NCBI GenBank assembly: GCA_003223555.1
Contig: QHVM01000087.1
Span: forward strand, 169,323 to 204,080
Direction: 5' to 3'
Origin: Acidobacteriota bacterium
GTDB lineage: Bacteria; Acidobacteriota; Vicinamibacteria; Fen-336
DNA: 34,758 nt
Positions 1 through 34,758 of this stretch are shown in pieces. Numbering within the stretch: position 1 is the stretch's first letter; each line of letters opens with the position of its first letter. The notes beneath the pieces were generated by a model that was given only the letters and a program-made list of their open reading frames with translations, was not told where the DNA came from and searched no databases. The position numbers were made by a program, and so were the translations under genes.

Positions 1-1367
1 CCCTCACCGAGGACCGGGCCAAGGACGTGGAGCCGGCCTGGGCGCCCAGCGGCGATTACGTGGTGTTCCGCTCCGACCGCGACGGCGTGTCGAACCTCTA
101 TGCCTGCCGTCTCGCGGACCACGCGCTGCTGCGCATCACCAACGTGCTGGGCGGAGCGTTCACCCCCGACGTGGCGCCCGCGGGGGATCGCCTGGCTTTC
201 GCCGAGTACGGGGCGCACGGCTACGACCTGCGCCTCATGCCGCTCGGCTTCGCGGGGCTGCCCCCCGCCGATCCGTTCCTCGACCCCTACCCCACGGGCC
301 GGCCGCTGCCCGCTCCGGTCGCCGCTCCCGATCGGCCCTACCGACCGTTCCCGTTGATGCGGCCGCGCTTCTGGAGCCCTTTCCTCGACCGCACCGCGGG
401 AGAAACCCGGGTGGGCGTGGCCACCGCGGGGAGCGATCCGGTCTTCCGCCACGCCTACCTGCTCGACGTCCATCGCGGCTCCGTGACCGGACGCGTCGGC
501 TCTTTCGGGCTGTACCGTTACGACCGTTTCTGGCCGACCCTGCTCGCTTCCTACGAGGACAAGTTCGAGCCGGCCAGCGCCGGAGCCGTGCTGCACAGGC
601 GGGAGGCCGACCTTTCGCTGTCGGCCCCGCTCCGGCGGACCATGCGCTCGGCCCAGAGCCTGTCGCTCGCCTGGCGGCGCAGCCGCGAGACGCGGGAGCA
701 GACGAGCCGCCCCCGGCAGACCGACCTCGGCGGCCTGGAGGCGGCCTGGGCCCTGAGCACGGTGAAGCAGTATCCCTACTCCATTTCCGCGGTGGACGGA
801 GTGCGGCTGCGGATCGCGTATCTGAAGGAAGACCGCGCCCTCGGCAGCGACCTCTCTCTCGGCAAGCTCTACGCCGACGCCCGTGCCTACGTGCGGCTGT
901 TCATCCCCGGAGATGCGCTCGCCCTGAGGGCGGGAGGAGGGACGACCTTCGGCGAGCCTGCCTTCACCGAGTCGTACGCCGTCGGCGGCTTTCCGAGCGG
1001 CAGCCTCCGCGACGTGACCGATACGAACCTATCCGTGCTGCGTGGATACCGCGACGACGCCTTCACCGGCCGCCGCTTCATGGGGGCCAACATCGAATAC
1101 CGGATGCCGCTCTTCCATCCCCAGCACGGGTGGCGCTCGATACCGCTGTTCCTTCGTCACCTCCACGCGACGGCCTTCGTGGATGCCGCCGAGGCCTGGA
1201 ACAGCCGCTTCCGCTGGTCGGACGTCAAGGCCGGGCTGGGGACAGCGCTGGGCGCCGACTTGAGCGTGAGCCATGGCTTCCCCCTCACCGCCACCGTCGG
1301 CCTGGCCCGCGGGCTTGCCGCCACGGGGCAGACGCAGGTCTATTTCAGGGTCGGTCTGGCTTTCTAG
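1..1367 (+). CDS. Beta-propeller plus BamA/Omp85-like barrel protein (5' partial)
   Basis: The frame is open at the left edge, so the N-terminus lies outside the window. The first visible ~80 residues look like the end of a TolB/PD40-type propeller (a W-P/S-G-D repeat such as WAPSGDYVVFRSDRDG, then a second blade with TPDVAPAGDRLAF). The rest is rich in alternating beta strands and contains LRGYRDDAFTGRRFMGANIEY, which resembles the conserved (V/L)RG(F/Y) segment of Omp85/BamA barrels. It ends in ...RVGLAF, with the terminal Phe expected for barrel insertion. I infer an outer-membrane protein with a periplasmic or surface propeller. Its substrate cannot be told. It converges on tonB, with a strong hairpin between the two genes. 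Some family members also carry an N-terminal peptidase, which would be outside this window. Confidence 0.8.
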   Translation, partial: LTEDRAKDVEPAWAPSGDYVVFRSDRDGVSNLYACRLADHALLRITNVLGGAFTPDVAPAGDRLAFAEYGAHGYDLRLMPLGFAGLPPADPFLDPYPTGRPLPAPVAAPDRPYRPFPLMRPRFWSPFLDRTAGETRVGVATAGSDPVFRHAYLLDVHRGSVTGRVGSFGLYRYDRFWPTLLASYEDKFEPASAGAVLHRREADLSLSAPLRRTMRSAQSLSLAWRRSRETREQTSRPRQTDLGGLEAAWALSTVKQYPYSISAVDGVRLRIAYLKEDRALGSDLSLGKLYADARAYVRLFIPGDALALRAGGGTTFGEPAFTESYAVGGFPSGSLRDVTDTNLSVLRGYRDDAFTGRRFMGANIEYRMPLFHPQHGWRSIPLFLRHLHATAFVDAAEAWNSRFRWSDVKAGLGTALGADLSVSHGFPLTATVGLARGLAATGQTQVYFRVGLAF

Positions 1368-1383
1368 ACCACGGACAGACAAC

Positions 1384-1428
1384 GCAGGGTGTGGAGGACG
1401 CCTCGGGGGCGCCCTCCGCTTCCCCTGC
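1384..1428. terminator. Bidirectional GC hairpin between convergent genes
   Basis: A two-part stem lies between the stops of the barrel protein (1367) and tonB (1438). The inner arms 1393-1402 and 1408-1417 pair over 10 bp with one mismatch and a 5-nt loop. The outer arms GCAGGG (1384-1389) and CCCTGC (1423-1428) extend it. There is no U-tract on either strand, so this is a terminator-like or mRNA-end-stabilising hairpin rather than a canonical intrinsic terminator. Confidence 0.5.
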
Positions 1429-1437
1429 GCCAGCGTC

Positions 1438-2253
1438 TCAGGACAGCTTGAAGCTCACGGTTACCGTCATCACGACCGGCACCGGCACGCCGTTGAGCAG
1501 TGTCGGGCTGTAGACCCACTCCTTCACGGCGTTGACCGCGGCGTCGTCGAGGAGCGCGTTCCCGCGCAGGACCTTCACGTTGTTGACCCGGCCTTCGGGG
1601 CTGATGACCGCCTCCAGGACCACCACGCCTTCCACCCGGGCCTGCTTGGCGACTTCCGGATAGCTCGGCGCCATGTCGCGCACCTTCTTCGGGGCCTTGA
1701 TCTGGCCGCCGACCCGCACCGGCTTGTCTGGAGGAGGCGGCGGCGCCTCTTCCCTCTTCGGCACCCCGCCCAGCACTCCACCCACGATGCCGCCGGGCAC
1801 GCCACCCTCGACACCGCCCGGCACCCCGCCTTCCACGCCGCCGGGCACGCCGCCGGTCACGCCTGCCGATGGGGCCGGGGCCGACTCCACGCCGACAGCG
1901 GCGACGCCCTCGTCCTTCGGGATCTCCTTCGGGACGTCCACGGGTGCGACGAACTGCGGCTGCTGGGTCACGGGTCGGGGCCGGCTGACCTTGGGGGCCG
2001 CGATCGCCTTCGGGGCCGCCGGCGGCGGAGGCGGAGGCGGCGCCGGAGCCGTGGTCGGCTCCACGAAGAAGGCCCGCACGGTACCCAGGGCCGGTTCGGG
2101 CAGCTCGTTGTAACTCAGGAAGGGGACGACCACGACGGCGAACAGGATCACGCCGTGCATGGCGATCGAGGCGGGCAACGTCAGGGCCCGCTTGCCTTCC
2201 TTCTGGCGACGAAGACTCGAGTCGAGCAGGTTGTCGAAAAACCCTCGATCCAT
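1438..2253 (-). CDS. tonB: TonB-family energy transducer
   Basis: 271 residues. A short cytoplasmic N-terminus is followed by one membrane span (about 27-47, SIAMHGVILFAVVVVPFLS). Next comes a periplasm-spanning Pro/Ala-rich arm with a poly-Pro run (72-78), then a Gly-Val-Pro-Gly repeat (131-165), a second Pro run (171-175), and a C-terminal TonB domain from about 195 (SYPEVAKQARVEGVVVLEAV, ending YSPTLLNGVPVPVVMTVTV). The family couples inner-membrane proton-motive force (with ExbB/ExbD, not in this window) to TonB-dependent receptors; the Oar-like receptor starting at 33474 is a plausible client. The start ATG at 2253 has a modest GAGG upstream. The G-V-P-G-G-V-E-G repeat is an unusual spacer. 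It is transcribed alone, away from the transglycosylase. Confidence 0.9.
   Translation of the reverse strand: MDRGFFDNLLDSSLRRQKEGKRALTLPASIAMHGVILFAVVVVPFLSYNELPEPALGTVRAFFVEPTTAPAPPPPPPPAAPKAIAAPKVSRPRPVTQQPQFVAPVDVPKEIPKDEGVAAVGVESAPAPSAGVTGGVPGGVEGGVPGGVEGGVPGGIVGGVLGGVPKREEAPPPPPDKPVRVGGQIKAPKKVRDMAPSYPEVAKQARVEGVVVLEAVISPEGRVNNVKVLRGNALLDDAAVNAVKEWVYSPTLLNGVPVPVVMTVTVSFKLS
1759..1863 (-). repeat. Gly-Val-Pro/Glu tandem repeat inside tonB
   Basis: Codes for residues 131-165 of the TonB-like protein: about eight copies of a 4-residue G-G-V-x unit with x = P, E, I or L. The DNA repeats in steps of 12 nt with GCC-rich sequence. Slippage here could change the length of the periplasmic arm. 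Confidence 0.8.
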
Positions 2254-2305
2254 CGCTACGCCTCGCTTTCCCGGGGCGCCGGCGCCCGTCTCAAGAATGA
2301 CTTCA

Positions 2306-2334
2306 TGTATAAAAACAACAATTAAAGATGGAAT
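2306..2334 (-). promoter_or_regulatory. Possible tonB promoter
   Basis: Read on the minus strand: -35-like ATTCCA (2334-2329), a 17-nt AT-rich spacer, then -10-like TATACA (2311-2306), about 50 nt upstream of the tonB ATG. The -35 is poor. The call rests mainly on the -10 and on this being the only AT-rich segment in the gap. Confidence 0.3.
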
Positions 2335-2554
2335 CTCTTCCCCAGGCCAACTATGCGTCTTTCATGGGAATTGATTGCGAGATGCGTGCCACAAAGGCAG
2401 GAACCATGGCCCCAAACCGCCCAATGACTCCATGCGACCGGCATTTTGTCGGATCCGGCCTCCGCGGCATCACGTCAAAAAATGCGTATGCTTGAAAAAC
2501 CTTCTCGTGCGCGCGGTCACACCCGGGAATCGATCCTGATTCGTCACATCAGGG

Positions 2555-2582
2555 TTGACAGGCGCGCCAGCGAGCCTATGTT
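2555..2582 (+). promoter_or_regulatory. Sigma-70-like promoter of the lytic transglycosylase
   Basis: A perfect -35 TTGACA (2555-2560), a 16-nt spacer and -10 TATGTT (2577-2582, 4 of 6 consensus). Transcription would begin near 2589. This also decides the start codon of the gene: the in-frame TTG at 2555 is the -35 box itself, so translation must begin at ATG 2606. Confidence 0.6.
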
Positions 2583-2605
2583 CGAAGGAGGGGGTTTTCG
2601 GTCAA

Positions 2606-3355
2606 ATGGACGAGAAGGATCCGCTGACGCTGCCGGGGGGCGGCATGCCAGCTCGTGAGACCCCACTTTCCCGTGCGCCCATGTCGCGCAACGGCGATCG
2701 GCGCCAAGGGGAGCGCCGTGCCCCCGAGCGCGCCTGCGCGGGCCGGCGCCAAGGCGAGCGCCGGCGCTCGACGGCGCGGGCAGGACTGCTGATGGCCTTG
2801 CTATCCCTCGTCTCGGGCGGCCGCATCCTGCTGCGACCGACGGCGGAGACGGTCGCGACGGCCACCCGTGACTTCCGGATCGCGACCGGCGCCGACGACC
2901 AGCCACCCGGCGCCGACCAGGACCAGAAGGACCCGCGCCGCTTCGACGGCATGATCGAAGAGGCGTCGGCCTTCTACGGCGTGAGCTCCGCGCTCGTGAA
3001 GGCGGTCATCCAGGCCGAGTCCCGGTTCAACCCGCTGGCCGTCTCCCCCGTGGGCGCCCAGGGACTCATGCAGCTCATGCCGGTCATCGCCAGGGAGTAC
3101 GGCGCCGTCAATGCCTTGGACGCGCGCCAGAACATCTTCGCCGGGGTGAAGTACCTCGGCGACCTGCTCGACCGCTACAACGGCAACGTCTCGCTGGCGC
3201 TGGCCGGCTACAACGCCGGGCCAACGGCGGTGAAGCGCTTCCGCGGCGTTCCGCCGTACCGCGAGACGCGGGGCTACGTGCGCAAGATCCAGAACCTGAT
3301 CGCCGACGGGGCCCGGAACGCCGGCCGCACCATCGCCGAGACGACCGCCGACTGA
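2606..3355 (+). CDS. Membrane-anchored lytic transglycosylase (SLT/GH23 type)
   Basis: 249 residues from ATG 2606, preceded by AAGGAGG (2585-2591). The cytoplasmic N-terminus is Arg-rich with RRQGERR at 32-38 and again at 47-53. A membrane span follows at about 59-77, then a linker. The catalytic domain begins near 113: AESRFNP with the catalytic Glu138, GAQGLMQLMP at 150-159 and ALAGYNAGP at 198-206, all hallmark SLT motifs. The family cleaves the MurNAc-GlcNAc bond of peptidoglycan, giving 1,6-anhydro products. Topology suggests a type II inner-membrane protein acting in the periplasm. It has its own promoter and ends 3 nt before the stop of the convergent DUF4097 gene. The repeated RRQGERR has no function I can assign. 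Confidence 0.9.
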   Translation: MDEKDPLTLPGGGMPARETPLSRAPMSRNGDRRQGERRAPERACAGRRQGERRRSTARAGLLMALLSLVSGGRILLRPTAETVATATRDFRIATGADDQPPGADQDQKDPRRFDGMIEEASAFYGVSSALVKAVIQAESRFNPLAVSPVGAQGLMQLMPVIAREYGAVNALDARQNIFAGVKYLGDLLDRYNGNVSLALAGYNAGPTAVKRFRGVPPYRETRGYVRKIQNLIADGARNAGRTIAETTAD

Positions 3356-3358
3356 GGC

Positions 3359-4240
3359 CTACCGCTTCCGGAGGACGATCGACCCGCTGAGCGTCTCGAT
3401 GGTGACCTTCGCCCCGCCGCCGCCGATCGAGAAGGTCAGCTCCTTCTGGTGGGAATGCGGCCCCGACCGGTAGAGGGCGGCGCCGAAATCAGTGTTGATA
3501 TCCCCGCTGAACGTGTTCACCGTGAAGTCGGCCGCGGTGCCGGCGGGAAGGTCCAGCTCGATCGAGCCGCTGACCGTCTGCGCGTCCAGCTCCGCGTGAG
3601 GGGCCAGCGCCCCCTCGAACCGGATGGCCCCCGAAACGGTCTCCAGATGGGCGCGCTCGAAGAGCCCGCCCCCCGTGACGCGCAGCTCGCCGTTGACCGT
3701 GTTGGCTTCGAGGTCGCCGCGCGCGCCGCGGATGGTCAAGGCGCCGTTGACGGTGCCCGCATGGACGCGGGAAGGCGAGCCGGACACCTCCACCGAGCCG
3801 TTGACGGCCTCCGCGCTCACTTCCTTCGACGACCCGTCGATCGAGACCGAGCCGTTGACCGTCTCCGCGGTCACCGGCCCCGTCACCTCCGCCACCGTTA
3901 TGGAGGCGGCGAAGGACTCGATCGAGACCCGGCTGCCCGCCGGGACGTGGACCTCGATCTCGGAGCGGGCACCGTGGGGGTTGCCGGCGACCTCGACCTC
4001 CACGTGCGTGCGGCGGCCGCCGCCGTTGAGGTTCAGGCTGGCCCGTCTTCCCAGCGTGCCGGTCACCCCGACCTCGGCCTTGCTCCAGCCAAGGACCCGG
4101 ATGGAGCCCGCGGGGTTCTCGATCTCGACCAGCCCGTCGCTGGCCGCGGTCCGGCGCTGGTCCACCGCCTGCTGGGCGAGGGCGGGCCGCCCGGGCAGGG
4201 CGGCCGCGGCCAGCGCGGTCACGGCGATCGCTCTCCACAT
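3359..4240 (-). CDS. Exported DUF4097-family beta-repeat protein
   Basis: 293 residues. The signal peptide is MWRAIAVTALAAAALPGRPALA (1-22), with an A-L-A site. The mature part is a ladder of short beta repeats about 20 residues apart, each carrying V-N/S-G followed by hydrophobic residues: VNGSVSIDG, VNGSVEVSG, VNGALTIRG, VNGELRVTG, VSGAIRFEG, VSGSIELDL, FSGDINTDF, LSGSIVLRK. This fits the DUF4097 fold, an elongated beta solenoid, often called putative adhesin. It is the third gene of an operon after the sigma factor and the anti-sigma factor. GGAGG lies 12 nt before the ATG, 17 nt after the preceding stop. A role as envelope-stress output or sensor is inference from this recurrent association. 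Longer in-frame starts upstream would run through the anti-sigma gene and are rejected. Confidence 0.85.
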   Translation of the reverse strand: MWRAIAVTALAAAALPGRPALAQQAVDQRRTAASDGLVEIENPAGSIRVLGWSKAEVGVTGTLGRRASLNLNGGGRRTHVEVEVAGNPHGARSEIEVHVPAGSRVSIESFAASITVAEVTGPVTAETVNGSVSIDGSSKEVSAEAVNGSVEVSGSPSRVHAGTVNGALTIRGARGDLEANTVNGELRVTGGGLFERAHLETVSGAIRFEGALAPHAELDAQTVSGSIELDLPAGTAADFTVNTFSGDINTDFGAALYRSGPHSHQKELTFSIGGGGAKVTIETLSGSIVLRKR

Positions 4241-4257
4241 CACTGATCGAGCCTCCG

Positions 4258-4914
4258 TCAGGTCCGGCTCAGCTTCAAGACCTGCTGCAGGACCTGCACC
4301 TTCTTTTGATGCGTGGAGGCCAGCAGGTGGTTGAGAGCGGGGTTGGCAGGATCGCTCGCGAGCGCCTGCCGCACTTCCTGCAGCGCGGAGTCGATCGAGC
4401 GCAGGTCCCTCTCCACCGAGGCCAGCGTCTCGGGAGGCAGCCGGTCGCGCTGCTGCTCGAGCGCGGCCATCAGCTCCGCCGCCGCCCGCGCGTACTCGCG
4501 CTCCGCCGCCGCCACCGCCTCGTCGCCGCCGCGGGCGGCGGCCGGCACGAGCGAGCCCGGACTGGTCGATGGACCGGAGCGTGCGCCGGCGCGGTAGGTG
4601 AGGATGAGGGCCGAGAGCGCGAGAACGACGGCGGCCGCGGCGGCCAGGCCCGCCGTCCAGCCCGCCCGCGGCCACGCTCGTCCCCCCACCCGCGGACCGC
4701 CGATGCGGGAGGCGATGCCGGGCCACAGGTCGCGCCCAGGCGGGCGCGCGTCGGGCAGCGCGGCGGCATGCGCGAGCAGCGCCCGCAGCGAGCGCTCTTC
4801 CGCCCGGCACTCGGCGCACGAGGCCACGTGCAGCTCCATCTCCTGGTCGGCCGCCTCGTCGAGGATGCCGTCCACGTGATCGTCCATCCGTTCCAGCGCT
4901 TCGGGGCAGGTCAT
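4258..4914 (-). CDS. Zinc-finger anti-sigma factor
   Basis: 218 residues. The N-terminal domain has the anti-sigma zinc motif H-x3-C-x2-C (HVASCAEC, about 29-36) within the zf-HC2 pattern that starts MTCPEALERMDDHVDG. One membrane span follows at about 90-112 (TAGLAAAAAVVLALSALILT). The extracytoplasmic part is mostly helical, with a likely coiled coil (AAAEREYARAAAELMAALEQ) and a conserved-looking tail. Such proteins hold their partner ECF sigma factor at the membrane until a signal releases it. The start ATG (4914) overlaps the sigma stop as ATGA, which implies translational coupling and roughly matched synthesis of the pair. The signal sensed is not visible. Confidence 0.9.
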   Translation of the reverse strand: MTCPEALERMDDHVDGILDEAADQEMELHVASCAECRAEERSLRALLAHAAALPDARPPGRDLWPGIASRIGGPRVGGRAWPRAGWTAGLAAAAAVVLALSALILTYRAGARSGPSTSPGSLVPAAARGGDEAVAAAEREYARAAAELMAALEQQRDRLPPETLASVERDLRSIDSALQEVRQALASDPANPALNHLLASTHQKKVQVLQQVLKLSRT

Positions 4915-5510
4915 CGCGTCAACGCCTCCCGCAGCAGCTTCCGGGCGCGGTGGAGCTGGGCCTTGGACGTGCCCGTCGCCACCCCGGTCAGCTCCGCGAT
5001 CTCCTCGTGCTTGTAGCCCTCCACGTCGTGGAGCACGAACACCGCTCGCGCCCCGGGGGGCAGGGTGGCCAGCGCGCGCTCCAGGTCGAAGCCCGCTTCC
5101 GGGCCGTCCGAGCGCGCCGGCGGTCCCGGCCGCTCGTACGTGGTCAGGTCGTCGGTCGTCATGACCCTCGACACCCGCCTCCGCCGCGACCGCCGCTCGG
5201 ACAGCGCCACGTTCACCGTCAGCGGGTGCAGCCAGGACGAGAACGCGCTCTCGCCCCGGAACGAGCCCAGCTTCTGCCAGGCCCGCACGAAGACGTCTTG
5301 GGCCAGCTCCTCGGCCAGGTCGGGCGCGCCGGCCATCCGGAAGCAGAGCGCATAGACCCGCCCGAGGTTGTCGCGATAGAGCTGCTCGAAGGCGCCCCTG
5401 TCCCCGGCCTGGGCGCGACGCACCAGCTCCGCCTCTCGGCTCCGCCGCTCCTCGTCTGCGCTCGTGACCGGGATGGCCCCTCCGCGTGCGGCCGCCGGGC
5501 ATTGGGTCAT
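4911..5510 (-). CDS. ECF (sigma-70 family, group 4) RNA polymerase sigma factor
   Basis: 199 residues from ATG 5510. The sigma-2 region spans about 25-95 (AFEQLYRDNLGRVYALCFRM, ELAQDVFVRAWQKL, FSSWLHPLTVN) and the sigma-4 region covers the last ~55 residues (ATLPPGARAVFVLHDVEGY, then the helix-turn-helix HEEIAELTGVATGTSKAQLH). There is no region 1 or 3, as in ECF factors. It directs RNA polymerase to its own regulon and is held back by the coupled downstream anti-sigma factor. A longer start at 5645 would add 45 residues of non-conserved, Cys/Pro-rich sequence and reach into the divergent promoter region, so I prefer 5510. A purine run GGAAGAG lies unusually close to this ATG. Confidence 0.9.
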   Translation of the reverse strand: MTQCPAAARGGAIPVTSADEERRSREAELVRRAQAGDRGAFEQLYRDNLGRVYALCFRMAGAPDLAEELAQDVFVRAWQKLGSFRGESAFSSWLHPLTVNVALSERRSRRRRVSRVMTTDDLTTYERPGPPARSDGPEAGFDLERALATLPPGARAVFVLHDVEGYKHEEIAELTGVATGTSKAQLHRARKLLREALTR

Positions 5511-5659
5511 GGCTCTTCCGCCGCACCATGAGATGCCGCCCCGCACGGGTCGGTTTGAAATGGCCCGGGTCGGGGCACAAGACTTGCATCTTTCGCCCCC
5601 ACAGGGAAGCGCCGGACGGGCGAATATCGGGTGTAAATCCTTCAAAGAACGTGGCGTCC

Positions 5660-7330
5660 ATGAAGCCGACGGCGGGCCTGGCCATAGCCCTCGTTGGGCT
5701 GTGCGTGCTCTGCGCCTGCACGCGAGACCGCAAGGTCACCCAGCAGGCAGGGCTGAGCCTGAAGGACCACGTGGAGTCGAGGGAAAGACCGCCGTTCGCG
5801 CGCAGCGACGAGCGAGGGGATCAGATCTGGAAGGACGTGCGCCGCTTCTATCGGAGCCACGGGTACTCGCCGGCGTGGATCGACGGGCGCCGACCCCGAT
5901 CCGAGGCGTCCGAGCTCATCAACGCCGTTCACGCGGCGGGGGACGAGGGGCTCGACCCGGGCGATTACGACCTGAAAGCGCTCGAAGTGCTCCGCACCGA
6001 GAAGAAGTCACGCAACCCCTTCAACAAGGATGCGCTGCGGCCCGAACAGGTGGCCGAGGCCGACCTCCGTCTCACCTACATGTTCATGAGGTATGCGACC
6101 CACCTGCAGCAGGGCCGCGTGGATCCCTCCGACGTGGACCCCCACTGGTTCGGCCAGCCACGGCGGGTGGATCTCGTCGACGTGCTCGCGCGGGCCCTGG
6201 ACTCCGGGGAGGTGGCCGAGGCGCTGCGAAGCCTGCTGCCGCGCCAAGCCCAGTACACGGCGCTCAAGGCGGCGCTGGCCCGCTACCGTGAGATCGCGGC
6301 CCGGGGCGGCTGGCCGAGGATGCCCGAAGGGGCGCGGCTGCGGAAGGGTAGCCGGGGCCCCGAGGTGGCCGCGCTCTGCGCGCGCCTGGCCTCGAGCGGA
6401 GACCTGAGCGGAGGCGGCGCCCGCGACGACTTCGACGGAACGGTGGAGGAGGCGCTGAAGCGCTTCGAGAGGCGCCATGGGCTGAAGGAGGACGGCGTGC
6501 TGGACGCCCAGGACGTCTCGGCCATGAACGTCTCCGCCGAGGACCGCGCGCGCCAGATCGAGCTGAACCTCGAGCGATGGCGCTGGCTGCCCGAGGAGCT
6601 GGGCGACCGCTACATCCTCGTCAACATCCCCACCTTCCAGCTCCAGGCGGTCGAAGGGGGAAAAGTCACCCTGACGATGCGGGTGGTGGCCGGCAAGGCC
6701 GACGAGACGCCCACTCCCATCTTCAGCGACGACATGACCGAGGTCGTGTTCAGCCCGTACTGGAACGTGCCGGCCAGCATCGCGCGCAAGGAGACGATCC
6801 CCGCCCTGCTCCGCGATCCCGACTACCTGGCGCGCAACGAGCTCGAGGTGGTGCGCGCCGGCCACGTGGTGTCGCCCTCGGACATCGACTGGTCCGACCC
6901 CGACCTGCGCGTCCAGATCCGCCAGCGGCCGGGGGCGAAGAACTCCCTCGGGCTCGTGAAGTTCCTCTTCCCGAACCAGTTCGACGTCTACCTGCACGAT
7001 ACGCCGGCCGGCAGCCTGTTCGAGCGCCTGGAGCGCGACTTCTCCCACGGCTGCGTACGCGTGGAGAAGCCGGTGGAGCTGGCGCAATGGGTGCTGCGTG
7101 ACCAGCCGCAGTGGACGCCGCCGAGGATCGACGCCGCGATGCACGCCGGACACGAAGAGCACGTCGCCCTCAAGCGCCGCATCCCCGTCTACATCGTCTA
7201 TGCGACGGCCTGGGTGGACGAGCAGGGACTCCTGAACTTCCGCGACGACCTCTACGGCCACGACACCCGGCAGCGCGCGTTGCTGGGCCTGGAGGGCGCT
7301 CACCCGGTCCGCGTCGCCCGCGCGGAATGA
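5660..7330 (+). CDS. L,D-transpeptidase (YcbB/LdtD-like), lipoprotein
   Basis: 556 residues from ATG 5660. The N-terminus is a lipoprotein signal ending in V-L-C-A-C (Cys20 lipidated). A helical YcbB-type N-terminal domain follows (about 45-215, with FYRSHGYSPAWIDG and AGDEGLDPGDYD). Next is a peptidoglycan-binding repeat (about 225-290, LRKGSRGPEVAALCARLASS and FERRHGLKEDG), then the L,D-transpeptidase domain with the catalytic motif SHGCVR (Cys465). The family makes 3-3 cross-links in peptidoglycan or attaches proteins to it. The lipid anchor would place it on the periplasmic side of a membrane. Its stop overlaps the start of the M20 peptidase as ATGA, so the two are co-translated. It is divergent from the sigma operon. 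Confidence 0.92.
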   Translation: MKPTAGLAIALVGLCVLCACTRDRKVTQQAGLSLKDHVESRERPPFARSDERGDQIWKDVRRFYRSHGYSPAWIDGRRPRSEASELINAVHAAGDEGLDPGDYDLKALEVLRTEKKSRNPFNKDALRPEQVAEADLRLTYMFMRYATHLQQGRVDPSDVDPHWFGQPRRVDLVDVLARALDSGEVAEALRSLLPRQAQYTALKAALARYREIAARGGWPRMPEGARLRKGSRGPEVAALCARLASSGDLSGGGARDDFDGTVEEALKRFERRHGLKEDGVLDAQDVSAMNVSAEDRARQIELNLERWRWLPEELGDRYILVNIPTFQLQAVEGGKVTLTMRVVAGKADETPTPIFSDDMTEVVFSPYWNVPASIARKETIPALLRDPDYLARNELEVVRAGHVVSPSDIDWSDPDLRVQIRQRPGAKNSLGLVKFLFPNQFDVYLHDTPAGSLFERLERDFSHGCVRVEKPVELAQWVLRDQPQWTPPRIDAAMHAGHEEHVALKRRIPVYIVYATAWVDEQGLLNFRDDLYGHDTRQRALLGLEGAHPVRVARAE

Positions 7331-8883
7331 GAGATACCGTCGCTGCGCTCGGGCTGGCGCTGTCGACGGCCGGCGTCGTGTTCCCTTCCCCCGATCCAGC
7401 GCGGGTGCGGGAACAGGTGCGGGCCTGGCGGCAAGCCCACGAAGCGTCCATCCTGCGCGAGTTCGCCGGGCTGCTCGCGGTGCCGAACCTGGCCTCCGAC
7501 GCGCCGAACATCCGCCGCAACGCGGAGCGCATCGTGGCCATGGTCGAGCAGCGCGGGCTCTCGGCGCGCCTGCTCGACGGCCAGGGCGGCCCGCCGCCGG
7601 TGTATGGCGAGCTGAGGGTGCCCGGCGCCGTCCGCACCGTGCTCGTCTATGCCCACTACGACGGCCAGCCGGTCGACCCCACGGCATGGGCGAGCCCGCC
7701 CTGGACCCCGGTGCTTCGCGAGGGGCCGTTCCAGGAGGGCGGCCGGGAGGTCTCGCTCGACGCGCTGCCGTCTGCGGTGCCGGGCGAGTGGCGCCTCTAT
7801 GCGCGCTCGGCGGGCGACGACAAGGCTCCCATCGTCGGCGTCCTGGCCGCGGTCGATGCGCTGAAGGCGGCGGGCCTGGCACCCACGGTCAACCTCAAGC
7901 TCTTCTTCGAAGGCGAAGAGGAGGCGGGCTCCCCGCACATGGCGGCGGTGCTCGACGCCAGCCGCGACGCTCTCCGCGCCGATCTATGGCTGATCTGCGA
8001 CGGCCCCGTGCATCAGAGCCGGCGGATGCAGGTGTTCTTCGGGGCCCGCGGTGAGACCGACGTCGAGGTCACCGTCTACGGACCCGCCCGGGCGCTGCAC
8101 AGCGGCCATTACGGCAACTGGGCCCCCAACCCGGCCCTCAGGCTGGCCCGCCTCGTCGCGGGATTGCGCGACGAGGACGGACGCATCCTGGTGCCCGGCT
8201 TCTACGACGACGTGCGGCCGGCGACCGACGCCGAGCGGCAGGCGGCGGCCGCGGCGCCCGACGTGGAGGCGGCGCTTCGGCGCGAGGTCGCCCTGGCCGC
8301 GACCGAGGCGGGCGGCGCGCGGCTGGCGGAGCGGATCCTTCTCCCCGCCTTGAACGTGCGGGGGCTCGAGTCGGGCCACGTGGGAGCCGCGGCCGTCAAC
8401 GCCATCCCGACCGAGGCGCATGCGTCCATCGACATCCGGCTCGTCCCCGACCAGACGCCGGCGACCGTTCGGGAGAAGGTCGAGTCGCACCTGCGCGCCC
8501 AGGGCTACACGGTCGTGCACGACGCGCCGGACCTGGAGGCGCGGCGGACCCAGCCACGAATCGTGCGCCTCGTATGGGGAGCGGGCTACCCGGCCGCGCG
8601 GACCGCGATGGACCTGCCGGTCTCGCGGGCGCTCGTCCGCGCGCTGGAGGCCGGGCTGGGCGCTCCTGTCGTCCGCCTGCCGACCCTCGGCGGCAGCGTG
8701 CCGATGTACCTCTTCCAGCAGAAGACGGGCCGCCCCGTCATCGGCCTCCCCATCGCGAACCACGACGACAACCAGCACGCCGCCAACGAGAACCTGCGCC
8801 TCCAGAACCTCTGGGACGGCATCGAGGCCTACGCGGCGGTCCTCACCGGGCTGGGCCCGGGATGGCACGCGGGGCCGGACTGA
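7327..8883 (+). CDS. M20-family metallopeptidase, exported
   Basis: 518 residues; the ATG at 7327 overlaps the transpeptidase stop by 4 nt. A short hydrophobic N-terminus (TVAALGLALSTAGVVF) may be a weak signal peptide or anchor. Dinuclear zinc site residues are seen in order: His110 in VYAHYDGQP, Asp164/165 in SAGDDKAP, the EGEEEAG cluster (195-201) with the general base and a metal ligand, Asp in ICDGP, and a C-terminal His in IANHDDNQHAANEN. The dimerisation/lid domain lies between. The family cleaves dipeptides, N-acyl amino acids and similar small substrates. Coupling to an L,D-transpeptidase suggests it trims peptides released from peptidoglycan (inference). There is no separate promoter. 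Confidence 0.9.
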   Translation: MRDTVAALGLALSTAGVVFPSPDPARVREQVRAWRQAHEASILREFAGLLAVPNLASDAPNIRRNAERIVAMVEQRGLSARLLDGQGGPPPVYGELRVPGAVRTVLVYAHYDGQPVDPTAWASPPWTPVLREGPFQEGGREVSLDALPSAVPGEWRLYARSAGDDKAPIVGVLAAVDALKAAGLAPTVNLKLFFEGEEEAGSPHMAAVLDASRDALRADLWLICDGPVHQSRRMQVFFGARGETDVEVTVYGPARALHSGHYGNWAPNPALRLARLVAGLRDEDGRILVPGFYDDVRPATDAERQAAAAAPDVEAALRREVALAATEAGGARLAERILLPALNVRGLESGHVGAAAVNAIPTEAHASIDIRLVPDQTPATVREKVESHLRAQGYTVVHDAPDLEARRTQPRIVRLVWGAGYPAARTAMDLPVSRALVRALEAGLGAPVVRLPTLGGSVPMYLFQQKTGRPVIGLPIANHDDNQHAANENLRLQNLWDGIEAYAAVLTGLGPGWHAGPD

Positions 8884-8907
8884 TCCGGGACTTACCTGCC
8901 GCGGCGG

Positions 8908-9096
8908 TCAGAAACCAGCGCGGCCGGGAGCGACCGGCATTCCCGAGTAATGGACGTGGACGGGGCGCCACCGCCCGTTCATCTTCCCGTAGACCTGGGT
9001 CTCGCGACCGTGCGTCTCGATGGCGGTGCCATCCTTCTGGAGCTTGGCTGCGAAGTCCCAGTAGAACTCCGCCCAGGCAACATCCTCGTACTTAGC
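8908..9096 (-). pseudogene. 5'-truncated remnant of an NTF2-like/SnoaL-type protein
   Basis: On the minus strand one frame reads about 62 residues, from KYEDVAWAEFYWDFAAKLQ through GRETQVYGKMNGRWRPVHVH and YSGMP to a TGA at 8910-8908. This is the typical C-terminal half of NTF2-like (DUF4440/SnoaL/CaMKII-association-type) folds: strand with W-x-F/Y, G-R-x-T-Q-V, then DGRW-type turn and VH-x-H-Y-S. The N-terminal half and any start codon are missing. The frame is closed by TAA at 9099-9097, inside a 20-nt palindrome next to the end of the decarboxylase. It is too short to fold as a full domain, so I call it a gene fragment. Confidence 0.65.
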
Positions 9097-9110
9097 TTAC
9101 GTAAGTTAAG
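9091..9110. repeat. 20-nt near-perfect palindrome at a gene-fragment junction
   Basis: CTTAGCTTACGTAAGTTAAG is self-complementary except for one symmetric pair of positions. It covers the stop of the decarboxylase (TAA at 9108-9106) and sits exactly where the NTF2-like remnant loses its 5' half. It is AT-rich against the local background and carries stop codons in several frames. Confidence 0.7.
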
Positions 9111-10534
9111 AGCGGCGAGGACGGCGGTTCTCGCCCAGGATCTCGCGGCCCACCCGGGCCGCCTCGTCGAGGAGCGCCCGCAGGTCTTCTTCGGTGGTGC
9201 GGAAGTTGGTGATCGAGACGCGCAGCGAGGAGCGGCCGTTCAGGATCGTGGGGGCGAGGAAGAAGGCGCCCTCGCGCACCAGGCGGTTCACGATCCGCCG
9301 GTTGAGCCGGTCGAGGGCGTCCTCTTCGAGACGGCTCTTCCGCGGCCGATAGCGGAAGTTGGCGATCGACAGCACCGGCTCGGCCAACAGCTCGAAATCT
9401 TCCCTCCCGCGGACCTCTTCGGAGAGCAACCGGGCCAGCGCTACGTCGCGCTCGATCGCCGCCGCGTAGCCCTTCGTGCCGTGCCGCTTCAGGCCCATCC
9501 ACACCTTGAGGGCCTTGAAGCCGCGCGACAGCTCCACGCCGCGCTCGGCGAACCACGCTGGTCCCGGAAAGGGGCTCTCAGGATCCGAAGCGAGGTACTC
9601 CGGGAACTTGCGGAAGGCCGGCCTCGTACGGCACGTACAGCCACTTGTGGGGATCGGCGGCGATCGATTGCGCCCGCTCGATCCCCGCGAACAGCGGGCG
9701 GAGCCTCGGGGACAGCCTCGCCATCGCCCCGTAGGCCCCGTCCACGTGGAACCAGAGGGACTCGCCCGCGCAGAGCTCGGCCAGCTCGTCGAGCGGATCG
9801 ACGGCGCCGGTGTTCACGGTGCCCGCGTTCCCGACCACGATCGCGGGCGTGAGGCCGGCCCGGCGATCGGCGGCGATCGCCTCCCGCAGGCGGTCCACCC
9901 GGATGCGGAAGCGGTCGTCGACCTCGATCTTGCGGAGCTGCCGGGTGCCGATGCCGAGCAGGTCGACCGCCTTGTCGACGCAGGCGTGGACCTGCTCCGA
10001 CGCGTAGACGACCAGGCGCGGCCGGCCGTCGCCGGCCAGTCCGTCCTCGCGTACGTTGCCCGGCATCACCGCCCGGCGGGCCGCGGCCAGGGCGGTGAAG
10101 TTGGCCGTCGACCCGCCGGAGACGAGGATGCCCTCCGCCGCCGGGGGAAAGCCGAGGATCTCGGCCAGCCAGCGGATGACCGTGCGCTCGACGTGCACCG
10201 CGGCATGGTCCCCGCCCCAGCAGTTGGGGTTCATGGCCGAGGCGAGGTAGTCGGCCACCGTGCCCACCGGGTCGGCGGTCGCGTTGATGAAACCGAAGAA
10301 CCGCGGGTGCGAGTTGCCCATCGGACGGGGCATGACGTGCTCCCGCACGAAGCCGAGGACCTCCTCGAACGGCCGCCCGTCCTCGGGCAGTGGCTCGTCG
10401 AAGCGGCCGGCCTCGCCCCCGACCTTGCCGAAGACGGGATGGGACAACAGGTCGCGGCGGTGCTCGGCCACGGCGTCCGCAGCCAGCCGGCCGATGCGCC
10501 GCACTTCGTCGGGGGGCAGGTCGAACTCGTCCAT
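9106..10534 (-). pseudogene. PLP-dependent (aromatic-L-amino-acid type) decarboxylase, frame broken
   Basis: The first part (10534 down to about 9620) reads as a group II decarboxylase: SHPRFFGFINATADPVG, GGSTANFTALAAARRA, HVDGAYGA, and the PLP lysine in DPHKWLYVPYEAG (Lys297). Right after YEAG the frame goes wrong and stops at 9578. Another frame resumes at about 9618 with FRKFPEYLASDPESPFPGP and WFAERGVELSRGFKALKVWM, and runs to the TAA at 9106. Homologues have about ten further residues between these points, so roughly 30 nt (2 modulo 3) seem to be missing. It would decarboxylate an aromatic or acidic amino acid if intact. The ATG at 10534 has GGAAAGG upstream. Either a real inactivating deletion or an assembly error explains it. 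Confidence 0.8.
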
Positions 10535-10573
10535 GGGCTCGTGCCTTTCCGGCTTGCCGGGGCTGACTGTAGC

Positions 10574-10966
10574 ATGCGCGCGGCGGGCGACATGGGCAGC
10601 AAGGGGCGCGGCTACCGCGCGCAGACGATCGAGGGCTTCGAGGTGCTCGTCGGCAAGGGCGACGCCGAGAACGACGCCCTGACCTTCAGCATCGCCGAGC
10701 CGAAGGACTTCTGGCTGCACGTGGCCGGGCCGGCCGGCAGCCACGTGGTGGTGCGCAATCCCGACGGGCTCGACGAGCTGCCGCGCATGGTGCTGGAGAG
10801 GGCGGCCGAGCTGGCGGTCTGGTACTCGAAGGCGCGGGGCAGCCGGGGCAAGGTGGAGGTACACGTCTGCCGCGTGGCCGACGTCAGCAAGCCCCGCGGC
10901 TTCGCGCCGGGCGAGGTCCTCCTCCGACGCTGGACGGCGGTGAAGGTCTACCCGAAGCGGCCATGA
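10574..10966 (+). CDS. Stand-alone NFACT-R (DUF814) domain protein
   Basis: 130 residues (ATG 10574; ATG 10592 would remove six residues, and neither has a clear Shine-Dalgarno). Almost the whole protein matches the C-terminal NFACT-R domain of RqcH/NEMF-type proteins: TIEGFEVLVGKGDAENDALT, FWLHVAGPAGSHVVVR, LERAAELAVWYSKARGS, VEVHVCRVADVSKPRGFAPG, ending WTAVKVYPKRP. The D/E-x-W-x-H and G-S-H-V motifs are intact. Full RqcH binds 60S/50S ribosome-nascent chain-tRNA complexes in quality control; here the NFACT-N and coiled-coil parts are absent. Solo versions are known and have been suggested to act in RNA binding or modification; which applies here cannot be told. It is divergent from the decarboxylase, with only 39 nt between starts. 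Confidence 0.85.
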   Translation: MRAAGDMGSKGRGYRAQTIEGFEVLVGKGDAENDALTFSIAEPKDFWLHVAGPAGSHVVVRNPDGLDELPRMVLERAAELAVWYSKARGSRGKVEVHVCRVADVSKPRGFAPGEVLLRRWTAVKVYPKRP

Positions 10967-10973
10967 GCAGCGA

Positions 10974-10994
10974 GCGCCGGATTCACTCCGGCGC
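10974..10994 (+). terminator. GC hairpin after the NFACT-R gene
   Basis: A perfect 8-bp stem, GCGCCGGA / TCCGGCGC, around the 5-nt loop TTCAC, starts 8 nt after the stop at 10966. A G-run rather than T's follows, so it is terminator-like only. Confidence 0.45.
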
Positions 10995-11023
10995 GAGCGA
11001 CGGGGGGGGAGCGCGAATGCGCG

Positions 11024-11060
11024 CGGGGGGGTGCTAGATAGTGAGGGTCGTACCCCCCCG
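11024..11060 (-). terminator. G7/C7 hairpin after the minus-strand lipoprotein gene
   Basis: CGGGGGGGT (11024-11032) pairs perfectly with ACCCCCCCG (11052-11060) around a 19-nt loop, beginning 4 nt after the lipoprotein stop on the minus strand. A further G8 run (11002-11009) could compete for the C7 arm. No U-tract follows. Confidence 0.4.
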
Positions 11061-11063
11061 AAC

Positions 11064-11453
11064 TTACTTAGCTGGTGTCGTCGACGACTGGAACAGCCAC
11101 TTCTTGCCCTCGGCGTCGTAGACGTACGTGAAGTTCTTCCGGATGAGGTCGTTCGTCTCCGAGCCGTCGGCGTCGTGCATCGTGCTCAGGATCTTGAAGC
11201 GGACCGTGCCCTTCCACGGGTGCGCGGAGTCGCCCGGCTGCTCCACGAGGTCGATCCCGTCGACGGTCCAGGTCACCTTCACCCGCAGCTTGGGGTCCAT
11301 CTGCTCCCCGCCCGTCTTCATCTGGTTGGCCTCGTTCTGGAGCTGGGCGAGGACCTCGTTGCGCGAAGGGCCCGAGAGTCCCCGCAGGCTGCAGCCGGTC
11401 AGGGCCAGGCTGGCGAGGACGAACGCGAAGACCGGACGTGCGGGCGCCGTCAT
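11064..11453 (-). CDS. Small lipoprotein of unknown function
   Basis: 129 residues from ATG 11453 (an in-frame GTG at 11471 would add six). The N-terminus is a lipoprotein signal, MTAPARPVFAFVLASLALTGC, with lipobox L-T-G-C. The mature part has a helical segment (NEVLAQLQNEANQMKTGGEQ) followed by beta-type sequence, LRVKVTWTVDGIDLVEQPGD and a tail YVYDAEGKKWLFQSSTTPAK. I do not recognise the family; the ending resembles small domains that report a W-L-F-x-S 'as tested' strand in cystatin/NTF2-like folds, but that is weak. It lies 43 nt downstream of the phosphatase-superfamily gene on the same strand and may be co-transcribed with it. Confidence 0.75.
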   Translation of the reverse strand: MTAPARPVFAFVLASLALTGCSLRGLSGPSRNEVLAQLQNEANQMKTGGEQMDPKLRVKVTWTVDGIDLVEQPGDSAHPWKGTVRFKILSTMHDADGSETNDLIRKNFTYVYDAEGKKWLFQSSTTPAK

Positions 11454-11496
11454 CGGGCGGGATGGTACCACTACTCGCGGGCGAGGCCGTCATCCC

Positions 11497-13299
11497 TCAT
11501 TGGACGTAGCCGAGACTGCGCAGCTCGTCCAGCATCTCGCGGTCGAAGTTGCCGTCGGCCGGCTTGGGGACGGGCCGTCGGCCATAGGTCATGATCGTCC
11601 GGACGGGGTGCGAGCGGCGGAAGGCGGGGCCGAAGGCGGCCTCCACCGGCGAGCCGGGAAGCTCGCGGCTCACCGGCAGCCCGGCCAGGTGGAGCAGGGT
11701 CGGGGCGATGTCGCGCTCCGACACGGTGCCCAGGTCCACGGTCACCGCGGGCCCGCCGATGAGCACGAGCATTCCCTCGGCCGCGGCGGCAGCTTGCCGG
11801 GCCAGCCGCCCCGGGTCGCCGACCAGGATCAGCACCTGCCCCGGCTCCAGCTCCTCCACCGCCCGCCCGATGAGGCCGTCGGTGAAGCGGTAGTACGAGC
11901 GCACCGCATCGAGGCGGGCGCCCATCGTGGCGAGGTCTGACCCGCCGTCGCCGCCGAGCTGCTGCATCGTGGCGATGTCGAGGCCGGGAAGGTAGACGGC
12001 CTCCAGGTCGGGTGGGTGCGAGCCGCGTAGCCGCCGCGCCGTCTCGACGGCGAAGAGGTCGAGGCGACGCGCGCGGTCCGGCTCGCCGTCGAGGCCGGCC
12101 TGACGAAGCGGCGTGAACAGGTGCGGCGGGGTCACCTCGCGGTCGGACGCTCCGCCCCGCTCGAGCCTGAAGAACGTCCGGTCGCTCACCAGGTAGCCGT
12201 TCACGGCTTCCGCCGGCCAGGTCGCCTGCCAGTTCACGACCCCGACCCGCAGGCCCCGCTCGGAGGCCACGCTCCAGAAGGTCTTCACGGCGCGCAGGAC
12301 GGCGCTCGGCACCTGCTCCGGCGCCAGCCGAAGCAGGTCGGCGGCCTTGACCGCCATGCGCACCATTCGGCTCTCGGCGCCGAAGGGCCACGGCGCACGC
12401 ATCGCGGCCGGGCCGCGGGCGCCCGCCGAGAGGACGCCCTGGGCTTCGGGCTCGCGGCCGGTCGCGATCGTCGTCCAGACGAGGGCGGGCACGCGCTCGG
12501 GCTCGACGCGCATCCGCGCCCGCGCCCCCGCCTTCAGGACCGCGGCCAGGCGCGGCATCTCCCGGCGGGCGATCATCTGGTCGACCATGCGCGGGTCGAG
12601 GCCGTCGATGCCGAGCAGGCGCGCCCGCACGTCCGAGGGCACCACGGCGAAGTCGGGAGGCTCGCCGTCGGCCGCGGCGAAGTAGGCGGCCGCGGACACG
12701 CCGGCGCCGAACAGCAACCCCGCCGCCGCCAGCAACGGAAGCACGCGCCGCCGCGACAGGCCGGCCTGCGGCAGCCGCGCCCCGATGCCGCCGGCGGCCA
12801 CGACGGCCACCGAGGCCATCGCCCCGAACCGGCCCAGGGCCAGGCTCAGGCCCAGGCCCACGAAGGGGACCGTGAGCTGGAAAGCCAGCGAGGCATCGCC
12901 GGCGTACGATCGCCACCAGAGGGCGAGGTAGGCCAGCGCGGCCAGCGAGAGCGCGAGGCCGATGTTGCGGCTCAGCTCGGGCGGGGGAGTGCGGCCGCGA
13001 CGCCCGAACCACGCCGAGGCCAGGCCGCCTCCGAGCGCGGCGAGCGCGGTCACGGTCCCCATCAGCACGACGAGGTACAGCGAGAGCACCGCCAGGTCGG
13101 CCGAGCTGGCGAGCAGCCGGGAGTCGACACCGGAGGCGGCCAGGCTCAGGGCGAGGCCGAACAGGACACCGCCCACGAGCCCGAGGCGGACGGCCACCCG
13201 CCCGCAGGTCCGAAGCGGACAAACGGCGCCGGCTCCCGCGAGCACGAAGCGCTCCAGGCCGGAATCGAGATAGCCGAGGCGCCGCAGCTCGTCCCGCAC
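11497..13299 (-). CDS. Membrane-anchored alkaline-phosphatase-superfamily (type I phosphodiesterase-like) protein, metal site degenerate
   Basis: About 600 residues. The N-terminal 210 hold five or six membrane spans (about 37-57, 67-93, 112-128, 139-172, 186-208). A periplasmic type I phosphodiesterase/nucleotide-pyrophosphatase-like domain follows: LLGIDGLDPRMVDQMIARRE (metal Asp232), MPRLAAVLKAGA, and the nucleophile region PALVWTTIATGREPEAQG (Thr276/277). Later, YLPGLDIATMQ (Asp441) and LILVGDPG (Asp495) align with the usual D-x3-H and S/G-D-H-G motifs but lack the histidines. The ending SERDIAPTLLHLAGLP is typical. LRxLGY motifs occur at both ends (ELRRLGYL, ELRSLGYV). GTG 13299 is the only ordinary start after the hisC-like stop, but upstream in-frame codons (VVSAEQ) look coding, so the true start may be a rare codon nearer 13350. 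It is downstream of the HisC-like gene on the same strand. Confidence 0.8.
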   Translation of the reverse strand: MRDELRRLGYLDSGLERFVLAGAGAVCPLRTCGRVAVRLGLVGGVLFGLALSLAASGVDSRLLASSADLAVLSLYLVVLMGTVTALAALGGGLASAWFGRRGRTPPPELSRNIGLALSLAALAYLALWWRSYAGDASLAFQLTVPFVGLGLSLALGRFGAMASVAVVAAGGIGARLPQAGLSRRRVLPLLAAAGLLFGAGVSAAAYFAAADGEPPDFAVVPSDVRARLLGIDGLDPRMVDQMIARREMPRLAAVLKAGARARMRVEPERVPALVWTTIATGREPEAQGVLSAGARGPAAMRAPWPFGAESRMVRMAVKAADLLRLAPEQVPSAVLRAVKTFWSVASERGLRVGVVNWQATWPAEAVNGYLVSDRTFFRLERGGASDREVTPPHLFTPLRQAGLDGEPDRARRLDLFAVETARRLRGSHPPDLEAVYLPGLDIATMQQLGGDGGSDLATMGARLDAVRSYYRFTDGLIGRAVEELEPGQVLILVGDPGRLARQAAAAAEGMLVLIGGPAVTVDLGTVSERDIAPTLLHLAGLPVSRELPGSPVEAAFGPAFRRSHPVRTIMTYGRRPVPKPADGNFDREMLDELRSLGYVQ

Positions 13300-13349
13300 C
13301 TGCTCCGCCGAGACGACGGGCGGTCGTTCGGAGCCCAGGCCCTGCCCCT

Positions 13350-14495
13350 TCAGGATGCCCGGGCCGCCCGGGCGGGAACGACCACCCGCAGCGCGTCGAC
13401 GAAGGCCTCCATCTCGGGACGGGTGCCCATGGAGACGCGCAGCCAGTTGGGAAGCGAAGGGAACTTCCGGCCCACGAGGATCTTCCGATCGCGGAAGGCG
13501 TCGATCGCCGGCTGGACGTCACCGCCGACGTCCAGCATCAGGAAGTTCGTGTGGGAGGGGATGTAGCGGCGGCCGTCGTGCTCCAGCGCCCGGCCCAGCC
13601 ACTCCCGCATATCGCGGTTGAGGGCTCGCTGCCGCGTGACGTGCTCGGGCTCGGCCAGGCTGGCCAGCGCGGCGGCCAGCACCGCCGCGTTCGCGTTGCT
13701 CCACGCGGCGTGGGCCCGGAGGGCGGCCGCGTTCTCCTTCGAGGCCACGGCGTAGCCCAGCCTCATGCCCGCCATGCCGTAGACCTTCGAGAACGTGCGC
13801 ACGACGATCAGGTTCGGCGCCTTGCCCATCCACTCGAACGCGCTCGCGTAGCGCGGGTCGTCCACGAAGTGGTGATAGGCCTCGTCGACGAGCACCGCCA
13901 CCGAGGGGGGCACGCGCTCGAGGAAGGCGCCCAGCTCGTCCCGGCTCACGATGGTGCCGGTGGGGTTGTTGGGGTTGCACACGTAGACGAGGCCGGCGCC
14001 GGCGTCGCAGGCGGCGGCCATGCGGGGCAGGTCGTGGCGGAACTCGGCGGTCAAGGGCACCTTCACCGGCTCTGCCTTGGTCACGCCCGCGTAGCCAAGC
14101 ACCGCCTCGAAGGTCGGCTCGGCCACCACGACCTTCCGGCCCGGGCCGAGGAAGGCCATGTCGGCCATCTGCAGCACCTCGCCCGAGCCGCAGCCGAGCA
14201 CGACCCGGTCCGGCTCGACGCCGTGGAGCCTGGCGATCGCCTCGGTGAGCCGCTCTTCATCTTGATCGGGATACCGCGCCGCGGTGCTCTCGGCGCGGTT
14301 CATCGCCTGCAGCGCCGCCGGCGACGGCCCGTAGGGGTTCTCGTTCGAGTTCAGCCGGACGCCGTCGCCGGCCGCGAACGCCGGCCGCGCGGCTTCGGCA
14401 CGGGAGGGGAGGAACGGGCCGTCGACGAGGGCGGCGCCGAGCCCGGAGCCGAGAGTGGACGTGAACTGGCGTCGGGTGAGGGGGGGGCGGAGCAT
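13350..14495 (-). CDS. Tat-exported histidinol-phosphate-aminotransferase-like PLP enzyme
   Basis: 381 residues. The N-terminus is a twin-arginine signal, LTRRQFTSTLGSGLGAALVDG, ending near residue 36. The rest is a class I/II aminotransferase of HisC type: VRLNSNENPYGPSPAALQAM, GCGSGEVLQMADMAF, VYVCNPNNPTGT, VDEAYHHF, and the PLP lysine in RTFSKVYGMAGMRLGY. Cytosolic HisC lacks such a leader, so I infer a folded, cofactor-loaded enzyme sent across the membrane and acting on an amino acid or amino-phosphate there; biosynthetic HisC is unlikely. GGAGGT sits 6 nt before the ATG. It is first in a minus-strand set with the phosphatase-like gene and the lipoprotein, and divergent from the HExxH gene. 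Confidence 0.88.
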   Translation of the reverse strand: MLRPPLTRRQFTSTLGSGLGAALVDGPFLPSRAEAARPAFAAGDGVRLNSNENPYGPSPAALQAMNRAESTAARYPDQDEERLTEAIARLHGVEPDRVVLGCGSGEVLQMADMAFLGPGRKVVVAEPTFEAVLGYAGVTKAEPVKVPLTAEFRHDLPRMAAACDAGAGLVYVCNPNNPTGTIVSRDELGAFLERVPPSVAVLVDEAYHHFVDDPRYASAFEWMGKAPNLIVVRTFSKVYGMAGMRLGYAVASKENAAALRAHAAWSNANAAVLAAALASLAEPEHVTRQRALNRDMREWLGRALEHDGRRYIPSHTNFLMLDVGGDVQPAIDAFRDRKILVGRKFPSLPNWLRVSMGTRPEMEAFVDALRVVVPARAARAS

Positions 14496-14534
14496 GGAGC
14501 ACCTCCGATGGAGAGCGATCCAGAAGCTAAAGGA

Positions 14535-14540
14535 TACACT
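14535..14540 (+). promoter_or_regulatory. -10-like TACACT next to the start of the HExxH gene
   Basis: TACACT ends 8 nt before the GTG at 14549. If it is a working -10 box, transcription would begin at or very near the start codon (leaderless). I see no clear -35 box. Confidence 0.35.
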
Positions 14541-14548
14541 CGTTCCTG

Positions 14549-15085
14549 GTGCCTTTCGGCTACTACGATCGCCTGTCCCGGCGGGAGAAGGAGCTGTACG
14601 ACCGGAGCGACCGGATCCGGAGGATCGACCTGCCCCAGGCCGAAGGCCTGCGTCCGATCGTCGAGGTCCTGCGCCAGGCCCTGGCCGGGGACGACCGCAA
14701 GGTCGTGGAGACCGCCTGCATCCGCCTCGTCCAGGGGATCACGGCCAGCCTGGGCATCCCGCCGGTCGAGGTGGGCGTCCTCGCCGTGCGGCCCAGCCTG
14801 CGGGCGGCCGAGCTGCACGGCCTCTACACGCGGGAAGAGAAGGGCCGCCCGCGCATCCGGGTCTGGATGCGCACCGTCCACTACCGGCGGGTGGTCGCCT
14901 TCCGCACGTTCCTGCGCACGCTGCTCCACGAGGTGTGCCACCATCTCGACTACGCGCATTTCAAGCTCGCCGACTCGTTCCACACCGAGGGCTTCTTCCA
15001 GCGCGAATCGAGCCTGTTCTACCAGCTCGTCCCCCGCGATCAGTCTCCGGAGGCGAAGTCGTCCGCCGAGAGCACCGGGCAGTAG
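14549..15085 (+). CDS. Conserved HExxH zinc-peptidase-like protein
   Basis: 178 residues from GTG 14549. The start is supported by the recognisable beginning PFGYYDRLSRREKELYDRSD. The central part holds a helix with LRTLLHEVCHHLDYAHFKL, an H-E-x2-H-H zinc motif (Glu as possible base), followed by DSFHTEGFFQRESSLFYQL, where a later His/Glu may give the third ligand. This resembles minimal metallopeptidases (SprT/M48-like), but I cannot name the family. There is no signal peptide or span, so it is probably cytoplasmic. Its last 46 nt overlap the end of the convergent lipase-maturation-factor gene. It has no clear Shine-Dalgarno. It is divergent from the HisC-like gene. Confidence 0.75.
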   Translation: MPFGYYDRLSRREKELYDRSDRIRRIDLPQAEGLRPIVEVLRQALAGDDRKVVETACIRLVQGITASLGIPPVEVGVLAVRPSLRAAELHGLYTREEKGRPRIRVWMRTVHYRRVVAFRTFLRTLLHEVCHHLDYAHFKLADSFHTEGFFQRESSLFYQLVPRDQSPEAKSSAESTGQ

Positions 15086-16521
15086 TCCCCTCTCGGCTGC
15101 CGGGTCCACCAGGTCCCGTCCCGCCGCCGGACCTCCAGGCTCGTGGGCGCATAGTCGTACATCTCCGCCCGGACGAACCGGGGCGGCCGGTCGGGAAAGG
15201 GATTCCGGGCGAGGAGGGCCAGCACGGGCGGCGAGCCCTGGAGCAGCCGGCCGACGAATCGCACGAACCACTGGTTGTCCTCGCAGGTGCCGAGCGCCGC
15301 GAACCACATCTGCCAGTCGAGCCGCGGCTGGTGGGGAGCGACGAAGGCCGGGCGGCGGCCGAGGTCGCCCGGCTTCCACCTGAACTCGTACGCCTTCCAG
15401 GACTGGCCGTCGTCGCTTCCCTCGACGACGATCTCCGGACGCGACGTCGTCATCACCGCGAAGAGGCCGTAGCCGTTGATCGAGGAGAGCGGCGCGACCA
15501 CCCGGTGGAGGGCCACGACCGGCGCCGGCGGCTCGACGCCGAAGGCCGCCATCATCTCGCCTCCGGAGACGAGACCGACGACGGCCGCCACCGGATAGAG
15601 GACCGCCCGCGGCCAGAACGGCGGATCCGCCTTCTCCGAAGGCGGTGCGAGCCGCTCACGCCAGCGCGGGGGCAGGTCCGCGTCTTCGAGGGCGAAGAGG
15701 CAGAGCGCCCCGGCGAGCAGGTTGAAGAAGGCGTAGTTGCCGGTGACGGCGATGAGCGCCTGGAGGCCGACGAGCGGGCCGAAGGCCATGCGCCGGAAAC
15801 GGCGGGGAGCGAAGAGCAGGAGCGGGGCCACCAGCTCGACGCCGAACATCATGCCCACCGACGCGCTCTGCGCCCAGCCCGGCAGGTGGGCCGCGTACCA
15901 GCCGATCCAGGTCGGCAGCGGCTGCGTCCAGTAGTGGTAGCGCAGCGCGGTCAGCGCGCGCCAGCTCTGATCACCGCTCGCGAGCTTGACCACCCCCGAC
16001 GAGAACACGAGCCGGAAGAGCAGCCAGCGCAGCAGCCACACCGCCAGGGGCGAGGGGGCGGACTCGCGCGCCGCTCGGGGGCGCAGGCCACCCGGAGCGA
16101 AGAAGACCGCCAGCAGGCCGGTCTCCAGGAGCAGCGCGTCCCACTGGTAGCCGAGGAACACCTGGCCGACGACGCTGAACGACAGGTAGAGCGCCCACAG
16201 CAAGATGAGGATCGGGATCGGCGCCAGGCCGGCGAGGAGGGCGACCGCGAGCACGGCGCCGGCAATGCCGCCGCCGGTCAGCGCGAGATCACCGCCCCCC
16301 AGCCAGAAGATCGTCGGCGCGATCCAGTACCGCTCGAGGCCTGTGCGCGGGCGTACCCAGTCCAGGAGCACGTGGGCGGGAAGGATGCCCTGCGAGCCGA
16401 CGAGGCCCGTCACCTGGACGGCCAGAGACAGGAAGGCGGCCAGGTAGGCAAGCGCCAGCAGGCGGAGGAAGAGCCAGCGGATGACGAAGTACGTCGGCGC
16501 CGCGGCCGGCTTCGTGTCCAT
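15040..16521 (-). CDS. Lipase maturation factor (LMF1/2)-like membrane protein
   Basis: 493 residues from ATG 16521. The first ~330 residues hold many membrane spans (LRLLALAYLAAFLSLAVQV, IPILILLWALYLSFSVVGQV and others). Signature segments of the LMF family are present: RYWIAPTIFWLG, YQWDALLLETGLLAVFFAPG, LFRLVFSSGVVKLASGD, WRALTALRYHYWTQPLPTW, TGNYAFFNLL. The soluble C-terminal part has INGYGLFAVMTTSRPEIVVE, HQPRLDWQMWFAALG and DYAPTSLEVRRRDGTWW. In vertebrates LMF1 helps fold dimeric lipases in the ER; the bacterial role is not established. It starts 11 nt after the stop of the outer-membrane protein gene, so the two form an operon. Its stop lies inside the convergent HExxH gene (46-nt overlap). 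Confidence 0.9.
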   Translation of the reverse strand: MDTKPAAAPTYFVIRWLFLRLLALAYLAAFLSLAVQVTGLVGSQGILPAHVLLDWVRPRTGLERYWIAPTIFWLGGGDLALTGGGIAGAVLAVALLAGLAPIPILILLWALYLSFSVVGQVFLGYQWDALLLETGLLAVFFAPGGLRPRAARESAPSPLAVWLLRWLLFRLVFSSGVVKLASGDQSWRALTALRYHYWTQPLPTWIGWYAAHLPGWAQSASVGMMFGVELVAPLLLFAPRRFRRMAFGPLVGLQALIAVTGNYAFFNLLAGALCLFALEDADLPPRWRERLAPPSEKADPPFWPRAVLYPVAAVVGLVSGGEMMAAFGVEPPAPVVALHRVVAPLSSINGYGLFAVMTTSRPEIVVEGSDDGQSWKAYEFRWKPGDLGRRPAFVAPHQPRLDWQMWFAALGTCEDNQWFVRFVGRLLQGSPPVLALLARNPFPDRPPRFVRAEMYDYAPTSLEVRRRDGTWWTRQPRGDYCPVLSADDFASGD

Positions 16522-16532
16522 CCACCGCCGCT

Positions 16533-17915
16533 CTATCGGGCCGCGCCGGGCCGATAGATGAACGACACGAAGAACCGATGGAAACGCGTGAAGGTCTCGG
16601 CGCCCGATGCCTCCGCGTCGGCATAGCTCCCGTACTCCAGGACGTAGGCCGCATCCACGAGCAGGGACCGGGTCGCGACGCCCAGCCCCACGGTCACGCC
16701 CGTGAAGCGGGGGGGATGGCCGCTGTTGTCGAGGAAGTATTGACGGTCGGTGAAGAAGCCGGCCCGCACCGGGAGGCGCAAGCGACGGCCGACGATGACG
16801 TACTCGCCGCCGATCCGCACCTGCTCGGTGTCCTCCTGGGGGCGATCGCTGCCGCTGAGGGTGGGGTACTCCAGGTCCAGAAGCTCGCTGGGCTCCGGCT
16901 GCGGAGGCTCCACCGGCTGGCCAGGGTCCGGGGACGGAGTCGCGGCCAGGAGGAAGAACCGGTGGATCTGACCGGTCGACCAGAACGTTCGCGTGTAGTC
17001 GGCGCTGAGCGTGAGCGGGCTGGTCGGCCGCCACGACAGGCCGATCCCGAAGGCGCCGGGCAGGTGCAGGCTGCCGCCGAGGCCGTAAGCGTTCGAGGTG
17101 GGAGGGGGAGGGGACTCGTTGGCCGGCGCCGAGAAGGAGTCCACGCGGCTGCGGCTGAGGTCGACCTTCCCGGTGAACGCGGTCTTGATCACCCCACCGA
17201 CGTTCAGGTTCTCGATGGGCGACCAGATCGAGCCGGCGTTCAGGTTCCACCCCGAGAGCCGGTAGTCGATGTCCTGCTCGGTTCCACCCCGAGCGCGCTG
17301 CCCGCCCAGCGGCGTGCGCACGCGGTGCTGGTGGTAGCCGTTGAACCAGCGGTTCAGCGTGCCGCCGAACCGCAGGCTGCGCGTGAGCCGGAGGCCGGTT
17401 CCCAGGGCGACGACGTCGAAGCCGCCCTCGCCGGTCGTGTTGAATGTGAAGTCGTTTCGCTGGATCGTCCGCGTCCCCCCGAAGGAGAAGATCCTCTGGT
17501 AGCTGAGCTGCACGGCGCCCGAGACCCCCCGGATGTCGAGGGGATAGGCGACCGCCATGAAGTCCGGCGTGTAGCCGACCAGGCTGTCGGTGGCCGGCAG
17601 GCCCTGCTGGCCGCGGTCGAAAGCGTTGCGCGTCCCCACGAGCGACAGCTCGGGGCTGCGCAGGTAGCTGAGGCCGGCCGGGTTCCAGGAAGCGGCGGTG
17701 GCGTCGTCGGCCCGGGCCAGGAAGGCGCCGCCCATCCCGAACGCCCGCGCCCCCGAGCCGAGCGCGAGGCTCGTCAGGCCCAGGAAGTCCTTCTCGTCCG
17801 GGGGCAGGCTGGGAGTGGGGGACGTCTGGCCGTGCGCCGTGGCCGCGGCGAGGCAGATCGCCGCCCCGAGAAGCCCCGACCGACCGCAGTGTCGAGCGAC
17901 CGGTGGGAAGGGCAA
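16533..17915 (-). CDS. FadL/PorV-like outer-membrane beta-barrel protein
   Basis: 460 residues if begun at TTG 17915, which is placed 5 nt after GAGGAG and gives a signal peptide (RSGLLGAAICLAAATAHGQ). No ATG or GTG fits better. The mature start LGLTSLALGSGARAFGMGGA followed by ARADDATAASWNPAGLSYL is the hallmark of PorV/PorQ/FadL-type barrels (G-A-R-A-x-G-M-G-G-A-F, then W-N-P-A-G-L). Alternating strands fill the rest, with a Pro/Glu-rich loop near 315-335, and the end is FFVSFIYRPGAAR. It probably forms an outer-membrane channel for hydrophobic or secreted substrates. The downstream LMF-like gene follows by 11 nt. Oddly, the TTG start is the end of a run of seven T's. Confidence 0.85.
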   Translation of the reverse strand: MPFPPVARHCGRSGLLGAAICLAAATAHGQTSPTPSLPPDEKDFLGLTSLALGSGARAFGMGGAFLARADDATAASWNPAGLSYLRSPELSLVGTRNAFDRGQQGLPATDSLVGYTPDFMAVAYPLDIRGVSGAVQLSYQRIFSFGGTRTIQRNDFTFNTTGEGGFDVVALGTGLRLTRSLRFGGTLNRWFNGYHQHRVRTPLGGQRARGGTEQDIDYRLSGWNLNAGSIWSPIENLNVGGVIKTAFTGKVDLSRSRVDSFSAPANESPPPPTSNAYGLGGSLHLPGAFGIGLSWRPTSPLTLSADYTRTFWSTGQIHRFFLLAATPSPDPGQPVEPPQPEPSELLDLEYPTLSGSDRPQEDTEQVRIGGEYVIVGRRLRLPVRAGFFTDRQYFLDNSGHPPRFTGVTVGLGVATRSLLVDAAYVLEYGSYADAEASGAETFTRFHRFFVSFIYRPGAAR

Positions 17916-17990
17916 AAAAACTCCTCGGGACTCCGCTCTCGTCCAGTCCTTCGGCGGCGCAGGATACCACGAGGCTCTGGGGCGTTCGCA

Positions 17991-17996
17991 TATGAT
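17991..17996 (+). promoter_or_regulatory. -10-like TATGAT just upstream of the SGNH operon
   Basis: TATGAT matches 5 of 6 consensus bases and ends 9 nt before the ATG at 18006. There is no Shine-Dalgarno or clear -35. If functional, it would give an almost leaderless mRNA for the four-gene operon. Confidence 0.4.
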
Positions 17997-18005
17997 GGAC
18001 GCCAC

Positions 18006-19028
18006 ATGGCCGCCTTCGCGCGCCGCGCCGAGCTGGCGCTGCTCCTCGGAAGCGTCGCCGTGTTCCTGCTCGGGGCCGAGGCGGCGGTGCGCGTGCTGAA
18101 GGCCGACCAGCCCGTCCCGACCGGCTACGCGCCCGTCAACACCAACCGGCGCTTCATGCGGCCCAGGAACGCCCGCGGGTACCGCGACCTGGACCGCACG
18201 CTGCCCAAGCCGCCCGGCGTCCGGCGGGTCGTCTCCCTCGGGGACTCCTTCGCCTGGGGCGCCAGCGTCGAGTTCGAGGACGCCTACCCGCAGAGGCTCG
18301 AGCGCGGCCTGCGGCGCCGGCGGCACGAGGCCTGGCAGGTCGTCAACCTCGCCCGGCCGGGGATGAACAGCGTCGACGAGGCGGCCCAGCTCGAGAGCGA
18401 GGGCATGGCCTACGAGCCCGACGTGGTGCTCCTCGGCTACGTGCTCAACGACAGCGAGGACGCGAACGCGGCCGAGGCGCGCCGGGCCGAGGAATGGGCG
18501 GAGCCGAAACAGAAGCCGAGGGGGATGTTCGACCACTCCGCGCTCTTCCGGCTGCTGACCGCGCGGCTGTGGGCCACCGCCGAGAACCGCCGGCGCGTCA
18601 CGGGCTACAAGTCGATGTACCGGGACGATGCGCCGGGCTGGATCGCCGCCCGCCAGGCGCTCCACCGCATGGGCGCGCTCTGCCGGCAGAAGGGGGTGCC
18701 CTTCGTGGTGGTGATCTTTCCCCTGTTCGGCAACCCGCTGGACGACCGCTATCCGTTCCCCGAGATCCACGGCAAGGTCGCGCAGGCGGCCGGGGAAGCG
18801 GGGGCGAAGGTCGTCGACCTGCTGCCCGTCTACCGCGGGCTGCGGTGGGACCTGCTCGTCGTCAACGGCGTCGACGACGAGCATCCCAACGAGATCGCCC
18901 ACCGCATCGCCGCCGGCGTGATCCTGCACGCGCTCGACGACGTGGTGCCGTGGACCGGCGGCCGGCCGGCGGCCGACGAGGCGGAGCCCGAGCCGGCGAG
19001 TCCGGCCGTGCCGGGACCGTCGCGATGA
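18006..19028 (+). CDS. SGNH/GDSL-type hydrolase, membrane-anchored
   Basis: 340 residues. An N-terminal hydrophobic segment (about 9-28, ELALLLGSVAVFLLGAEAAV) acts as signal anchor. The SGNH fold shows block I SLGDSFAWGA (Ser81), an Asn/Gly-type segment NLARPGMNSVDEAAQLESEG, GYVLNDSED, and the Asp-His pair in GVDDEHPNEIAHRIA. Such enzymes remove acetyl or other acyl groups from glycans or lipids, or act as acyltransferase partners, in the periplasm. It is the first gene of a tightly coupled operon; its TGA overlaps the next ATG (ATGA at 19025). The C-terminal ~20 residues are Ala/Pro/Glu-rich. Confidence 0.87.
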   Translation: MAAFARRAELALLLGSVAVFLLGAEAAVRVLKADQPVPTGYAPVNTNRRFMRPRNARGYRDLDRTLPKPPGVRRVVSLGDSFAWGASVEFEDAYPQRLERGLRRRRHEAWQVVNLARPGMNSVDEAAQLESEGMAYEPDVVLLGYVLNDSEDANAAEARRAEEWAEPKQKPRGMFDHSALFRLLTARLWATAENRRRVTGYKSMYRDDAPGWIAARQALHRMGALCRQKGVPFVVVIFPLFGNPLDDRYPFPEIHGKVAQAAGEAGAKVVDLLPVYRGLRWDLLVVNGVDDEHPNEIAHRIAAGVILHALDDVVPWTGGRPAADEAEPEPASPAVPGPSR

Positions 19029-20215
19029 CGGCGCGGGCGCGGTGGGCCCTGCCGCTCGCCGCGGCCTGCGCGGTCCGCCTCCTGCCGATCCTTTTCGCCG
19101 ACCGGGTGGTGGCCGACGTGCAGCGTTATCACCGGCTCGCCGCGCACGTCCTGGACGCGTCATGGAACCCCTACCAGGCGCCCCGCCTGTATCCCTACCC
19201 GCCGGTGTGGGTGTGGGTCGAGGCCGGCAGCGAATGGCTCTCGCGGCGGACCGGCTGGAGTTTCGCCGTCCTGGTCAAGCTTCCCGTCCTCGGCGCCGAC
19301 CTGGCGATCGTCGCCCTGCTCGCCGGGTGGGGCCGGCGGAGCGGCCTGGGCGAGGCCCCGGCCTGGCTCTACGCGCTGCACCCGGTGAGCGTGCTCGTCA
19401 GCGCGTTCCACGGGCAGTTCGAGGCGGTGGCGCTCGCCTTCGTCCTCGTCGCCCTGCTCGCGCTCGAGGCAGGCCGGCGCGACCTGAGTGCGCTGGCGCT
19501 GGCGTCGGCGATCGCCTTGAAGTCATTCCCGGTGCTGCTGCTGCCCATCTTCCTGCTGGCCCCGGGCCTGGCCGGACGCGCGCGCTGGCGTTTTGCCGTC
19601 CTGGCCTTGCTGCCGGTCGTGCTCCTGCTCATTCCGTACGCGATCGCCGACTGGGCGGCGCTGCGCCGCGAGCTGTTCGGCTACGGGGGGATCGCCGACC
19701 TCGGCTGGATCGGCTTCTGGCGCGGCCTGCGGTGGCTGCACACGGGCGTGCTCGTCCACAGCGAGAGCCCGTACTGGGGCGTCCTGGTGCCGTTGTCCAA
19801 GGTCCTGACCCTGGCCGCGGAAGGCGCGCTGTTCGCCGCGATCGGCCTGCGCCGCGGGCGCTGGACGCCCCCTGAGGCGTGCCTGGCCGTGCTGCTGGCC
19901 TTCCTCGTCTTCTACGGAAGCCTCAGCGCCCAGTACCTGCTGTGGGTCGTGCCGCTGGGGACGATGAGGCCCGACCGCTTCGCGGCCGTCCACGGAGTCG
20001 TCTCGACCTTGGCCCTCGTGGGCCTGTACTCGTTCCTGGCCCCGGGCATCCTCTATTCGAGCCCATCGCCCGCGCTCCTGTCCCGCCCGCAGTGGGGAGC
20101 GCTGTGGGTCGTCGGCACGGGCGCGGTGCTGCTGGCCAGCGCCGGATGGCTGGCCGACGTGGTCGCCCGCGGCGTCGCCAGGTCGAAGGCCGGGACGGAG
20201 CCTCCGGCTCGATGA
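19025..20215 (+). CDS. GT-C fold polyprenyl-sugar-dependent glycosyltransferase (GT87/GT39-like)
   Basis: 396 residues with about ten membrane spans. The first loop after the first span has VADVQRYHRLAAHVLDASWN and PYQAPRLYPYPPVWVWVEA. The D-x-x-x-Y-H plus N-P-Y / Y-P-P pattern is typical of GT-C enzymes of the GT87/PIG-M-like type, where the loop Asp is catalytic. SAFHGQFEAVALAFVLVALL and ALKSFPVLLLPIFLLAPG also fit. It probably transfers a sugar from a polyprenyl-phosphate donor on the periplasmic face of the inner membrane. Both its start and its stop overlap neighbours by 4 nt, so it is made together with the SGNH and GT39-like proteins. The acceptor is unknown. Confidence 0.85.
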   Translation: MTARARWALPLAAACAVRLLPILFADRVVADVQRYHRLAAHVLDASWNPYQAPRLYPYPPVWVWVEAGSEWLSRRTGWSFAVLVKLPVLGADLAIVALLAGWGRRSGLGEAPAWLYALHPVSVLVSAFHGQFEAVALAFVLVALLALEAGRRDLSALALASAIALKSFPVLLLPIFLLAPGLAGRARWRFAVLALLPVVLLLIPYAIADWAALRRELFGYGGIADLGWIGFWRGLRWLHTGVLVHSESPYWGVLVPLSKVLTLAAEGALFAAIGLRRGRWTPPEACLAVLLAFLVFYGSLSAQYLLWVVPLGTMRPDRFAAVHGVVSTLALVGLYSFLAPGILYSSPSPALLSRPQWGALWVVGTGAVLLASAGWLADVVARGVARSKAGTEPPAR

Positions 20216-21938
20216 CGGTCCGCCTCCGCGGCGCCGTGGCGCCGGCGGCCGTCGCGGCCGGCGTGGCCGTCTACGTGACGCTGGCGGTCGGCGGCATGCG
20301 GAGGCAGTCGGCCACCTTCGACGAGGGCTCGCACCTGCCGGCCGGCTACACGTACCTCAAGCTCGGCGACCACCGGCTCAACCCGGAGCACCCGCCGCTG
20401 GTGAAGGCGCTGGCCGCCCTGCCCCTGCTCTTCATGGACGTGACGGTCAAGCCCGACGACGAGGCGTGGGCGATGCGCCGGCAGTGGGAGTTCGGCAAGC
20501 GGTTCCTGTACCGCTGGAACGACGCCGACCGCCTCCTCTTCTGGGGGAGGCTGCCCGTCGTCGTCCTCGGCGCGCTGCTCGCCGTCTCGGTGTTCCTGTG
20601 GGCCCGCGCCCGCCACGGCCTGCCCGCCGCCGTGCTCGCCCTGTTCCTCTGCGTGCTCAGCCCCGACGTCCTCGCCCACGGCCAGCTCGTGACGACCGAC
20701 GCCGGCATCGCGCTCTTCATGTTCCTGTCGGTCGTCGCCTTCGACGCCGCTTCGCGACAGCTCAGCGCCGGCCGGCTCGCCCTGGCCGGGCTGGCCGCCG
20801 GCCTGGCATTCGCGACCAAGTTCTCGGCCGTCCTGCTCCTGCCGATCCTGACCGGCTTGGCGCTGGTGGCCGTCTTCGCCCCGGGGCCGATGTCCCTCGC
20901 GCTTCCTGGCCGCGCCCGGCGCGAGCTGGCCGGCCGCGGCGCGCGCCTGGGAGCGATGGCGGCGTTGCTGGTGGCCATCGGCGCCGTCTCGCTGGCGGTC
21001 GTGTGGGCTTCCTACGGCTTCCGCTCTCCGCTGTCCCCCGATCCCGGTGTCGAGAGCGCGTTCGAGTGGTCGCGCGTCGAGCCCGACGGCGCGCTCGAAC
21101 GGCCGGTGGCGCATCTGGTCCGCGCGAGCGGGATGCTGCCGGAGTCCTTCGTCTTCGGCTTCCTGCGCTTCTTCAAGCACTCCGAGCCGCGCCCGGCCTT
21201 CCTGCTCGGCCGGGTGTCGAGCGCCGGCTGGTGGTACTTCTTCCCGGTGACGTTCCTGCTCAAGACGCCGGTGCCGCTGCTCGTGCTCCTCGGCATCGCC
21301 CTCGCCACGCGGCGGCGGCACGCCCGGCCCGGGCGGGACGAGCTGGTCCTCTGGCTGCCGGTGGCGATCTATGCGGTCGTCGCCGTCGTCCGCGCGCTCA
21401 ACTGTTCGTGGCCGCCGGCCGCACCGCGGCCTGGGCCTGGCCGGGCGAGCATGCGCCTCGGCGCGCGCCGGTCCTCGTGGTCGGCCTGCTCTGCGCCTGG
21501 CACGCGGTGTCGACGGCGCTCGTCCACCCGCACTACCTGGCCTACGTGAACGAGCTCGGCGGAGGGCCGGCGAACGGCTATCGCCTCTTCGCCGACTCCA
21601 GCCTCGACTGGGGCCAGGACCTGAAGAACCTGAAGCGCTACCTGGGCCGTCACGGCGTCCGGGCCGTCAAGCTCTCGTACTTCGGGACGGCCGATCCCGC
21701 CTATTACGACATCCCCGGCGAGTTGCTGCCCAGCCACATGCTGCCGCCGCCGCGGGAGACGACGACCGAGGTGAAGCCCGGCGACCTGCTGGCCGTGAGC
21801 GCGACCAACCTGCAGGGGGTGTACCTGCCGCCGGAGGACCAGCCGCTGATGGCGCGGCTGCGCGAGCAGCGGCCGATCGACAACGTGGGCTACTCCATCC
21901 TTATCTATAGGGCGGAGTTCGCCTGGCCTCCGCGGTGA
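20212..21938 (+). pseudogene. GT39/PMT-like membrane glycosyltransferase, frame broken
   Basis: The first frame (20212 to about 21402) gives a GT-C glycosyltransferase: ATFDEGSHLPAGYTYLKLGD and HRLNPEHPPLVKALAALPLL in the first loop (acidic catalytic D-E), then many spans. After VVAVVRALN the frame fails and would stop at 21549. A second frame resumes at about 21402 with LFVAAGRTAAWAWPGEHAP and continues through HPHYLAYVNELGGGPANGYR and SSLDWGQDLKNLKRYL to the TGA at 21936-21938. Relatives have about twelve residues here (N-I-G-x-R-H-L-L-P-x-Y-P-F), so about 37 nt (1 modulo 3) appear lost. Start and end keep the 4-nt overlaps of the operon, which argues for a recent lesion or an assembly error. 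Confidence 0.8.
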
Positions 21939-23050
21939 GCGTGTCGCGCGGGCGCGACCTGCTCTCCGGCCTCGCGCTGTCGGCCGCCGCCGTGGCGGCG
22001 GTGCTCCTCGCCGGGGAGGTGGTCTTGCGCGCGGCCGGCTACGTGCCCCAGCGGTTCCAGAACACGGCCCGGCTCGTCGACGGCCGCTGGCAGATGCTGC
22101 TCGACTGCTACCCGAGCAACCCGCGCGGCTACTTCGAGATCGACCTGCGCACCCGGGCTTCGCGCGAGCGCTACTTCCACCTCGCTCCCCACCGGTTCGA
22201 CCTCGTGGCCCGGCGGGCCCCGTTCGCGGTGGAGTTCCGCTACAACTCGCTGCGCTTCCGCGACGTCGAGCCGTCGCCCAAGGCCGACGGCGTGCGGCGC
22301 GTGGTCGTCGTGGGCGACTCGTTCACCGAGGGCCAGGGAGTGAAGGAGACCGACACCTACCCGCGGGTGCTGGAGCGGCGGCTCGAGGCCGGCGGAGGCC
22401 GGTGGGAGGTCCGCAACTGCGGCCGGCGGGGGGCCGACTTCCCGCAGCTCTACGAGGCGTTCGAGGACGCCCTGAAGTACGCGCCCGACGTGGTCGTCTA
22501 CGGCATGGTGCTGAACGACGCCGAACGCTCGCCGCAGTTCCAGGCCCGCCAGAGCTACGTCAACGACTGGATCCTCGACCGCGGCCGGATGCTCGAGGGC
22601 CGGCCGTTCCCCGAGCCGGGCCTGCTCGACTCGCGCCTGATGGCCCTCGCCGCCGACCGGGTCGAGACGTGGCGGACCGGCCGCGCCACCGCCCGCTGGT
22701 ATCACGACATGTACGGCGAGCCCAACCGCGAAGGGTGGGAGCGGACCCAGGACGACCTCCGCGAGATGAACCGCCGCACCCTCGCCGGGGGCGGCCGCTT
22801 CCTCGTCGCGGCTTGGCCCCTGATGATCCACCTGGAAGGCGACGACCCCTTCGCCGACGTCTCGGAGACGGTCGCGCGGTTCTGCCTCGCCGCCGGCATC
22901 CCGCGCCACGACCTTCGGCCGGCCTTCCGCGGCCGGCGCACCGAGTCGCTCTGGGTCCACCCGGTGGACATGCACCCGAACGAGAGCGCCCATCGCCTGG
23001 CCGCGGAAAGCCTCGCCCCGGCCATCCGCGCCCTGTCGGCCTCACGCTGA
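21935..23050 (+). CDS. SGNH/GDSL-type hydrolase, membrane-anchored (second copy)
   Basis: 371 residues from GTG 21935, overlapping the previous TGA (GTGA). A signal-anchor segment lies at about 8-32 (LLSGLALSAAAVAAVLLAGE). Catalytic blocks: VVVVGDSFTEGQGVKETDTY (block I Ser), NCGRRGADFPQLYEAFEDAL, YGMVLNDAERS, and the C-terminal HPVDMHPNESAHRLA with Asp and His. It is related to the first gene of the operon but longer at the N-terminal side and clearly divergent, so not a recent duplication. Probably a periplasmic esterase or acyl-transfer partner acting on the glycan made by the two glycosyltransferases between them (inference). Confidence 0.87.
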   Translation: MSVSRGRDLLSGLALSAAAVAAVLLAGEVVLRAAGYVPQRFQNTARLVDGRWQMLLDCYPSNPRGYFEIDLRTRASRERYFHLAPHRFDLVARRAPFAVEFRYNSLRFRDVEPSPKADGVRRVVVVGDSFTEGQGVKETDTYPRVLERRLEAGGGRWEVRNCGRRGADFPQLYEAFEDALKYAPDVVVYGMVLNDAERSPQFQARQSYVNDWILDRGRMLEGRPFPEPGLLDSRLMALAADRVETWRTGRATARWYHDMYGEPNREGWERTQDDLREMNRRTLAGGGRFLVAAWPLMIHLEGDDPFADVSETVARFCLAAGIPRHDLRPAFRGRRTESLWVHPVDMHPNESAHRLAAESLAPAIRALSASR

Positions 23051-23053
23051 ACG

Positions 23054-23059
23054 TATAAT
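23054..23059 (+). promoter_or_regulatory. Consensus -10 TATAAT before the exported catabolic operon
   Basis: A perfect TATAAT lies 21 nt before the ATG at 23081, just after the stop of the SGNH gene. The flanks TGAACG-TATAATCC closely match those at 24473. No good -35 box is seen 15-19 nt upstream, so an alternative upstream contact or a regulator may be needed. Confidence 0.5.
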
Positions 23060-23080
23060 CCGCGGCCTCGGGAGGCGGGT

Positions 23081-24451
23081 ATGAAGAGCGCGGTGCGAGA
23101 CCTGCAGGGGCGGCGGTCCTTCTTCCGGAGGCTGGGCGCGGCGGCGGCCGGGCTGGGCGCGGCCAGCGTCTTGTCGGACGCGGACCTCGAGGGCGCGGTC
23201 CAGAACGTCAACCGGAGCTCGCAGCCCTCCCAGCTCAAGATCACGGACCTCCGGGTGGCCGTGGTGACCGGCGCTCCGTTCACCTGCCCGATCATCCGCG
23301 TCGACACCAACCAGGGGATCTCGGGCTACGGGGAGGTGCGCGACGGGGCCAGCAAGACCTACGCCCTGATGCTGAAGAGCCGGCTCGTGGGCGAGAACCC
23401 CTGCAACGTGGACAGGGTCTTCCGCAAGATCAAGCAGTTCGGCCACCACGCGCGGCAGGCGGGCGGGGTGTGCGGGGTGGAGATGGCGTGCTGGGACCTG
23501 GCCGGCAAGGCCTTCGGGGTCCCCGTCTACCAGATGCTGGGAGGCCGGTTCCGCGACCGGGTGCGTCTCTACGCCGATACCACCGAGGTGGAGGACGGGC
23601 ACGCCCAGGGCCGGCGGCTGAAGGAGCGCATGGACCGCGGCCTCACGTTCCTCAAGGTCGACTTCGGCGTCAACCTGCTCCACGAGAAGCCGGGCACGCT
23701 GAACGTGCCGGCCGGCGCGCCGGCGCGGGGCGGCGACATGGTGATGCACCCCTTCACCGGCCTCGCCATCACGGACAAGGGAGTGGCGTACCTCTCCGAC
23801 TTCGTGGCCGCGATCCGGGAGGAGATCGGGATGGAGGTCCCGCTGGCCTCCGACCACTTCGGCCACATCGACGTCAACTCCTGCATCCGCCTGGCCCGCG
23901 CCATGGAGAAGCACCAGCTCGCCTGGATGGAGGACATGGTGCCCTGGCAGCTCCCGCACCTCCTGAGGCAGATCAAGGAGGCGACCGAGACGCCGATCCT
24001 CACCGGGGAGGACATCTACCTGAAGGAGGACTTCGCCAAGCTCGTGGACATGCAGGCGGTGGACATGATCCATCCCGACCTGGCCAGCGCGGGCGGGATC
24101 CTGGAGACGAAGAAGATCGGCGACTACGCCCAGGAGCACGGGGTGGCGATGGCCATGCACTTCGCGGGCACGCCGGTCTCCTTCATGGCCAACGTCAACT
24201 GCGCGGCGGCCACCGAGAACTTCATCGCCCTCGAGCACCACTCGCTCGAGGTGCCGTGGTGGGAGGACCTGGTGACGGGCATGCCCAAGCCACTGGTGAA
24301 GGCAGGCCACGCCACCGTGCCCGACGCGCCGGGGCTGGGCGTCGAGCTGAACCCGGACACCGTCCACGCCCACCTGCTGGCGGGCGAGGGCTACTTCGAG
24401 CCCACTCCGCAGTGGGACGACGAGCGGTCCTGGGACCGGCTGTGGAGCTGA
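23081..24451 (+). CDS. Tat-exported enolase-superfamily (mandelate racemase/muconate lactonizing type) enzyme
   Basis: 456 residues. The start ATG 23081 has GGAGG 6 nt upstream. A twin-arginine signal (GRRSFFRRLGAAAAGLGAAS) is followed by the enolase-superfamily N-domain (VDTNQGISGYGEVRDGASKT) and barrel. Catalytic residues are in the expected order: Lys192 in FLKVDFG (K-x-D), metal ligands Asp258 (SDHFGH), Glu284 (WMEDMVPW) and Glu310 (TGEDIYL), then His360 in AMAMHFAGTPVSFMANVN. This arrangement and the ending resemble sugar-acid dehydratases and racemases. The family abstracts a proton alpha to a carboxylate. An insertion at about 198-232 follows the K-x-D. Export is unusual for the superfamily but fits the neighbours. 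It is the first gene of the five-gene set. Confidence 0.9.
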   Translation: MKSAVRDLQGRRSFFRRLGAAAAGLGAASVLSDADLEGAVQNVNRSSQPSQLKITDLRVAVVTGAPFTCPIIRVDTNQGISGYGEVRDGASKTYALMLKSRLVGENPCNVDRVFRKIKQFGHHARQAGGVCGVEMACWDLAGKAFGVPVYQMLGGRFRDRVRLYADTTEVEDGHAQGRRLKERMDRGLTFLKVDFGVNLLHEKPGTLNVPAGAPARGGDMVMHPFTGLAITDKGVAYLSDFVAAIREEIGMEVPLASDHFGHIDVNSCIRLARAMEKHQLAWMEDMVPWQLPHLLRQIKEATETPILTGEDIYLKEDFAKLVDMQAVDMIHPDLASAGGILETKKIGDYAQEHGVAMAMHFAGTPVSFMANVNCAAATENFIALEHHSLEVPWWEDLVTGMPKPLVKAGHATVPDAPGLGVELNPDTVHAHLLAGEGYFEPTPQWDDERSWDRLWS

Positions 24452-24472
24452 GGGGTCGAATCCCGTGAACGC

Positions 24473-24478
24473 TATAAT
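24473..24478 (+). promoter_or_regulatory. Second TATAAT element, before the SelA-like gene
   Basis: A perfect TATAAT lies 26 nt before ATG 24505, within TGAACGC-TATAATCC. The match with 23054 extends over about 14 nt, so the same sigma factor or regulator probably reads both. Its -35 region is also not recognisable. Confidence 0.45.
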
Positions 24479-24504
24479 CCAGGATCGCCCGGGAAGGAGT
24501 CCAC

Positions 24505-26133
24505 ATGAGCGCTGACGCAATCACTCGCCGTGAGCTTTTCCGCCGGGGAGGCCTGCTGGGAGGCTTCCTGGCCCTGCCGGGATCCTTGCGAGCGGCGGCG
24601 GCGGCCGCCCCCGCTCCGGCCGTCCCCACGCCGGCCACGCCGTTCCCGAGCGCGCTGCGCCTCGGGCCCGACATCTACCAGTCGATCGGCGTCCGGCCGC
24701 TCGTCAACGCGCGCGGCACGTACACGATCATCAGCGGCTCGACGATGCTGCCGGAGGTACGGGCGGCGATGGACGCCGCGGCGCAGCATTACGTGCACCT
24801 GGACGAGCTGGCCGAGGCGGTCGGCGCCCGCCTGGCCGAGCTGACCAGGGCGGAGTGGGGCCTCGTCACCGTCGGCTGCGCGGCTGCCCTCACCCACGCC
24901 ACCGCCGCTTGCGTGGCCGGCGGCAACCCGGACCTCCACGTCCGCATCCCGAACCTCGACGGCTTCCCGCGCGACGAGGCGGTCATCCCCAAGCACTCGC
25001 GCAACGTCTACGACGCGGCCGTCCGCGCGGTGGGCGTGCGCGTCATCGAGGTCACGACGCCGGCGGAGCTGGAGGCGGCTCTCGGTCCGCGGACGGCGCT
25101 CGTCTACGTCCTGGCCGGCCCCGAGGCCGACGAGAGCCCGCTGAACACGAAGATGATCGCCTCCATCGCCCAGGCCCGGAAGGTCCCGGTGCTGGTGGAT
25201 GCCGCGGCCGAGATCCTCACCGTGCCCAACGTCCACCTGCAGAACGGCGCCACCCTGGTGGCCTACAGCGGAGGCAAGTGCCTGCGCGGCCCGCAGGCCG
25301 CCGGCCTGCTGCTCGGCCGCAAGGACCTCGTGCGGGCGGCCTGGGTCCACAGCGCGCCGCACCACGGCTATGCCCGCTCGATGAAGGTGGGGAAGGAAGA
25401 GGCGATCGGGATGCTCATGGCCGTGGAGATGTGGATGAAGCGGGACCACGACGCGGAGTGGAAGCAGTGGACGTCGTGGCTCGATCACGTCGCCCGCCGC
25501 GTCTCGGCGATCGACGGCGTCACGACCGGCATCGTCCAGCCCCGCGGCCTGTCCAACCGCATGCCGTCCCTGCGGGTCTTCTGGGACCGCAAGCGGTTCG
25601 GCGTGGCCGGCGACGCGGTCGTCCGCACGCTGTTCGACACCGACCCCCGGGTCGGCATCTTCGCCGCCCGTGGGGAGAGCGATACGCAGACCGGCGTCCA
25701 GGTCAACCCCTACATGATGGCGCCGGGAGACGAGAAGATCGTCGCCGACCGGCTCTACGCCGTGCTGACGAGCGCCCGCGGCCGGCCGGCCGCCGACCCG
25801 CCGGCCGCCCCCCCGGCCACCGACCTCAGCGGCCAGTGGGACGTGCACATCGAGTACGCGGCCGGCTCGTCCGACCACACGCTGAACCTTCGCCAGCGGG
25901 GCAACGAGATCGACGGCGCCCACGGCGGCGACTTCGTCTCGCGCGATCTCGCGGGCACGATCGAGGGCGACACGGTGAAGATCCGCAGCAACTACGCGGA
26001 GAGCCACGGCGACGCGCTGAACTACTCGTTCTCCGGCAAGGTCAGCGGCGACGCGATGTCCGGCACGCTCGAGCTCGGCGAATACCTGGGCGCCCGGTGG
26101 ACGGCCCGCCGGCGCGCCGTCCGGAGGGGCTGA
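24505..26133 (+). CDS. Tat-exported SelA-like PLP enzyme with C-terminal beta domain
   Basis: 542 residues; GGAAGGAG precedes the ATG. A twin-arginine signal (TRRELFRRGGLLGGFLALPG) and an Ala/Pro linker lead into a fold-type I PLP domain of the SelA/DgaE-like family: NARGTYTIISGSTMLPEV, VGCAAALTHATAACVAGGNP, VDAAAEIL (Asp232) and the PLP lysine in YSGGKCLRGPQAAGLLLG (Lys258). The family includes D-glucosaminate-6-phosphate ammonia-lyase and related lyases, as well as selenocysteine synthase; the signal peptide and the lack of other Sec genes rule against the latter. From about residue 440 a further ~95 residues (DLSGQWDVHIEYAAG, LNLRQRGNEIDG, NYSFSGKVSGDAMSGTLELG) look like a small lipocalin-like or YceI-like beta barrel. 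I infer a periplasmic lyase. Confidence 0.87.
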   Translation: MSADAITRRELFRRGGLLGGFLALPGSLRAAAAAAPAPAVPTPATPFPSALRLGPDIYQSIGVRPLVNARGTYTIISGSTMLPEVRAAMDAAAQHYVHLDELAEAVGARLAELTRAEWGLVTVGCAAALTHATAACVAGGNPDLHVRIPNLDGFPRDEAVIPKHSRNVYDAAVRAVGVRVIEVTTPAELEAALGPRTALVYVLAGPEADESPLNTKMIASIAQARKVPVLVDAAAEILTVPNVHLQNGATLVAYSGGKCLRGPQAAGLLLGRKDLVRAAWVHSAPHHGYARSMKVGKEEAIGMLMAVEMWMKRDHDAEWKQWTSWLDHVARRVSAIDGVTTGIVQPRGLSNRMPSLRVFWDRKRFGVAGDAVVRTLFDTDPRVGIFAARGESDTQTGVQVNPYMMAPGDEKIVADRLYAVLTSARGRPAADPPAAPPATDLSGQWDVHIEYAAGSSDHTLNLRQRGNEIDGAHGGDFVSRDLAGTIEGDTVKIRSNYAESHGDALNYSFSGKVSGDAMSGTLELGEYLGARWTARRRAVRRG

Positions 26134-26137
26134 GCGC

Positions 26138-27424
26138 GTGGGTGCGGGAGCGCCTCGCCTGGCCGCCCTGCTGCTGCTGGCGGCGGCCGTCCCGGTGACC
26201 GCGGCGGAGCCGAAGTACGACCTCCTGCTGCGCGGCGGGCACCTCATCGATCCCCGGAACGGCATCGACGCCGTCCGCGACGTGGCCATCGCCGGCGGAA
26301 AGGTCGCCGCGGTCGCGCCGCGGATCGATCCCGCCGACGCGTTCAAGACGATCGACGTCTCCGGCCTCTACGTCGCCCCCGGCCTGGTGGACATCCACGT
26401 CCACGTCTTCGCGGGCACCGGGGAGAAAGGCTCGTACGCGGGCGACAACAGCGTCTACCCGGACGGCTTCACGCTGCGGGCCGGCGTGACGACCGTGGCC
26501 GACGCGGGGTGCGCAGGCTGGCGCAACTTCGAGGAGTTCAAGGCGCGCGTCATCGACCGCGCGAAGACGCGCGTGCTGGCCTTCCTCAACATCGTCGGCA
26601 ACGGCATGCGGGGCGGGCCCTGGGAGCAGGACCTCGCCGACATGGCGGCGGTGCCCGCGGGCGTGATGGCGAAGAAGTATCCCGGCCTGATCGTGGGCAT
26701 CAAGACCGCCCACTACGCGGGCCCCGAGTGGACGCCGGTGGAGCACGCGGTGGAGGCGGGCACGATCGCCGACGTTCCCGTGATGGTCGACTTCGGGGCC
26801 AGCAAGCCCGAGCGGCCGCTGGCCGAGCTGGTCACCAGGAAGCTGCGGCCCGGCGACATCTACACGCACGTCTACTCGGGCCTGCGCGGGGAGCTGGACC
26901 CGTCGGGCCACGTGAACCCGGGTCTCTTCGAGGGGCGCAAGCGGGGCGTGGTCTTCGACGTGGGCCACGGCGGGGGCAGCTTCGCCTGGCGCGTCGCGGT
27001 CCCGGCGATCAAGGAGGGGTTCCTTCCCGATTCGATCTCGACGGACCTGCATATCGGCAGCATGAACGCGGGCATGAAGGACATGCTCAACGTCATGAGC
27101 AAGTTCCTGGCGATGGGACAGCCGCTGGCCGACGTGATCCGCTGGTCGACCTGGAACCCGGCCCGCGAGATCAAGCAGGACGGACTCGGGCACCTGTCGG
27201 TCGGGGCGGGGGCCGACGTGGCCGTCCTGCGGCTGGAGGAAGGCCGCTTCGGCTTCGTCGACTCGTTCGGCGCCCGCCTGCGCGGGACGCAGAGGCTCGT
27301 CTGCGAGCTGACCCTGCGCGACGGGAAGGTCGTCTACGACCTCGACGGCCTCGCTCGCCCGGACTGGGACACGCTGCCCGGGGACTACAAGTCCACCGGC
27401 GACCCCCGGTGGGAAGGGAGGTGA
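26138..27424 (+). CDS. Exported amidohydrolase/deacetylase-family metallohydrolase
   Basis: 428 residues from GTG 26138, 4 nt after the previous stop, with GGAGG upstream inside that gene's end. A Sec signal (RLAALLLLAAAVPVTAAEP) is followed by a dihydroorotase-like amidohydrolase. Metal ligands appear in order: H-V-H in GLVDIHVHVF (His87, His89), a probable carboxylated Lys in VGIKTAHY, His in IYTHVYSG, His in FDVGHGGGSF, and Asp in STDLHIGS. The C-terminal small barrel resumes with GHLSVGAGADVAVLRL. Related genes sit next to SelA/DgaE-like lyases in other bacteria, so a linked step such as N-deacetylation or ring opening before deamination is likely (inference). Confidence 0.88.
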   Translation: MGAGAPRLAALLLLAAAVPVTAAEPKYDLLLRGGHLIDPRNGIDAVRDVAIAGGKVAAVAPRIDPADAFKTIDVSGLYVAPGLVDIHVHVFAGTGEKGSYAGDNSVYPDGFTLRAGVTTVADAGCAGWRNFEEFKARVIDRAKTRVLAFLNIVGNGMRGGPWEQDLADMAAVPAGVMAKKYPGLIVGIKTAHYAGPEWTPVEHAVEAGTIADVPVMVDFGASKPERPLAELVTRKLRPGDIYTHVYSGLRGELDPSGHVNPGLFEGRKRGVVFDVGHGGGSFAWRVAVPAIKEGFLPDSISTDLHIGSMNAGMKDMLNVMSKFLAMGQPLADVIRWSTWNPAREIKQDGLGHLSVGAGADVAVLRLEEGRFGFVDSFGARLRGTQRLVCELTLRDGKVVYDLDGLARPDWDTLPGDYKSTGDPRWEGR

Positions 27425-27426
27425 AG

Positions 27427-27909
27427 ATGGCGATGTCGAACCGCAGGAGCTTCCTGGCCAAGTCGCCCGCGGTGGCGGTGGCGGCGGCCGCCGCGTCGCC
27501 GTCCCTCGCCGCCGACAAGGGCAACCGGGCCGACAAGGGCCAGCCGGTGAAGAAGGTCCTCTGGACCGACGGCAAGCGGCCCGAGAAGCAGCCGCTCTTC
27601 AGCCCGGCCGTGATGTACGGGAACCTCCTGTTCATCTCCGGCGTCGGCGCGCACTTCGAGGGCGACATCAAGAGCCACACCGCGCACGTGCTCGACGAGA
27701 TCAAGAAGAAGCTGGAGGCCGCCGGCTCCTCGATGGAGAAGGTCCTGAAGGTCAACGTGTACCTGAACGACCTGAAGGACTACGCGGGGATGAACGAGGT
27801 CTTCCTGGGCAAGTTCGGTCCCGATCCCGGCGTGCGGACGACCATCGCCGCCGCCGGAGGCATCCCCGGCAACTCGCTGGTGGAGATCGACTGCATCGCG
27901 TACGTCTGA
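27427..27909 (+). CDS. Tat-exported RidA-family imine/enamine deaminase
   Basis: 160 residues; ATG 27427 lies 2 nt after the amidohydrolase stop, behind GGGAGGTGA. The signal has a twin arginine (SNRRSFLAKSPAVAVAAAAA). The RidA domain follows: SPAVMYGNLLFISGVGAHFE, VLDEIKKKLEAAGSSMEKVL, KVNVYLNDLKDYAGMNEVF, and the substrate-binding Arg in DPGVRTTIAAAG near the end. RidA proteins hydrolyse enamine/imine intermediates released by PLP enzymes to keto acids plus ammonia. Being exported and directly linked to an exported PLP lyase, it very likely works on that enzyme's product outside the cytoplasm (inference). Confidence 0.9.
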   Translation: MAMSNRRSFLAKSPAVAVAAAAASPSLAADKGNRADKGQPVKKVLWTDGKRPEKQPLFSPAVMYGNLLFISGVGAHFEGDIKSHTAHVLDEIKKKLEAAGSSMEKVLKVNVYLNDLKDYAGMNEVFLGKFGPDPGVRTTIAAAGGIPGNSLVEIDCIAYV

Positions 27910-27926
27910 GCGGCGGGGCGGCCGGC

Positions 27927-29003
27927 GTGCTCGGGCGGCTGGCCGCGGCGGGCCTGCTCTTCTCGCTGGCCGCGCCGCGGGCGGCCCGGTCCGCCCGTAA
28001 CCTGGAAGCGCCACCGACCGCGTCGGCGCCCGTGGACGTCATCTTCGACACCGACATGGCGCTCGACGTCGACGACGTCGGCGCGCTGGCGCTGCTCCAT
28101 GCGCTCAGTGACCGAAAGGAATGCCGGATCCTGGCCGTCGGCGTGAGCGAGAGCGCCCGCGCCTACGACGGCCAGTGGGCGGCGGCCATGGCCGACGTGA
28201 TCAACACGTACTACGGCCGGCCGGAGATCCCGGTCGGGGCCTACCGCGGTCCTCACCAGGAGCTGGCCGAGCGAGGACACTACACCGAGAAGACGGTCCG
28301 CGCCGGCTTTGCCCACCGGCTGCTCACCGGCGCCGACGCGCCCGAGGCGTACAAGCTCTACCGGCAGGTGCTGGCCGGCCGGCCGGACCTGAGCGTCAGG
28401 ATGGTGAGCGTCGGCTTCCTCACCAACCTCGAGGCGCTGCTCGCCTCCGGGCCCGACGAGGCGAGCCCGCTCGGGGGCGTGGAGCTGGTCCGGCGGAAGG
28501 TGAGGGAGTGGTCGTGCATGGGCGGCCGCTACCCGTCGTCGGACGAGCACGGCGAGTTCAACCTGGCCACCTATCCGGAAGCCACCGCCTACGTGCTCGG
28601 CCACTGGCCCACGCCGGTCACGTTCGCCGGCTTCGAGCTGGGTGTGCAGGTGATGACGGGCGCCCGCCTCGTCCGCGAGCGCGACCCGGCCCGGAACCCG
28701 GTGGCCCGGGCCTATCTCGAGTACACGGGAGGGAAGGACCGGATGAGCTGGGACCAGACCGCCGCGCTCTACGCGGTGCGGGGCCTGGGGAGCGGCGGCC
28801 GCCCGTACTACTCGAGGGTCGCCGGCCACAACCGCTTCGAGCTGCTCGTGGGCCCACCCGGCCGCGGACCCCAACCTTCCCGCAACGTGTGGGTGTCGGG
28901 GGCCGAGGCGGAGCAAGCCTACCTCGTGGCGGCCATGCCGCCGGCCGAGCTGGCCCAGGTCATCGAGGAGCTGATGATGCAGCGGCGGGCCGGGGGCCGA
29001 TAG
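27927..29003 (+). CDS. Exported nucleoside-hydrolase-family protein
   Basis: 358 residues from GTG 27927, 17 nt after the RidA stop. A Sec-type signal (GRLAAAGLLFSLAAPRAARS) precedes the inosine/uridine-preferring nucleoside hydrolase fold: the calcium-binding motif VIFDTDMALDVDDVGALALL (D-x-D-x4-D-x-D-D), SVGFLTNLEALL, EFNLATYPEATAYVL and the closing Asp in SWDQTAALYAV. The family cleaves N-glycosidic bonds of ribonucleosides; related periplasmic proteins act on other N- or O-ribosides. As the last gene of the exported set it may release the sugar or base part of the substrate. No terminator-like T-run follows; a short C-rich gap leads to the VWFA genes. Confidence 0.87.
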   Translation: MLGRLAAAGLLFSLAAPRAARSARNLEAPPTASAPVDVIFDTDMALDVDDVGALALLHALSDRKECRILAVGVSESARAYDGQWAAAMADVINTYYGRPEIPVGAYRGPHQELAERGHYTEKTVRAGFAHRLLTGADAPEAYKLYRQVLAGRPDLSVRMVSVGFLTNLEALLASGPDEASPLGGVELVRRKVREWSCMGGRYPSSDEHGEFNLATYPEATAYVLGHWPTPVTFAGFELGVQVMTGARLVRERDPARNPVARAYLEYTGGKDRMSWDQTAALYAVRGLGSGGRPYYSRVAGHNRFELLVGPPGRGPQPSRNVWVSGAEAEQAYLVAAMPPAELAQVIEELMMQRRAGGR

Positions 29004-29028
29004 CCCCCCCCGGCTAGCGCCCCCTGGA

Positions 29029-29058
29029 TTGACCGCGGTCCGAATGCCGGCGTAACCT
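29029..29058 (+). promoter_or_regulatory. Possible promoter of the VWFA pair
   Basis: -35-like TTGACC (29029-29034), an 18-nt spacer and -10-like TAACCT (29053-29058), 12 nt before ATG 29071. There is no Shine-Dalgarno, so the transcript may have a very short leader. Confidence 0.35.
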
Positions 29059-29070
29059 CAGTCTCTCCGC

Positions 29071-31203
29071 ATGCGCCTCCTGCCTCTCGGGTTCGGGCTG
29101 GCCGTGGCCGTGAACACCGCCGCGCAGACGCCGCCTTCGCCGCCGCCGGCCGCCGCCGACCAGCCCGTCTTCCGGACCGGGACCACCGTGGTCCTGCTCG
29201 ACGTCGTGATCCGCGACAAGAAGGGCCGGCCGATCCCGGACGTGACTCGCGACGAAGTCGAGGTCTTCGAGGAGGGGGCCCGGCAGAAGATCGAGGCCTT
29301 CCGCTGGGTCGAGACCGAGGCGCCCGTCGAGGGCGCAGCCGCGCCGCCGCCCAAGGCCCCGGACGCGTCGCGCCAGATCAACCTCGTCTCGCTGGTCTTC
29401 GACCAGCTCGGCCCCGACGGTCGGCGCCTGGCCGCAAAGGCGGCGACGAGCTTCCTCGACAAGGGTCTTCGGCCGAACACGTGGGTGGCCGTCTTCCAGA
29501 TCGACCAGCGTCTGGCGCTGCTCCAGCCCTTCACCAACGATGCGGCGGTGCTCAAGGACGCAGTGACCCGTGCGACAGCCGGTACTTACAAAGGCCTCAT
29601 CGACGAGCGGGCCGCGCTGCAGGAGGCGCAGAAGCAGCTGGAGGACAGCGGGGCCGCGGAGGCCGACGGCGCCACCGGGGGCCGGGGCGCCCCCGCGACC
29701 GGCGGCGGCTTCGCCGCCCACGCCCAGGCCCAGGCGCTGATGAACATGCTCCGCATGGCGTACTCTCTCCAGCGGCAGCAACAGGGCGCCACGTCGCTCT
29801 ACCCGCTGCTCGCGCTCGTGCGCGGGCACGAGACGCTGGCCGGCCGGAAGACGCTCGTCTATCTCTCGGAGGGCCTCCAGGTGCCTCCGAACCTGGAGGC
29901 CGTCTTCCGCTCGACGATCAGCGCGGCCAACCGGGCGAACGTCAGCGTCTACGCGATCGACGCCCGCGGTCTCAACGTGGAGCGGGCGATGGCCGCCTCG
30001 GGGGATGCGCTGGCCCAGGCCCAGCGGGCCAGCCAGCGTTCCGTGCAGAGCCCCGGCGGGGGCTCGGTGACCAAGGACGAGATCTACGCCGCCGACACCG
30101 CGGAGTCGGCCCTGCGGCTCGACGTCGAGGGCACGCTGGCCGACCTGTCCGAGAGCACGGGCGGGTTCCTGGTCGCCAACACGAACGACTTCAAGCAGGG
30201 GGCGGAGCGCCTGGCCGCCGACCTCTCGGGCCACTACGAGCTGACGTACCAGCCGCCCGCGGCGGCCTGGGACGGCCGCTTCCGGCCGATCGAGGTGAAG
30301 GTGGCCCGCAAGGGCGCCGTGGTGCAGGCCCGCAGCGGATACTTCGCGCTGCCGCCCGGCGAGTCATCGGCCCTGCTCGCCTACGAGGTGCCACTGCTGG
30401 CCGCGCTCGGCCGGCCCGCGCCGCCCCGGGACTTCGAGCTCCGCGCCGGCACCCTCCATTTCGACGAGGGACCGGCCGGCCGCGAGCACCGGCTGATCGT
30501 CGAGGCGAGGATCGGCAGCCTCGAGATGGTCAAGGACCCGGCGAAGAAGACCTACCGGGTCCATTTCTCCCTGCTCGCCCTGGTGAAGGACAAGGACGGG
30601 GCGGTCGTGGAGCGCTTCAGCGAGGACTACCCCTTCGAGGGCCCGATCGAGAAGGCGGAGGCCCTGAAGCTCGGGAGCATCGTCTTCAAGCGCCGGTTCA
30701 CGCTCCCTCCTGGCTCGTACAGCCTGCAGGCGGCGGGGCAGGACCGCGAGCGGAACCGGATCGGCACCACGCGCGTCACCTTCGAGGTTCCCGCCCCGGC
30801 GCCGGGAGCGCGGATGAGCAGCATCGCGCTCATCCGCCGGATCGAGTCCGCTCCGGCGCGGGCCGAGCGCTCCGACGATCCCCTGGACGTCGGCGGCGTG
30901 CGGGTCGTCCCCAACCTCGACCTCCCGATCTCCCTGGCCGCGAACCAGAAGCTGTCGCTGTTCTTCATCGCCTACCTGCAGGGCGGCGAGCGGCCCCGGA
31001 TGAGCCTGGAGTTCTGGCGCGCGGGCCGGGCGCTGGCCCGGGCCGAGCCGGAGCTGCCGGCCCCCGAGCCCGACGGGAAGATCCGCTACGTGGGGACGTT
31101 CCCGATCGAGAAGTTCACCCCCGGCGAGTACGAGGTGCGCGTGGCGCTCAGCGGGCCGGCCGGCCGCTGCGAAGAGAAGGCCGCGTTCACGCTGGTCCCT
31201 TGA
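29071..31203 (+). CDS. Secreted VWFA-related protein (Acidobacteria type)
   Basis: 710 residues. The signal peptide (MRLLPLGFGLAVAVNTAAQ) leads into the family's N-terminal strand block: TGTTVVLLDVVIRDKKGRPI, then DVTRDEVEVFEEGARQKIEA. A von Willebrand factor A-like region follows (LVSLVFDQLGPDGRRLAAKA, GRKTLVYLSEGL, VSVYAIDARGLN), then ESTGGFLVANTNDFKQGAER and a beta-rich C-terminal half (GHYELTYQPP, YSLQAAGQDRERNRIGTTR). The canonical MIDAS D-x-S-x-S is not intact: the visible motif is FDQLG. This pattern is common to many Acidobacteria VWFA-related proteins. The function is not known; secretion and metal/protein binding are the usual expectation. It is followed by a related gene through a 4-nt overlap. 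Confidence 0.88.
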   Translation: MRLLPLGFGLAVAVNTAAQTPPSPPPAAADQPVFRTGTTVVLLDVVIRDKKGRPIPDVTRDEVEVFEEGARQKIEAFRWVETEAPVEGAAAPPPKAPDASRQINLVSLVFDQLGPDGRRLAAKAATSFLDKGLRPNTWVAVFQIDQRLALLQPFTNDAAVLKDAVTRATAGTYKGLIDERAALQEAQKQLEDSGAAEADGATGGRGAPATGGGFAAHAQAQALMNMLRMAYSLQRQQQGATSLYPLLALVRGHETLAGRKTLVYLSEGLQVPPNLEAVFRSTISAANRANVSVYAIDARGLNVERAMAASGDALAQAQRASQRSVQSPGGGSVTKDEIYAADTAESALRLDVEGTLADLSESTGGFLVANTNDFKQGAERLAADLSGHYELTYQPPAAAWDGRFRPIEVKVARKGAVVQARSGYFALPPGESSALLAYEVPLLAALGRPAPPRDFELRAGTLHFDEGPAGREHRLIVEARIGSLEMVKDPAKKTYRVHFSLLALVKDKDGAVVERFSEDYPFEGPIEKAEALKLGSIVFKRRFTLPPGSYSLQAAGQDRERNRIGTTRVTFEVPAPAPGARMSSIALIRRIESAPARAERSDDPLDVGGVRVVPNLDLPISLAANQKLSLFFIAYLQGGERPRMSLEFWRAGRALARAEPELPAPEPDGKIRYVGTFPIEKFTPGEYEVRVALSGPAGRCEEKAAFTLVP

Positions 31204-33368
31204 AGGCGGTGGTGCGACTGCGCGGCGTCCTCCTGCTCGGCCTCCTGGCCTCCCGCTCCGCTCCCGCCCAGCAGGGCGGGCCCACGCCTCCGCCCGCCTT
31301 CCCCTCGCAGGTCGAGCTGGTCACGGTGGACGCGGTGGTCGTGGACGCCAGGGGGCGGGCGGTGCCCGGATTCACCGCGGCCGACTTCACCGTGCTGGAG
31401 AACGGCGTGCCCCAGGCGGTCACGCGGTTCGAGGCCGTGCAGCTCCCGGCGGCCGCGGCGCCGGCCCCGTCCCGCCGCCCGCCGTTCTCCACGAACCAGA
31501 CGCCCGAGGCCCGGCAGGGGCGGACGTTCGTCCTCGTCTTCGACGACATCCACCTCTCGGTGGCCCAGGCCCAGCGGGCCAAGGCGGCCATCGGCGAGTT
31601 CCTGCGGAGCGGCGCGCGGCCGGGCGACCGCGTGGCGCTCGTCGCCACCGGGGGGACCGCCTGGTGGAGCGCCCGCTTGCCGGAGGGCCGCGACACGCTG
31701 ATGGCGATCCTGAAGCGGCTCGACGGCCGGTACGTGCCCGACCCTTCCCCGGATCGCATCACGGACTGGGAAGCGCTGCGCATCATGGCCTACGACGACC
31801 CCGACGTGGGCTATTCCGTCCAGCGCCGCTTCGACGCGTACGGCTCGATGGGCCGCGAGCGCACGGGGGACCGGCGATACGCCGACGCCACCCGCACCGG
31901 CTCGTCGGTGGGCATCATCGACCCCTACGTCCGCTCCCGCGCCCAGGACGCTTACCTCAAGGCCGTGTCGCGCCGCCGCATCACGATGTCGGTGATGACC
32001 CGGGCCCTGCGCTCGCTGGCCGAAACCCGAGGCCGGAAGGCGATGGTCCTCGTGTCGCAGGGGTTCGTCTACGAGCCGGACTTCACGGAGATGAAGGAGC
32101 TGGTCGAGGCTTCACTGCGGGTCAACGTCCCCATCTACTTCATCGACACGCGCGGGCTGCAGGGCCTGCCCGACTTCATGACCGCCGAGTTCAAGGCCAC
32201 CTTCGACGTCCAGGACACGGTGGCGGTGCTCGCCGACATGACGCGGGCGGGGGAAGGGTCGGAGGCGCTCGCCCTCGACACGGGCGGCTTCGTCGTCAAG
32301 AACACGAACGACCTGGAGAGCGGCATCCTCCGCGTCTCCTCCGAGTCGCAGGCCTACTACCTGCTCGGCTACGCGCCCACCGACGCCAGCCGCGACGGCA
32401 AGTACCGCCGGATCGAGGTGCGGCTGGCGGCGGGGAAGGCCAGGGGCTTGAAGGTGCGCGCCCGGCGGGGATACTACGCGCCCCGGCAGGGCGCCGGGCC
32501 CACGCCGAAGACGGCCGCCGATCCCGAGATCGCCCGCGCCCTCGACTCTCCGTTTCAGCGCCGCGAGGTGCCGCTGCGCGTTGCCGCCTACGCCTTCGAC
32601 GAGGCGCTTTCCCAGAGGTCGATCGTGATGGTGGCGGCCGAGATCGACGTCCGGGAGCTGGCCTTCCGCTCCGAGGACGGCCGCTTCAAGGACGAGCTGG
32701 CCTTCCTGCTCGAGGCCCAACACCGGGAGAGCGGCGAGGTGTACCGCGACAGCCAGAGGATCGAGATGGACCTCAAGCCGGAGACGCGCGAGTCGCTGGC
32801 TCGCACCGGCTACCTGTTCAGCCGCGAGCTGGCGCTGCCCGGCGGCGGGTACCAGGTCAAGGTCGTGGTGCGCGACCTCGGCAGCGGCCGCCTGGGCTCG
32901 GTGATCCACGACTTCGAGGTGCCCGACCCCGCCTCGTTCCACCTGACCTCGCCGATCCTGGCCGAGACGCTCGAGGAGAAGCGGGGCGACGACTCGCGGC
33001 CCCCGCGGCCCGTCCTCCAGGTGCGGCGCAGCTTCGCGCCCGCCTCCCGCCTCTACGTCCAGTACAGCGTGCTGGGCGCGGCGAAGGACGAGGCGACCCG
33101 CATGCCGAAGGTCTCGGGCGGTTACGAGATCCGCCGGGCCGACGGATCGGTCGTGAAGGGCGCCGCCCCCACCCTGATCCGGCCCACCTCCCTCGGCGCG
33201 CTCATCCGGCTCCAGGGCATCGCGCTGGACGGGGCGCCGGCCGGCGACTACGAGCTGGTGCTCCGCGTGCGGGACGAGATCGCCCGGCGCACGGTGGAGG
33301 TGAGGGAGCCGTTCCAGGTGGACGCGGCACGGCCGGTCGCGCACGCTCCCGGCCTGCCGCCCTCGTAG
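31200..33368 (+). CDS. Second secreted VWFA-related protein
   Basis: 722 residues if it starts at TTG 31200, overlapping the previous TGA as TTGA; GTG 31209 or 31212 are alternatives. The signal is RLRGVLLLGLLASRSAPAQ. Domain order copies the preceding gene: VELVTVDAVVVDARGRAVPG, FTAADFTVLENGVPQAVTRF, VLVFDDIHLSVAQAQRAKAA (VWFA beta-1 with D-D-x-H), GRKAMVLVSQGFV, VPIYFIDTRGLQGLP, LDTGGFVVKNTNDLESGILR, YLLGYAPTDASRDGKYRRIE, then a beta-rich C-terminal half. The two proteins are paralogues that have diverged clearly, probably functioning as a pair. A long in-frame extension upstream through the previous gene is not real. Confidence 0.87.
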   Translation: MKAVVRLRGVLLLGLLASRSAPAQQGGPTPPPAFPSQVELVTVDAVVVDARGRAVPGFTAADFTVLENGVPQAVTRFEAVQLPAAAAPAPSRRPPFSTNQTPEARQGRTFVLVFDDIHLSVAQAQRAKAAIGEFLRSGARPGDRVALVATGGTAWWSARLPEGRDTLMAILKRLDGRYVPDPSPDRITDWEALRIMAYDDPDVGYSVQRRFDAYGSMGRERTGDRRYADATRTGSSVGIIDPYVRSRAQDAYLKAVSRRRITMSVMTRALRSLAETRGRKAMVLVSQGFVYEPDFTEMKELVEASLRVNVPIYFIDTRGLQGLPDFMTAEFKATFDVQDTVAVLADMTRAGEGSEALALDTGGFVVKNTNDLESGILRVSSESQAYYLLGYAPTDASRDGKYRRIEVRLAAGKARGLKVRARRGYYAPRQGAGPTPKTAADPEIARALDSPFQRREVPLRVAAYAFDEALSQRSIVMVAAEIDVRELAFRSEDGRFKDELAFLLEAQHRESGEVYRDSQRIEMDLKPETRESLARTGYLFSRELALPGGGYQVKVVVRDLGSGRLGSVIHDFEVPDPASFHLTSPILAETLEEKRGDDSRPPRPVLQVRRSFAPASRLYVQYSVLGAAKDEATRMPKVSGGYEIRRADGSVVKGAAPTLIRPTSLGALIRLQGIALDGAPAGDYELVLRVRDEIARRTVEVREPFQVDAARPVAHAPGLPPS

Positions 33369-33402
33369 TTCGAGACACCCCCCAGAAACGATTGCGGTGG
33401 GG

Positions 33403-33430
33403 TTGAAACGCCCCCGGCCTGCGGTAAGGT
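33403..33430 (+). promoter_or_regulatory. Possible promoter of the TonB-dependent receptor
   Basis: -35 TTGAAA (33403-33408), a 16-nt spacer, and -10-like TAAGGT (33425-33430). This lies 43 nt before the receptor ATG, and inverted repeats begin right after it. Confidence 0.4.
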
Positions 33431-33431
33431 G

Positions 33432-33453
33432 GATTCAAAGGGTTGAATCAACC
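33432..33453. promoter_or_regulatory. Overlapping inverted repeats upstream of the receptor (operator or leader hairpin)
   Basis: GATTCAA-AGGG-TTGAATC (33432-33449) is a perfect 7-bp inverted repeat. It overlaps GGTTGA-A-TCAACC (33441-33453), a perfect 6-bp one. A further GGTTGAA occurs at 33401-33407, exactly 40 bp upstream of the copy at 33441. The two palindromes cannot form hairpins together, so this could be a switchable leader or a pair of protein-binding sites. Confidence 0.5.
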
Positions 33454-33473
33454 GTAAGCACAGGGGGCCGACC

Positions 33474-34758
33474 ATGATCCCTCCCATGATCGCGTCGTCG
33501 CGGAGCCTCCGGCTGCCCGCCGCCGTCGTCCTCGTGCTCGCGGCGGCTTGGCTGGCGAGCGCCCAGGAGTTCCGCGGCACCATCCTCGGCCGCATCACCG
33601 ACCCCGGGGGAGCGGCCCTGCCCGGGGCCAGCGTCGCGGTCACCAACGAGAGCACCGGGGTCAGCTCGCGCGTGGTGACCGAGCCCGACGGCGCCTACGC
33701 TGTCCGCTTCCTGGTGCCGGGCACGTACCGCGTCGAGGTGGAGATGCCCGGCTTCAGCAAGTACGCGCAGTCGGGCATCACGCTCGCCATCGGCCAGAAC
33801 GCCACCGTGAACGTCCAGCTCCAGCTCGGCAGCGTCACCGAGACGATCGAGGTCCGCGGTGAGGCCTCGCTGCTGGACACTACCAGCGGCGGCCTGGGCC
33901 AGGTGATCGGGCGGGAGCAGGTCGAGGACATGCCGCTCAACGGGCGCATGGTCTTCATGCTGAACCGGCTGGCGGGCGGCGTGAACTGGCAGGTCCCGAC
34001 CTTCGGGGCCACCGGCACCTCGGGCCTGCGCCCCTTCGACAACCAGGGCGGCTCGGCCTGGTCGCTCAACGGAGGCCGCCTGGCCACCAACGAGTTCCTC
34101 CTCGACGGCGCCCCCGACAGCACCCGCGGCCGCTACAACTTCTCGCCCCCGGTGGACGCGGTGGAAGAGGTCAAGATCCAGACCAACACCTACGACGCGC
34201 AGTACGGGCGCACCGGCGGCGGCATCGTCAACATCACGCTCAAGAGCGGGGCCAACGACCTGCACGGCCGGGCCTGGAACTTCTACAAGAACGACATGCT
34301 CAACGCCAACAACGCGCTCAACAACACGCTGGGGCAGGAGCGGCCCCCCTACATCGCGAACCAGTACGGCGCCCTGGCCACCGGGCCGATCCGGAAGAGC
34401 AAGAGCTTCTTCATGGCCGCCCTCGAAGGGCTGCGGGAGCGGGTGCCCTTCCCGATCACCACCAGCGTCCCCACCGAGCTCGAGAAGAGCGGCGACTTCT
34501 CCCAGAGCGGGCTCACGATCTACGACCCGCTCACCACCCGCACGGTGGACGGGCGGCTGGTGCGCGACCCATTCCCGGGCAACGTCATCCCTCCCGGCCG
34601 CATCAACCCCATCGCCCTCCAGATCCTCGAGCAGATCTACCCGGCGCCGAACGTGCCCGGCCAGCGGCTCAACAACTACGCCAACCCGGTGAACAAGGGC
34701 CGCTACGACTACGACGCCGAGCTGGTGCGCTTCGACCACTATTTTTCCGGCTCGAGCA
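33474..34758 (+). CDS. Oar-like TonB-dependent receptor (3' partial)
   Basis: About 428 residues visible; the gene runs off the right edge. The signal peptide is LRLPAAVVLVLAAAWLASAQ. A carboxypeptidase-regulatory (CarboxypepD_reg) domain follows (GTILGRITDPGGAALPGASV, PDGAYAVRFLVPGTYRVEVE). Then comes a plug: SLLDTTSGGLGQVIGREQVE, DMPLNGRMVFMLNRLAGGVN, SLNGGRLATNEFLLDGAPD, VEEVKIQTNTYDAQYGRTGG and IVNITLKSGANDLHGRAWNF, and the first barrel strands. Acidobacteria encode many such receptors, thought to import oligosaccharides, peptides or other large nutrients using TonB energy. AGGGGG lies 8 nt before the ATG. Its neighbours suggest no single ligand. Inverted repeats upstream suggest regulation. 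Confidence 0.92.
   Translation, partial: MIPPMIASSRSLRLPAAVVLVLAAAWLASAQEFRGTILGRITDPGGAALPGASVAVTNESTGVSSRVVTEPDGAYAVRFLVPGTYRVEVEMPGFSKYAQSGITLAIGQNATVNVQLQLGSVTETIEVRGEASLLDTTSGGLGQVIGREQVEDMPLNGRMVFMLNRLAGGVNWQVPTFGATGTSGLRPFDNQGGSAWSLNGGRLATNEFLLDGAPDSTRGRYNFSPPVDAVEEVKIQTNTYDAQYGRTGGGIVNITLKSGANDLHGRAWNFYKNDMLNANNALNNTLGQERPPYIANQYGALATGPIRKSKSFFMAALEGLRERVPFPITTSVPTELEKSGDFSQSGLTIYDPLTTRTVDGRLVRDPFPGNVIPPGRINPIALQILEQIYPAPNVPGQRLNNYANPVNKGRYDYDAELVRFDHYFSGSS

Follow-up and report, generated by a model that had tools for sequence, protein, structure and literature searches.

A conserved locus of SGNH hydrolase and GT-C glycosyltransferase genes with a putative role in envelope glycan tailoring in one Vicinamibacteria family

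Introduction

The SGNH/GDSL superfamily (PF13472), including carbohydrate esterase families 2 and 3 and PbeAcXE, has its catalytic blocks, their canonical order and its fold (Z 14.5-16.9 between SGNH2 and carbohydrate esterases) in common with the two SGNH proteins of the locus described here. The locus proteins differ from it in their N-terminal membrane anchor, in a recurrent coupling to GT-C genes by 4-nt overlaps (-4) and in an invariant Block V Asp two residues before the His (DxH). A layout analogous to that of the locus, with a membrane-associated SGNH domain acting on an envelope glycan, is found in the periplasmic O-acylation systems AlgIJX, PatAB and OatA/AT3-SGNH. Unlike these, the locus has no linked MBOAT or AT3 gene, and its SGNH proteins are unpermuted and paired with GT-Cs.

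The glycosyltransferases belong with two GT-C groups. GT87 (PF09594) includes PimE-type polyprenyl-phosphate mannosyltransferases, and the GT-C of the locus is a distant relative of this family. GT39/PMT_2 comprises ArnT, PMT and Agl23-like GT-Cs; the GT39-like protein matches both PMT_2 and PMT, with a weak match to TIGR03663 (Agl23) far under its cut-off, and differs in a C-terminal DSNxDWGQDL motif that is invariant in seven aligned relatives.

Little work has been done on the envelope glycans of those Acidobacteria that are represented mostly by metagenome assemblies. No description of a locus of this kind was found in the literature searched, which excluded most subscription papers and preprints.

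Results

The window, a 34,758-nt stretch of Acidobacteriota bacterium GCA_003223555.1 (contig QHVM01000087.1, positions 169,323-204,080), carries four genes on the forward strand between 18006 and 23050 (Table 1). The original prediction had labelled them SGNH, GT-C, GT39-like and SGNH, and these labels are supported by Pfam profiles and by the fold matches of SGNH2; the positions given for SGNH1, GT-C and SGNH2 were also borne out. An NCBIfam scan of the four genes gave no match above cut-offs.

Table 1. Features of the locus and its neighbours in the window.
Feature	Position	Strand	Evidence and remarks
LMF1-family (lipase-maturation-factor-like) gene	15043-16521	-	Adjoins FadL-like gene; also in G001
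FadL/TodX-like outer-membrane protein gene, start codon uncertain	16536-17915	-	Divergent from operon; conserved partner
SGNH1, membrane-anchored SGNH/GDSL hydrolase, 340 aa	18006-19028	+	Pfam Lipase_GDSL_2, motifs, hydrophobic helix
GT-C glycosyltransferase, GT87-like, 396 aa	19025-20215	+	ATGA overlap with SGNH1; Pfam GT87
GT39-like (PMT_2) glycosyltransferase, N-terminal part, in frame	20212-21401	+	ATGA overlap with GT-C; Pfam PMT_2
Frameshifting 37-nt absence, IGHRHLLPIYPF stretch removed	21401-21402	+	Alignment to a relative's DNA, seven-relative alignment, profile search
GT39-like, C-terminal part, other frame	21402-21938	+	Its TGA forms the GTGA overlap with SGNH2
SGNH2, membrane-anchored SGNH hydrolase, 371 aa	21935-23050	+	Pfam Lipase_GDSL_2, model, invariant residues

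Overlaps of 4 nt had been proposed for all three junctions, with all four proteins translationally coupled. The ATGA overlaps at 19025 and 20212 hold, while the GTGA at 21935 persists in letters only, with a frameshifted GT39-like gene before it. Coupling of all four proteins thus fails for the window copy as sequenced, in which the start of GT39 and the overlapping stop lie in different frames; for the locus genes generally, the overlaps suggest translational coupling. At the six further listed same-strand junctions downstream, from SGNH2 to VWFA1, the genes are separated by gaps of 2-67 nt and none overlaps by 4 nt.

The frame opened by the GT39 ATG closes at 21549, and the TGA overlapping the GTG of SGNH2 (21936-21938) sits in the frame of another ORF (20466-21938). 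Alignment of the window DNA to a same-genus relative placed one clean 37-nt gap at the break, equal to twelve residues (IGHRHLLPIYPF in that relative) plus one base, so that the stop falls in another frame than the start. The seven aligned relatives agree fully at nine of the twelve missing positions, and a profile search breaks likewise, matching profile positions 5-394 and then 407-579. All seven aligned relatives have GT39 open in one frame, and the window copy is not a complete ORF. Where GT39 immediately precedes SGNH2, as it does in four relatives, all four have both the open frame and the -4 overlap.

The 37-nt absence may be a mutation or an assembly error. A programmed frameshift is not favoured, because the loss extends beyond the frame to twelve residues. 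Nor is long decay supported, since the two halves, which share respectively 79% and 78% identity with the intact GT39 in the same-genus relative, have dN/dS values of 0.22 (on 20212-21354) and 0.24 that resemble those of the neighbouring genes (0.16-0.28). The C-terminal part reads DSSLDWGQDL, the otherwise invariant Asn of DSN having changed. In G010, GT39 is missing from the locus only and not from the whole genome: two homologues, each of them divided between two frames, are found on contigs other than that of the locus, which weakens the uniqueness of the broken GT39 to the window but leaves the likelihoods of the readings discussed below as they are. On one of these contigs the GT39 copy is accompanied by an opposite-strand membrane gene resembling the one in G007 and G012, by a further SGNH-like ORF and a broken copy like SGNH2, and by the beginning of a gene for an outer-membrane protein.

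Absence of the gene order even from close relatives would have counted against the original prediction; a search of other genomes showed that the order recurs across the family. At least two locus genes are adjacent in this order in ten of 14 family genomes, and all four occur together in three of the 14, the genome of the window being one of the 14. Chance juxtaposition is ruled out by this conservation. A start codon lies at exactly -4 at 18 of the 19 junctions in relatives, a somewhat generous figure, as the -4 start was chosen where several were possible; the 19 comprise junctions into the next locus gene and one from another gene before SGNH2 in G007, and genes leaving the block are excluded. 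That gene of G007 encodes a 550-aa protein with no Pfam match and is termed a membrane protein only. Loci that have only one of the glycosyltransferase genes show the overlap too, from GT-C to SGNH2 in G010, whose locus has no GT39, and from SGNH1 to GT39 in G005, where GT-C is missing. The locus occurs in several arrangements, and that with four genes is one of them.

Outlying copies were also observed. SGNH1 occurs away from glycosyltransferase genes in G014, which belongs to another family, and as one extra copy in G005 (L087). SGNH2 has not simply moved elsewhere in G006 and G011; the SGNH2-like genes there belong to another subclade than the locus SGNH2, and that of G006 sits behind an unrelated gene. 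Outside the family, none of the 18 loci fetched for GT39 homologues has these partners, so GT39 need not act with SGNH proteins.

Both SGNH proteins exceed the Pfam Lipase_GDSL_2 cut-off (45 bits against 32.9 for SGNH1; 54.7 bits for SGNH2) and have the canonical S-G-N-H order with the Block II Gly and Block III Asn. In SGNH1, GDSF, VLND and DEHPN are invariant among eight aligned sequences, window included, as are the catalytic residues G79-D80-S81, G119, N148 and H293; among 14 aligned SGNH2 sequences, window included, S129, G163, N194, D345 and H347 are invariant. Both proteins thereby have the Ser of the GDS block, the Gly and Asn of the oxyanion blocks and the His expected of SGNH/GDSL hydrolases. 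For the DxxH acid-base pair typical of Block V, SGNH2 has only D345-M-H347 (DxH), and the window copy of SGNH1 has DDEH, where the invariant Asp lies at position -2 from the His. A single hydrophobic helix spans residues 10-28 of SGNH1, and in both proteins the lone N-terminal helix, with an Arg ahead of it, agrees with a periplasmic location of the SGNH domain, a topology predicted from sequence. The two are not recent tandem duplicates, as they form separate clades (support 100/100 for SGNH1 and 91/93 for SGNH2) in a tree that leaves the mutual position of these clades unresolved and has several long branches elsewhere.

Structure prediction had been proposed for the SGNH pair, and for SGNH2, the member covered, it gave an SGNH-type fold (pLDDT 89.2, best Z 17.4). 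The best matches (Z 14.5-17.4) are mostly titled GDSL/SGNH-type esterases, lipases and thioesterases. They include carbohydrate esterases (PbeAcXE, 7toh, Z 16.9; a family 3 esterase, 2vpt, Z 16.3; a family 2 esterase, 2wao, Z 14.5) together with thioesterases, lipases and arylesterases that match equally well, the scores differing by about 2 Z units at most, and a glycan is therefore a putative substrate. Sequence matches are weak, both to AxeA1 (30.8 bits against a cut-off of 700) and to 2waa.

The GT-C of the window, with about ten hydrophobic segments, is distantly related to GT87 (29 bits against a cut-off of 25), which three of seven GT-C members match at E<=0.001, window included. D31, WNPY and RLYPYP are invariant in the alignment, and a profile search gave no solved relative at E<=0.1. 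The N-terminal part of the window GT39 scores 29.6 bits to PMT_2 (cut-off 26.1), a family matched at E<=0.001 by five of seven relatives. In GT39, residues 31-32 are an invariant Asp-Glu pair, and beyond the last hydrophobic segment comes a long C-terminal part that is conserved; a model from five sequences was poor (pLDDT 53.9), and no solved relative was found by profile search at E<=0.01.

A divergent FadL-like gene accompanies the locus in nine of the 12 genomes with locus genes. It lies beside SGNH1 in six fetched relatives, beside GT-C in G008 and upstream of GT39 in G012; in G004 it is unlinked to the locus, and G002, G004 and G009 carry homologues of the outer-membrane protein at sites away from it. 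Six of seven aligned members, including that of the window, match Pfam Toluene_X at E<=0.001. The window copy scores 21.8 bits, below the cut-off of 29.7, and is therefore labelled FadL-like rather than a member of FadL/TodX.

Discussion

We tentatively read the locus, at slightly under even confidence, as a family-specific periplasmic glycan-tailoring operon in which the GT-Cs build a glycan and the SGNH proteins remove its O-acyl groups. Going by their families, the GT87-like and GT39-like enzymes would work at the periplasmic face, passing sugars on from polyprenyl-phosphate donors to an envelope acceptor, candidates being a glycolipid, a surface polysaccharide or a secreted protein. The two membrane-anchored SGNH proteins would strip O-acyl groups off this presumably shared glycan substrate, before or after sugar additions. 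At the outer membrane, the product or a hydrophobic intermediate may be handled by the divergent FadL-like protein. If the 37-nt absence is real, the window copy would have lost its GT39 step. The genome has 48 GT2 matches, which could include donor synthases. Counting against glycan tailoring are the lack of any GtrA-type match in the genome, the breadth of the SGNH2 fold matches, the unpartnered GT39 homologues outside the family, the SGNH1 copies apart from glycosyltransferase genes and the outer-membrane protein homologues apart from the locus.

The envelope glycan had been predicted to be either de-acylated or acylated. The absence of an MBOAT or AT3 gene from the surroundings of the locus favours de-acylation. 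The SGNH proteins might still be O-acyltransferases that decorate the GT-C-built glycan, with an acyl exporter encoded elsewhere: PMC9487903 includes AlgJ/AlgX and PatB among periplasmic envelope-glycan SGNH proteins known as acyltransferases, and the genome has one MBOAT match (C45) and one AT3 match (contig C126). Both exporter genes are, however, unlinked to the locus, and AlgJ and AlgX are described in that source as circularly permuted, unlike the canonical order here, so this alternative appears improbable.

We give a similarly low probability to a lipid-remodelling locus, in which lysophospholipase- or lipase-like SGNH proteins act beside GT-Cs that glycosylate a membrane lipid. The adjoining FadL/TodX-like gene, the LMF1-family gene and the fold matches to TesA and to lipases all point to lipids. 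Yet the LMF1 gene is confined to the window and G001 among the loci searched, the FadL-like assignment in the window is under the Pfam cut-off, and carbohydrate-esterase folds score equally high.

Protein O-glycosylation, with the GT39-like enzyme as a PMT-type protein glycosyltransferase, GT87 extending the glycan and the SGNH proteins editing acyl groups of the glycoprotein, is less likely still: the Pfam families matched are indeed PMT and PMT_2, and the Asp-Glu pair and C-terminal part of GT39 agree with it, but the cut-offs were passed narrowly, the glycoprotein is only putative and PMT_2 also takes in lipid and polysaccharide glycosyltransferases.

The break in GT39 indicates that a frameshift can escape tool-free reading where a window is rich in GC and carries long shadow ORFs. 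Returning to the glycan-tailoring operon, a broader and rather doubtful proposal is that one Vicinamibacteria family has a modular build-and-trim envelope locus, undescribed before, in which SGNH1 and SGNH2 frame a variable slot for GT87, GT39 or both, usually -4-coupled, beside a FadL-like protein. If this were true, every GT-C step would be paired with an O-deacylation step. The locus is compact and conserved and encodes two GT-Cs and two esterases that can be tested, which makes it an entry point to the envelope glycans of Acidobacteria.

Gene layout and overlaps

The window (C151:169323-204080) belongs to a genome of 5.39 Mb in 151 contigs, and its per-kilobase GC ranges from 0.66 to 0.77. 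The gene labels of the original prediction (SGNH, GT-C, GT39-like and SGNH) are backed by Pfam matches to Lipase_GDSL_2, GT87 and PMT_2. The proposed 4-nt overlaps at all three junctions held for two, the ATGA at 19025 and the ATGA at 20212, where the stop/start overlap is genuine. A GTGA is present at 21935, but its TGA ends ORF 20466-21938, in a frame other than that of the GT39-like start, which terminates at 21549. None of the remaining six listed same-strand junctions in the window is a -4 overlap.

Features of the locus and other genes in the window
Feature	Position	Strand	Pfam match	Remark
Lipase maturation factor family gene	15043-16521	-	LMF1, 188 bits; LMF1_C, 173 bits	Adjoins outer-membrane-protein-like gene; also in G001
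Outer-membrane-protein-like gene	16536-17915	-		Divergent; adjoins SGNH1
SGNH1	18006-19028	+	Lipase_GDSL_2, 45 bits	
GT-C	19025-20215	+	GT87, 29 bits (cut-off 25)	
GT39-like gene	start ATG 20212	+	PMT_2 on N-part, 29.6 bits (cut-off 26.1)	
ORF	20466-21938		None for ORF taken whole	
SGNH2	21935-23050	+	Lipase_GDSL_2, 54.7 bits	
VWFA-like protein (by eye)	29071-31203		VWA_2, weak, 18.6 bits (cut-off 27)	Adjoins next
VWFA-like protein (by eye)	about 31278-33368 (uncertain start)		Not backed by Pfam	

Conservation across the family

The family was sampled with 14 genomes, the window's own and 13 others (G001-G013, with G001 the same-genus relative); the named relatives among them are MAGs, titled Vicinamibacteria or Acidobacteria bacterium (e.g., QHVJ01000258.1, JAICEW010000150.1, QHVP01000006.1), labels from which the family name is taken. 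The predicted gene order proved to be conserved, with at least two neighbours kept in ten of the 14 genomes (own included) and all four genes in three (own, G001 and G003). Three adjacent genes were found as SGNH1-GTC-SGNH2 in G010, SGNH1-GT39-SGNH2 in G005 and SGNH1-GTC-GT39 in G006, G011 and G013. G004 retains GT39-SGNH2 and G007 SGNH1-GT39, with SGNH2 farther along past another membrane-protein gene. The genes are dispersed in G012 (GT39 to SGNH2 1.5 kb, others on different contigs) and in G008 (63% complete; GT-C alone). The locus was not found in G002 (68% complete) or G009, where the best GT39 matches scored 199 and 192 bits, respectively, compared with 895 bits for the G013 locus copy.

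A start codon at exactly -4 was observed in 18 of 19 junctions of the relatives, a proportion biased upward because start codons were chosen with this spacing in mind. These comprised SGNH1 to the next gene (8/8; L068, L069, L070, L071, L078, L080, L081 and G007), GT-C to the next gene (5/6, the exception being a 5-nt gap in G001), GT39 to SGNH2 (4/4) and another gene to SGNH2 (1/1, G007). In that G007 junction the gene before SGNH2 is a further one, of 550 aa and unmatched in Pfam. G007 (L073, about 6737-9900) and G012 (L075, about 7700-9200) also have similar membrane-protein genes on the opposite strand, situated between their GT39 and SGNH2 genes. G009, one of the genomes lacking the orthologous locus, carries a GT-C-like gene (31 bits) and, next to it in the same orientation, a divergent SGNH-like gene (66 bits; L084, about 500-3270).

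The FadL-like outer-membrane protein gene is linked in nine of the 12 genomes with locus genes (window counted). It lies beside SGNH1 in G001, G003, G005, G007, G011 and G013 and beside GT-C in G008. G012 has it upstream of GT39, from which it is separated by a different SGNH-like ORF (L090 4079-5347, minus strand; GDS, GTND and DHIHP motifs by eye). In G006, which has no linked copy, the locus is at a contig edge; in G004 the gene is on another contig, and in G010 it is at most partial and off the locus, beside a broken SGNH2-like gene. The gene is not exclusive to the locus, since it also occurs in the locus-less G002 and G009. Six of seven members matched Pfam Toluene_X (FadL/TodX) at E<=0.001, the window copy falling under the cut-off.

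Distribution beyond the family

Of 396 genomes sampled from the phylum, 79 carry GT39 homologues at E<=1e-40. Among 18 loci fetched from 18 genomes outside the family (part of those listed; 6-18 kb long, some truncated where the contig stops), none matched the four profiles run against them, those of SGNH1, SGNH2, GT-C and the outer-membrane protein. The Myxococcota SGNH2 homologues (L096, L099 and L102) had no GT39 or GT-C match within the fetched stretch. In Sandaracinus (L099 8989-14561) another SGNH-like gene comes after the SGNH2 homologue and, farther on, a carbamoyltransferase-like gene (labelled by eye).

In a tree of 56 SGNH sequences with an unresolved backbone, SGNH1 (11 rows, 100/100) and SGNH2 (20 rows, 91/93) form separate clades. 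The 9 rows (99/83) in which the locus SGNH2 genes cluster together include G010's second, unlinked copy and the near, non-adjacent copy of G012.

Break in the GT39-like gene

Alignment of the DNA with the G001 locus (L088) revealed that the window lacks 37 nt at the junction of bases 21401 and 21402, with cleanly aligned flanks. The absent stretch reads IGHRHLLPIYPF in this relative, and nine of its 12 positions are invariant in an alignment of seven relatives. The break was seen independently in a profile search, where the match fell apart into profile positions 5-394 and 407-579; the latter piece begins at contig position 190724 (window 21402).

Compared with the relative, the N half (79% identity, dN/dS 0.22) and the C half (78%, 0.24) fall within the dN/dS range of the other compared genes, whose extremes are the mandelate racemase-like gene (0.16) and SGNH2 (0.28), which suggests either that the gene was constrained until recently or that the gap is an assembly error. 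The window copy carries DSS where the seven aligned relatives have an invariant DSN, which tips the balance slightly toward real loss. Caution in this reading is advised by the RidA-like gene of G001 (L088 15356-15779), which aligns in two pieces with 22 residues skipped and a frame change, and by two off-locus GT39 homologues of G010 (L192, contig C695, 3329-9085; L193, contig C398, 4378-6020), each split across two frames. Such splits may reflect either repeated GT39 decay or indels common in these draft assemblies. Contig C695 also bears a membrane gene on the opposite strand, one more SGNH-like ORF, the broken SGNH2-like gene and the first part of an outer-membrane protein gene, a set that looks like a second, decayed locus. 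As sequenced, the window copy is without an intact GT39 gene.

Possible function

Each SGNH protein has one hydrophobic helix preceded by Arg (SGNH1 10-28, SGNH2 13-31) and followed by the catalytic domain; GT-C has about 10 hydrophobic segments and the relative's GT39 about 11. Judging from the families, this pattern would place the esterase domains in the periplasm and have the GT-C active sites facing it. The SGNH2 model (pLDDT 89.2) has an SGNH-type fold. Its best matches were crocagin CgnD 8a2n (Z 17.4, rmsd 3.9, 232 aligned), PbeAcXE 7toh (16.9, 3.2, 197), TesA 4jgg (16.7, 3.0, 177), Chloracidobacterium polyesterase 9otv (16.4, 3.4, 180) and family 3 esterase 2vpt (16.3, 2.7, 178), which score so nearly equally that the fold gives no substrate name.

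According to PMC9487903, AlgJ/AlgX and PatB act together with an AT3/MBOAT-type partner, whereas this genome has a single AT3 and a single MBOAT match, both off the locus contig; a role of the SGNHs as esterases is favoured over one as acyltransferases. The genome has 48 GT2 matches and no GtrA match, and sugar-donor supply would need genes elsewhere than the locus.

The kinds of enzyme are known, and their arrangement was not found described in the literature searched. The locus is real, conserved and restricted to the family, and a role for it in an envelope glycan is a sensible proposal.
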